From Selaginella tamariscina (taxonomy: Eukaryota; Streptophyta; Lycopodiopsida; Selaginellales; Selaginellaceae), in NCBI GenBank assembly GCA_003024785.1, contig PUQB01000023.1:49508-113507 (forward strand): a stretch of DNA of 64,000 bases, read 5' to 3'. A program made the translations under genes and the position numbers. Positions 1-64,000 of this stretch are shown here, in pieces; the stretch's first letter is position 1, and each line of letters opens with the position of its first letter. The notes below the pieces were generated by a model. The model had not been told where the DNA came from and searched no databases. It saw only the letters and a list, made by a program, of their open reading frames with translations.

Positions 1-2150
1 CCTAGGGTGGGTTGTACCCCTGTCGTGTGGAAGTTTGGGCGGCACAACAGAGGGTTGCACCTTGACGACACAAGCTTAGCTTGCACCGGTAGGAGGTTAA
101 CGAGCTCTTTTGAACCCAGGAAGCCTCACTACATATACTCTACCTTATTTATGTGACGGACCCCCCCCCCCGTTTACCTAAATGAGTAAGTGGGCTGGCA
201 CGGAAATGCCAGCCCTTAGAGAAAACTGGTTGTCCTAACCTAACCCTAAACCTAACCCCTAGGGGGGTATTAGGGCGTGGGGTTAGGGAAACCCTAGGGT
301 TAGGTCAACCCTAGGAGTGTCCCTAACCCTTATTTTGACAAGCTATACTTTATAACCTAGAACGTCAAACCGGGGGAGAGTTCTAGAAAGTAAGTTCTAG
401 CTTCACCTAAGTTTCCTGCAAATACCTAATGACACCCGGCCGGACCATCACCAGATACCCAAGTGCACTAAGTGGGCCTGTTTCCTACTACATCTAGGGT
501 TCGTCACACAACTCGGTAGGTAACAACAATCAAACCCAAAGTAAAGGGTTGAGTCATAGTAAAAACTATGACAAAGTAGCTGCCTCTCCAACTGATCGTG
601 ACGAACACTAATGCCGGCTCTCTTGACCCAATAACCTTTTGGCCTCCGCTTCTCTTGTTCATCTATCTTGAGCTTCGCAAGTAGCTAGACTGCAACAGCT
701 TTTTGAGCTGTCCCAGGAGGAACTCTTCAAAACACTGTAACAATCTCCCCATTTTAAATCTGCTAGAACATTCACCTCCACTGGCAAAACTTTCTGTGTT
801 TAGTATTAGTACGGTTCTTGTCCACAACAACAGCACACCAACACTCAGCTAAACCAACGAGAATCATCTTCAAGTTAACAGCAGCCAAGGTTGAACTGTT
901 CAGATGTGTACATCATTTGCTATTGACTCTGGCAGTGTCATCCACCATTTTGGTAACCGCTTCACTTAGCAACGTAGATGATCCATATTATCTACAAACA
1001 CAAAATTATTGGACCATTTACATTTAAACCAAGAAAAATTACCCTTGCTGCAGTTGTCATCTCCTGCATTTGACTTGGTGAAGGGTTGAATGCTCTAGAA
1101 GTTTCAAACCTCGTTTGACATCCTAAAAGTACATCTCAAATTACAAAAAAAAAAAATGGCAAACACAAAGTAAAAAAGATACCGTTCTAGGTAGCACTTC
1201 AGCTAGAAGTCCTTTCTAAGCATTCCTTGTTGAGAAGTCATTGCATTCTGTAATGGAAGAGCAAGCTTCAGCAAAAATGTGAAAAAATACCTCTCGATTT
1301 GTATAGCTTAGATGAATGAAAGCTGAACGTGCATTTCCTCATCAATATCCTGCAAGTTAGAAACTAAATAGACTTCAAGTGCTTGAACATACCTCTGAGC
1401 TATCATCTTCTACTACAATGGTTTATGTTGATGTATAGAAGCTTGTAAAACTCGCCGTGAAACACCAACCTCATCTAGATGAGCATTTAGTGCATCAATT
1501 GAAGGAACATCACTTGAGGTGCAATTTTCCTTCTTCTTGGAGATGTCTTCATAGAAACAATGTCCAACCCACTGCTTTCCTCTTTTGCCGAGTCATCTGC
1601 ATTGGAATTGAAAAACAAAAAACAGGGATAAAAAAAATCTTACCGGTGCCATGAAGCTTGGCTCCTAGGGCTCGCACCGCCTAAGTCAATTAAATGCCTA
1701 TCTAATTTGGATTCAATCTAGGCCATTGAGGCAATCAACGGTCAGCCATGCATAGATGAGATCATCATATGCTTGGAAATATGTTAGATTCCATACATAG
1801 CCATGGATGACTATGCTAGATTCCACATATATTCTTGAATGAATACTAGATTCTATGATACCCATCCATGCCTATTTAACCCATGTATCCCTAGAAATTG
1901 AAACCCTAAATCACACTTTTGCAGAAAATGGTGGTAAAGTTATGACAAAACCATGGTTTTTTCTCGCCGAAAGTTTTGGAGTATAGTATGCTGCACTTTT
2001 AACTTTGGGCTGACCTTCCTTTCCATAGCTTTCCATGAATAAAATATTCTTTTTTTTAATATGTCAACTACCTCGCTCATAGAATCATGAAAAGTAAGGA
2101 AAAATAGGATTTTTGTGTTATTAAAAAAACAATGAAGGTAAGTTTACTAG
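1..2150. other. No recognisable gene; left-edge intergenic DNA
   Basis: I see no open frame here with a recognisable motif or convincing splice structure. Short frames near 818 and 1457 are unlike any family I know. There is a run of C at about 165-175, a telomere-like patch at 225-345 (separate entry) and AT-rich sequence towards 2150, where the first PPR duplication begins. Confidence 0.5.
225..345. repeat. Degenerate telomere-like repeats, both orientations
   Basis: Short stretches such as CCCTAAACCTAACC and AGGGTTAGG occur in both orientations and are separated by CCCTAGGG-type junctions. They resemble decayed plant telomere repeats (TTTAGGG), but the tract is short and irregular. It is more likely an interstitial remnant than a chromosome end. 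Confidence 0.45.
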
Positions 2151-5065
2151 TTATTTCTTAAACTTTATAATTATAAATTTTATTACCAATAATCTCCACA
2201 TGAACAATTGCCATTTTTCATAACATGGAACTGACTGTCATCTTTACCATTATAATTTTTTAAAGATTTTAGAAATCATCTTAGTCAACCAATGACAATC
2301 GTTACACATCCTTATATTTTAACAACTCTAATAACTTCTCCATGAGGTATATTCAAAATGCCATAAATAATAGCATGCCTCTCAATATGCCCACATAATG
2401 CTTTCTCCTTTTCATCATTCATTATGAATAATTTATATTATATGATTCAGCAACATATCCATTCTTGCATATATTTAAAAAAACTGTTTCAATTTGTCTT
2501 CAACATATGTAGAACCTCCTCCCCAACCATAAATTTAATCATTCTTTCCCAACCCATCCATAACATATGCTTGCTCAGGCAATTTCCAAGCACTAAACTT
2601 CATCTTTGTTTTTAATATCTTCTCTTTCTCTTCCCACATACCCTTACTACCGTATATCTCAGCCATGAGTATATAAGCAGATGCTATATATGATCCAAAT
2701 CCACCAAAGACTTAAAAGCTATCTCCCTATTTCAACATTATTCCATTTGCGACAAGCACTTAAGAGTGTCATCCAAGTTACTGCATCAGGATCACAAGGC
2801 ATTTTTTTGTAACAAAGCAATAGCTTCATCAAATTTATTGCACGACCTAAAAGGTCAACCATACAGGTATAATGCATTACAGTAGGGGTGAGTCCATACT
2901 GCATAGGCATTACCTCAAGATACTCCCATGCCTTTGTTACTAGACCTGCATGGCTACAACATCCAAGCATACACAAAAATTAATAGCATTGGTCGAAAAT
3001 CCTGATTTTGCATTGCCTCAAAAAGGTTAAACACAAAATCAATATTCCCAAACCTACCATAACCTTAAGAGTGCATTCCATTTGATACATTTCTTGTTTG
3101 TGAGTGCAAATCAAATACCTCACGAGCCTCTTCCCATGCTCCCACATTTTGCATAGAAGTCTACCAAAAGATGTTACTACACGAGCATCAAATTTCCTTA
3201 TCTCTGAATGGAACCTACGTCCAATGGCCCAAGGCCCCATTCAAACCACAAGCCTTGAGAAACAGCAACATATGTCACACAATTGGTGCACATCTACACT
3301 CTTTCATTCTAGAGAAGCAGTCTAGGGCAACAAGACTCTGCCCATCGTCTGCATAGCCCAGATCAGAGCAGTCCAAGACACCACGTTCGGCTCCTGATTG
3401 TGTCAAACACGCTCCTAGCATCTACCATGCTGCCACACTGGCATACATGTCTATGAGAGTGTTCTGCACGAATTGATTCATATGCAACCGATATCCAAAT
3501 GTATTTGCTCTACCTTGTTCGAGACACCTTTTCTTCCACTTTCATCTCCATCTGCTACCAATGACGTGCAGGCCTTGAGGGCAGCAAACATATGTCATGG
3601 AATCGGGTGCACACTTTCTCTCGTCCTTCATCCTCGAAAACAAATCCAGGGCAAACAGACCTTGTGCACTATCCGCATATCCCAGGATCACAGCATTCCA
3701 GGACACCACGCCCGGCTCCTGAATACTATATAAACACACTCCTACCGTCTACCATGCTGCCACACTTGGCATACATGTCTATGAGCGTGTTCTGCACAAA
3801 ACCGATTCATATGGCAACCAATCTCCAAATGTTCTCTCTACCTCGTTCCAAACACCTTTTCTTTCCAATTTCACCTCCATCTGCTGCCAGTGACGTGCAG
3901 GCCTTGAGGGCAGCAACATATGTCACAGAATCAGGCGGACATCTGCACTCATCCTTCATCCTCGAAAACAAGTCCAGGCAGCAAGACCTTGTGCACTGTC
4001 CGCATACCCCAGGATCACAGCAGTCCAGGACACCATGCGCGGCTCCTGGATACTGTCAAACACTGTCCGAGCGTCTACCATGCTGCCACACTTGGCATAC
4101 ATGTTGATGAGTGTTGCTGCAACATACATGTTCGACTCGTTCCCAGTTTCCACTGCCTTTGCATGGACTCGTTTCCCCTTGTGTAGGTCCTTTTTCCTGG
4201 TACAGAACTTTAAGTCAGAAAGGAGATCATGGACATGAACATTTCTGATTGCTGATTGTTCCCGCTTCATTTTCCCCCTCCTTATCAAGGCATCAACTGG
4301 TTGGAAGTTGTTGATCCATTCCAAATAGCCATTATCAACCTGATTGATGTGTTGCCTCTGTGCTTCCAAAATCAAATACAATCTCGCCGCATGGAGTACA
4401 CTCGAAACGACCCAGGCCTATGGCCAGTTCTCCAGGTACTGCCAATTCCCTCACATCGCACCTGTGGCCATGCAAAGTGCCAATTATTGCGACTACTCCA
4501 GGTGCTCATACTGGATTACTCAAAAAAAGATGCTATCAGGCGCAGCGCAAGGTAAGGCCGCCTACAGAACCAAGGAAAGGACATTCGTCTACTTGGACTT
4601 CTCAGGCTCCAACCCACAAGTTCTCGTGGCTGGCCACATGCACGTCTTTGATGTCGACTGGGATACCTGGCTTATCATCGATGGTGCTGCAAGCTATGTG
4701 GAAAGTCCAGGACAATTTCTTCAGTGCGTGTCCGACACTAAGGCCAATCACTACGAGTTTGCAAAGCAGGAAGTATACCTGTACATGGAGGCCTGAGGAG
4801 TTGGCTTAGACATCACACACATGCCAGCGATCTGCGTTGGAGTCCTATTTACATGGGTCCAAGGGAGCTAAAGCGACTTATCGACTCCAGTTTTGCGCAT
4901 AAGCGCTGTAGCTGCCTTCATGAACATCTTGAAGAATCCTGAATGCATCAAATAAGTTTTTGCAATAAATCGATACACTACAGGTGCAAAATTTTCTCCT
5001 ATGCTATCGTCTTCTTGTTGCAGGTATCCAGTGATTTTGCCTTGTCTCTCAACCATCCAACAATC
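2150..5065 (-). repeat. Dispersed segmental duplication, copy 1 (carries a PPR gene)
   Basis: This block is similar in sequence to 21,580-25,020 (same orientation) and 38,900-42,080 (opposite orientation). The similarity covers the PPR gene, several hundred bases of AT-rich DNA downstream of it (about 2150-2640) and upstream DNA to about 5065, matched near 24,840-25,010. Because noncoding flanks are shared, the copies arose by DNA-level duplication and not by retroposition. Confidence 0.75.
2594..4509 (-). pseudogene. PLS-class pentatricopeptide repeat protein, copy 1, frameshifted
   Basis: PPR proteins of the PLS class bind organellar RNA and usually direct C-to-U editing. The likely start is the ATG at 4509, homologous to those of copies 2 and 3. 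The best stretch (4381-3956) has a lead-in with KGKRVHAKAVETGNESNMY, then TLINMYAKCGSMVDA (S motif) and MVSWTAVILGYAD (P motif). Downstream the modules continue in other frames: VVSWNAVILGYADSAQG near 3739-3680 and the final segment with WMTLLSACRKWNN near 2790-2740. Module starts at 3464 and 3792 are 328 bp apart, one base off the 327-bp period of the other copies, which is itself a frameshift. At least four frame breaks make it non-coding as written. No DYW domain follows. Confidence 0.75.
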
Positions 5066-5830
5066 TCCTGTACCATGTAAAATAAACAAATGAATTTACA
5101 ATTAAAAAAATTATATTCTATGTTACATACATTTAAATATATACATACGGATCCGTTATCAGTAACGATTGCTCTATAATTACAATGTTCCAACTTGCCT
5201 AATGAAAACTTTACCAACTCCCTAAGTAAATATAGGTCCTATATATCAACACTATGTAAATAACAGGGTTTGTTTTACGATGGACAATAGCTCAAACAGG
5301 CTTCATAAGCTATATTAGAGCCAAGTCCGTAAGCCGCCAGTAGTTACAGAAAGAGCATCCAATGACTTACCAGTTTTGATTCATTGTTCCGCATATAATT
5401 AATTTCAAACAACTTTCCACGTATTGTGTGTGGGCTAATAGTTAATATTAAATACAATAATATATATAATAACTATATATCATACATAGGCTGTATATGT
5501 AATGTAGTATCTGTACGGTATATTATCAAATAATATTACCTGCTGAAACAGATGGCTGGTCATCTCCAAGATAGACCAGGCCTCGAGCAAAAGAAGGCAC
5601 CCGCCTGTTGGCGGAATTTGTCCCCGTTTCTAAAACATATAGATATAGAAAGACGTGTGTAGAACATGTACTCAACTGCGTGCACACGTGTTTTTCTTCT
5701 GTGAGATTTTCAGGCTGGTAATATCCTTGTACTGCGCCCAACACAAGCCTGGCTGGGGATGGTATGTTACACTCCTACAACACAGTATCTGAACTTAGAG
5801 CCTCTAGAGTTGCAGCAAACTGAACTCCGC
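4868..5830 (-). other. Possible exons of an unrecognised host gene
   Basis: On the minus strand several open blocks are bounded by plausible splice signals. One near 5785-5700 contains PSPARLVLGAVQGYYQPEN. One near 5635-5537 contains RVPSFARGLVYLGDDQPS and is followed by a GT donor. One near 5220-5152 contains ELVKFSLGKLEHCNYRAIV before GTATGT. One near 5072-4868 contains GDCWMVERQGKITGYLQQ and runs to a stop. I recognise no family. The last block partly falls in the duplicated PPR flank, so these could be untranslated or chance blocks. Low confidence. Confidence 0.25.
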
Positions 5831-5949
5831 CTCAAAATTGTTGCTCTCTAAATTAGGGTCTTCCCAATTAGAATTAGGGTTATAACCATGAGATCAATCA
5901 CAGTCACCTTTGACCAAGACTATAGACCAACGTTCCATTGTACATTCCT

Positions 5950-7850
5950 TAGTCCTCAAGTACAAAATTTGTACACTTTGCAAAGATTTACGTAATGATT
6001 TTTCTTTAAAACAAGTTGCCTCCTAGTCAAACTCCTCTAACTCTTCAAGTGAGTGTACTAATACTTCTCCATGTTAAAGGCCCTCTTTAGTTAACTCACA
6101 TGAAACACAAAATGTAGTTGCACTCCCTCAGGCAACCTCAACTTATAAGCCACAACATTGATCTTCTTAATGATTTCGTATGGATCAACATGCCGAGGAC
6201 TTAGCTTCTCATGCTTCCTAGTCCTCAACGGTTATAAGAACTACACTTTAATGAGGAAGACTCACACAATCACTTTGTCTCCTACATTGAGTTGTTTGTG
6301 AGTTGCTCTTCATCAACTAGCCTTTTAGCTCAGTCCCAAATCTTCTGACACATCAAAGTATCTCATTCTCCATAGCCAAGCTATGAGCTTGACATCCTCT
6401 CTCACCACTTCCCAGCATATTTCAACATCTACTAGAGACTGAGGATGCTTGCCTTTGTAAGCATATAAGAGTATGCTTACTGTTTTGTAGGCAAACTCAA
6501 CCAAGGTAAGAACTTGTCCCACTGTCCTTGCTTCAACAAACAAGTTCTCAACATATCCTTTAGAACCTAGTTCACACGCTCAATCTAGCCATCTGACTGC
6601 GGGTGATCTCTACTACTAAAGTTCACCTTAGTGCCAAGTCCTCTATAGAACTTCACCCAAAATGCTGAAGTGAATTTGTCTCGGTCACAACGATGTTCTC
6701 TAGCATCCCATGCCAGGATACACATGCATCAGATACAACAATGCGAACTCCTTTGTTGTTACATTCGTCTTTAAATGAATGAATTAGCATACTTGCTTAA
6801 GTGATCCACAATGCACACATGTTATTACAACATAGTTCCTTGGATGTGTAATAAAATCCATAAAGAACTCTCCCATCTTCCTTGAGGCACTTCCAAAGTC
6901 ATCAGTCCAGGCTAAGCCACTCTCTCAGCCTTAATGACTGGCACTTAGCACAAGTGCAAAGTATCCACAATGTCTTGCTTCATGTTAGGCCAAAAAAATC
7001 GATGTTTCATCAAGTCAACATCTTGTTCTCTCCTATCTAGCAATGGACTATTATGCATCTTTGCATACTGTAACAAGCTTGTTGTTTGAAGCATTACTAG
7101 GCGTTGCTTGTACAGTAGTAACCATTCTACAGCATGCTCCACCAAACTACTAAGATAATGTTAACAAGTTAGATCCTTACCGTGAATAAGAAATAACTCT
7201 TCGATCTTTTTAATCACTCAATTGTCTAATACAAGAAAGACCATATGCAACCATGTTCTTTCCTCCTTATAATGGATAGTCATAAGTCTTGAAAACTTGT
7301 GTGGAAACACTTACCAATGAGCCTGCTTAGCATTTAATCCTTTTGATTTAAGAAATGCCTCAAAGGTTTATAATCAGTAAACACTTTGAAGGGATGCCCA
7401 GGTGTGCACGGCATGCATGACAGCCATCAATTCTGATCTAAGTCACGTTCAACATACGTATCATTTAGCTTTCGCTTCAAAAGCAATGACATGACTAGCT
7501 TCATAAGAACCTCCAATGGCATAGCCACACACTTTGTACACCTCATAAGATCATTTATTAGCAATAGCTAACATTGGTGCTATTGTCAGGCAGTCTTCAA
7601 AGTCAAATGTTGCATTCTGCCTTGTAGACCATTCAAATGCAACATTCTTCCTCATCAAAGATGTTAAAGGAGAGCTAAATGACTAAAGCCTTGAATGAAC
7701 AGATGATAGTAATTGCCAAGCCCATAAATTCTGAGCTCTTGCACGTCCTTAGGCATAGGCCAATGCCTCACTACATCTACCTTAGGATCAGGAGCAACAC
7801 CACTTAAAACAATATGCCCAAAGTACTCTCCTCCTCCTTAGCAAACTCAC
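5950..7850 (-). mobile_element. Decayed Ty3/gypsy pol (RT end to integrase C-terminus)
   Basis: Reading the minus strand from 7850 there are: the end of reverse transcriptase (GHIVLSGVAPDPK, then VDVVRHWPMPKDVQELR); RNase H-like remains around 7650-7400; the integrase zinc-binding region (MKHRFFWPNMKQDIV, about 7010-6960); and an integrase C-terminal GPY/F-like module (PYEIIKKINVVAYKLRLPEG, about 6180-6110, then FVFHVS). The module order and the GPY/F segment match element A, so both belong to related chromovirus-type gypsy elements. Many stops and frameshifts show long decay. I found no LTRs. Confidence 0.75.
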
Positions 7851-8059
7851 TCAAGAGCTTAGCATATAGTTCTTCTCCTAAGAGTCTTAGCACTGACATA
7901 TATGCTCCACATGCTCCTGTTGAGTAGTACTTAGGCATCATAAAATTTTTAGTTACACGTGTTTCATTAGGAAAGTATAACAGGGAAAATACCAAAAACT
8001 ATATATGGTGAAAATACGAGAGCTAGAGAAGAACATAGAACATACATGATTCAGGTATT

Positions 8060-8190
8060 ACAGACGGCAATTCAAAGGGAACCGGAATATGGCAGTTCCA
8101 GGAGAAATAGGAATACGGCAGTTTCAGAGGGAACCGGAATACGGCAGTTTCAGAGGGAACCAGAATATGGTAGTTCCATAGAACGGAATA
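8060..8190 (+). repeat. Short tandem repeat, about 26 bp unit
   Basis: Four to five copies of a unit built on GGGAACCGGAATACGGCAG with variants. They lie within the left half of the family-C LTR. Confidence 0.7.
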
Positions 8191-8553
8191 CAACAGTTCC
8201 AGATTTCAACGTATTACGTTTAAGAGAGCAGTTATAACGACATTAGGAAGTTACGAACCAACTAGATAAGATTCAAGGAAGTTATGATAACTGAATGTAC
8301 TGGCTGGAAGTGTGGGTATAAATATATGAAGTTAGGGGTAGGAAAGCATCTCGGGGTATACTGAATATTATACTATGTTTTGACAATATATACTCTCCTC
8401 TTACTCTCACTCTTCAGTATCATACTTGATATCTACTTCTCATTTCTACTGCGTTCGGGATCCACAGTATTACTTACTATATCTATTCTCTTCTACTATC
8501 TTTGGTATCTTACTTGATTCTTTGATTACTACTGCATCGAGTGATCTGAGTAC

Positions 8554-8764
8554 TGTTATGACCATATAACGAATCAAAGAATATTCCCCAGAAAGGTATA
8601 ACCTAGAATATTCCTAAGGAGTTATACCTAGATCTAAGAGAGAATTAAGGGCACACTACTATTGGAAGCCTTTCTTGGAGAGCAGCGTGTGGAGACTAGA
8701 GACAGCTCGGGGGAGGTCGGGTGGTATTGTGAGGGTCTCTAGATTGTACGTAGGGTGCCTAACA
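8554..8764 (+). repeat. 5' LTR of element A
   Basis: Starts TGTTATGACC and ends GGTGCCTAACA. It is 211 bp, short for plant gypsy elements. It matches 13,164-13,372 with about seven differences, mostly small indels. Confidence 0.93.
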
Positions 8765-8767
8765 ATT

Positions 8768-8788
8768 TGGTATCGGAGGCAGGTTCGA
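8768..8788 (+). other. Primer binding site of element A (initiator Met tRNA type)
   Basis: The sequence TGGTATCGGAGGCAGG lies a few bases after the 5' LTR. It resembles the common plant primer site TGGTATCAGAG, complementary to the 3' end of initiator methionine tRNA, with a few mismatches. Confidence 0.7.
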
Positions 8789-8789
8789 G

Positions 8790-9849
8790 ATGAGTGACCG
8801 ATGGGAAGGAGAAGACAACACCAATGAGGAGTGGAAACCAGGAAATCGTGCTCGAATTATACGCTATGGCGAAGGATTCCAAGCAATTTCAAGAGTACGT
8901 GACTGGTTCCTTGGAGGTGATTCGTGAGCGGTTGGATACTATTGAAGATCAACTTGCTCAAGGAACCGTGACTGGTAAGAGCAGGGTGCTAGATCGTCTT
9001 CGCGTTCCACCTTTTACCGGTAAAGAATCTGCGGATGAGGCTATGAGTTGGCTTGAGATAGCAGCGAACTTGCTCACTGCACAGGGAGTAACTACCGAGC
9101 AGGCTATGATAGCTGTATCAGTAGCCTTGAAGGATAAAGCTGCGAGGTGGTGGACACGCATTCGAAATCAGCGCCAGTTAGCTCACCAGGAGATGATTGC
9201 AACTTGGGAGGAGTTCTCTGAGCTATTTAAGAAGGAGTATGCTCCTCGGTTCGATGTGTCTCATGCAAGGCGTGAATTGCGACATTTAGAGCAAGGGAAG
9301 ATGACCTTGGACGATTACATTGAGAAATTGAGTCAATTACTTTGCCGTGTACCTGACGTGTCTGTCAACCAGCAGAAGGATTATTTTGTAGATGGGCTGC
9401 GAAGTGCTAACTTGCGTAGACATCTTAACTCGGTGATTCAGTCCAAGACTTTAGAGGAGCTGTTCGAATATGCTCGCTTGCTAAATGAGGAGGATAAGGT
9501 GTTTAAGGAGAATGAGCGACATGGCAAGAAGCGTGGTAGGAGCACCTCTCCAAGTCCTCGTGAGCACCAGGAGTATAGAGGGAATAGCCATCGTGCTAGG
9601 CCGAAGTCCAAGCTGGTAGCTTCTAGTTCTTATCGCACCGACAATCGGCCTAAGAAGATTGTCAAGGTGTTTGATAGTGAACGTTGCCACCTGTGTGGAG
9701 AGGTGGGACACTGGAAGGCCAATTGTCCAGGAGGAACAAGCCCAAGGGCAAGGGGTTCAATGGTGACAAGGACAAGGAGACACCTAAGAAGCTTCAGGAG
9801 ATGGAGCGTGGAGAGGAACACAAGGGAGATAGTTCTAACCACGAGGTAA
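8790..9849 (+). CDS. Gag polyprotein of element A
   Basis: Gag packages the element's RNA into cytoplasmic particles. The product has a retrotransposon gag domain (around residues 60-240 of the frame read from 8794) with [16 protein letters not shown] and [17 protein letters not shown], a basic linker, and one CCHC zinc knuckle, [14 protein letters not shown], near 9685-9726. The first ATG after the LTR is 8790 ([15 protein letters not shown]), but that frame stops early; the long frame's first ATG is 8824, so a frameshift near the start is likely. After the knuckle the arginine-rich tail looks like a wrong frame, while [18 protein letters not shown] in the next frame looks authentic. Confidence 0.85.
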
Positions 9850-9853
9850 ATTT

Positions 9854-11128
9854 TTGTCTGTTCTTGCTCGACAGGTAAACTGCATGGCACGGGAGGAGCC
9901 ACACACACGTGCTATTGTGGTGGAGGGACGACTTGGTGAACGTCCAGTGCGAATCCTCTTGGATAGCGGAAGTAGCGATAACTTTGTATCAGCAAAGTTA
10001 GTGCAGGAGTGCAGCTTGCCCATGAAGACTGTGCCTCAATACGAGATTGAGGGCTCAGCTACTGTCACACAGAGCTGGAATGCTTGTGTGGAGGAGTTAC
10101 AGCTGACGGTTGGCAAAACTCAGCTGGTGGAGACTTTCTTCCTTGCGGAGCTAGCGCGTGTGGACCTCATCCTTGGGATGAGCTGGCTGGAGCGTGTGGA
10201 TCCTGAGATCAAGTGGAGCATCAAGCGAGTGAAGCTTGAGTACAGTGGAGTGAAAGACACTTGGTTTGGAACAAGGCTTGAGTCTCCAAACAAGTATCTT
10301 TCTACTATGTCTTTGAAGAAATATCTCCGTAATAAAGAAGATCAAGTCTTTCTGATGTATATACGTGAGTTAGATTCTTCTAATGTCACATTGGGCGAGG
10401 CTGCTGTGCAAGTTGTCCTTGAGGAATTTGCTGATGTCTTCCCTCCTGAGCTACCTCATGGCTTACCACCTGCAAGAGGTGTGGAGCATGAGATTGTGTT
10501 GGAACAGGGTACGAAAGCCATTTACCGTAAGCCGTTCCGACTGAGCCATGCTGAGGAGCAAGAGGTTAAGAGACAAGTGATGGAGCTATTGGAATATGGC
10601 TTCATACAACCGAGCAAGTCTCCATTTGGTGCACCAGTATTGCTTGTCAGGAAGAAGGATGGCACCATGAGGATGTGCATAGACTACAGAGCTCTCAACA
10701 AGCAAACAGTGAAGGACAGGATGCCCATGCCACGTGTGGATACTATCATGGATCATCTCGGTGGAGCCAGAGTGTTCACCAAGATAGACTTGCGTAGCGG
10801 GTATCATCAGATTGCTGTGAAGGAGGCAGATATCTACAAAACTGCTTTCAACACTAGCTTCGGGCATTTTGAGTTCACTGTTATGCCATTTGGCTTAACA
10901 AATGCCCCAGCCACATTCACTCGGTTGATGACTGAGGTGTTTGGTGACTACTTGCATGATTTTGTGGAGATCTTCCTCGACGATATTCTTATTTACAGTA
11001 AGAATATGAAGGAGCATGTGGAGCATTTGCGGAGAGTTCTTCAATTGCTGAGGAGAACAAGCTCTATGCAAAGAAGAGCAAATGTGCATTTGCTCAGTGC
11101 GAAGTGGAGTATTTGGGTCACATTGTGA
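9854..11128 (+). CDS. Pol of element A, part 1: protease and reverse transcriptase
   Basis: The aspartic protease appears first ([16 protein letters not shown], catalytic DSG), with [15 protein letters not shown] downstream. The RT follows: [67 protein letters not shown] and the catalytic FLDDILIYS (the more usual first residue is Y). The frame has no natural ATG start and is presumably made as a fusion with Gag. It is lost near 11,050, where the correct sequence ([20 protein letters not shown]) is in the next frame, so one small indel separates it from part 2. Confidence 0.92.
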
Positions 11129-13119
11129 CGCCAAGTGGAGTGAAGACTGATCCACAGAAGGTGGCAGTGGTGGAGCAATGGCCAGTTCCTAGCAATGCAC
11201 AAGAGTTACGGAGTTTCTTGGGCATGGCTGGTTATTACCGGCGGTATGTCAAGGATTATGCCAAGAAAGCTTCTCCGTTAACTAGGTTGCTAAGGAAGGA
11301 CGTTCCCTTTGCATGGAGTGCTTCAGAGGAGAGCAGTTTCCAAGCTTTGAAACAAGCTTTGGTACGTGCACCAGTTTTATGTATTGCAGATCCCTCTAAG
11401 CCTTATGAGGTATCGTGTGATGCAAGTGGAGTGGCCATTGGAGCTGTACTTATGCAAGAGGGAAGGCCTATTGCTTATGAGAGTCGTACTTTGAATCCTG
11501 CAGAGCAACGGTACTCAACGTATGAGCAAGAACTACTGGCTATTGTTAATGCATTACGAGTTTGGAGGCACTATCTTTATGGTGCAAGTTTCAAGGTGTT
11601 TACAGATCACAAGCCTTTGGTGTATCTGTTCACACAGAAAGAGTTAAACTCTCGGCAAGCTCGCTGGATGGTTAAGCTCATGGAGTTTGGCGAATTTCCT
11701 ATTGAGCATCGCGCAGGAAAGACTAACGTGGTGGCAGATGCTTTGTCACGCGTTAGGAGAGCCACAGTAGTGGGAGAATTCCAAACACGCTTATGTAATG
11801 CATTAACAAGGACGGTCAGTGAGTTTAGCCAAGTAGTTCAACATGCTCAAGCACAAGACGCCGAGGTGCAGGAGCTCAAAGGACAGCTAGAGCCACCATT
11901 CTCATTTCAGGATGGGGTTTTGTACTACAATGGCCGTGTGTACCTTCCTCGTGTGGACCATTTGATCAACCAGGTACTATATTTTCATCATGATCGCCCG
12001 GAGGCTGGTCATTTTGGGGGGAGGAAAACGTATGAGTTGATCAAGAGGAGGTTCTACTGGAGGAATATGAAAGCTGATATCATAGAGTACTGCAGGACTT
12101 GTGACAAGTGTCAGCAAGTAAAGGTGCCCAGGGAGAAACCAGGTGGGCTATTAGTACCATTGCCTATTCCAGACAGGCGATGGGGCAGTATCTCTATGGA
12201 CTTTGTCACCCATTTGCCAAGGACACAGAGGCAGAATGAACAGGTGTGGGTCATTGTGGACAGGTTGACAAAGTTTGTCAAGTTAGTTCCCTTGGGGAAG
12301 AATGTGAATGCATCCGAGCTGGCTACGATGTATTTACAACATGTATTTCCTATCCACGGATTTCCAGATGATATTGTAAGTGATAGGGACTCCAAGTTCA
12401 CTTCTAGCTTTTGGAGAGGCTTTTCTAAGTGCATAGAAGTGAAGCTTAAGCTGTGTAGTGGAGATCATCCCGAAACAGATGGGCAAACAGAGAGGGTGAA
12501 CCAAGTTCTGGAAGATATGCTAAGGTGCACTATTAACCAGAAGGAAGGTCAGTGGGATAAGTATATTCCATTACTCGAGTTTGCTTATAATAACAGCCAG
12601 CACAGTGGCATTGGAATGAGTCCATACTATGCTATGTTTGGACGACATCCCAAGACAGCTTTTGAGCTCGGTTTAGCAAGTAAGAAGGCTCAAGGCAACA
12701 TGGATGAGGAAGCTAAAGATCTGAGTGTTGAACTTGAAAACATTCAGAGTTTGTGCAAGAAGAACTTACAAGCAGCTCAGAGCCGAGCTATCAAGTTTGC
12801 TAATGAGCACAGAAGCTTCCGAGAGTTCCAGGTGGGGGATTATGTATATCTCCGAGTGGTATTTGCCACACATGTAAGGCGGAACACAGTTGTGGCCTTA
12901 CGGAAGGGACGCAATGATAAGTTGTCTCCCAGGTACTCAGGTCCTTATGAGATTCTGGAGCGTATCGGTAAGGTGGCATATCGACTACGGCTGCCAGAAG
13001 GAGTGAGGGTGCACCCAGTGTTTCACGTTAGCCAGTTAAAGAGAGTACTCACAAGGAACGAGTCCCGGGTAGATTCTTTGTGGATGTACGAGGCTAATGA
13101 TACAGGACCAATTGAGTAA
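11104..13119 (+). CDS. Pol of element A, part 2: RNase H and integrase
   Basis: It begins at the end of RT ([18 protein letters not shown]) and continues with the RNase H domain ([44 protein letters not shown]). The integrase has an HHCC finger ([15 protein letters not shown] to [11 protein letters not shown]), the DDE core ([43 protein letters not shown]) and a C-terminal GPY/F module ([16 protein letters not shown]). It stops at 13,117-13,119 with no chromodomain after [11 protein letters not shown]. The GPY/F module without a chromodomain suggests a chromovirus relative that has lost its targeting domain. Confidence 0.93.
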
Positions 13120-13150
13120 GTTATACTGCCCTTGAGGACAAGGACTTGCT

Positions 13151-13163
13151 AATGGGGGAGGAT
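13151..13163 (+). other. Polypurine tract of element A
   Basis: AATGGGGGAGGAT directly abuts the 3' LTR, the expected place for the plus-strand primer. Confidence 0.8.
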
Positions 13164-13372
13164 TGTTATGACCCATATAACGAATCAAGAATATTCCCCA
13201 GAAAGGTATAAGCTAGAATATTCCTAAGGAGCTATACCTAGATCTAAGAGAGAATTAAGGGCACACTATTATTGGAAGCCTTTCTTGGAGAGCAGCGTGG
13301 AGACTAGAGACAGCTCGGGGGAGGTCGGGTGGTTTGTGAGGGTCTCTAGATTGTACGTAGTGGTGCCTAACA
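13164..13372 (+). repeat. 3' LTR of element A
   Basis: Starts TGTTATGACCC and ends GTGCCTAACA, 209 bp, followed at once by the target duplication AGTAC. Confidence 0.93.
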
Positions 13373-13519
13373 AGTACTACATGCTATATCTTTTCTTCTT
13401 ACTTTCTCTATGATATCTTACTTGATTCTTTGATTCTATTTATTTCTTACTGCATCGAGATTGCAGTACTACTTGCTATATCTCTTCTCACTCCCGTTTG
13501 ACCATCTGAGGATGGTTTC

Positions 13520-13965
13520 TTGTCTGTGAGTCTGTCACCCTTATTACAGTTTGTCTATCTGTCTGTCACCCTTATTACAGGTTTGTTTGTCTGTCTGTCA
13601 CCCTTATTACGGGTTTGTATGTCTGTCTGTCACCTTATTACGGGTTGTTGTCTGTCTGTCACCTTATTACGGGTTTTGTCTGTGAGTCTGTCACCCTTAT
13701 TACGGGTTTGTCTGTGAGTCTGTCACCCTTATTACGGGTTTGTCTGTGAGTCTTTCACCCTATTATGGGTTTGTCTGTGAGTTTGTTACTCTTATTATGA
13801 GTTTGTCTGTCAGTCTGTCAGTCTGTCACCCTTATTACGGTTTGTCTATCAGTCTGTCACCCTTATTACAGGTTTTGTTTATGAGTCTGTTACCCTTATT
13901 ACAGGTCTGTTATATGCTATACCCTTATTACGGGTATGTGTTAGTGCTATACCCATATTACTAGT
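13520..13965 (+). repeat. Minisatellite, about 33 bp unit, inside a family-C LTR
   Basis: About 12-13 imperfect copies of a unit combining GTCTGTCTGTCACCC and TTATTACGGGTTT, with GTCTGTGAGTCTG variants. Long open frames across it are a by-product of the repeat. The other family-C LTR (near 29,980) has one TTATTACCC...ACCGG stretch at the matching place, so the array expanded locally. Confidence 0.9.
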
Positions 13966-14269
13966 CTTTCCTTTTATTTTTACTGTGATGGATCCACAGT
14001 TCTACATGCTACATACCTTGCCATTCTACCCTTTTCCAACCTTCTGAAATCTGATCTATACTCTATATCTGTTCTTTCATATTCTGATATACTTTTAATA
14101 CGGTTTGTTGGTGGCGACCACTACTACATTTTAGACGTAGGATTTTCTTGCTCAACAGCTCTCAAAGTTCTACTATATATGAGAATATCATATAAAAGAC
14201 TTCAACAAAAGGCATAACAAGAAACTCAAAATGACCATGTCGGGTTCTAAATGTTATCTTAGCAAACGT

Positions 14270-14746
14270 TCTACTCTCTCACAACAATTTGATGGTACTC
14301 ACTCTGTAAGTCAATTTGGTAAACCACCTTGCCCCAAGCCGATCAAACAAATTGTTAGCTCTTGGCATAGGGAACTTATTCTTCACAGTCACCTATTTAA
14401 GACACGGTAATCAATACACATCCTCATCGATCCTCCTTCTTCCACACAAAGGAGCACATAGGTGACTTGCTAGGCTGAATAAATCCTTGTGCTAATAACT
14501 CCTCCACTTGCTTCTTCACCTCCAACTCCTCTAAGAAGCTCAAACAATATGAACTCCTTGAAATCGCTTAGCACCATCAAGCTCAATCTCATGGTCCACA
14601 CCACAAAATGGTGGCACTCCTGCATGCAAATGAGATGGAAAGACATTCTCGAACTCCTCACACCTCCTAAATAAGAAGTTGACCGGATGTCCACCTCGGT
14701 CAAAAACTATTGACCATTGACCATTGTTAGGATCGTAGTTAGTCAT
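14270..14746 (-). pseudogene. Decayed gypsy reverse transcriptase fragment
   Basis: The minus strand has FENVFPSHLHAGVPPFCGVD followed by HEIELDGAKRFQG, the usual RT lead-in. Further on, in other frames, are [15 protein letters not shown] and a LGQGG segment corresponding to the region before the first catalytic motif. It differs in type from the family-C RT just to the right. Stops and frameshifts are frequent. Confidence 0.7.
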
Positions 14747-14759
14747 GTAATGATTTTCA

Positions 14760-16160
14760 AATTATGTTTGGTGAATGGTATTGGGTACGTGTCCCGCTTC
14801 GTTACATCGTTCAATTTCTTGTAATTGACACAGATACGTAATTTGTCATTCTCTTTTGGGACTACAACAATTGGTGTTAACCATTACGGATTTTCAATTG
14901 GATAAATGAAATCCGACCTGTAATAACTTGTCCACTTCTTCTCTAACTTTGCCAAAAATGTTGGATTCATTCGGTATGCTTGCTATTCCTGGAGACTCCA
15001 TGCGGTAGTAATCTATCTTATGCGTACAAATCATAGGTGGAACTCCTTGAGATCTTCGTAACTCCATGCAAAAACATCTGCATTTTGACATAGTACTGTT
15101 ATTAGCTTCTGCGGTATTCTGGCCGAGATCAACTGCTATTCGTACTTTTTGTGGCCCATATTCACTTGTCTTAATTTCAACTTCTTCAGTCTTCTCATTT
15201 GTAGTAATTTCCAATTTTTGTTGAGTCCGTATTCTCTATTCATGCTCTGTCTCGAATTGTAACTGTTGTTGCAAAGGCTGTTTAAACTTATCCGTCAGTC
15301 CAAGAGTATCCATATGTTTGCTATTGTTGATTACTAGTAGCTGTCTTTTCCGGATTTTCCTCTCTGGTGTCATTTGGTATAAATCAGCTTGTGCTATCTC
15401 TACGAGGTCTGGATTACTTTTAAAAAGGAGTTTTCTTCCTTCCTTGTTCAAGCCGTAATGCCAATCAAAATCTTCCATTTGTAATGGTCGAGTTGGTCGT
15501 TCGATTTTTTTCTGATGTGTTCGAACAACTAGTCTTGTCCACTCTTATATAATACCATTTGTAGTGCTCCAATTATGTCATACTTTGCATCTCTTAACCA
15601 TGGTCTTCCCAGTAATATCTGGTATGGTTTGCTGGTCTACTCGAACATAATACGACCAAAAGATACCTTAAACTTGATTCCTGCAATTTTCCATACATAC
15701 AAATCTGATTATACCAATGGGCCTGACTTTCCTCTAATCAGCCATTTGTACCAAGAAGGGTGTATTTTTCAATAGGCCCAAACCCAATTGTTTGCAAGTC
15801 TGCTCTTCAATCCTGAACCTTTATCACATAGGTATATTCTGGATATTGTTTTGCCAATTCTACCCGTAATCATTGTCACTTCTTCATCCCATCCTTTTCG
15901 TCTGTAAGAACTTCCGTTGTATTCACTCCTACTTGATTGTATCAGTCTGAATATTGCTCACGTCCAAAGCATTTGTTATCTGTGTTTGCAAAAATGTGCT
16001 AATGTCAGTAACTCCCTTATAGTTAACTGTACAGGTTATTGCAGAATCACAACAACAATACGATCTCCAAGTGGTACTGTTGATGTGGATTGTTGTGAAT
16101 GCATGCTCATTTCATTAATCATAGAGTCTTGATTTTCCTCTTGTTGCATTTTCTGAATTT
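14760..16160 (-). mobile_element. Family-C gypsy internal region, decayed (protease to RT)
   Basis: Reading down from 16,160 the minus strand has a protease-end motif (ILLGRPWLRDAKYDIIGA, about 15,620-15,567), a linker with EDFDWHYGLNKEGRKLLF (15,478 on), and an RT start (LRRSQGVPPMICTHKID, EEVDKLLQVGF, PKENDKLRICVNYKKLN, DTYPIPF, down to about 14,780). The same order and wording occur at 26,846-27,600, which defines the family. It is broken by stops and has no intact LTR of its own orientation here. Confidence 0.75.
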
Positions 16161-16249
16161 GATCAGTCACTCTTTGTACTATGATGATTGAATATTCAAT
16201 AAACTACTCAAATATGCTAAGAAAACAAAGAAGTGGGAGGTCAACAGGC

Positions 16250-18480
16250 GCGTAGAAAAAAATAAACATGACAAGTCTGAAGACGCCACGAATAAGAAAA
16301 ACCTCTCAGACACCCCGAGGTTGTCATGGAAGGAGCAATGTTCAGGAACCAAGGAGTGGGAAAAAACCCACAAGGAGAAGAGTAGGATTGGCAATTAGGA
16401 AGGCTGACTTGACAACCACCTTCACCAAGTTAGGTTACACAGCACAAGGAGATAAATATTGTAAGGTATGTAATGTTTGAAGATCCACAACACAAACGAT
16501 TGCTATGTGCTAGCCGAGCTTATGGGTAAGACCCCACCTTAGATAACCACTATGAAAGTTGATCAGAAGTTGGAGGTAGATGCAACTAACCAACAGGACT
16601 AAGGCCGCCAAACCAACTGACATGACTAGTCTTGTTGAAAAGTCCCGCTCAAGGGAGTGTCAGCATTGGTCACGATTTTGAGAGTCCCAACCTTATCGAC
16701 AATGGCACAATGACAAGGATAGATGGCTAGAGTGCTGGAGATGATATATGCATTGTGCAGTGGGCACCAACCATTATACAATTATTTATCAAGCCAATGC
16801 TAGAGGCACACATGTTGGGGACAACAAAGGCAACTAGCAATCTGACCACCTTTGCATTGACATCAACCTCCACACCACATGCCAATCAAATAGCGATGGT
16901 ACCAATAGAACTGCAATGCATGGCATCACAAGGTTGCAAGCCCTTCGGCAACCTAGTCAGTCAACCTAAAGAATGAGGACCATGGGGAGTCCAATGAGGA
17001 GGAGGTGGCAAATAGATCCTTCAAGCCTAGGTAGTGGGCCAGAAAGTGAGTCAAAGCGGAGGCAGCAACAGAGCAGGTGAGACTTGCCCATGGCTAGGGG
17101 CTAGTGGTGATAATGAGACTCCAAGAAACCATTGTAACAACGTTGATTATAGGTGAGTTACTTTGTTTGTCACCCAGACTATACAAAGGTCTAGCTCAGG
17201 AATTGCACACACCAATGACATGACCAACAATGGTCGTAACCACATCAATAGATGATGTACCAGCCATACCAATTTAAATTGCAGGCTAAGTTATGAATCA
17301 ACACTATCATCCTTGACAAGCACTCAAAAGGGGGATTTTACTTGCTATTGGGATGGTCTTGGCTATGGAAAGCGAAGGTGCAACATGATTAGGAGCAACA
17401 TCATGTAAGTTTCCCCATAAAGGATGAACTAATATCTGTAGCTGCATAGCAAGTTTGGGCACCACCGCCGAACGCTCGATCATAAGATTACCATGTGCCA
17501 AACTAAAATGAGAGGCTAGACAATGATGAAGAGGTAACAATTCTGGCCTATCTATCGAACTTGTTCATCATAAGAGATGTAAAGCTCATCCATGAGGTAT
17601 GCTGTCATAGCTTACTACATGACCAGGATGGAGAAAGGGACAAAAGCACTAGAGGCACACATCAAAGTGCAATACGAGCTGAGGCACAACGCTCTACCAA
17701 CCCACAAGGAATACCACACACAAGCCCACCCATACAGATGAAACATAACCTTGATGTAGTGATCACACAAGTCAATGTGGGTACAAACATGGAACCTTGA
17801 TTGCTACAAATTAATGCTCATGAAAGCCCAGAACTCAAGGGACATATGACCAAGTGCCTTCAATTCACAATGATGTGTTCACATGGACATACCACGACCT
17901 TAGATGGGTACCCTAGCTGTGTCAACATAGGATCAAGCTAAAACCTGACACGAGGCCCAATTGCCAACAATAATACTACATCAATCCCAACTATGCACAC
18001 AAGCATGAGATCGATAAATGGCTAGAAGCAGACTTTATGTACCCTATTGAGAATCCAAATTGGTTGTCATTGATCATCGTTGTGCTAAAGAAGGATGGCA
18101 GTTGAGGATCTACATAAACTACCTGCAGCTAAATGTAGCCACTGAGAAGAACCCATTTCCCATCCCGTTCATCAAGGCCATCTTGAAGGATGTAGCAGGA
18201 CACAGATGTACTCCTTCATGGATGGCTTCAACAGGTACAACTAGGTCATGATTATAATTAAGGACCAAGCCAAGATAGCATTTATCACAAATAGGAGGCG
18301 TTCACATTTAAAGTAATGCCATTCGGCCTCTACAATGCCCCAGTCACCTTCCAACAAGTATTTCTAAACAACCTCACGGACTTTGTTTGTGCATTCCTAG
18401 ACGACTTTACAGCCTACAAATCGATGGAAAATCATGTGGGTGTGTTCAAATGGAAATGAACTCTAAAAAAAATCCTTGTA
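16250..18480 (+). mobile_element. Decayed gypsy element, gag-like and RT remains
   Basis: Near 18,005-18,260 the plus strand reads HEIDKWLEADFMYPIENPNW, then IIVVLKKDG, QLRIYINYLQLNVATEKNPF and ILKDVAGHR, a clear RT segment, followed near 18,300-18,370 by remains of the MPFGL-type motif in another frame. The part before about 17,900 is only vaguely gag/protease-like. The integrase relic at 20,600-21,000 may be the far end of the same element, separated by the palindromic array. Confidence 0.65.
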
Positions 18481-18519
18481 TTATGCTTAAGGAATAGCTT
18501 TCAAAAAAACAAGGGGAAA

Positions 18520-19590
18520 TGAAGTTATTGGATAATTGTCCATGGAATCTTAAGGTCCACAAACAAACCCTAAGGTAGAGTAGGCAAAAACTCATTAAAA
18601 ATGAATTCTATTTAAAATTTGTCTAGAGATTCTTAAGGTTTACAGGTGAACCCTAAGGATCAACAATTGGGAAATTAATTTTTTCAAAAAATGGAGAATG
18701 GATTCTTAGCATTAGCGAACCCTAAGGTAGAGAATCCGAAACTTATGGAAAATAAAATCTAATTAAAAATCATCTAGCAATTCCTAAGATTCACTAGCAA
18801 ACCCTAAGAAATAGTATTTGACTAATCTGGGTATATGAAATCTAATCAAAAATCATTCTAAATGTTGAAGTTCATTAGTGAACCCTAAGATAGTGAAGTT
18901 AAAAAATGCATGGAAATCAAATTTTTTGAAAATTTGGTTCTTGATTGTTAAGGTTTCCCAGCAAACCTTAAGAATTAGATTTTGAAAATACAAAGAAAAT
19001 GAAATTGTAATAAAAATTCATGCATTAATTCTTAAGGTTCATTGGCGACCATTAAGGTTCAGAAGTCATAAAACCAAAGGAGTTTGATTCTTAAGAAATA
19101 AGATCACTAACTCTTAAGGTTCACTGGCAAACCCTAGGAATCAAATATACAGAAACTAAAAGAAAATGAAAGTTATTAAATTTCGAACATTCATTTTTTA
19201 AGGTTCATTAATAAATCTTAAGATTGATACGCTAAATGTATTATAAATTCATTATCCTTCTAATTTCATATCTACAAGTTAAGGTTCATCCATGAACCAT
19301 ACAATGAGAAATGTCAAAATCATAAGAGAATATGAAATAATGAAAAAGATTGAACACTTATGCTTAGGGTTCACCAACAAACCCAGCATAATTATTTAAA
19401 ATATTGATGAAAATGCATTTGCTTTTAAGATTTTCCATTTATGCTTAGTGTTCGCCAGTGAACCCCAAGCATAAATGTCTAAATATCGAGAAAAATGCAT
19501 TCACTTCTAAAATTGAACATTTATGCATGGGTTCACCAATGAACTCTAAAGCATAAATGTTCAATTTTAGAAGCAAATGCATTCATGGAT
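18520..19590. repeat. Tandem array of about 13 palindrome-centred units, 80-87 bp period
   Basis: Units begin near 18545, 18630, 18693, 18780, 18865, 18945, 19029, 19108, 19195, 19275, 19360, 19439 and 19521. Each contains a dyad of the form CTTAAGGTTCA followed by GTGAACCCTAAG. The clearest (19,435-19,475) has arms starting TTATGCTTAG and ending AAGCATAA. Between dyads lies AT-rich DNA with AATGAAAT and AAAATT stretches. The array has no coding potential. Confidence 0.8.
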
Positions 19591-19599
19591 AAAATAAAT

Positions 19600-20590
19600 T
19601 ATTGTGGTTTTCGTTATATAAATGTAGGAATTGCATGCCTATATTGCATTACTGCAATGTACATAATGATTTATTATAACAATTTATTCAACATTAGGTT
19701 GAATAAACTAAATATTAAAATTCAAATACTAATTAATGCTTAACTGAGATGTTGTATATATAGATAAAGTATACGGATAAAGTATGAATTATTTAATGTG
19801 TGGAAAATGCCTCTTAAGATATGAAATTGTTGCTATTGTTGCCATCTAATCATGCAACTGAGCTACAAACTTTCAAATACTCCCACGATGGATAGGCTAT
19901 CACATATGATTTCTACATCGAACTCCATTAATTCGATCAAACAAAAACATTACACACAACCCTCATGACCTTATAATTATGCTGACACTCAAAAATTGTA
20001 TGGCCTTGTATTGAGAGCCAAATAAGAAGGTATAAGATAAAAAAAATCAATTGGAGCCAAGAAGGATTACATAATAAAAGGCTAATGATGATTGCATAAT
20101 AAATGAAACATTGTTATACCTTTCATTACACAATAAAGATGCATATCTAAGTGATATATAAAAGGTATATATAAGAAACTTAGGTGGGAGATTAATCCTT
20201 CCTATGCGTATGCCATTTTCTGATTTCAAGAGGGAATAACTATTAATTTAAAGGCAAAAAGAAAAACCTAACACAAACCCATTACAAATATGCCCCCCTA
20301 AACATGGAGGCAAGATGTGGTACACATGAATTGCCGCAAATCAAAGGAAAAAAAAAACTTACATTGTTAATGGCTCCTTGGGCAACATGTCATCCTATTG
20401 CTATGGCTCCATAATTATTCCTATTTCTTTCTCCATATGTGTCTATTGGAATCGCTTAGTCCCTCGACAGCCTTGTCCTCTCTTAATGCATGGTGTCCAT
20501 TTCGATTATGCAAAGGAAACGTTAAGAAAAAAGAGAATAATGAAACCCTAAACTTTTTAGGTGGTGGTCAATCCATATAGGTTGGCTAGC
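19600..20590. other. AT-rich DNA, nothing recognised
   Basis: No frame with a known motif and no repeat structure. Probably decayed transposon sequence lying between RT and integrase relics. Confidence 0.5.
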
Positions 20591-20599
20591 ATGGCACAA

Positions 20600-21000
20600 C
20601 CACTGTTGAGTTTCTCTCAAGACATTTTTTGGCACATATGACCTTTAATATTCAAACATGGTGTTCATAATGCACCAACTGTCAAGCTTCTAAAGCACCT
20701 TGCATGGTTCCACAAGTTTTTTTGTAGCCACTTCTAACACCTGAATAACCTTGGGTTCATATTTTCATGGATTTCATTACAGAATTACTAAAATTCAATA
20801 AATAACATAATTACATTTTTGGTTGATTGATTCATGAAAGTGGCACATTTTTTACTTTGTAAAATAACATCAAAAGCTCATGAGATTATGACATTACTTA
20901 TTCAACAACTTACATGGTACTCATCAATAATCTCAAAATAGAAATTTTAAATTTCTCCTTATATTTTGGGTAGAAATTCAAAACAAACTTCATACAAATT
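20600..21000 (+). pseudogene. Decayed gypsy integrase fragment
   Basis: The plus strand near 20,670-20,800 has CSQCTNCQASKAPC (second half of the HHCC finger) and, after a stop, VHIFMDFITELLKFNK (first catalytic D region), then remains resembling the segment with HESGTFFTL. Several stops interrupt it. Confidence 0.6.
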
Positions 21001-21580
21001 TTTGCAGCACAATAAAAATATTAGAAACATGCTAATTCTCATAGAACCCTAAACACCCTTAAGCAAGGGGATTAGGTCTGGTTACATTTAGATTTTTTAA
21101 GCTAGGATTTACTACATTTTAAGCAAAGTATTTTGGGCCTTTTGAAATCACTCAACAAATCAATGATGATTCCTTCAAGTTAAAATTTTAACACATGGAC
21201 GATCCATGACAATTTCCATATAAGTTTGCTCAAACCACACAAGGGCAATACCCCTCTTGAAGATGAAATCATCACCACACCACCAAGCTTATTACAACAA
21301 AACCAATCAAGACTTTAGAACACATATGGAAGCAAACACAAAATAGCCGTTATCAACTTTTTAAAGTTATATAGTTTGATTTAGATAATGAGCATTACAC
21401 ATAGAAAACTGAACACAATCTTAAAAACCATAGTAATCTCTTACAAGAATTATAGGGATTAACTTAGAAACCTTCTAACTCTTTTTAGTATAATAGATTG
21501 TATTATAGATGATGTTAACACATTTGCCCTAAACTAGCCTCCATAAACATTCTGCTTATGCAGGAACAATGGTGGGCAAG
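21000..21580. other. AT-rich intergenic DNA, nothing recognised
   Basis: No supported gene or repeat; it ends where the second PPR duplication begins. Confidence 0.5.
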
Positions 21581-24500
21581 TTTATTAGTTTTTTCTAATT
21601 TTTCCTTAAGCCTTATAATTTATAAATTTAAATAATTTATAACATGGAACCAACACTCATCTCTTACCATTGTAACTTTCGTAGAGAGCTTAGGAATTAT
21701 TTTGGTTGATCAATAACAATCATTACACATCCTTATATTTTAACAACTGTAATGATCTTTTCATGAGGTGTATTCAAAATGCTAATAAAAATACACCTCT
21801 CATTGTGCTCACAAAGTGCCTTCTTTTTCTCCACATATTATGGCTTATGTTATATAATTTAAGAACATATTCATATTCTTATATGCTTTTTGAGAAACTA
21901 TTTTAATTTGTCTTAACATATGTAATATCCTCCTCCCCAACCACAAACCTAACCATCCTACCTAGTCATTTATAACATAAATTTGCCTAGGTAATTTTTA
22001 AGCACCAAATTTCATCTTTGTTTTCAACTTCTCTTGTTCTTCCCACATACCCATACTGCCATATATCTCAGCCATGAGTATATAAGCAGATGCCTTCTTC
22101 TGATTCAAATTTACTAAAGACTTAAAAGCTATTATCCCTATCTCAACATTTTTCCATTTGCGACAAGCATTCAAGAGTGTCATCCAAGTCACTGCATCAG
22201 GATCACAAGGCATTTTCTGTAAACAAAGCAATAGCCTCGCCCAATTTATTTGTACAACCCAAAAGGTCAACCATACAATTGTAATGCATCATAGTAGGGG
22301 TAGTCCATACCGCATAGGCATTAGTTCAAAGTATTCCCATGCCTTTTCTACCAAACTTGCATGACTACAACATCCAAGTAAGCACAAAAATGTGATAGCA
22401 TTTGGTCGAAAATCTTGATCTTGCATTACCTTAAAAAGACTAAATACAGAATCGATGTTCCCAAACCTACCAAAACCTATTAAAAGTGCATTCCATGTTG
22501 ATACATCCCTTACTTGTGGATGCAAATCAAATACCTCACGAGCCTCTTCCATGCTCCCACATTTTGCATAGAAGTCTATTAAAGATGTTACTACATGAGC
22601 ATCAAATTCCCTTATCTTTGAATGGAAACTTCGTCCAATGGCCAAGGCCCCATTCAAACCACAAGCCTTGAGAGCAGCAACATATGTCACACAATTGGGT
22701 GCACATCTGCACTCCTCTTTCATTCTGAAGAAGCAATCCAATGCAACAAAACCCTGCCTATCATCCACATAGCCCAGAATCATAGCATTCCAAGACACTA
22801 CGTCTGGCTCCTGGATACTGTCAAACACGCTCCTAGCATCTACCATGCTACACACTTGACATACATGTCTATGAGCGTGTTCTGAACAATCTGATTCATA
22901 TGGCAACCAATCTTTAAATGTATCTCTCTACCTCGTTCCAAACATTTTTTCTTTCCACTTTCATCTCCATATGCTGCCAGTGACGTGCAGGCCTTGAGGG
23001 CAGCAACATATGTCACGGAATCAGGCGCACATCTTCTCTTGTCCTTCATTCTCGAAAACAAGTCCAGGGCAACAAGACCTTGTGCAATGTCTGCATATCC
23101 CAGGATCACAGCATTCCAGGACACCACGTCCGGCTCCTGGATACTGTCAAACACACTCCTAGCGTCTACCATACTGCCACACTTGGCATACATGTCTATG
23201 AGCGTGGTCTGCACGAACTTATTCATATGGCAACCAATCTCCAAATGTATCTCTCTACCTCGTTCCAGACACCTTTTCTTTCCACTTTCATCTCCATCTG
23301 CTGCCAGTGACGTGCAAGCCTTGAGGCAGCAAGATAAGTCACGCCATTGGGCGCACATCTGCAGTCCTCTTTCATTCTGGAAAAGCAGTCCAGGGCAACA
23401 AGACCCTGCCTATCATCCGCATAGCCCAGAATCATAGCATTCCAAGACACCACGTCTGGCTCCTGGATACTGTCAAAAACGCTCATAGCGTCCACCATGC
23501 TGCCACACTTGGCATACATGTCTATGAGCGTGTTCTGCACGAACTGATTCATATGGCAACCAATCTCCAAATGTATCTCTCTACCTCGTTCCAAACACCT
23601 TTTCTTTCCACTTTCATCTCCATCTGCTGCCAGTGATGTGCAGGCCTTGAGGGCAGCAATATATGTCACGGAATCGTGTGCACATCTTCTATCGTCCTTC
23701 ATCCTCGAAAACAAGTCCAGGGCAGCAAGACCTTGTGCAATGTCTGCATATCCCAGGATCACAGCATTCCAGGACACCACGTCCGGCTCCTGGATACTGT
23801 CAAACACACTCCTAGCGTCTACCATGCTGCCACACTTGGCATACATGTCTATGAGCGTGGTCTGCACGAACTTATTCATATGGCAACCAATCTGCAAATG
23901 TATCTCTCTACCTCGTTCCAGACACCTTTTCTTTCCACTTTCATCTCCATCTGTTGCCAGTGACATACATGCCTTGAGGGCAGCAAGATAAGTCACGCAA
24001 GTGGGCACACGTCTGCAGTCCTCTTTCATTCTGGAAAAGTGGTCCAGGGCAACAAGACCCTGCCCATCGTCTGCATATCCCAGGATCACAGCATTCCAGG
24101 ACACCACGTCCGGCTCCTGGATATTGTCAAACACGCTCCCAGCGTTTACCATGCTGCCGCACTTGGCGTACATGTTGATGAGTGTTGCTGCAACATACAT
24201 GTTTGACTCGTTCCCAGTTTCCACTGCCTTTGCATGGACTCGTTTCCCCTTGTGCAAGTCTTTTTTCCTGGTACAGGACTTTAAGTCAGAAAGGAGATCA
24301 TGGACATGAACATGTCTGATTGCTGATTGTTTCCGCTTCGTTTTCCCTGTCCTTGTCAAGGCATCAACTGCTTGGAAGTTGTTGACCATCCATTCCAAAT
24401 AGCCATTATCAACCTGATTGATGTGCTTGCCTCTGTGCGTTCGAAAATCAAACACATCTCGCCGCATGGAGTACACTCGAAACGACCCATGTCTATGGCA

Positions 24501-25020
24501 GGTACAGCCAATTCCCTCACATCGCACCTGTGGCCATGCATTATCGCGACTACTCCAGGTGTTCATACTGTATCCCCAAGAAAGGATGCTATCAGGTGCA
24601 CCGCAAGGGTAAGGCCGTCTACAGAACCGAAGGGCAGGAGATTCGTCTAGTTGAACTTCTCAGGCTGTATTCCACAAGTTCTCGTGGCTGACCACATGGA
24701 CGTCATATGATGCATATATATGCACTAATACACAACCAACAATATATACTTTCTCATACAACATAGTTGTCCGACACTAAGGCCAATCACTACGAGTTTG
24801 CAAAGCAGGGAATATACCTGTATGGAGGCCTGGACGTCAGAGGACTGCCGGTTTGCGCATATCAGCAATGCAGCTAGCTGCCTTCATGAATATCTTGAAG
24901 AATCCTGATGCATGAAATAAGTTTTGTGATATAGTTGCGAAATTTCTCTCCCATGCTATCGTCATTCTTGTTGTAGGTATCCAGATGATTTTGCCCTTGT
25001 CTCAGCTTCAAATCAACCAT
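21580..25020 (-). repeat. Dispersed segmental duplication, copy 2 (carries a PPR gene)
   Basis: Matches 2150-5065 in the same orientation and 38,900-42,080 inverted, including AT-rich downstream flank (about 21,640-21,990) and upstream flank (24,830-25,010). Confidence 0.75.
21998..24566 (-). pseudogene. PLS-class pentatricopeptide repeat protein, copy 2, frameshifted
   Basis: The first frame (24,566-23,223, 447 codons, real ATG start) has an entry region (CTRKKDLHKGKRVHAKAVE), then modules of 109 residues: P motif VVSWNAVILGYAD, L motif VTYIAALKACTSLAADGDES with an extra GDESGKKRC-type insertion, S motif TLIDMYAKCGSMVDARSVFD. It resumes in other frames at 23,358, 22,906 and 22,270 and ends with an E-like tail (ASAYILMAEIYGSMGMWEEQ) at 21,998. 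Module starts at 23,864, 23,537, 23,211 and 22,884 are spaced 327, 326 and 327 bp, so the 326 step is a frameshift. Three or four small indels could be decay or assembly error. No DYW domain, so any editing role would need a partner supplying it. Confidence 0.8.
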
Positions 25021-25462
25021 TCACAAAGCGGATTGTTCATGCTTCCGTGTATAATGTGTTGAACTTTTCAAGGTCGATACTAAAGCACAACACTGAGAGG
25101 ATATTGCAGAGTCTGCAAGGTTTAGAGGATGGAAGTTTAAGCATAGATGGGAAGGTCTATTCAGGACGATGGAGCTGAAGCAAAATGTTGGGGTTGAGTG
25201 TCAGGTGGAAATCAAGCAAGGGAGGTAACTCAATGACCAACCTGCTCAACATTAGGCAAATTGCTAGTGGATTGGGATAAGTTCGCCTTTCCATTAGAAT
25301 GTACTGTTCATTCTTACTATCATAGTTTTTTATTATGATTTGACTCTTTACTTTTATAATTGATTGTTGTTACTTACTTAATTAGTTGTCACTATATATC
25401 TTGAAAAACTCTAAGCGAAGGTAGCACTTATCTTTTAGAAAATTCTTTCCCTAATTTGTATG
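25020..25462. other. No gene recognised
   Basis: A short purine-rich stretch near 25,080-25,230 (GAGGATATTGCAGAG and GAAATCAAGCAAGGGAGG) looks weakly coding but I cannot assign it. The rest is AT-rich. Confidence 0.4.
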
Positions 25463-26634
25463 TGTCAGAGTTTTAACCCGAAGGGCCAACATGTGGCAAC
25501 ACGTGGTTATCAAGTGGCCATTCGGCATCATCACCCTGTGTGAACAACACTAAGTTTTCTAAGATAACCGTAAGAGTCTGACTCAAAGGCTCAATTAGGC
25601 AGAGGATAACTTTAGGATCCTGTCCTAATGGTGTTCTCCTTAGGATCTAAGGGTTGAACAACCTAAGTTCATTAGCAAAAGCCCTATCATGAGACACTCG
25701 CAAGGTTATGTACTTAAGGTTATTCAAACCTAGCTTTAGGGAGTTTGCTTAACAGAACACTTGTGTCCACCTATGGCGCACACTCGTGTCCTCACTAAGT
25801 ACTAGCCCTAGGTCTAGGGTATGACTTGGCCACTCAAACCCTTAGAGGTTAATCGTGGTTCAGGGTACCCCTTGTTGTCCTAAAGGGGTTGTACTCCCGG
25901 ATGAAGGTGATTCCTTGAGGGGTAAGTGACGATGCCTTAGCTCTGTCGCGGGGGTATGTGTGAGACACATCTTCTTTATGAGGTTAGGGCATGAGCCTGT
26001 CTAGGTCTACTGGGACAGGATCCTAAAGTCTACTCGGGTTATCCTCTCATTCTGGGGGACTTAGGGTAGGACTCTAAGTCTTTTGCTTAATTGGGCACAT
26101 GAGTCAGACTCTTAGGGTTATCTTGGAAGACTTAGCGTTGCTCACACAGGGTGATGACGCCAAATGACCACTTTGCAGCCACGTGTTGGCCCTTTGGGTT
26201 AAAACTCTAACAGTATTAGTCTTAGGTCTAGGGTATGACTTGGCCACTTAAACCCTTAGGGGTTAATCGTGGTTTAGGGTACCCCTTGTCGCCCTAAAGG
26301 GGTTGTACTCCCGGATGAGGATGATTCCTTAAGGAGTAAGTGATGATGCCTTAGTTTTGTCGTGCGGGTAAGTGTGAGACACATCTCCTTTGTGGGGTTA
26401 GGGCATGAGCCTATCTGGGTCTACTGGGACATGACCCTAAAGACTACTCGGGTTATCCTCTAGGGTTTAGGAGATGGTCATTCTTGGGGACTTAGGGTAG
26501 GACTATAAGTCTTCTGCCTAATTGGGCCTATGAGTCAGACTCTTAGGGTTATCTTGGAAGACTTAGCGTTGTTCACACAGGGTGATTACCATTTGGCAGC
26601 CATGTGTTGGCCCCTTTGGGTTAAAACTCTGACA
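25463..26634. mobile_element. Foldback-like non-autonomous element with a duplicated right arm
   Basis: The left end starts TGTCAGAGTTTTAACCCGAA (25,463). Its reverse complement ends the block at 26,212 (GGTTAAAACTCTAACA) and again at 26,634 (GGTTAAAACTCTGACA). Inverted similarity covers about 180 bp from each end, including CACCCTGTGTGA and GAGTCTGACTCA. The segments 25,791-26,212 and 26,213-26,634 are direct tandem copies of 422 bp. There is no coding capacity. GTAT occurs just outside the left end and just after 26,212, possibly a target duplication. Confidence 0.75.
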
Positions 26635-26639
26635 ACACT

Positions 26640-26845
26640 GCTCTAGGAGAACTCCTCCACCCTTATACACGGACCCTCATGTGTCCGGGTAGAGGCCATT
26701 CAGCACCTTCCAGTACTCCCGAGGTAAGGCTGGGTTACCGGCGCGGACCCCCAGGACTAGACGCTATCCACAGCGTCCTGGCAACCATCGAGACTTCATA
26801 GCAAACACCACATTTGGCCTGCGGAGTCCCCGACGACCATACGGT
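26640..26845. other. GC-richer spacer, nothing recognised
   Basis: A short segment between the foldback-like element and the family-C pol, with higher GC content (for example GGTTACCGGCGCGGACC) and no assignable feature. Confidence 0.4.
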
Positions 26846-29800
26846 AGGTTTGTTATTTTCTGAGTATTGCATGTGGTAGTAATTCTATCTTGTGGGTACA
26901 AATTGTTGGCAGAACCCACTTGACATCTTCATAACTCCATGCAAAGACATTAGCATTCTATTGTAAATATGTTCACTAATTTCCTTCAGTATTCCGGTTC
27001 TAGATCCACTATTATGTGTACTTTGCATGGTCTATGGTCACTTGTTTTGATATTTACTTCTTCAGTCCTTTCATTATTCGTAATCTCCAATTTCTGTTTC
27101 GTCCGTGATATTGTTCATGCTTTGTTTCGAATTCCAGTTATTGTTGTGTTGGTTATTTGAACTTGTCAGTCAATCCAAGAATTTACATATGTTGCTACTG
27201 TTGATCATTGATAGTCATAACTTCCTCTTCAGTAATGCCCTTCTCGTCTTCCAACATCATTTAATATAAATTAGCTTGTGCAATCTCCACCAATTTTGAG
27301 TTACTATCCAATAACATTTTTTCTTCTTTTGTATTCAGATTGTAATGTCAGTCGTAATCCTCCATTCATAAGGGTTGAATTGGTTGCTCAATTTCTTCTT
27401 TTGCTGATTTTTAATGACTACTTCTTGACCATTCTTGTATAGTACCATTTTGTTGTGTTCCCAATCATGTCATACTTTGGCATCTCATAGCCAAGGTCTT
27501 CCCAATAATGTTTGATAAGGTTTGCTAGTTTGTCCAATACATAACATGATCAAGGGCATCTTATACTTAATTTTTGCAATTTTCATACACAACGATCTAA
27601 TTATGCCAATTGGTCATACTTTTCTTTGATCAGCCATCTGTACCAAAAATGGTACATTTTCTAGTGGCCCCAAACCAAGTTCCTTACAAGCTTACTCCTC
27701 AATAATGTTGACTCCTAAGCCTCCATCAATGGGGATGTTTTGGATGTTGTTTTTTGCTGATACGCGCAGTTATCATTGGTACTTCCTCATCTTAATCTTT
27801 TTCATCTTTAAGAACTTTGGTAGTATTCACCTCAACTCGGCTTGTATCCTATTGCGTATTACTTGTATTCAATACGTTAGCTATCTGTGTTCGTAGAAAT
27901 GGTGCAAGTGTGAGTAACTCCCCTATATTGAGTTGTACTAGTTATTGCAATATAACGTCCACAATACGGTCTCCAAGTGGCACTCCTGATGTGGACTCCT
28001 GGGATTATTCAATTTCTACATTGGGTTTAGGATCTTTCTTCTCTTCTTGTTATATTTTCTGAATTTAATCCACCACTCTTTGCACTGTAGCTTTTTCTTT
28101 GTAATAGTTTTGTGTATTGGTTCTTCTTTGCTTGTCTCTACTTGGACTCGTTTAATACGTGTTACTACGTATGTTTCTGTTGAGGGTATACTCTATATCT
28201 TTTTCGCACTTGCATTTGTGATTTTGTTCCTCCTGATCACTTTCTTGTTGGACTTCAATTCTCCACATTGTTGGTTTTGGCGGTGGTGCTCCAGTGTTAA
28301 ATTCGCATTGTGGACACTCTAGTGAATAATGTCCCATCTCTCCACATATGTAGCATCAAACGTTATTGAGTCTATTACATTTAGTGGAATCTAAAACATG
28401 TCACGTTTGGATTTGCACCACATAACATTAGTGGAGGTAGTATTGGTGGTAATAAAGGTTGCCCAAATTGCGCTGGTGCTAATAATAAAGATTGTCCTCC
28501 TCGTAGTATCTCTAGATTGTTGTTTTGTCGGTAATAGGGCCCTAGTTTGCAGGGGTATCTTCTCCCATTTTCATTCCTTCATTCCCCATTATATGGCCTT
28601 TGTGGATAGTCATATGGGTTGATATTCTGAGTTTGTGGATAATCATATGGATTTGTATTCCGAGTTGTGTCCCATATGGGTGGTGGTGGATAGCCTTCAG
28701 CACACTAGATCATCAGTTGTGGTTTGTATCCCGTACTTTGGCACTACCTTGCTTTGTGTCCTACTCCTTCACACATCTGACACTTTGGTATCTTGCATTC
28801 CGAAGCACACTGTCCCTTGTTCTTGCATGTTGTGCACAACACTACTCTAGGTCATGCTTGTATTTCAATCTCTTTCTTATGCAGCTTCCGTGGTTCATAT
28901 TCCTCATCTTTTATGTATCTTGATTGTATCAATATTTCGATTTGTTCAGCTTCCTTTATCGCATCTCTCAAGTCATACAGTTTTGTCAACTGTACTTGGA
29001 GTTGCAAGCTTTCTCATAGTCCATTGACATACCATTTTCATGCCAATATGTCACTAACATCACCAACTTCACAGTGATTGTATATTCTTCGAAACCCGCA
29101 CATATAATCTTCTACTGCTTATGTAGGTCCTTGTCGTAATTCTTGCAACTGAACTGTTGGATCTGGTCTACGATACTTTTGTACGTAATAATTCCTGAAT
29201 AACTTGAGTAATGTGTCGTACTTATCAATTATGACGGCACTCTTGTAATACCAATCAATGGCATCTCCCTTAAGTGTGAAAGGGAAAATTCAAAGCTTCT
29301 CGACCTCATCTATAATTTTGTTGGCTTCACATGCCTTTTTCAAATTATTGAATATGCTAGTTTGTATCCTCATGCTCCAAGCATGAAAAGGTAAAGGGTT
29401 CTACTTTCCCCATAATTGTTAATGTCCCCATCATCTCAGGTGCCTCAATCAGGAGTAAATCCCAATAATATTGTGTCGGTATGCGTCTTTTCTATTTCTT
29501 TGTATTTGTCATTGTTGTCCTCTTCTTCAGTCAACACATCGTGTTTAGATTGTCATTGCGCTACTCTACATGTTTTCAACTGCTCCTTACACCTTTGTTC
29601 TTCTTGCTCCACCCATTTTTTTCAAGTCTCAATTTCAGCTTGTCATCATAAGTATCGCTTTTTGTGCTCTCGTTGTTGTCTTTCCCTTTTCTCTTTGTAT
29701 CTTGTCGTTTTACAAGAATCCGTCGGTAATCATCTATTCACTTACTACTAGATGCAACATATCCATTTTTGTGCGATCGTTACTAAGCGTTCTTTCATCT

Positions 29801-29900
29801 TTGTGACAATTGACCCGATCGTATCAAGTACTCACTTTATAGTTTGTGGAAAGCCTCGAATTTCTTCTTCTGCCATAATTTTCTTTGAACTCTAAAACTT
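26846..29900 (-). mobile_element. Family-C gypsy internal region, decayed (gag to RT start)
   Basis: From 29,875 the minus strand has a gag start (ATG, MAEEEIRGFPQTIK). A CCHC knuckle follows, CYICGEMGHYSLEC, near 28,360-28,315, with PQCEFNTGAPPPKPT after it. The protease end (LLGRPWLRDA-like, near 27,510-27,480) and the first part of the RT lead-in near 26,990-26,870 match 14,760-16,160. The RT is cut off at about 26,846. The order and position next to the LTR at 29,955 show a minus-strand element truncated at its 3' half. Confidence 0.75.
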
Positions 29901-29954
29901 CCTTGGGTATTGATCTACCCATTCTGGTACATCCTAACACTAAATCATAGCAGT

Positions 29955-30475
29955 GGTCGCCACCGTCTACCGGTATTAAGGGTAATAAGGAGATAAAGAG
30001 ATAGAATATAGATCAAACTTCAAAAGGTCGGAAAAGGGTAAGGATTGTCAAATCCCATCACAATGCTGAATAGAGAAAAGTATACATCGAATCAAGAAAA
30101 TCAAGCAAGACAAGACGTAATGAGAGAAAAAGAAAATTTATATTAAGTCCACTCACGACACATAGTACAATAAACAGTATACTTGAGATGCTTTCCTAGT
30201 CCTATTATGGTCTATTTATACTTGTACTCCTAGTTTCGTACTAGCAGTTATTATAACTTCTCTTCATCCTTATCTAATTAATTATGTAACCTCCTCCTTG
30301 TAGTTAGGGTTAAACCGTATTCCCTCTTAGCCTTTGTATTACGGTGTTAACTTGTAATCATGTTTCTCATCTAACTCCCTCCTACCGTATTACGATAGTA
30401 GCCTGGAATTATGTGTTTCCATTTGACTCTCATTTTTCACAATATATATTATTTTTGGTGTTTTTCCTATTATAT
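29955..30475 (-). repeat. 5' LTR of the minus-strand family-C element
   Basis: Reverse complement matches the split LTR at 7981-14,112, including GGAAAGCATCTCAAG, a TATAAATAGACC box and GATCTATATTCTATC. It ends just before GGTGGCGACCACTGC, the probable primer site. It lacks the minisatellite seen in the other copy. Confidence 0.65.
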
Positions 30476-30518
30476 GCCCAAAGAAAGAAACATAACTTAA
30501 AATGGGTCTCGGCAAAAA

Positions 30519-30690
30519 GGAGGCTTTAGCTCAGGAGGCTTCGTACTATTCTAGTATATTTGCGGATATTCCAGGTTTATTCTAGCATATTCCAAAATTC
30601 TCAAGAATATTTTTTGATATAAGTTTTTTTAATATGCCGACTCGCTTAATATTTGCCGACTGGCCTAATATTTGCCAACCAACAAATAAA
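30519..30690 (+). repeat. Left inverted terminal region of the composite element
   Basis: GGAGGCTTTAGCTCAGGAGG, then AT-rich DNA with TATTCTAG repeats and two TTTGCCGACTGG/TTTGCCAACC motifs. It is inverted relative to 38,230-38,325. Confidence 0.6.
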
Positions 30691-30779
30691 TCATTTAAAT
30701 TTTTAGAAATTTTTTTGAATACTTTATAAAAAAGTTCAATAAGTTACTATTCAAACAAAGCATTTTTATGTATACCATT

Positions 30780-33700
30780 TATCCTTGTAGCACCAGTGGG
30801 TCATGAACTCTGCTGCAATTCACGAGCAAACAGTGGACCTCCATCTCACTGAGCGATCGCCTTTGTAGAAAGTATGTGATGTCCGAGTTCAAGCCAAACA
30901 CACAGCTGTAAACAAGTACATGTGTACACATGGGCTCCAACTTTTGCTCTTCTGAAAGGTAGAACAACTGCATGTAGAATAAGTATTGATAGTCATCTTT
31001 GCAGAGTCATTTCCTACCGACACAACGAAAGCCTCCTTCCATCCTCAAACTATTACTTCAACATTTCTCACTCGACCTAAAAATGTCTTGGCCTTGTGGA
31101 AACTCTTCTCTTATTCCTTAGACATTTTTGTTGGAGTCTGACCATGCGTCCTTTGAAAGGTGGAATTGTTGTAGATCTAGCTCCACGTGGTGGTGATGGT
31201 GTTTTGTCCTTCTGACCCTCATCTACTCTTCCTGTCGTCCCTTATAAACCTTCCAGAACAAAGCCTGCATCCTGTAGTTCTCTGACCTCCTCACTTGTCA
31301 CGTTTTCCTTGAGCACAGGCCAAACCGTTGGTGGTGTTGGAATTCTTGACTGAAGAATTTTCCGTTTGGGCGTAAAACACCCTAATCTTTTGGACAAACC
31401 ACATCATCTGTTGTACATACTCCTCATTCCCCAAGGCATCACTGTACATTCATTTTCCATAGAATCCTAGTGCTGGCACTCTGCTTGGATAACCGATTGG
31501 TTTTCCACACAGAGCAATTCCTTCCTGATTCATCCCCAAACACTTAACCTTATTGATGCTCCAATTCATCTGATGGCCCACTCTGTTTGTGCAATCTCTC
31601 TCTCCAAAACCTCTTTGAACCTTAACCTCTTTCTCCTATTGTTTTGGACCACCGCTCTGTGTACTTACATCATGTCTGTGTGAACGTCAAGCATCAACTG
31701 TTCTATTCCTGTGACTGTTCTCTTGACAGTTTACACTCGAACGTTAGTGGTACTCATGAACTCCGGGCTGGTCAAGTGTTCCTTGTCTTCCACCAGATTG
31801 ATAATTGTTGATAAGATACACTTTTCCCTCAGAGAGTTTGCGTTGCACTCGTTTCAACAGAGTTTCCTTCGAAGGACCTGACCCTGTATACCTCCCTTCT
31901 ATTGCCACTTTCACCTTCGCACTCTGCATAACTGCATCGGTGAGGTCTAACATTGTCCCTCTAGTAGTGGTACTCTTTTGGCCAATCTTGCTCTTCTTGC
32001 TCTTGCGTGAATCACTTCAGCATTGTTTGTAGTTGGAACGCTCGCGAGTCCTTCTTCTTCTGTCACGTCTCCCAGTTCTGCCATGGAGATGTGGTCCTCA
32101 TGCCTGATCCACCAAGACAGCCATGTCTTCAAAGCACGAATGTTTGACGCTCGTCCTTCCCAAAAAACTCGAGAATTGCTAGTTGTTCTTTCTTAGATTG
32201 TTCATTCAGTGCTGCAGGCCAGGCACAGCAAGCTTCATGTGTTCTTTGCGATGTTCTTCTGCGATCCATTTCTTTGTCACCTGACGCACGGATTGCATAA
32301 AGTGAAACAGACAGCTTCTTTCCCTCCCTTTCATCTTTTCTCCGTTGTTGAATACTTGGGCAAGGCTATCCATATCGCTCCAGCCTCATCCGACATGAAA
32401 CCAGCAAAGTTGACATTCTCCAAACCCTGTTTTTACAAACCTCTAGCATTGTGTTCAAGAACTTCAGCACTGCAACATTATCTTCGCGGCACATATCTGC
32501 GTAAGCTATAGTCACCATGGATCTGACACTGTAAGAGAGCATTAGATAACAAAGATTAGAAAGTGTTATGAAGAGTTCTACAACTTACAATGGGTCATAA
32601 AGGTGTATTCCAATTGTCGCCAGTCTGGTATATGGTGCGTGTGGTCCAGAACAACCCATTGATCATGAAGGTCTCCTCCACTTTGACACCTTCTGATGTA
32701 GTCAACTCCTGAACCCGGTCCCTCAACTGTCATTTTGAAGATCAGAGGCTGCTCCTCAGCACCATGCAGTTCCATCCCTGGAACATGTATGACGTGAATG
32801 AAAGGTATTGGCAACTTTGTCTTCCAGAAGACCCTCGTAACCCTCTCTAAAGTGTGTCTCCTTCTGTCTTGATTGTGTAATCCAGTCCCGAGTCCTAAAG
32901 AAAGGTCACGTCAGTGTGTAGATCTAAAGAAAAATACCTTCGATGGTTTGTAAGAGGTTCAAGTTTTGAGAGTAAACCAGTGTACGAGACTTCTCCTCTT
33001 CCTTGAAAAGTTCTTCAAAGATGAGCTCACGTGCAGCTTGAAACTCAATCACTCGTTGATTGGTTCGCGGACTGCTCTTTACCACGTTGCTGACACTAGC
33101 TCTGGCACGCTGAACGTTTGAAGCTGACACTGAGGGGCTGACTGGATGCTGATGAACACCTCTGTGAATGAACAACCTTGTAAAAGAAATGTCAGAATGT
33201 AGTACACATAAGCCGACAAGTGTGCACTAGCAATGGCTCCTCTCCACAATGCTTACATTTCATGCCTTTTACTTTGCCTGACTCAGTTGTCTTTGCCTTC
33301 TCCACAGCACCCTTGAAGTGACATTCATTTGCTTTCTTCTCAAAAGCCAAGTAGGGGCAGTAGGATTGATGCATTTGAGATGTCCGACACATGAACTTCG
33401 ACTGACTCGCGGAACATGCCAGTGTGTTGTGCTCGGTGTGTCCAATGGTAGCAGCCATCCTTGCGATTCATCCCCAAGTACTTCTCTGTGCTTTCTTTCT
33501 TTGGAGGAAGTTCAAATGACATTTCCATTGTATATCTCGGTAGTTCAGAGACTCGTTTAACTTCAGACGAACCAATGAGATCCTTCCCTATCCTACATTT
33601 GTCTGCTCTTAGAAGACACACCAGCATGGATTCCTCACGCTCCTTTGTCCAACCTGAACAACGGGCCCTTTGCCGGGCACAATGTGTAAAAGACAAATGG

Positions 33701-33966
33701 TTTGATGCATTGCCTTCTGGTAACAACTCCACATCTTCTCCAGAACTCGCAGAAACTGACATCAATTGAACCACATGTATACTGAACCAACAAGGAATGT
33801 TGAAAGCAATGAAGATCATGTTCAAACACAAAAGCATTTCCATCTTCATCGACTGGGAAATCTTTGTCAATGCCTTCATAGGTAACTCTGGCCATGACAA
33901 CGCAAGGAGAAAGCTCGGTGGTTTAGGAAAGCAAAGCAAAAGATTAAACACACTCTCGTTCGCCAA
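30780..33966 (-). pseudogene. Transposase-like protein (MULE-like), spliced, frame-broken
   Basis: The start MARVTYEGIDKDF lies at 33,895. Next come a Cys/His-rich segment with GMKCKHCGEEPLLVHTC (to about 33,195), a helical segment (VIEFQAARELIFEELFKEEE), then the putative catalytic part: VFWKTKLPIPFIHVIHVPG, WVVLDHTHHIPDWRQLEYTF, a GTAAGT...CTTACAG intron (about 32,585-32,528), SMVTIAYADMCREDNVAVLK, and in shifted frames a segment resembling FAGFMSDEAGAIW. The tail includes ALKTWLSWWIRHEDHISMA and GRYTGSGPSKETLLKRVQRK. Other introns are likely near 32,935-32,895 and 33,220-33,165. Acidic residues in LDHTH and MSDEA would fit a DDE-type enzyme, but the family call is tentative. Several frameshifts prevent expression as written. 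Confidence 0.5.
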
Positions 33967-34359
33967 AAAAAATTATAATCGTTGATAATAAACGTGAACA
34001 CACTTTTGTATATAATTAATTACGCTGCCCAGCTCACAGTGTTCTTAATGCTGTCCTCTCTAGTATCACCATGTAATTTAATTATTACCTTTTATGATTT
34101 GAAATATCTTCACCTTTACCAATTATTCACATATTTTAATAAACCCTAAATTTTAATGTCACATTTATTCCGTAGGGTTTACTGTTTTCATTGCGTAGGG
34201 TTTTTTGGTAGATAGGGTTTACTGTTTCCATTGCGGCTAGGGTTTTTTCTATCTCAGATCTGATATCTGAAATCTCCTCCAAGGGGCCTGAGAGGACGGC
34301 CCATCCATTTCAGTCGATTCATGTAGCGCCCAAGTAAACCAATCAGATTTCTGTGTGAT

Positions 34360-34930
34360 TTAGATTGTCGGCACCATCCCTCAGTCAAGCCACAAGGTTT
34401 GTTCAATTTCTTTTTTTTATTTGCGGCTCAAGTATCCATATCACAATGTGTTTTTTTTATGCCAGAGTTAAAGGGTCTTCCCATTTGTGCCATGTGAGAG
34501 AGACGGCACCATCCTGGCTTAGTCAACAGCCACAAGGTCTATTCAATTTCTTTTTTTTTATTTCGGCTCAAGTATCATATCACAATGTTTTTTTTTTTAT
34601 GCAGAGTTAAAGGGTCTTCCCATTTGTGCCATTGAGAGAGACACACCATCCTGCTCAGTCAACAGCCACAAGGTTTTTCAATTTCTTTATTTTTTGATTT
34701 GCGCTCAAGTATCCATATCACAATGTTTTTTTTTCAGAGTTAAAGGGTCTTCCCATTTGTGCCGTCTGAGAGGGACGGCACCATCTTGCTCAGTCGGCAT
34801 ACTCATACATCATCTCATTTGTGCCGTCTGAGAGGGTCGGCACCAACCGTCTCAGTCGGCAGGTTTTGCTCATCTACTTTTGTGCCGACTGAGAGGGTCG
34901 GCACCATCTAGCTTGAGTCGGCAGCCACAA
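34360..34930. repeat. Tandem repeat array with short dyads between two divergent genes
   Basis: Three copies of a roughly 130-bp unit contain CAGCCACAAGGT, TTCAATTTCTTTTTTT, CAAGTATCCATATCACAATG and AGAGTTAAAGGGTCTTCCC. They are followed by shorter units. Each contains a hairpin-capable core, GTGCCGTCTGAGAGGG then CGGCAC. The array occupies the space between the divergent transposase-like and methyltransferase genes and may contain both promoters. Confidence 0.75.
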
Positions 34931-35008
34931 GGTTAGTCATCTTTTTTTTGTTTTTCCTTTTGTTCTCGAATCAATTGACTTGTGTGTTTGCTTTCCAGAG
35001 TTTGCAAA

Positions 35009-38000
35009 ATGGTGAGAGCTTCAAAACGTCTACAAGAGATTGTGCCTGATGAAGAGCCACGGAAGAGAAGATATCGAAGCACAAGCGAGGAAAGAGAGGA
35101 GAACCATCTAATGTAGCAAAGGAGGATCCTCCAGTGACTCAGCCAAGTAGTACCAGTTGAGCAGGAGCAGCCTCCATCAACCATCACAGATTTCCCGGAG
35201 AGCTCATCGCAGTTGCCTCCTTCATCGCTGAGGTTGCAGTCCTGAAAGCAAGTGCAGATGACAGAGGCAGTTGAAGCTCTTTCTTCTTTTAGCAGGACGA
35301 CTTGGAGGAGGCAGTCAGCAAAAAGAGAGGCCGTGGGAAAGCTGATCCAAAAGGCAAGAAGGCGAAGAGCGATAAGGAGCCGAAGGAGTTATACAGCATA
35401 CCGGCCAGCCTGCATTTGGAGAGCTCAGCAACCTGCTCGACAAAATTACTATCAAGGGACTTGGTGATCCTCCTGATGTGCCAATCTGTAGAATGCATTC
35501 AACGAGGTGGTTCGACGAGTGAACCCAGGGGACTTGGACAGCTGGTGTCATCATTGAAGAAGGCTGGTTATCTACGCAACACGGCCTTGTTCATTCTGTC
35601 CATCGGAGATCCACTCACTGCTGAGGAGCTATCGAGCTGTTGAAGGACACGGTTCAGTACGAGCAGCACCGGTCTTTCGAGCAAGCTCTTACTCAGCCGA
35701 GTACAAACAGTGGGCTTCGAGGCTATCAAACGGAAGTTCAGCTGCTGGGACGGGAACCATAGGCTACAGGCTTTGCAGAAGCTCTACCGAGAGGATGCAG
35801 AGGACAACCAACGATGGGCTATTCGTGTTCGATTAGTTTCATCTCCACGAGAACCTCGACAATCTTCAACTGTTTCATGTTCCAATCGATAAATGTGAGT
35901 ATTTTCTTTTCTTTTTGTTAAGAGTCTAGACTTACAGTTTCAATGAACAGATCTTCAGCAACATCTGTGGAAACAACACTACCACATATTCTCCTCACTG
36001 TAAAGGCGTCTGCACTAGTACTGAAGGAACTCAGAAAATCCTCGAGTCACTCACGGAGGTTGATCGTCTTGAGGTGCGAAGTGGAAGGAGAGTGCAACAG
36101 GAAAGCGGCTTGGCATCCTCTTCCGAACCTGATCTGCGCAAAGATTCTTTTCAAGGTAACCTTCGGTTTGATTGATAGGAAAGAAGTTTTTAACTTATTC
36201 TATGTGCAGAACGAGATTGCGATGATCTCGATAGAGCAGTCACCAGTGCTAAAGGCAATCCACAGCTTGAATGAACCTGTAGTACAAGAAGCATGACAAG
36301 CGTATGCACAAGTTCCTCTCTATCATAGACCCAGAGTTGGGGGAGGAGTGGTTCCAGAAGGTGACAAACATCTCTCATAAGCAGTGTCATGATGGGCATT
36401 GAGAAGCTGTATGCGATGTCAAAGGCAAGATTTCAAACATGCTGCACTCCGATACTTGAACAAGCTCACTCGTCTCGAATCCAAGGCAGAACAACAGACA
36501 CTTGGGCTACCAGGCATGCAGGACAAAGAGTGGATCAAGTGGTTCACCTTGGACTTGTATTTGGAAGGCTGTGCACGAGGAAGCCATTCAGATCCTTAAG
36601 GGACTGCGAGAGGATGGTGAAGAAGTTGGAACGGATGTCGACTTCATGAGCTGGTTTGACGAGATGCGAACTCGGAGCAAGTGCCTGGTCTTTCAGCCCT
36701 TCCATGACTGCATACGGTTCACTTATTCGATGGAGCCGAATGAGTTTTGGAGCATGAGGAGTCTGCGCGTTGGATGATATGGAGGTAAGCTTTTCATTGT
36801 TACTAACTAACTTTGTTACAGGTTCATACTAGCGAAGAAATGGCACCGTCTCAGATGATGAAGCTGTGGACAGATCATACAAGCGAGCCTCACATGTGGT
36901 CGAAGAGCAGAGGAGCTCTAACACCATTCGAACGCGAGCATGTTCCATTTTGGCTCAATGTCGCAGCAGCCACCAGCTTGGGAGAGCTCATTATTCGACA
37001 TGCATGCCAATGATCTTCCAGCATTGTTTGGGAGCCAGAGAAGTAGAGGCTATCAAGAAGAGCAAGATGAAGAAGACATGCGGAAGACATCTACACCTGC
37101 AAAGGCATCAAGAGTGGGACCAAGCTCTTCTACAGCACCTCCGCCAGCAATTGACTTTACACTTAATGAGGTGCAGCCACTTGTAGCTGGTTTGGACATC
37201 AAGACGACCTAATGACCTTCATCCCGACATTGGCTACATCCCGTGGATCCTACGACCTGGCTGTGTGCGATATGGAGGAGATGAGCAGGTCTTTCTTCGA
37301 GCGGGTGCTTCCCAACAAGGTGTACACCAAGCTCTAACAACATGTTGAGAAACTACACACAGCTGAGTCACAAACGTTGTTCCAGGAAGTGCAGGTGAAT
37401 ACGGCTTCAACCTTGTCATCCTCGACTTGCCCAATGAGCTTGTATATGGAGGTGCTAGCATCAACAAGGACATTGTGCAGCTAGATCTAGTGAAGTTTGA
37501 GGAGGCCTTGCAGTTCAATGGAATGCACTTGGCAGCGAGTGGTTTCATGGTCGTCTTTGCGACTTCTCCTTTGGTTTCGGCAGTAATTCAGGCTACGGTA
37601 ATCAACCTGGAGGTTGCAGGGACTTACAGCGTCTACTATACATGAGGCTGGGATACTGTGACAAAATTAAGGTATGTTAGCTATTCATGTTCAAGTTTAA
37701 CTTGGTCTATGTGGCAGATAACTTGTTGATTCTCTTGGTGCTGCAAAGTTGAGAAGAAGTCGAAGAAGCGAAACCCTCTGGCGTTGATGAACACATCCTT
37801 ATCGATACTGCCGACCGTTTTCAAGAAGCTTAGTAAGGAAGTACTTTGCTTTGTCTATCCTAATGGAAGTTTGTACAGATGATGATTCAACCGAAGAGTG
37901 TTCGACTCATGCAGCTTTTGATCGAGTGTCTTAGTAGACCTGACCTTGTCTGGGATATTGGTTCCGGAACTGGATCATCGTTGTTAGCTACCGTTGAGCT

Positions 38001-38160
38001 CGAAAGGAATATTATAGGAACCAGAAGAGTTTCAAACTCTCTTGGTTGTAACAAACAAGCTCGCAGAGAACATTTGACTAGAGGAAATACCTACTCAGAC
38101 ATCACCACATCCAAGCCTAGCTGGTGGTTTGAGAATAAGATGAAAAGAAACTTTAGCTAG
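35009..38160 (+). pseudogene. ParB-like domain plus beta-class DNA amino-methyltransferase, spliced, frame-broken
   Basis: The probable start is the ATG at 35,009 (MVRASKRLQEIVPDEEPRKR), just after an acceptor-like CTTTCCAGAG. A basic low-complexity region follows (SKKRGRGKADPKGKKAKSDK). The ParB-like segment has MHSTRWFDE, VNPGDLDSW, KKAGYLRNTALFI and CWDGNHRLQALQKLYRED (near 35,743-35,800). A middle region includes LGLPGMQDKEWIKWFTLDLY. The catalytic part has EYGFNLVILDLPNELVYGG (near 37,400-37,450, motif IV position), then VRLMQLLIECLSRPDLVWD and IGSGTGSSLLATVELERNII (motif I, 37,954 on), the beta-class order. It stops at 38,158. Introns are likely at about 35,893-35,938, 36,153-36,209, 36,784-36,820 and 37,672-37,730. 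Expected activity: N6-adenine or N4-cytosine methylation of DNA. DLPN in place of DPPY or DLPY may mean loss of activity. Confidence 0.6.
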
Positions 38161-38229
38161 TGTGTATTGAGTAATAAATTAAGCTAATATAAAAAAGAAT
38201 AAGTTAGAAATACAACGGTTTTATTAGGA

Positions 38230-38325
38230 AAAAATTTTGCCAACTAAGGCCAATACCGCCAACACAAAAGAATATTCTAAAATATTCTAGAATATTCAAG
38301 CCCAGGCCTCCTGCCCCAAGCCTCC
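38230..38325 (-). repeat. Right inverted terminal region of the composite element
   Basis: Reverse complement begins GGAGGCTTGGGGCAGGAGG and continues with GAATATTCTAGAATATT and TTGGCGGTATTGGCC. It pairs with 30,519-30,690. Confidence 0.6.
38270..38297. promoter_or_regulatory. Heat-shock-element-like repeat at the right transposon end
   Basis: Alternating GAA and TTC pentamers: GAATATTC, TAAAATATTC, then TAGAATATTC. Heat shock factors bind inverted nGAAn arrays of this form. A second similar run lies at 38,853-38,880, outside the inferred end. Function is inferred from the motif only. Confidence 0.45.
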
Positions 38326-38329
38326 AAAA

Positions 38330-38900
38330 TGGTGGCACTCACTTAAAATCTCCTACATGGCTAACTATAATCCTAACACTACATAGAACAACTCATTCAA
38401 AATGTTGTCTCCATATATATATGTTCCTCAACTAACACAATGTTTGTTGTAATAGGAATTACAAATTGAACCAACGTTCACCACAAACTCAAAAACTATG
38501 ACTTTTACAATTAACACATTATGTGTTACTAGATGAACTTTACAAAATCATTATTGGTTCACTGCAAACCCAATTTGGATATGCATTTTATGATAAACAC
38601 ATAGTGTGTTGCTATAAAAGCCTTATAGACTCATCAAACGTTTGTGGTGAACCCAAATTGGGTTCATGGTGAACCTTTGATGAGTTCATAAGGCTCCTTT
38701 GCATTTTCCTTGAGTTCGTGATGAACAATGCTAACTTTAAGTTGAGTTTGCTGCCCTAGTTGACTTTGACCGTTGTTAAGTCCTACTAATCAACCTACAC
38801 CTCACCTTGTAAACTAGCAATGCTCCATTTTATTTAGGCCTCAATTTGTAAGATATTCTAGAATATTCTAGGGAATATTCAGTATATTATGGAATAAGCC
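38330..38900. other. Spacer with dyads and GAATATTC motifs, no gene
   Basis: Contains repeated GGTTCACTGCAAACCC and GTGGTGAACCC/GGGTTCATGGTG dyads (38,540-38,690) and an ATATTCTAGAATATTC run at 38,853. It could be a small non-autonomous element next to the composite transposon. No coding potential seen. Confidence 0.4.
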
Positions 38901-41900
38901 AGGATATTTTCCACATAGCTTGCAGCACCATCGATGATAAACCAGCTATCTCAGTCGACGTCAAAGGCGTCTATGGTTGAAGCCTGAGAAGTCGAAGTCG
39001 ACAAATCTCCTGCCCTTGGTTATGTAGACGGCCTTACCCTTGCGCTGCGCCTGATAGAAGAGTTTTGCATCCTTTCTTGAAGGTTTGAGTATGAGCACAT
39101 GGAATAGTCGCGATAATCGGTACTTTGCATGGCCACAGGTGCGATGTGAGGGAATTGGCAGTACCTGAGAACTGGCCTTAGGCCTGGGTCGTTTCGAGTG
39201 TACTCCATGCGGCGAGATGTGTTTGATTTTGGAAAGCACATAGGCAAGCACACCAATCAGGTTGATAATGGCTATTTGGAATGGATGGTCAACAATTTCC
39301 AAACAGTTGATGCCGGGAAAATGGAGCGGCAGCAATCAGCAATCAGAAATGTTCATGTCCATGATCTCCTTTCTGACTTGAAGTCCTGTACCAGGAAAAA
39401 AACCTGCACAAGGGGAAACGAGTGCATGCAAAGGCAGTGGAAACTGAGAACGAGTCGAACATGTATGTTGCAGCAACACTCATCAACATGTACGCCAAGT
39501 GCGGCAGCATGGTAGACGCTCGGACAGTGTTTGACAATATCCAGGAGCCGGACATGGTGTCCTGGACTGCTGTGATCCTGGGGTATGCGGACACTGCACA
39601 AGGCCTTGCTGCCCTGGACTTGTTTTTGAGGATGAAGGACGAGTGCAGATGTGCGCCTGACTCCACGACTTATGTTGCTGCCCTCAAGGCCTGCACGTCG
39701 CTGGCAGCATATGGAGATAAGAAAAGGTGTCTGGAGCGAGGTAGAGAGATACATTTGGAGATTGGTTGCCTTATGAATCAATTTGTGCAGAACACGCTCA
39801 TAGACATGTATGCCAAGTGTGGCAGCATGGTAGACGCTAGGAGCGTGTTTGACAGCATTCAGGAGCCGGACGTGGTGTCTTGGACTGCTCTGATCCTGGG
39901 CTATGCGGACGATGGGCAGGGTCTTGTTGCCCTGGACTGCTTTTCCCGAATGAAAGAGGAGTGCAGGTGTGTGCCCAATTGCGTGACTTATCTTGCTGCC
40001 CTCAAGGCCTGCACGTCACTTGGAGCAGATGGAAATGAAAGTGGAAAGAAAAGGTGTTTGGAACGAGGTAGAGAGATACATCTAGAGATTGGTTGCCATA
40101 GGAATCAGTTTGTGCAGAACACGCTCATAGACATGTATGCCAAGTGCGGCAGCATGGTAGACGCTCGTACAATGTTTGACAGTATCCAGGAGCCGGATGT
40201 GGTGTCTTGGAATGTTGTGATCCTGGGATATGCGGATAGTACACAAGGTCTTGCTGCCCTGGACTTGTTTTCGAGGATGAAGGACGAGAGAAGATGTGCA
40301 CCTGATTCTGTGACATATGTTGCTGCTCTCAAGGCCTGCACGTCACTGGCAGCAGATGGAGATGAAACTGGAAAGAAAAGATGTCTGGAACGAGGTAGAG
40401 AAATACATTTGGAGATTGATTGCCATATGAATCAGTTTGTGCAGAACACGCTCATAGACATGTATGCCAAGTGTGGCAGCATGGTAGACGCTAGGAGCGT
40501 GTTTGACAATATCCAAGAGCCGGACGTGGTGTCATGGACTGCTCTGATCCTAGGCTATGCGACGATGGGCAAGCTCTTGTTGCCTTGGACTGCTTCTCCA
40601 GAATGAAAAGGAGTGCATATGTGTGCCCAATTCCACGACTTATGTTGCTGCCCTCAAGGCCTGCACGTCACTGGCAGCAGATGGAGATGAAAGTGGAAAG
40701 AAAAAGTGCTTGGAACGAGGTAGAGAGATACATTTGGAGATTGGTTGCCATATGAATCAGTTTGTGCAGAACACGCTCATAGACATGTATGTCAAGTGTG
40801 GCAGCATGGTAGATGCTAGGAGCGTGTTTGACAGTATCCAGGAGCCAAATGTGGTGTCTTGGACTGCTCTGATCGTGGGCTATGTGGACAATGGGCAGAG
40901 TCTTGTTGCCTTGGACTGCTTCTCTAGAATGAAAGAGGAGTGTAAATGTGTGCCCAATTGTGTGACATATGTTGCTGCTCTCAAGGCGTGTTGTTTGAAT
41001 GGGGCCTTGGGCCTTGGACGGAGGTTCCATTCAGAGATAAGTGAATTTGATGTTCATATAGTAACATCTTTGGTAACTTATATGCGAAATGTGGGAACAT
41101 GCAAGAGGCTCGTGAAGTATTTGATTTGCATCCACAAGCAAGGGATGTATCAACATGGAATGCTCTTTTAATAGGTTATGGTAGATTTGGGAACATTAGT
41201 TTTGTCTTTAGTCTTTTTGAGGTAATGCAAAATCATAATTTTCGGCCAAATGCTATTACATTTTTGTGCATGCTTATTTGTTGTAACCATGCAGGTCTGA
41301 TTGAAAAGGCATGGGATTATTTTGAGGTAATGCCTACGTTGTATGGACTCACCCCTACTATAATGCATTACACTTGCATGATTGACCTTTTGGGTCGCAC
41401 AAATAAATTAGAGGAGGCTATTACTTTATTACAAAAAATGCCTTGCTATCCTGATGCAGTTACTTGGATGACACTCTTAGGTGCTTGTCATAAATGGGAG
41501 AATGTTGAGATAGGGAATGGCTTTTAAGTCTTTAGTGGATTTAAATCAAAAGAAAGCATCTGCTTATATACTTATGGCTAAGATATATGGTAGTAAGGGT
41601 ATGTGGGAGGAGCAACAGAGGGTGTTAAAAACAAGAATGAAGTCTAATATTTGAAAATTATTTAAGTAAGTTTATGTTATGGATGAGTAAGATGGGTAGA
41701 ATGATTAGATTTGTGATTAAGGAATAAGATCTTATATATTTAAAGACAAATTGAAATAGTTTCTCAAAAGTATGCAAGAACATATAAATATAACATAAGT
41801 CATTCCATAATTAATTATGAAAAGAAAAAAGCACTATGTGGACACAATGAGATGTATGATATTGTTTATAACATCTTGAATACACATCACAGAGAGATCA

Positions 41901-42080
41901 TTAAAGGTGACAATGTATAACAATTAACATCAGTCAACAAGATGATTTTTATTTGAGAGAGTTTAAAAGTAATAAATTTTATATTATGAAAATGTCAATT
42001 GTTCATGTGGAGATTATTGGTAATAAAATTTATAAATTATAAAATTTAAGAAAAATTAGTAAACTTTGCCCACCACCATT
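38900..42080 (+). repeat. Dispersed segmental duplication, copy 3 (carries a PPR gene)
   Basis: Inverted relative to copies 1 and 2. Similarity starts upstream of the gene near 38,920 (GCAGCACCATCGATGATAA region, as at 4,670-4,690 inverted) and continues through about 420 bp of AT-rich DNA after the gene. Confidence 0.75.
39091..41654 (+). pseudogene. PLS-class pentatricopeptide repeat protein, copy 3, frameshifted
   Basis: The ATG at 39,091 corresponds to the start of copy 2. A deleted A in a poly-A run near 39,400 breaks the entry region. The main frame (39,422-40,606, 394 codons) has entry HAKAVETENESNMYVAATLI, then four 109-residue P-L-S modules. Landmark GTGCAGAACACG recurs at 39,785, 40,112, 40,439 and 40,764: spacings 327, 327 and 325, the last one frame-breaking near 40,558. 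It continues in other frames through AREVFDLHPQARDVSTWNAL and MTLLGACHKWENVEIG to an E-like tail (SAYILMAKIYGSKGMWEEQQ) and a stop at 41,652. No DYW domain. With three or four indels it is the best preserved copy. Predicted organelle RNA binding. Confidence 0.8.
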
Positions 42081-42540
42081 CAAGCACCCTTAAATAAAAA
42101 TGTACATAAAACGGTCAAATGGGAATACTTAATATTTATTAATTATTAAAAATTAATTAAATAAACATGGTTATTGAAATTATTTAAATAAATTTGATTC
42201 TTGAATATTTCTTTTTATTCAATTTATATTTCTTAATAAATCTCGTCGGCATAAATGTCCATATTTATAGAGATATGTGTATTTTACAATGTGACAACGT
42301 CAAAATGATATTCAATATTGTATATTTTAATTAATATTTTATAAATAATTTTTATTAAAAATCTTATTTATCTTTATGCCAATTCTACGAATAAACTTAT
42401 TTTACATAATGAATTAGCTGATTTTTATCTTTTTGTGATGGTGGCAACTATATGATTAGTTAAACATTGTCTTTGGATGATAATTAATAAAGGGAAAGTA
42501 TATATATTATAGAGAAAATTTAATTGATTTTTGTGATACT
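42080..42540. other. AT-rich DNA, nothing recognised
   Basis: Very AT-rich, with many TAATTAAT and TATTTAAAT runs and no supported feature. Confidence 0.5.
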
Positions 42541-43260
42541 TATGTAGAAACAATTTGTTACAAATGTATGGAAGATGTTGTTGCATGTTTCAAACTCAAA
42601 TAGTGTTTGAAAACATGGTTTATAAAAATATAATGTCTTGGAACACTTTGATTATGGGATACATTAAGAATGGTGATAACCAACTCCTTTGAAACTCTTG
42701 TATAAGATGGACATTCCACGAGATACTACAACATATACGGTAGGTTTAACAGCATATGCTAACTTAGTATCCATTGAGAATGGTAAAAAATTTCATATTG
42801 AAATTATACACTATGGTTTCGAACAAAAGATTATGTTAGTGAATTGTTTAGTGGATTTTATACAAACTTTAATTACATGACACTTGCTAATCATATATTT
42901 GGTGCAACCGGTGATAAAACCATTATGCCTTGATTTGTAGGCAACATGGTGAACCATGAAAAAGTTTTGAAAATTTGGTATAGTACCTAATGAAGTCTCA
43001 CTTACATGAATTACTAAAATAAATATAATATAATACTAAATATCAAACATTATGCTTGTATAATTAATATTTTGGGGTGATTAAACTCTCTGGATGAAGC
43101 ATTCCATTTACTAAATAACATGCCTTTGGAGCCCAATTTGGTAATATGGCTGAGTATACTCAATGCATGTAGTAAGTGGGACAAGTGGATAATAGGGAGA
43201 GTAACTAAGTTTAAATGGACAAGACCCCTCAGCTTATCTGCTCATGTCCAAGGGTAGGTT
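42540..43260 (+). pseudogene. Old, AT-rich PPR gene fragment of a different subfamily
   Basis: Near 42,620-42,690 the plus strand reads KNIMSWNTLIMGYIKNGDN, then in the next frame LLYKMDIPRDTTTYTVGLTA and IENGKKFHIEIIHYGFEQK (to about 42,830). Near 43,090-43,200 there is LDEAFHLLNNMPLEPNLV followed by IWLSILNACSKWDKW. These are P, L and end-of-array PPR segments, but the wording differs from the 327-bp module family. Stops and gaps make it a relic. Confidence 0.65.
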
Positions 43261-43638
43261 CTAGTACACAGCCCCCCTCTCTTAATCATAATTAATCAAG
43301 CTAATTCTTTTAATGACTTTATATATATTTAAAGAATATAAATTAGTACATATAAATTTTCATAAATACATGTTTTTCTATATTTTACATGGGAACAATT
43401 ATACAGCCCCCCTTTTGTATTAGTGATAATTAATTAATTAGTAAATATTAAAAATCAAAGAAATATATATGGAAATACTTAATTTAATAGCATATTTGTA
43501 ATTAAGTTGTCAACATATTCAGAGAATATTCGAGTTCATAAGCATATGCTCAAATATCAAAAAGAATATTGGAGCCAGGTTCGATCCTGGGACCTATGGG
43601 TTGCGCCACTCCGATTTAATTATACATACATTAGCACT

Positions 43639-43878
43639 TGTAAGGTTCCATGGTATATACTATGTATATACGCCACGTACACTCTGCCATGGAGGTGCCA
43701 AGTGGCATTAGGATTCATACACACTAATATGGGCATTGGCTAATCTGGGGGCTGGCTAATCTGGGCACCATGATTTACTTGGTACCAAGAGTGCTAATCC
43801 TAGCACAGACACTTAGTATAAATACCCTGTATCAGCCATACCTAATTGGAATCGTATTTAGTATTCACACCTCTCTCA
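43639..43878 (+). repeat. 5' LTR of element B
   Basis: Starts TGTAAGGTTCCATGG and ends CACCTCTCTCA. It contains a TATA box (TATAAATA at 43,817) and the internal doublet GGCTAATCTGGG. Identical to 48,247-48,486 but for about one base. Confidence 0.95.
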
Positions 43879-43879
43879 T

Positions 43880-43897
43880 TGGTGGAGATGCCGGGTA
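43880..43897 (+). other. Primer binding site of element B (alanine tRNA type)
   Basis: TGGTGGAGATGCCGGG follows the 5' LTR. It is complementary to the conserved 3' end of eukaryotic alanine tRNA (CCCGGCATCTCCACCA), a less common primer choice than initiator methionine tRNA. Confidence 0.75.
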
Positions 43898-43966
43898 GTC
43901 CTTTTTCGGCTTAGTTTTTTTTTGTGTTCCTTTTTGTCTCCCTCTTCCCTTGTGTTCTTGGTCGTG

Positions 43967-44846
43967 ATGGCAACCGAAGAAAGGTGGTTGCAGTTGTTCG
44001 ATGCACTACAATTGAGCGTGGCAAATCAGACTGCTCTGCTGCGAGAAATTCACCAAGGAATGCAGCAGAATGCTAGTATGCCGCAGAGTTCTAATCCACA
44101 CCTTTTGGGTTCCAATCCACGGGTTCGTCCAGAATTCTTCAAGGGGGAGATTGGAGCAGACGTGTACCATTGGTGGGAACATTTTCAAGGGATTGCTGAT
44201 TACCATGGATGGTCTGACTCCCAGCGGTTGCGAGAGTTCCCAACGTGTTTGCAAGGACTTGCCTTGCAATGGTACAATGGTGTCCCCGTTCTTGATCGAC
44301 AAGATTGGAACATCTTATCCCCAGCGTTTCAAGCAAGCTTTTGGTAAGCCCGAGGATTCTGCTGCAGCTTTTCGTGAGCTCCATGACTTGAAGCAAGTGT
44401 CGGGAGAGACTGTCCAACGATTCGGGATTAAGTTTCGAAACTTGGTCAATCGTGCAGATCCAAGCATGACAGAACGGGTACGTTTGGGCTTGTTATGGCC
44501 AGCTCTTCGCCCTGATTTGGCTGGCTTGGTGGAGGGCTTTGGTCCTTCGACTGTGGAGGAGGCCTTGCGGATTGCACAACGATTTGAGAACTCATTGGGG
44601 GCAGCACAACGTGTATATCCTGTATCAGCACCTATTCCTGGGACATCCGATCCTGTTCCGATGGAGGTGGGTGCTGTTCAGATGGAGGACCAGTCCTTAG
44701 GCCGCAGGAGGGGCCCAGGCCAAGCTGCTGATCGGCGTGGTCGTGGTCATGGTCGTGGTCGTGGTGGTCGTGGGCGGAACATTCAGTGCTATGAGTGCCG
44801 AGGTTGGGGACATGTTGCACGAGCATGTGCAAATCGACATCAATAG
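43967..44846 (+). CDS. Gag of element B (one frameshift)
   Basis: The ATG at 43,967 opens MATEERWLQLFDALQL and a gag domain with VYHWWEHFQGIADYHGW and LQGLALQWYNG. The frame breaks near 44,320 and continues as QAFGKPEDSAAAFRELHDLK, FGIKFRNLVNRADPSM, an RGG-like basic tract (GHGRGRGGRGR) and one CCHC knuckle, CYECRGWGHVARAC, stopping at 44,846. The RGG tract beside the knuckle should aid RNA binding. Confidence 0.85.
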
Positions 44847-44849
44847 CTG

Positions 44850-46650
44850 CCATCGAGATTGCAGAAGAAGTGGAGACTCTTCCGCAGCCGGAAAACGAGG
44901 CATAGTGCATGGGGTGTCAGAGGACCCATGCACTAAGGCACATTGCCCACCTCTGAAGAACTTGATTCCAACGCATGGTCGACACTTCCCCGAAGCACCT
45001 TTGTTCTTCCATGCTTGTGCGGGCATAGGGGTCTCGAGTGAGTTACTGGACACTGAGCGTTTTTATGTTGTGTTCTCCGGCATGGTAGAAGGAACTCCTG
45101 TTTCAGTCCTGGTGGACTCCGGATCCAGTATATATCTTCTATCAATCGATCAGTAGCGGAGTCCTTGCACTTGCACACAATACCATACCAGCTGAGCCGA
45201 ACTTTGAAGGTAGTGTTTGCTGATAAGCAGTCTTTGCTAGATCACATCGAATTGCACATGTGCCTGGTGTTAGGAGGATACCATCATCTACTTCCGTTGC
45301 GGGTGATGCCGAGCCAAGTCCATGGACATCATCCTCGGTGTCAATTGGCTTCGTGCGGTCAAGGCAAGATGTGATTTTGAAATGTGCACGTTGTCTATCC
45401 CAGGATGCCCCCCATTGCAGGCTACAGAACATGCACCGAATGGCATGGCGGCAACATTGCAGGGCATGATGGCGCCTAAGGCAGAGCCTTCTCCAGAGCA
45501 ACGAGCTAAGGACATCAAGGAGCTGTTGGCGAGGTATCCGAGCCTATTCAAACCCATTGTAGGAGATGCAAATCCCCTGTTGACTACTCGGCATCACATC
45601 CCGACTGGTACAACTCGCCCGATCAGAATGGGGCTCAGGCGACGATCTCCAAAGGAGAAGGATATCTTGAATCGTTGTGTGAGGGAGATGCTAGAGTTGA
45701 AGGTGATACGTAAGTCTCAAAGTCCATGGGCAGCAGAACCACACCTAGTTCCGAAGCCGGATGGGACTACACGTTTCACTATTGATTTCAGGCCATTGAA
45801 CGATGTTTCTGTTCCAGATTCATATCCACTACCAAGGGTGGATGATTTGGTCGATGCATTGGGGAATAGCCGGTACTTCACTATTCTTGACATGGCTTCC
45901 GGCTATTGGCAGATCCCTATGGCTCCTGAAGATGCAGCAAAGACAGCATTTCGAACACCATCCGGCTTGTACGAGTTTACAGTCATGCCATTTGGGTTGG
46001 TCGGGGCCCCAGCAACCTTCCAGCGGATGATGGATGAGCTATTGGAGGGCTTTGAAGAATTTGCACGTGCGTACATCGATGACCTTCTTATTCACTCTGC
46101 TACGTGGGAGGAGCACATTCAGCAGTTAGAGCGGGTCCTGCAGCGATTGGTGCAATACGGGCTGAAGTTGAAAGAGCAGAAGTGCAAGTTCGGATGTACC
46201 TCCTTGAAATACTTAGGATTCATCATCACGGCAGAGGGTGTGAAACCGGATCCCGAGAAGACCCTAGCTGTACGAGAATTTCCTGCTCCTGAGTCAGTGG
46301 CGGAGTTGCAGCGTTTCTTGGGAAAGGCAACATACCTAGCGAGGTTTGTTCCGCGGTTCTCAGATTTGACAGCCCCATTGCGAGGATTGTTAAAACAAGG
46401 AGCTCAGTTCCGGTGGTCCAAGAAGTGTCAGAAGGCGTTCGAGGATGTTAAGGCATTGCTAGGATCTCCACCTTTGTTGCGGTATCCGGACTTTGCCAAA
46501 TCCTTTATTCTTCGGACCGATGCTTCAGATGTCGGGTTGGGGGCCGATCTGTTGCAGGAGACTCCCAATGGTCAGCGGTACCCAATCGCTTATGCAAGTC
46601 GGAGCCTTACTGAGGCAGAGAAAAATTATTCCACCACGGACAAGGAATGT
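44850..46650 (+). CDS. Pol of element B: protease and reverse transcriptase (frameshifted)
   Basis: The protease active site VLVDSGSSIYLLS lies near 45,108-45,146. Frame changes follow near 45,145 and again before 45,322, after which MDIILGVNWLRAVKAR marks the protease end. RT motifs are [70 protein letters not shown] and the catalytic YIDDLLIHS (near 46,074). The RNase H start LRTDASDVGLGADLLQ is near 46,512. The frame is lost at about 46,655. Confidence 0.92.
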
Positions 46651-48221
46651 CTGGCACCGTATGGGCCTTTCAAAAGTTCCATGCATATCTACATGGCTCC
46701 AACACATTGTTGGAAACTGATCATGCTGCTGTCAACTCAATCATGAAGAGGAGGAATGTGACGGGACGACTTGCACGTTGGGCATTAATTTTGCAAGGGT
46801 ATCGTTTTCGGGTTGTTCATCGCCCAGGGTCTAGCATGGCGGATGTGGATGCGTTATCCCGAGCTCCTGTGGTAGTAGCAGCCCCTGTACATTGTTGCCG
46901 GATGCCCTTCCTGATCGCGTACTTCCGAGGCGGGAAGACATTGTGGAGGCTCAAAAGATGGAGCCATGGATCAGGAGGTTGCGTGAAGTCTTGAGTAGTG
47001 AGGTACCCTGCGAGGATCTTAACTTTCGCACATATGCACGATCTTTCAGACTGATGGATGACTTGCTTGTCTTTGTTGGAGACGGTTCCGAGTGTCGTGT
47101 GGTGGCACCACCAGTTTACATTAACTCCTGGTTGCAGTTCTTTCATGACAACCCGATGTCCGGACACATGGGATTCCAACGATGCCTTGAGAGGATTCGA
47201 CAGCACTTGTATTGGCCCCGATTGCGACAAGACCTACATGAGTACATTCATACGTGTCCGGAGTGTCAACGGCATAACGTGTCCACACTTCCTCCTGCAG
47301 CAACCCTGGAACCAATTCGAGTTTCTCGCCCCTTTGAGCTGGTAGCGTATGACATCATGGGACCATTCCCTGTGTCACAGTTCGGTAATCGATACATCAT
47401 TGTGTGCTCTGATTACTTGACTCGGTGGGTAGAAGTGTGTGCTTTGCCAGATGCTACAGCAACTTCCATCATCAAGTTCCTACTAGCTCAAGTGGTGTTG
47501 AGGCATGGTTGCCCCGAACGAATTTTATCGGATCAAGGACCAGGCCCAGCAGCGGAAGCAGTAGCTTTGTTGATGCGACGGTTGCAGATCCGACAATCTT
47601 TTGCCTCAGCTTATCATCCTGAGACTGATGGTTTGGTGGAGCGGTTGAACAGGACTTTCAAAGTCATGCTTGCCAAGTATGTGCGTCCTGACCATACGGA
47701 TTGGGATATGTGGCTTCCATATCTCCAATTTGCTTATGTTTCAGCCCCTCACAAGTCAACAGGGATTTCCCCATTCAAAGCTTTGTATGGTGTGAACCTG
47801 TATTGCCACCAGCAGTTGGCATTACTCCTCACGAAGCACGGTATATGGATGGGCGTATGTGGTTGGAGCATTTGAACCAAGTCCTTCCTCTGTTGTATGC
47901 TCAAGGTGGAGAACATTAGCTCGTGCACAAGAGTATCAGCGTCGGACTTACAATCAACGACATCGAATGCCACCTCAATACCAAGTGGGAGATTTGGTTC
48001 TCGTCAAGTTTCCAAGGTTAGGGGATCAAACACACGCAGCAGGGCTTCAACCACGATGGGTCGGGCCTTGGAGTGTTGAAGAACAGTTGGGAACACAGGT
48101 GTATCGCTTGAAGCGGCGTGATGGGGTTCGGGAGTCACAACATGTCGCTCATGTGTGTCGGCTATTACCGTTCCACCAACGGACACTCGTCCAAGGAGAG
48201 AAGGACCACCTTGATAGGTAG
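46650..48221 (+). CDS. Pol of element B: RNase H end and integrase (frameshifted)
   Basis: It begins with VWAFQKFHAYLHGSNTLLET and RVVHRPGSSMADVDALSRAP (RNase H end), changes frame near 46,890, and then has an HHCC finger (HDNPMSGHMGFQRCLERI to CPECQRHN), the DDE core (VAYDIMGPFPVSQFG, ERILSDQGPGPAAEA, YHPETDGLVERLNRTFK) and a C-terminal part in two further frames (EARYMDGRMWLEHLNQV; YQVGDLVLVKFPRLGDQ; VGPWSVEEQLGTQVYRLKRR). It stops at 48,219-48,221. No chromodomain is visible. Confidence 0.9.
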
Positions 48222-48233
48222 AAGCCATGTCTT

Positions 48234-48246
48234 GAGAGGGGAATGA
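48234..48246 (+). other. Polypurine tract of element B
   Basis: GAGAGGGGAATGA directly precedes the 3' LTR. Confidence 0.8.
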
Positions 48247-48486
48247 TGTAAGGTTCCATGGTATATACTATGTATATACGCCACGTACACTCTGCCATGG
48301 AGGTGCCAAGTGGCATTAGGATTCATACACACTAATATGGGCATTGGCTAATCTGGGGGCTGGCTAATCTGGGCACCATGATTTACTTGGTACCAAGAGT
48401 GCTAATCCTAGCACAGACACTTAGTATAAATACCCTGTATCAGCCATACCTAATTAGAATCGTATTTAGTATTCACACCTCTCTCA
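48247..48486 (+). repeat. 3' LTR of element B
   Basis: TGTAAGG...CTCTCTCA, 240 bp, followed by CACT. Confidence 0.95.
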
Positions 48487-48539
48487 CACTTTAAACATTC
48501 AAAAGTTTTTTACTATTAATAATAACAACATAATTATGT

Positions 48540-50526
48540 TGGTTAGCGTTTGAAGAGGCCACAGTTTTGAAGCAGCTTGCCATAGTCCTTACGAGATCCC
48601 ACACACGTTCATTCAGTGGTTTCAAGAAAGATTGGACAAAACCTGCCAAGGGACGAGTTAATCTCTCTTGTGTGTGTGTAAACATATACTAAAGAGAGTA
48701 TATGATTGGAGCTACGCGCGCCTGTGCGTGTGGAGAGAGAGATGTACATCTTGATCCACACAGTTATATACGAGTAATCAAATAATAAAGTATTATATAA
48801 TAATTCCTAAAGTGCAAAATAAACTGTGTTTTGACGCGCGAGCACACACACATACACAAATGTATGGCGAACATATATCTATTTACCTGATCTCGTAGAC
48901 GACGCAACATTAATGAGGAGTTCTCGAAATGCTTGTTAGTGTACTCGTCCTGGCCTTTAGGAAGCAGGAAGAAGTTAACCGATTCGTTCTCCGCTTGTTT
49001 TGATTCCTTCTGTCCCGGTGGATTATACCCCACAACCCCACTGTTCTGCCTACTAAATATTCGCAAAGAGCCCTCTTGAAGTTTTCTATACAGCCTGCAA
49101 ATAATATGTACAGGTTTAAGTATCCTACACATTATATCTGTCTGTGTTGTATGTACATTTGACGTGATATATAAGCTAAAGTACACCTAGATACCTATTA
49201 TTGTGTGCACGCACATATATATAGCATGTATGAAATACATTCAGCTATATTTAGTTCTTCAAAGAACATATTATGTTTATGTGCATCGTTCTTCTTACGA
49301 CAAATGCACATGTACGCATGTTAGACATATATAATCCGATATATACATATATACATGTATAGAGACATACGTACACTAAAAATCGTACGTACATAAACGT
49401 ATATATAGCTTACTTCGTGTGGTTTACATATATAGCTTACATTGAATTACCAAAAATCGTACGTACATAAACGTATATATAGCTTACTTCGTGTGAGCGT
49501 GGATGATCCATCCGGACGTGCTAAGTCCATGAGCACGCTAGAACTATATACTGGCTACAAAAGTTAAGAATAAGATCTTACGTCTACTATTTGTAACTGA
49601 AGAATCTACACAACTATACAATTGAATTGGAACATCATAAGGTGTTAGGTAATATCATAATATATGCGAATAGTTAGATAGATATACCCGCGTTTATGCG
49701 TTCTGCAGAGACTCGAAGTTCTATGCCTCTAGTGCATTGCTTTGCTTGTGATTTAGTTTCCTCGGTTTGTACAGGAAATGGAGGAATAGCACCTTTAAAA
49801 TAAATGTTGTTTAATGTTTGATGTGTGGACACCACCCACACACTAATGTGTACCTGCAGTTGTCCCATAGAAACCATAAATCTCGTTTAGAATTGTTGAC
49901 TTGCCCACTCCAGGGAGACCCAATACTCCAACGACAGTGAAATCGGTATTATCAGACATTAGCTGCAAAAAAATTCTAAAAAATAATATATATATATATA
50001 TATATAAGTGTATATAATTATATTAACATAATTAGCCAAGAAATCTATTGACTGCTGAACAATATAGTAAACTATTAACATAGCAAATAAAAGGTGCACA
50101 CTGACTACAGAAATAGAATGTGTAGTAAACTGAAGAGCTCATCTAAGTATATATAATATATATCATAACACACACACACACAAACAAGTAATGCATATAC
50201 TACTGGTGTACAGCCCAGTTATAATTAATTAAAACTTCATTAATAAAATGTAAGAAAAAGTCATATATATCCTGTATACAGATAACGGTCGTTTTAACTT
50301 TATATCCTCCAAATACATATAATTAGTAATTGTTGTATGTGTATCGCATTCAGTACATCGATCTGCAGAGAAATCGGTGAGGAGATTGAGCGATCTGGTC
50401 CTGGCGGCATTGCCGTCCTCATCACGCATCAGCTTCATCACTCTCCAGCCGCAGCAGGACCCCGCCTCCTCCTGTATTCGCATGCCCCCCCGGCTTGCCA
50501 ATATGATCTTCGGCCATGGCCCTGCC
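48540..50526 (-). pseudogene. SMG9: SMG9-like nonsense-mediated decay factor, internally deleted
   Basis: SMG9 is a GTPase-fold partner of SMG8 in the SMG1 kinase complex of nonsense-mediated mRNA decay. Exon-like blocks in order: 50,526-50,360 (GPWPKIILAS, later ARTRSLNLLTDFSADR); 49,962-49,854 (DNTDFTVVGVLGLPGVGKST, a P-loop, then EIYGFYGTTA); 49,792-49,688 (IPPFPVQTEETKSQAKQC, GIELRVSAERI); 49,094-48,887 (NFFLLPKGQDEYTNKHFENS, RRLRDQ); 48,642-48,540 (VLSNLS, then KPLNERVWDLVRT in another frame). Splice joins between blocks 2-3 and 4-5 are in phase. The LLDTQP-type region and about 130 residues of the G domain are absent from the 600 bp between blocks 3 and 4. Element B ends about 50 bp beyond the last block. 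I judge it a pseudogene or a duplicate fragment. Confidence 0.75.
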
Positions 50527-50859
50527 ATGTCTAGAAACAACCCTTGACTCAATAACTTAAATCTCAATAACAACTGCGTTAAGAATTTAAACATATTTCG
50601 ATAAATCTAGGAACTTAACCGCTGTATGTAGACGAAAAGTTTAACTATTCTCACATGCTTAAGCTTCTAAACCAACCCCAAACCCCAAACCCCAACCCCA
50701 AACATTAAACCCCTACGTATGATCTACCTATTTGTGTTCACTATTGAGCATCAGACACTTCCATATTTGACTACACACGCACACACACAAACACACACTC
50801 ACTCAGATAAAAACAAGGTAATAAATTAACGCATTACCCAGCCATCCGAAAGATTTAAC

Positions 50860-51385
50860 ATATCTTGTACTTGCACACCAGTCTCCAAACCCTTCTTCAG
50901 TATCTTCGGTGAATCCATCCTTGACTAATCCACTGTCCTTTAGTCCTCGATTAGAATCTACTAATCCATGCCGATTAGAGTCTACTAATCCAAGACGCAG
51001 TGGGAAAACTGGCTGAGGTTTCAATAACCTTATCTCCTGCTTGTGAATCTCCCTGAGCTTGAGTATACTATCCAGACGGAGCTTTGAGTTCTCCTGCTCT
51101 AGCCTCAAGAGCTGCTCCTTCACTCCTTTCTCAAACTCCTCCCTCTCCTCTGAAAGCCTTATATTCTCATGTTCCAGTTTCGACACTTGCTCTTTCAGTT
51201 CCTTCTCACTCTCTTCCCTCTTTAAGTTTTCCTCCTTCAACAGTTGTTAACTGCATCCAATCGCTCGTCTAGCTTTGGACGCTTAGTTGTGTTTTCACTG
51301 GGTTCTGAACTCCCAAAAAAGCGTGTGTGTTATATGAAATTACTATGATACGTGAAACTTACTTGACTGTGTTGTTGAGATTCAT
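50860..51385 (-). CDS. Coiled-coil protein of unknown function, possibly the 5' part of the SMG9-like transcript
   Basis: The ATG at 51,385 starts MNLNNTV before a GTAAGT donor. A block from 51,309 reads SEPSENTTKRPKLDERLDAV, then a one-base frame change leads into LLKEENLKREESEKELKEQV and further E/K/L heptads (HENIRLSEEREEFEKGVKEQ), a duplicated VDSNRHGLVDSNRG motif and an acidic end (FTEDTEEGFGDWC) before a possible GTACAAG donor near 50,870. It is a predicted parallel coiled coil of about 90 residues. The first intron would be only 53 nt, short for a plant, so the exact start is uncertain. I recognise no family. Confidence 0.5.
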
Positions 51386-51756
51386 TGTTGCGATCTAAAT
51401 AGGGTTTTCTGTTAGTGTGACCACGTGGCATATTAGGTTGAGAAACCGTCACGTGACATGCAGCAAAAATGGATTCCAAAAATGTTTCATTAAAAGAATA
51501 TTCCTGGCATCTACACCTATCTACTTCGCTGTGCTCAGTTTACGAACGCAAAACGAACCAACTAAACTACAACAGTACCTCATATTGGTGGCATGTGTAA
51601 ATGTACCTGACCATTCTCGCACCCAGTATCGTCCCTTTCCCACTCTTCCGGCTTCTCCTTGTAGTCGCTTTGCTCTTCTTCCAGCTCTTCACGTGTAGCC
51701 TCTGCATCAGACTGCCCCCATCTGCATCCTTTGGTGTAAGATATAACTCTCTCTTC

Positions 51757-51793
<37 letters not shown>

Positions 51794-52159
51794 AAGTCAT
51801 TATTGTTTTAGTAAACATGAATACTGTCAAGACGATAGTAGTGCACACATACACATACATGCCTGTGTGTTTAGCTATATATGTGCATCCGAGTACACAC
51901 TTGGGGATATGTATATTATATATACAACCTCTGTTTCAAAGTGGTCGAAAAAGGCACGGCCGTTCCAAGGCCAGTCATCCTTCCATTGACCTCTTGTTGC
52001 TGTTGCCCTCCATTCCTGGTCAGCTATCATTTCCGGTGTAAGACCCCAGCTCTCCAGTTCTTCCCGGCTGTGATGTACTGCTAGGCTGTATTCCCCACCT
52101 GTACCCAGCTGCATCACCCTGCATGTTTTCCATCAATAAACATCTACTACCTGCGGGCG

Positions 52160-52190
<31 letters not shown>

Positions 52191-53173
52191 TGTGAGAGAC
52201 AGAGAGAGAGAGAGACGCATATAAATAGATATTAGGCAAATGCATTTCCAAAATGCGATTGTGTTTGGCACACTAAACAACAGTGTCCTCAACCACACGC
52301 CAAATACACTTCTGCATGTGATCACACACACAAGCACCTAATTTCACAGTTCTGTGGGTTGTTGAGTAGCTCGAATTGCTCGGTCGTCCACTTAAACCAC
52401 CGCATTAGAAAGACACGCATCGTGAGGCCGTGTGAGACGATGATGAGGTTTAAGTCAGATGTTTTCGATCCCAGTCTATTCACGTCGATGTCCCGCCATA
52501 GAGATTCCAAAAAGCCTGTAACATAAACAGAACACTCGTGTGTGTGTGTTTGTGAGAGAGTGAGAGAGAGAGAGTGAGATGTACGTCCACTGACACATAC
52601 ACAAAATAATGTACGTACTTGTGACACGATCGAAAACATCAGCAGCAGATTCTCCTTCCGGAAACCGATAGAAAAACCGACCAAACCTGTCCCGAGTGTC
52701 CTTCACAACTTTCATCACCTCCATGCATTGAAAATTCCCAAAGTCCTGCTCACGAATTCTCGGCTCTTCTCGTACCCCCAGAATCCGCTCCTTCACGTAG
52801 GCACAAGTGTAAATTAACATACACATACATATATTATATTATACCTTCTCAAAGGCTCTACCAATGCCTCGCAGTGTGCAGCGGGTGCGCTTGTATGGCG
52901 AGACGTAGAAATACACCTTCCAATCATCCGGTGTTTTCTGTTCGATGATCTTGCGGATTTCCTAAAGAAATTCAAGAAACTTCATATGATATATATATCT
53001 GTGTGTGATAACAGACATACCTGGCCGCAGCTGATAGCCTGCTTGAATCCGCCTTCCGTGAGATGAATCTTGTAATCCGCAACAGATGTATACTTGGATT
53101 CGTCCACATTCCCTTCGCTCTGTCCGTGCCGCACCAATATGATCCTGGTCGGCCGTCTCGGCGCATCGGCCAT
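51382..53173 (-). CDS. AT74-like histidine phosphatase (phosphoglycerate mutase family), seven exons
   Basis: Member of the histidine phosphatase superfamily close to the plant AT74 proteins; substrate unknown. Exons: 53,173-53,021; 52,961-52,845; 52,790-52,619; 52,515-52,338; 52,118-51,929; 51,711-51,607; 51,408-51,382. All junctions are GT-AG and the total is 942 nt (313 codons plus stop) in one frame, close to the roughly 316 residues of AT74. Visible motifs: RIILVRHGQSEGN (catalytic RHG), YFYVSPYKRTRCTL, REQDFGNFQ, GRFFYRFPEGESAADVFDR (acid residue), ESLWRDIDVNRL, LIIVSHGLTMRVFLMRWFKW (second His), SREELESWGLTPEMIADQEW, then an acidic tail (REELEEEQSDYKEK). An in-frame ATG at 53,320 would add 49 residues resembling an organelle presequence. 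Introns carry long TG/GA tracts. This is the only clearly intact host gene in the window. Confidence 0.9.
51761..51793. repeat. (TA)n(TG)n microsatellite in an AT74-like intron
   Basis: A TATATATATG run grading into about twelve TG units, between exons 5 and 6. Confidence 0.9.
52157..52215. repeat. (GT)n(GA)n compound microsatellite in an AT74-like intron
   Basis: About eighteen GT units followed by GA units, between exons 4 and 5, close to the exon 5 acceptor. Confidence 0.9.
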
Positions 53174-54577
53174 CGGACACCAGTCTATCTGGCCTATTTC
53201 TGAAACACGCACCTTGAGACTGTCGCTTCCTACGCTCACAAACCGGCGCCTTCCGCCATCGCCAAAAACCCTAAACCTTCCCACTTCTTGGCATAGACAC
53301 GCGAATCGCTGGAAGAACATAGACCTATTGATCAAACCTAGACTGTACTTCGGATTTTCTTAATACGCACCTTAAGACCGTTAATTCTAGCGCCATTGTC
53401 TTGGAGCTCTGAAGCCGGATCGGATTTTCTTCAGGAGGCGGCCATCGCCTAGACCTAGACCTTGGCGCTTGACCAAAACCGCGATTTGCCCACCGGCGCC
53501 TAGAATCAAGCTTCTTCTGCCATGATAGGATCAATCAAACACCGTATTTTCTTCAGACCTTGATCTACAAGAAAGACCTATCGATGATTTTGCCCTCAGT
53601 GATCATCGAGTCGCAGCCAATCTTTGGCTTCCGCACGGGATTTTCACAGGATTTTGCAAAATGCTGTGCCTAGAATAGAAGAAAGTTTCGGATAGTACAC
53701 TTGATTCTGCAGAGGTCAATGAACGCCTAGAATGCAGCTTCGACAAGCTTCTTATTGGACAGATGCTGTCCCGCAGGTTGATCTTTTTCACGCGTAAGTG
53801 ATGGAGACAATCAAACATTCGGCGGCTCTGTTTTCCCTCTTAGACGTCATGCCGCGATCTTGGAATTTGACGTGGTCATAGACGTCATATTCCAAGTCCA
53901 TGCATGAAAAAGGCCCAAAAAAAAGCCATGAATATTACGGGCGTAATATATTAATATATTCTTTTTATATAAACAGTAATCTATTAATATTTCCCAAGTT
54001 TAATTTATTATACAAGGAAATTAAGTTTTTAATCAAGAATAAATGAAAAATAAAACTTATTATAAACATTTAAAACCTTCTTCTTCTTTTTTGGCTTAAA
54101 AATGTTCTTGACATCATAATAGATAAAATTAATATTTGTGTATATTTAATTATATAATCCATATAGATATGTATGTACACAACTTATAAAAAATATGTAA
54201 TAAGAATATAAAACATTATTTAAAAAGATTATTCGTACATTGTTATGGTTTGTAAAACTGTATATAAAATTATTATTCATGTAAGAAAAGCAAATATAAT
54301 TGTAACAAATTTAAAAGGGCATACTCTAAAATATTTAAAAATAATAAAAGTATATTAAAATCAACCAGCTAACATGAAAAAAAACTCTACATTTTATGCC
54401 TTGAAGTTTTTACTTAAGAAATTAAAAAATCCTACAACTAATTTTTAGATTGTTTAATTAATGATTAATACTGTTATTATCTAACCTGTTACACGTGGCA
54501 GCTTTTCATGTCACTATGATAGATTTGCTTTGCACGATCGCAGTCTGTGTGGCGCCATTGTGTGTACGCTAACCAGG
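53174..54577. other. Shared upstream region between the AT74-like gene and the Fes1-like fragment
   Basis: Positions 53,174-53,820 are GC-richer, CpG-containing and open in several minus-strand frames, as expected for the promoter and 5' leader of the AT74-like gene. From 53,930 to 54,480 the DNA is strongly AT-rich with no features. Confidence 0.5.
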
Positions 54578-55499
54578 ATGAGCCGCCGAATTCAAGTAAG
54601 GCCGCCATGGTTCATGAAGCCCCAAGCTAATGAAGCTGGATTCGCCACTCTCGACAGCATGCTCCAGTGGGCTGTAGGTACCAAATATATGTATTTGGTG
54701 TGTGTGTGTGTTTGGAATCCTTATGCGCACCTGTGTATGTACATATAGGGTAATGCATATGTATATGAGAGTGCATGTATGTATATACATATCCGTTATA
54801 TATAGTGATATAATATATTGTTTGCCAACACAACACACACGCACGCACGCACACACTCCAATACGTCGGAATTAACTCATATAGACCAGTAATAACAGTT
54901 GGCATTTATCTACTTGCTACCAGACAAGATCGTGTGTGTGTGTTTGTATATGTATGTATTTACCTTTGATTTTCAGGGCACTCTGACACCTGAAGAACTT
55001 GCCAAGCGTTGAGCAGACATTAAGGTGCGTGACAGTCTGTTCGGCGCACACACATAGATTATAAAGTACGCATGTGTGTATGTACATGCATGCTTATATA
55101 CCTACCGTATAGAGCAGGCTAATGATAAATCAGGTTCCAGAATTGTGTATGTATGTATATGTAATATACACATGCATAATCTACATATGTGCATGTATAT
55201 GGTGTGTTTTATAGTAATCAAATCTTTTTCTTCATGGGCAGGAACTGATGGAGAGGTCAAAAATGCCGTCTGATGCAGAATTGATGAAGATTGCTATTGA
55301 TGATCTTCTCAACTCTTCTTTACCAGCTGAGTTCCGTAAACGTGCTTTGGACGAACTTCTCGAACTTGTTGAACCTTTAGACAATGCCAATGGTACATAC
55401 TAAGTAATGCTTGTGTGTGTGCACGCATGTAACCAAGAAAACTGTCTATTGCTGATTTAGACAAGCTTGGCGGACTGAAAGCAGAGAGAGAACGTGAAG
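54578..55499 (+). pseudogene. Fes1/SIL1-like Hsp70 nucleotide exchange factor, N-terminal fragment
   Basis: These armadillo-type proteins release ADP from Hsp70 or BiP. Exons: 54,578-54,677 (ANEAGFATLDSMLQWAVG); 54,977-55,024 (continues as GHSDT then stop; in the next frame LTPEELAKR, a stop, ADIK); 55,242-55,392 (ELMERSKMPSDAELMKIAID, LNSSLPAEFRKRALDELLEL, VEPLDNAN); 55,461-55,499 (DKLGGLKAERERE). The splice joins are otherwise in phase. Exon 2 is shortened, frameshifted and has an in-frame TGA, and nothing resembling the later armadillo repeats follows, so this is a truncated relic. Confidence 0.7.
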
Positions 55500-55519
55500 G
55501 TGCAAGTGGGAGAGGTGAC

Positions 55520-58500
55520 AACTCATATCATTGTGTTAGCCTCAAAGCATCATCAAGAGTCACTAGAGCTAATGCATGCACAAGCCTCACAAGGTCTTGA
55601 CAAAGTGCTGGCCACAACATACCTAACTTGATGCATTTCAATATTTAGGTTCTGTACACAATAAAAGGCTCCGAAAGCGAATACCAAACTACATCACCGA
55701 CTCAGATGGCTCCTGACGAATACGATGTAACTGCTAAAAAGCATCGTCATAGTCGTCTGCATGCCCAAATGCACATTTGAAAATCTCTGGAAGAATATTC
55801 CAATCTTCATGAGTTACAACGTTTAAACCATTGTACCACTGTAACATCGTCCATTAAAGACAAATAAGAAACTCGGGCAAACAATAAGCACCGTCCCATG
55901 AATGATATTTGGCAACCACGGTTAAATAGTCAAACCAATGGTACACATCATCTCCAAGATTCTCGTGAAATAAATCCGGTCGGATGTGAGAGTTTACAAC
56001 ATGAGCAAGAGGAGTACCCTAGGCTGTGAATGCTACATCAGTTGAGAGTGATTGTCAATTGCATCTGCATGGCATTCAACAACTGCATGAGTAGTTGCTA
56101 TACAAATAAAGGATTTGCCTGTTGTGGATCCATATACGAAGAAAGAACAAAATCTACAAGAAAGAAATAGATCTAGACAATGAAAAAATTAAATTTAAAA
56201 AGACAAAGAAAATCGACAAAAAGACACAAATCCGAACCAATGTGAGAGCTCGAAATAGAAATGTGTATGTATCCATTAGTTGAGAAACCTTAACTTATAT
56301 ATAAGAGCGAATGGTATAAATTGAAACTAATCCGACGGTTATCAAAATCCACTACGCTAATAATAGTATGTGCACATGCAACCATATACGTGTATCTTAC
56401 AAGTCCAATTAGAAATATATAGGTGGCCACGTGTTAAGGTTTTATTATTAAGTTAGGCTCTCTATGAAAAGTGCTACATATAAGAACAACAAGCTTGGGA
56501 TTGTATAGTACATAACCGCATTGGATTGCAGGTTAACCTACGTAGCGTTAGCCTTAGAATATTTGTTTTGCTCGTTTGTGAACTCCCCATGATTAACTAT
56601 GTTTGTTTGCAAGTTACCTACCCAACCTGTTCCGGAGTTCAATAGCTAATAGTGGTTTGTATAGTGCATTAGCACCCTCAAGTCAGTGGAACGGACGTAA
56701 AAAATTGTAATAATAAGATACATTTCCCTCATGTATTCCCGCCAAAAAAACCATATCTATAAACCCTAACGTTTGAAATTCCCCGCCATCCGGGCTTTTA
56801 AAAAATGAAACCCTAACCTAGACGTTGCATTAATTATCTTGCACATGCCAGACTTTTAGATTTTTAATTTTACACTATGGCGTTTCCTCACTTACCTTTA
56901 ACATAACATAAATTATGCAAAATTCTTAACAATGCAAATAAATTGCCTTTCCACATGTCCTTAACATAAATATAATACATGCATTTAAGAAAAAAATATG
57001 CTTCCCCACTAGAGTTTGCATATCTTTATACATACTTGATTATTACAACTTAGGATGGAGGATCTCCATTTGTAATTTTCTTTAACTATCCTTCCTAGTT
57101 GTTACATAAATTAAGTAGTGCCTATGTGGTTAGGCTCAAAAACACATTATAATTAATTTACAAGTGGTTTTTAAATAAGTTATTCTTTTCATAATATTTA
57201 CTTAATTTAATAAACTTTTATTAATATTATCATTAATAACTTAACCGCAACAAGTATGTGCAATGTGATTTAAGAACTAGTTATAAATGTTAATTAATAA
57301 TGAAAACAATGTTAAAAATATATATAAAAGCTTTATTTTTAACATTTTTAATTAGAAGTAAAATATATAAATTATTGTAAAATAAAGAATGCATTATATG
57401 TGTTTCTTGCAGAGTCTAGAACAAAGCATAAAAACAAAAGATAAGAAAGAAAACCCTTTTGTTTTACATAAATTTATGTACGGTATAATATACCACGTTT
57501 TTAATAATTTAAACACTTATTAAATAAGTTATTATAAAAAATTAAATTTATAGGCTTAGCACCCCATACACCTGCTCCGGAGGAAGCCCACTCTCCACTA
57601 ACAGATATGCCATATCATTAATAATAATTACCGTTATGGTTTTACATTAAAGTGATTAATTGAATTAAAAATTAAATTATTAATGAATAATTTCTATTTA
57701 CTGTGGTTAAGGAGTTTTTTATAAATTAGTGATATTGAATTTTAAAAGAATAAGAAGATAAGCGAAATTGTTCTATACAAGTAGGTTGTGTGTGTATGTA
57801 TGCGTGCGTGCATGTATATACATGGCATGTTAATTTTGTATACAGGTTGCTGAGAAGCTATATGATATTTTTCATCATCATAACCCGTTGGTACATGTAA
57901 AACATTCTTTTTTGTCATTGCTCTCTCTCTTTAAAATACTATTAGGCTATTAACTGTGATGAAGCATATATCGTTGTAATTGGAATGGGAATCCTACCTA
58001 CATAAATAAAACATGAAATATATAATTTCACATGTTGCACTGCCATAAAACACTATTATAATGTGTTTCTTCTAGTTTGCTTGAGAATGTGAGAAGTTCT
58101 TATAAATTCTCCTATGCAGTGTATAGACATGTCATATATATATATATATGATTAAAAACTGTATGTTATTAACAAAATTTATAAATATTATATATGTCTA
58201 TCTCAATAATATAAACTATCCCACAATTGGATAAACCTTCTCTCTCACACACACGTGCACGCATATACACAAGTCACATATTACTGGTATGCTTAGCATG
58301 TATGCACATTAATTTTTACCTAAAAATGTATTGCTTAGGCAGAGAATATCCAATGCCTGCTGAACTCTTTGCAACTTCTCTTTAGAGTTGCAATGTTTAA
58401 TTAACTCCTTTACTGCAGATTCCAAGTTAATATTAGAGAAAACCTTCAAAACAAGTACATTGCTATACAACCCTATCTATATGCATACACACACGTGTGT

Positions 58501-60050
58501 GTATATAGGTACATTAGTATTGATAATGGTGAAATGTTTACATCTCTTTCAACGTTTTAGAGAAATGTCTTTTAAATATGGACTCGATTGGATGGTGTAA
58601 TAAACATCATTGTGTATGTGTGTGTGTGCATGTGTGTACTAGTAAGAATTGCACAACCACAAGTAATAGCTTCTGTGAGATTATGGCCAGAAAAAGCCAC
58701 ACCACCAACGGGAATGGTCTTAAGAAATTTAAATATGAAAAAATGTTTACTCCTTGAATGCAATACACTTATAATCTTGAAGAAGTCTCCATAAGTTTAT
58801 GCACTCTCGCAAAAATGTTGCATTCAAGAAAAATTAATAAATAACTTACAAGTTAAATTAATATGTATTACCATAAATTACTCTGAAAAAGCTATGTAGG
58901 CGCCGTGTATGTGCCACGTAGGTGTCATGTAAAGTTTTTAATAATCTGTAACTGAAAAACCAAATTAAAATAGAATTAATAAAAAATATATTTAAAACAA
59001 TTATAATTATTGATGATGTGAGACCTTTTTAAAAGGAATATTCTAATAACGGAAAGGAAAGCTTGCATAACTCTTGTGTGGCAAACACATAAATACACGT
59101 CATCAATAATTCTAATTATTAAATTTATTTATTAAACATACTTATAAAATAAATTAATTTTATTTTTATAATAGGACCCTCAACTAGCAAGCGTTTGAAT
59201 AGCATGTACAATATATATGTGTTGTATAACATGTAGTGCATTGTTTTATAGTATTAATATTAATAAACATATCTAATAATTATAAAGATTTATATTATAT
59301 ATAATAATTTGTTTTTTAATAATAAGTTTATTTTTGCTGTATTTGAGCCCTATCATATATTAAGTTTTACCTGCAAACGATGTGGTTCTTTTAGCATTAA
59401 GTGAAAATAATTTATTCTTAAACTAGTTAAGGAAATTACAGGTGGGGATTCTCCACCTTTAAGTTATATTTAATTAAATATATATAAAGATATGCAAGAT
59501 TTTCCACAAATGCATTTTACACTTATGTTAAGACACGTGGGATGAAAATTTCTTTGCATTGTTAAGGAATTCCCATAGTTTATGCTGTGCTAAGGGTAAG
59601 ACCCTTAATTTCCATTTAAGACGAAGTATGTCTGTACATGTGTATATGCACGTGTGTATGTGATACAGTGCGGAGTGCACATACCCTATACATATGAAAG
59701 CAACTTGATAACCAGGACAAGTGCCTTATTAGTTGGACAAAGCGGGTATGGCCATGTCACGGCTTATTTAAAACCACTTAACTAGAGATTCACAAACTAC
59801 TTGGATAACCTGCTGAGTAAGAATAAGAATACAAGGAAACACAAACACACAAACCCTAAACCTTAAACCTAAATCCTAAATCCATCGGAGAGAGAGTGAT
59901 GTCTTTGCCACAAACTGGAAAGATTGAGGAGAAACACAAGATTGGGTTTGGAACAGGGACAGCATGCAAACATGTCGTTCATAGGTGCTGCAGTTTCCAA
60001 GGGCGTGGCTCGCTTAACACGGTGACCTACAACATAGATAAAACATAGAT
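55520..60050. other. Long AT-rich region, no confirmed gene
   Basis: Mostly AT-rich with TG/TA tracts. Exon-like scraps are visible near 57,846-57,890 (VAEKLYDIFHHHNPL between an acceptor- and a donor-like site) and 58,645-58,760 (AQPQVIASVRLWPEKATPP, then TGMVLRNLNMKKCLLLEC). I cannot assign them to a family or join them. The sequence near 59,850-60,050 may be the internal start of an LTR element read on the minus strand (see 60,057-60,129). Confidence 0.4.
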
Positions 60051-60056
60051 AGCTGT

Positions 60057-60129
60057 GGATAACAGGCTCCAACAAGTGCTAATGGCTCAATGGCCATCCT
60101 CTGATGCCACTTGTTGGAGCCTGTTATCC
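60057..60129. repeat. Perfect 22-bp inverted repeat around a primer-site-like loop
   Basis: The arms are 60,057-60,078 (starting GGATAACAGGCTCCAACAAG) and 60,108-60,129 (ending GTTGGAGCCTGTTATCC), perfectly complementary over 22 bp with a 29-nt spacer. On the minus strand the right arm and spacer give TGGCATCAGAGGATGG, one mismatch from the complement of plant initiator methionine tRNA. Confidence 0.85.
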
Positions 60130-60181
60130 CACAAGCAAGAGCAACAAAATTTTGGCCAATGTTATTAACCTAATTTTGTGT

Positions 60182-61161
60182 ATGGAAGATCTCTCTAAAT
60201 CAACAAGGAGGAAGCCTTTTGGTGACATCCAACACCAGAATACAGGTATATGTAGATATGAACTGTATATAGCATCTTAGAACTAACTGTAGGTTATTTT
60301 TCAGGGATCCTGAAGACTCGGGAGAAGACGAGTTTATTAGTACTCTGTGCATCATGAATGAAACGACAGTAGTAAACAAGCTGGATAAAAGCTCCATTGT
60401 TCTCATATGTATATATATTTGAAATTAACGTATTCTAATCTTACAGGTTTACTAGGAATAGCTGCTTCAAGCTAATTCATCCAAATCATCTACGGCTGAG
60501 GGAGTTGCAGGTTTTACTCATCTTTTCAGTTTTCCGCACTTGGACATCAGTTTTCCGGGTTGAACTCAATCCAGGGTATTCAGTTACACCCTCAAGCTCT
60601 GCTCTAATAAACTCCCTGAAAGATTATGTGGCACATCTGAAGTGTGTGTTGTGGGTTCCAGAGTGGTCCAATGCCCATGTTCATCCGAGCTTGTCTATGG
60701 AAGACGAGAGATCGCCTTTCCGAAGAGTAAATTATGTGCCGTTTTGTTGAATGGACAAGTCATGGTTTTCATCTATATTTGTGTGTGTGTGTGTTATAGT
60801 TTAAGTATATAATATTTATACTGATTACAGGTTAGACGAGGATGCAGAAGATGAGACATACAGTGCTTGGAATGGAGCAGGACTCGATAGTGTCATTGTC
60901 CCCACCTGCACAGGAAAAGTTAAAGGAAGCAGAGAGTGAAAATGCAGTAAAAGTGGATTCAGTAAAAGCAGAGAGTAAGAGGGGCTGTTGGCGAGTTTGT
61001 GGTTACAAAGCATGTGAATCTCGCTTGGCGTTTTAAGCCAAAGAAAAGACGAGTAAGTTTCTGTGCGTGTGAGAGAGGGAATGCTTAAAGCTCACTTCAG
61101 TTTATTGTTGTAGGTCACCCGGAAGTATCCCGTTCCAAAGAGGGCGTGCATGCCAGCTTAA
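60182..61161 (+). other. Probable small multi-exon gene, family not recognised
   Basis: Exon-like blocks: 60,182-60,245 (MEDLSKSTRRKPFGDIQHQN before GTATAT); 60,305-60,400 (DPEDSGEDEFISTLCIMNET, VVNKLDKSSIVL); 60,448-60,510 (FTRNSCFKLIHPNHLRLREL); about 60,556-60,645 (ELNPGYSVTPSSSALINSLK, DYVAHLK); 60,832-61,052 (LDEDAEDETYSAWNGAGLDS, then KLKEAESENAVKVDSVKAES in another frame, then FVVTKHVNLAWRFKPKKRR); 61,114-61,161 (VTRKYPVPKRACMPA, stop). The last splice is exactly in phase. The first splice and the 60.9-kb block are not, so the gene is broken or misread. Basic C-terminus, acidic middle: possibly nuclear. Confidence 0.45.
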
Positions 61162-61399
61162 AAATTCAGTTAAATTATGAATATTTGTCTCTCTTTATAT
61201 ATGAAAATGAAATAACGTCACGCAAATTAGTCCTACTCTCTGAAGTGTCCTAATTTAAGAGGTGAATAATCGTCCACACTCACAACACAGGAATCATATT
61301 CACCTCCGAAATTTTTACTGCAGCGTCCGTGTCTTCTTCCACAAATGAGTACTTGGTTTCTTTATCAGCTTCGTTAGCAGACTGAAGCCATGCAGAATA

Positions 61400-62980
61400 G
61401 ACTAGAGACTCATGTGGAGAGTCTGTTCAACACGTAACTCACAAACATCTTCTGCTTCTCCTTCAATGCATCCCCCCGTTTTCCTGCCAGCGAGCACGTC
61501 CACGCTCCTGTCCCTAGCATATCCACATAGTAAAACACGTTGTGGAAGGTGAGAGTCTGTGCAAGATCATTCCTCCTCTCCTTGGTAGGAATCGTTCTCA
61601 ACCAATGCTCTTCGGATGTACTCTCCTCCCAGCACGGTGACAAGAACTTTGGGCCGAGATATTCAGTACCACGCTAGAATACACTTCTGTTGATGATGAA
61701 GCACCCAGCAGCAAAAATCCCAAACGAACCAACGGTTGTTCCTCCTATGTTGCCAGTGCCATCTGATGCATGAGCATTGATTTCATTTAGTGAATGCTGT
61801 AGACATAAGGATAACAATCGCTTCCAAAGATTCCTGACAAGTGAAGATCTCATCCATGAACCGCGTCTTTTGGGGCCAACAATCATTTCCATATCACCTC
61901 CCACGACTGTATCCAGCTTTATCATGTAGTCCGTTCTGACACTGGACAAGCGTCAATGTATACGCCTATCCTATGTAAAGCCCACTCCTGGAGCTCTGGT
62001 GTAGGAGGGGCTTCGAACTCGTCCAAGGCGTGACCGTTATAAGTGGAGAAGTTGAGGTTCAGCTCCAGGTGGTTGCGTTGACTGCCCTTCCCGGCCACAT
62101 ACGTCCTTGAGAATCTTATCTCACGTTTCTTGGAAGCCAGACGTATGCAAAGCCGCGACCTTGGAGATTACAACCTCTACTACTTGAATCCTGCTCACCG
62201 ACTTCTCGTTGTCCGCTGCCTGCTCAAGTCAACCTACAAATTTTACGTAAGCTTTGTTGGCATGGGGCGTGAGGATTCCAGTAAAGCAGTTTGCGCAGAT
62301 CGTAGGTCGGCAGCTTCTCAAGAGCAGCCCAGAGGATCTTGCAGCTTGCTGCAGGGTTGAAAGTTGAGCCTCCACTCAACTTGGATACTATCACAAATCT
62401 GGCCTAATATATCAGCTGCCCGTTGGTGTTCCTCTAGTTTTATTAATTCTTCTTTATTCAAATCTATAAATTCTGTTTGCTGCAAAAACAAATAATAATA
62501 AGAAATAACTTATATATGCACTCCAGCTATATATGTACATACGTTTCTTTATGTGTGCAAGTATATATATAATATATATATATATTATAATATATTAATG
62601 GTACCTTCTCGTCCTGTTCTAAAGAAGTATGCAATTGTTCCGCTCTGATCTCTGTGTGTAATGCCGAATCTTCTGAAGTTTCCACCTGAATAAACAATAG
62701 TACCTTATGTATAAATAATGTACACGATGTATAATGAATGTCATTAGCAAAATATGTTATATTGATTAAAAAGTAATTGTCTAAAACTAAACGTACCTCC
62801 CAAGGAGTTTCGTAAGTCTCTAAGTGCTGAGGAAGCCACTAACCTCTCCTTTTCCGATGCACCCGCCAAAGAGCAGAGAGTGTTTTCCACCCAGAATGAT
62901 ACTGTTAGTACTATGTATATGTACCTACATATGTACATATAACCATGTGTGTACACGCAGACAACACACATTACCTTTCA
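61400..62980 (-). other. Probable multi-exon gene, family not recognised
   Basis: Minus-strand blocks in order: about 62,910-62,798 (VENTLCSLAGASEKERLVAS, SALRDLRNSLGG then a donor); 62,688-62,606 (VETSEDSALHTEIRAEQLHT, SLEQDEK between AG and GT); about 62,483-62,365 (TEFIDLNKEELIKLEEHQRA, ADILGQICDSIQVEWR); 62,360-62,250 in a shifted frame (CKILWAALEKLPTYDLRKLL); 62,150-61,930 (SKKREIRFSRTYVAGKGSQR, LNLNFSTYNGHALDEFEAPP); 61,930-61,400 in two frames (TDYMIKLDTVVGGDMEMIVG, INAHASDGTGNIGGTTVGSF, DLAQTLTFHNVFYYVDMLGT). Several small frame breaks occur. I do not recognise the protein; it may be a host gene or a non-LTR transposon product. Confidence 0.4.
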
Positions 62981-63067
62981 ATGAACTGAAAGGCGATATC
63001 GCGTGAAATAAGAGTGCTCGTTGTACCCACAGCTAATGGCACCATAGGGACACGCCCGCTAGCAGTG

Positions 63068-63115
63068 TCAGTGTGTGTGTGCGTGTGTGTGTGTCGCGAG
63101 AGAGAGAGAGAGTGC
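63068..63115. repeat. (TG)n(GA)n microsatellite
   Basis: About fourteen TG-type units and, after TCGCG, about six GA units, just outside the truncated gypsy integrase. Confidence 0.85.
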
Positions 63116-63184
63116 ATAATAGTGTCAGTCTCGCAATAATAAGCATTGTGTTTGGGTTCTTGAGAAGCAATTCTACTCAAGATC

Positions 63185-64000
63185 CGCTTGACCTGTAGAC
63201 TCCGAAAAGCTCTCGCCAAAACTTGGACATGAATTGTGGACCTCGATCGGAAACAATGCTCTCAGGAAGACCATGATGTCGGAACACCTCGCGGATCACC
63301 AACTCGGCAGTTGTCTGACCTGTAGCTGTCTTGTTGCAGGGTAGGAAATGAGCCTGCTTGGTGAAACGGTCAACCACCACAAGAACTGCATCAAACCCAC
63401 GAGAAGGAGGAAGATCTGTGAGGAAATCCATAGAAATGGATCTCCAAGGAGCAGACGGAACAGGAAGAGGACGAAGAAGACCAGAGGGTGCATGATGAGG
63501 CATCTTCGACCTGCTACAAGTGTCACAACTCCGTACAAACCTCTCCACAAAACCTCGCAACCCAGGCCACCAATAGTTGCGAGTCACCAACTCCACTGTC
63601 TTGGCCACACCAAAATGTCCTGTAGCCGGGGTATCATGACAATCCTGTACCACACGAGTCCTGGAAATACCAACAGGAACGTACAGGAGACCTTCCCGGT
63701 ACAGGAGTCCATCCTGTATGGTGAACAGGTTGTAGTCTGGACGGGAACTGGAGGAAGAGGAACTTGCAACGTCAGGATGAATGTGTGAGAACACATTCTT
63801 TGCCAAGTCGTCTGTAGCCAACTGCGAACGTCCTGTAGGAGTGTTGAATTTGCTGGAGCCTGATGAACCTGCAGTGCCGCAAGCCGGAAACGATCAGGAC
63901 CCAACAACACTTGCCTTTGACAGTCAAATGCAGGATCGCCCGGGCTTGGTGCAAGGTAAGAGCGCCTAGACAATGCGTCCGCCTTGCCATTCCGAAAGCC
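63185..64000 (-). pseudogene. Truncated Ty3/gypsy pol (RNase H end and integrase), continues off the window
   Basis: From the right edge the minus strand reads NGKADALSRRSYLAPSPGDP (RNase H end), then, after one frame change near 63,810, a linker, the HHCC finger (HDTPATGHFGVAKTVELVTR to CDTCSRSKMPHHAPSG) and the first two catalytic Asp regions (SISMDFLTDLPPSRG; ESIVSDRGPQFMSKFWREL). It ends abruptly at about 63,185, before the catalytic Glu, where unrelated DNA begins. Frames are otherwise clean, so it is a fairly recent but broken insertion of a family different from elements A and B. Confidence 0.88.

Follow-up and report, generated by a model that had tools for sequence, protein, structure and literature searches.

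In the 64,000-nucleotide stretch of DNA analysed here (the window), positions 30504-38340 are taken up by a single Mutator-like element (MULE), flanked by a target-site duplication of 9 bp without mismatch. It has two divergent genes, one for a transposase and the other, conserved, for an accessory protein with a methyltransferase domain of bacterial type. At a probability of roughly 0.55, we favour a reading in which this protein binds half-sites present within the element and then methylates or clamps the DNA, in the service of anti-silencing or of transposition timing.

Results

The two identical copies of the target-site duplication, ACTTAAAAT, lie at 30495-30503 and 38341-38349. They enclose imperfect terminal inverted repeats of about 40 bp that are common to the copies of the element: GGGTCTCGGCAAAAAGGAGGCTTTAGCTCAGGAGGCTTCG... 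on the left (30504-30546, plus strand), the limit of which is found in independent copies, and ...GCCCAGGCCTCCTGCCCCAAGCCTCCAAAATGGTGGCACTC on the right (38298-38340, minus strand), delimited by copy comparison. The first-pass annotation had placed the ends at 30519 and 38325, within inverted sequences (GGAGGCTT...CAGGAGGC) that are indeed present at either end; however, the duplication and the copies put the true termini about 15 bp farther out, at GGGTCTCGG... (30504) and ...GGCACTC (38340), and the inner limits were rejected. One criterion for MULEs is a duplicated target site that spans 8-11 bp, most often 9. The duplication is exact over 9 bp in eight of 16 full copies, matches at 8 or more of the 9 positions in ten and is not visible in two, while mismatched flank pairs, used as a control, matched at 8 or more positions in 0 of 240 cases. 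Both ends and both genes occur in 17 of 26 other copies read from the same genome; nine are partial or rearranged, as is copy L036, which has a transposase piece inverted relative to its methyltransferase part. All six copies retrieved with a transposase probe also contain the methyltransferase gene within the same ends, in agreement with the single element originally proposed. Because independent copies have identical ends and 9-bp duplications, the MULE with its transposase and methyltransferase genes moves as one unit. PPR genes within the window support a plant-like host.

Both divergent genes seen at first pass are present. The transposase gene (about 30779-33895, minus strand) encodes the first D in WVVLDHTH (32635-32658), the second D in GFMSDEAGA (32376-32402), CxxH in SCLFH (32302-32316), E in TTNNAEVIH (32007-32033) and a C-terminal SWIM-type CxC...CxH (about 30915-30975), together with an N-terminal Cys/His finger terminating in IHRGVHQHP (33143-33169). 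In the DDE transposases of MULEs, CxxH sits between the second D and E, and a SWIM-type zinc finger is common, if not universal. The D, D, C, H and E residues are retained in 18-20 of 21 copies and the SWIM-type motif in 18 of 21, and the homologs P0001 and P0002 have GFM.DEA..NW...ERSCLFHWEQS in common. In profile searches the Pfam MULE model gave no match to the transposase, and PF04434 reached E-values of 0.003-0.015, under its cut-off.

The accessory gene (about 35009-38160, plus strand) consists of several exons, is frameshifted in the window copy and encodes about 1000 amino acids when its exons are summed. As first noted, DGNHRL is followed by DLPN...YGG (37424-37453), within the motif IV region FNLVILDLPNELVYGG (37406-37453), and by the SAM-binding motif I, DIGSGTGSS (37954-37980); by eye, motif IV followed by motif X/I near the C-terminus is the beta-class order. 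A query joined from exons of L025 and L018, two sister copies, exceeds the PF01555 cut-off (E 5.4e-9, 36.7 bits versus 26.7), as does one natural exon of a second MULE family (39.6 bits), whereas the frameshifted piece of the window copy stays under it (19.4 bits). The match covers the C-terminal part alone (profile positions 165-219), and it exceeds the cut-off at all 150 genome places scored from 739 candidates. The catalytic motif of beta-class N6/N4 methyltransferases is [DNS]PP[YFW]. In its place both families have DLPN, which lacks an aromatic residue and in which L, P and N are found in 20 of 20 readable copies and D in 17; it is also present in L035, the copy of the second family. We therefore class the accessory protein as a relative at domain level and not as a proven active enzyme. 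Between the families, conservation is highest in the SAM-binding part (75% identity, pN 0.19), which suggests that cofactor binding still matters. Database searches, viral contigs included, returned no homologs of the methyltransferase protein.

The first-pass reading of a DNA transposon with a transposase and an amino-methyltransferase-type domain in beta order is thus upheld, but its ParB-like half is not recovered by profile. At motif level, DGNHRL (35749-35766, plus strand) is present in both MULE families, and among 22 copies scored D is found in 21, G in 17 and N, H, R and L in all. A nucleotide-site motif of the DG.HR type is a feature of the ParB/sulfiredoxin superfamily. Pfam, PHROGs, PDB and hhalign did not confirm ParB: PF18763 matched the window piece at E 0.096 and the other copies not at all, and hhalign against four canonical ParB segments scored 11.7 (P 0.36), with at least 8 of 30 column shuffles scoring better. 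Since no ParB profile matched significantly, the label derives from the DGNHR motif. Searches of phage by tblastn with the ParB-like part each gave a single match at chance level. Three phage regions considered as ParB-fusion candidates were dropped, their annotated methylases of about 211-260 amino acids being too short for a fusion.

The introns read at first pass hold in part. GT...AG-type interruptions occur in the window copy and in the family majority, in which the accessory-gene exons are open; 36155-36209, however, reads through in frame in the majority and may thus not be an intron. Numerous one-base indels disrupt the two genes of the window copy, and frameshifts relative to the family majority occur in every copy scored for the two genes. 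One-base indels number 24-79 per copy and correlate with substitutions at r 0.65, with a fitted value of 28 at zero substitutions (16 copies). Frameshifts were dropped as a gauge of decay, since indels track substitutions only partly and frameshifts also affect further genes in the window; part of those in the window copy may be assembly errors. In relic copies, transitions are about 13-fold (CG) and 8-fold (CHG) higher than at A/T sites, a strong deamination signature indicating that copies are eventually silenced by 5mC.

The second family, of which one copy was read, has the same two-gene architecture. Comparison of the two families shows saturation at synonymous sites, whereas pN of the accessory gene stays comparable to that of the transposase (pS 0.83-0.87 and pN 0.19-0.33 versus pS 0.76 and pN 0.29). 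Within the first family, accessory-gene variants present in at least 4 of 22 copies number 41 synonymous and 41 nonsynonymous (ratio about 0.49, compared with 0.93 for private variants). The accessory gene has been under purifying selection like the transposase. Its last exon segment is without such constraint in this family (S=2, N=12 among variants in at least four copies; S=1, N=4 and one stop in the motif I stretch), and the gene has two shared stop variants. Introns are a reasonable sign of long residence in a eukaryote; the better evidence is that the accessory gene is retained in two families whose synonymous divergence has reached saturation.

The intergenic repeat array (34290-34930) contains half-sites AGTCGGCA and the inverted repeat GTGCCGNCTGAGAGGGNCGGCAC at 34487 (three mismatches), 34759, 34821 and 34882. 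The left subterminal region (30545-30662) has TATTCTAG/GAATATTC-type repeats and exact half-sites TGCCGACT at 30635-30642 and 30654-30661 (plus strand); GAATATTC/TATTCTAG-type repeats recur on the right (38266-38300), where the window copy has no exact half-site. Across 16 copies of the family, 110 half-sites are intergenic, 20 are terminal and none falls in the remaining 97.9 kb. Terminal half-sites occur at the left end in ten copies and at the right end in eight, with exact ones at both ends together in five. An array of TGCCGACT occupies the shared promoter region, and many copies also have single half-sites close to their ends. The half-site AGTCGGCA/TGCCGACT forms arrays between the genes in both families: L035 has 14 palindromes (11 exact; 0 in 200 shuffles), and only two 8-mers, AGTCGGCA and the overlapping CAGTCGGC, occur at least five times in its spacer and at least twice per copy of the first family. 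The palindrome array is found at 1142 genome places (0 for the reversed control), and among the matches listed six of eight array contigs have a PF01555 match, all six at 3.15-3.18 kb. It may just as well be the transposase or a host factor that uses the array.

Discussion

A methyltransferase gene accompanied by half-site arrays between the genes suggests that the element could be marking its own DNA or regulating it, and self-marking by the candidate methyltransferase is plausible. In the mechanism that we favour, the accessory protein, a likelier binder than the transposase, would recognise half-sites through its ParB-like part and load both at the array in the promoter and at the ends. There it may methylate A-N6 or C-N4, or serve as a binding clamp, so that the bidirectional promoter and the ends would stay usable through anti-silencing or timing of transposition. 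Such protection would be temporary: once the source falls silent, copies would gain 5mC and decay. We put forward only tentatively a ParB/parS-like nucleation, in which the TGCCGACT array would load a protein writing 4mC or 6mA on the bidirectional promoter and the ends. The element would thereby make an epigenetic island of its own within a genome that otherwise uses 5mC for silencing.

The same arrays could also be read as promoter elements for the transposase or a host factor, with the accessory gene acting elsewhere or on RNA. MULE transposases bind terminal sequences, and many copies have half-sites near their ends; however, the array of palindromes looks like a site for clamp loading and accompanies the accessory gene in the six contigs mentioned, though the transposase as well, and we regard this explanation as possible but doubtful. 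Control of transposition instead of anti-silencing appears rather unlikely. The protein would then methylate or occupy ends and array, and the transposase would act only on DNA that is unmethylated, hemimethylated or newly replicated, much as Dam methylation regulates bacterial IS10 and Tn5. The half-sites near the ends, besides those in the promoter, and a constraint as strong as that on the transposase agree with this, but most half-sites lie in the promoter spacer and not at the ends.

Alternatively, the methyltransferase fold may have lost or changed its catalytic function, and the protein may act purely by binding specific sequences, as a functional counterpart of VANC from Arabidopsis VANDAL elements. 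Retention of DLPN in two families argues for this, as does the use of dense short non-coding motifs by VANC in the available part of its description (PMC5735166), whereas the SAM-binding part is the very stretch that is best conserved; on balance the idea is less probable than not, if worth keeping in mind. Very improbable is a chance capture that left a functionless, Pack-MULE-like passenger. Gene capture is frequent in MULEs and every scored copy is frameshifted, but the family-majority exons are open, two families have the same gene arrangement and purifying selection acts within and between them; given the constraint seen in between-family pS and pN, we rejected passenger capture.

It is disputed whether 6mA or 4mC has a genuine writer and a function in plant nuclear DNA at all. 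The high-copy MULE described here provides a selected, transposon-borne candidate writer together with a putative target site of defined sequence and, within one genome, hundreds of candidate places, which makes the question directly testable on existing long reads.

The combination of genes is not unprecedented, as similar genes are on record from transposons of brown, green and red algae (PMC12477816). According to the available part of that source, the brown algal element encodes a 1104-amino-acid protein with a ParB-like followed by an amino-methyltransferase domain, opposite the transposase, and self-marking was proposed; the MULE is alike in domain order and arrangement, with the ParB half assigned by motif and a similar protein length. 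The algal transposase belongs to the Sola1 superfamily, and half-site arrays, copy tests and selection tests are not mentioned in that part. Our findings extend the algal theme of accessory genes to MULEs from what is probably a land plant. Fusions of a ParB-CTPase fold with an N6_N4 methyltransferase, enriched on mobile elements, unite the same two domain types in phages and prophages (PMC12704722, as far as available), but they are prokaryotic, and neither 'transpos' nor 'plant' occurs in the main text of that paper. MuDR and other MULE clades, in the portion available, share the 9-bp duplication, the SWIM finger and a second gene that is often antisense; their other genes and motifs are PMD, DUF, SET, FAR1, ovarian tumour or unknown, and the main text contains neither 'methyltransferase' nor 'ParB' (PMC6446971). 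DNA-modifying enzymes are likewise carried by eukaryotic retrotransposons, in the form of cytosine methyltransferases (PMC5890265), and by DNA transposons of fungi, in the form of TET/JBP (PMC12730594), as described in the accessible parts, but chemistry and element type differ. What is new is the cis-side, that is, half-site arrays common to families, which the available parts of the compared literature do not mention. Closest on this side are the VANDAL elements, also MULEs with an accessory protein and dense short motif arrays in non-coding and terminal parts; in the available text their arrays differ between families, whereas the half-site here is common to two diverged families, and the description of VANC includes neither a methyltransferase nor a ParB-like domain (PMC5735166). 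The accessory gene of this MULE would parallel VANC anti-silencing by different means.

Results

Both genes of the element and all motifs named in the first-pass annotation were located in the sequence, with a transposase encoded on the minus strand. Several frames are needed to read either gene in the window copy; in the family majority, the transposase reading stays open over 346, 110, and 607 codons, and its D, D, CxxH, and E residues as well as the C-terminal CxC...CxH are retained in 18-20 of 21 copies. Two database relatives have the common core and a SWIM-like C-terminal finger, below the Pfam cut-off. Given that the Pfam MULE model did not match the transposase, assignment to the Mutator-like elements (MULEs) rests on these residues, the SWIM-like finger, and the length of the target-site duplication.

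The plus-strand accessory gene encodes, in this order, DGNHRL, FNLVILDLPNELVYGG, and VWDIGSGTGSS. Joined exons of sister copies matched PF01555 at 36.7 bits (cut-off 26.7), the PHROG DNA-methyltransferase family phrog_67 (E 6e-11), and the solved structure of MboIIA (E 2e-4), with the methyltransferase match covering the C-terminal SAM-binding part. The tetrapeptide at motif IV is DLPN, and therefore departs from the canonical [DNS]PP[YFW]; L, P, and N are present in 20/20 readable copies and D in 17/20, and DLPN recurs in L035, a copy from a second MULE family. By its SAM-binding part, the accessory protein is a putative methyltransferase with a noncanonical motif IV. The earlier proposal of a ParB-methyltransferase fusion was thus borne out by profile for the methyltransferase, PF01555 exceeding its cut-off, and not for ParB, for which no match was significant: all ParB profile tests were negative or non-significant, and the comparison with canonical ParB was outscored by at least 8 of 30 shuffles. 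The label ParB-like, used here as a putative one, derives from the DGNHRL motif.

Probes of 601 bp each matched at least 40 places in the 300.7-Mb assembly containing the window. For the accessory gene, the window matched at 100% and the 39 other places listed at 93-97%; for the transposase, the others among the matches listed reached 98-99%. Of 26 copies read (20 via the accessory-gene probe, six via the transposase probe), 17 carry both ends, equivalent to 30504 and 38340, with both genes between them, which agrees with the single element initially proposed, and the methyltransferase gene is present in all six copies recovered by the transposase probe. Among the 17, L030 lacks most of the first accessory-gene exon, and the flanks of L009 and L033 are also those of the window copy and L018, which makes these two segmental duplicates. 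Truncation, rearrangement, or a contig edge accounts for the remaining nine, four of which (L011, L012, L013, and L017) form one cluster. In L036 (G000:C516:757500-761500), a rearranged copy outside this set of 26, a transposase piece is inverted relative to the joined methyltransferase part.

The examination of target-site duplications covered the window copy and 15 other full copies. The flanks matched at 8/9 or more positions in 10/16 (exactly in eight of these); the other six comprise one exact 8-bp duplication, one match of 9/10, two of 7/9, and two without duplication, and none of 240 mismatched flank pairs used as control reached 8/9. AT-rich GAATATTC/TATTCTAG repeats lie near both element ends (window 30545-30620 and 38266-38300) and once more beyond the right end (38846-38871); similar repeats flank the outer sides of both L035 genes.

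Across the 16 copies, transitions off the majority occurred at 6.6% of CG, 4.0% of CHG, 1.2% of CHH, and 0.5% of A/T sites. CG exceeded A/T sites in every element region, with rates peaking at both ends, which are also the noisiest parts of the alignment. Such a pattern marks 5mC at CG and CHG sites. One-base indels numbered 24-79 per full copy against 56-355 substitutions (r 0.65, 16 copies), and a straight line leaves about 28 indels at zero substitutions. The very many one-base deletions across the 15 full copies and the window suggest residual long-read error assembly-wide; frameshifts also affect the Ty3-type and PPR genes of the window. Residual long-read errors on top of true decay are likely, and the frameshifts are therefore no proof that the window copy is dead.

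The window also contains a Ty3-type LTR retrotransposon with frameshifted pol (8466-13435; protease and RT by Pfam; repeats at 8548-8765 and 13158-13373, 95% identity), a young Ty3-type element (43639-48486) with RT and RNase H inside flanking 240-bp direct repeats that are 99.6% identical, and the integrase part of another Ty3-type element (63177-63893, minus strand). Three paralogous PPR gene regions (2140-4795, 21636-24832, and 38908-42066) are mostly about 83-85% identical; the last sits immediately to the right of the MULE and is oriented opposite to the first two.

Selection was assessed within the family on 22 unlinked methyltransferase-gene sequences (5/27 removed as duplicates) and 21 transposase sequences (5/26 removed). 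In this test, which ignores linkage among variants, the methyltransferase gene gave ratios of about 0.93 for private variants (near neutral), 0.75 for variants in at least two copies, and about 0.49 for those in at least four (S=41, N=41, 2 stops; z -3.3), and the transposase gave 0.77, 0.68, and 0.27, respectively. Taken alone, the last exon segment showed no constraint at the level of four or more copies (S=2, N=12, 1 stop), which counts against a selection reading of the accessory gene. The motif I stretch inside this segment yielded S=13, N=19, and 2 stops for variants in at least two copies, and S=1, N=4, and 1 stop for those in at least four, too few for judgement.

A genome-wide PF01555 search yielded 739 candidates at first look, and all 150 scored exceeded the cut-off; judged by score and frame length, the majority of these 150 resemble another, very uniform family, that of L035 (G000:C571:471000-480900). 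L035 has the same arrangement, with transposase and ParB-like/methyltransferase gene in opposite directions, the latter in open stretches of 320, 219, 339, and 106 codons. Blastn aligns its DNA to the window element over no more than the transposase and the central portion of the accessory gene, at 65-66%. Protein identity between the families is 57% in the ParB-like, 50% in the motif IV, and 75% in the motif I part, with 0.85, 0.87, and 0.83 synonymous and 0.27, 0.33, and 0.19 amino-acid-changing differences per site, respectively. The N-terminal transposase part shows similar values (0.76 and 0.29), which argues that selection has preserved the accessory gene with roughly the strictness seen for the transposase.

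The spacer between the two L035 genes holds a striking array in which the 16-bp palindrome AGTCGGCATGCCGACT recurs 14 times (11 exact), mostly 39-40 bp apart; no copy of it appeared in 200 shuffles. Genome-wide, there are 1142 occurrences of the palindrome against none of its reversed control. Six of the eight array contigs listed have a PF01555 match among the 150 listed, and the distance between array and match is 3.15-3.18 kb in all six. At the corresponding place, copies of the window family carry 3-6 inverted repeats GTGCCGNCTGAGAGGGNCGGCAC (at most three mismatches). For the exact half-site TGCCGACT, the 16 full copies give 110 occurrences in their spacers (19.3 kb), 20 in the 300 bp at either end (9.6 kb), and none in the other 97.9 kb, counts that are not independent since the copies are related. 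This half-site lies near the left end in 10/16 copies, near the right in 8/16, and near both in 5/16; of the two ends of the window copy, the left alone has it. An independent point for a shared site is that just two 8-mers, the overlapping AGTCGGCA and CAGTCGGC, occur five or more times in the L035 spacer and also two or more times per window-family copy.

Discussion

Recognition of the half-sites by the accessory protein, with action on the promoter and ends of the element itself, is the mechanism we consider most likely; its binding, methyl transfer, and effect are steps that we infer. Given that the relic copies have been silenced in the ordinary way, any protection would be temporary or confined to active copies.

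The literature searched, chiefly outside subscription papers and Repbase, holds one direct precedent, and a plant case may be in print in those sources. The words methyltransferase and ParB are absent from the main texts of a MULE survey (PMC6446971) and of a 2026 review on gene capture in plants (PMC13317346). A self-acting accessory protein is suggested by the gene order and site common to separate families, and by the placement of the motifs, which resembles that of the targets of VANC, the anti-silencing protein of Arabidopsis VANDAL elements (PMC5735166).
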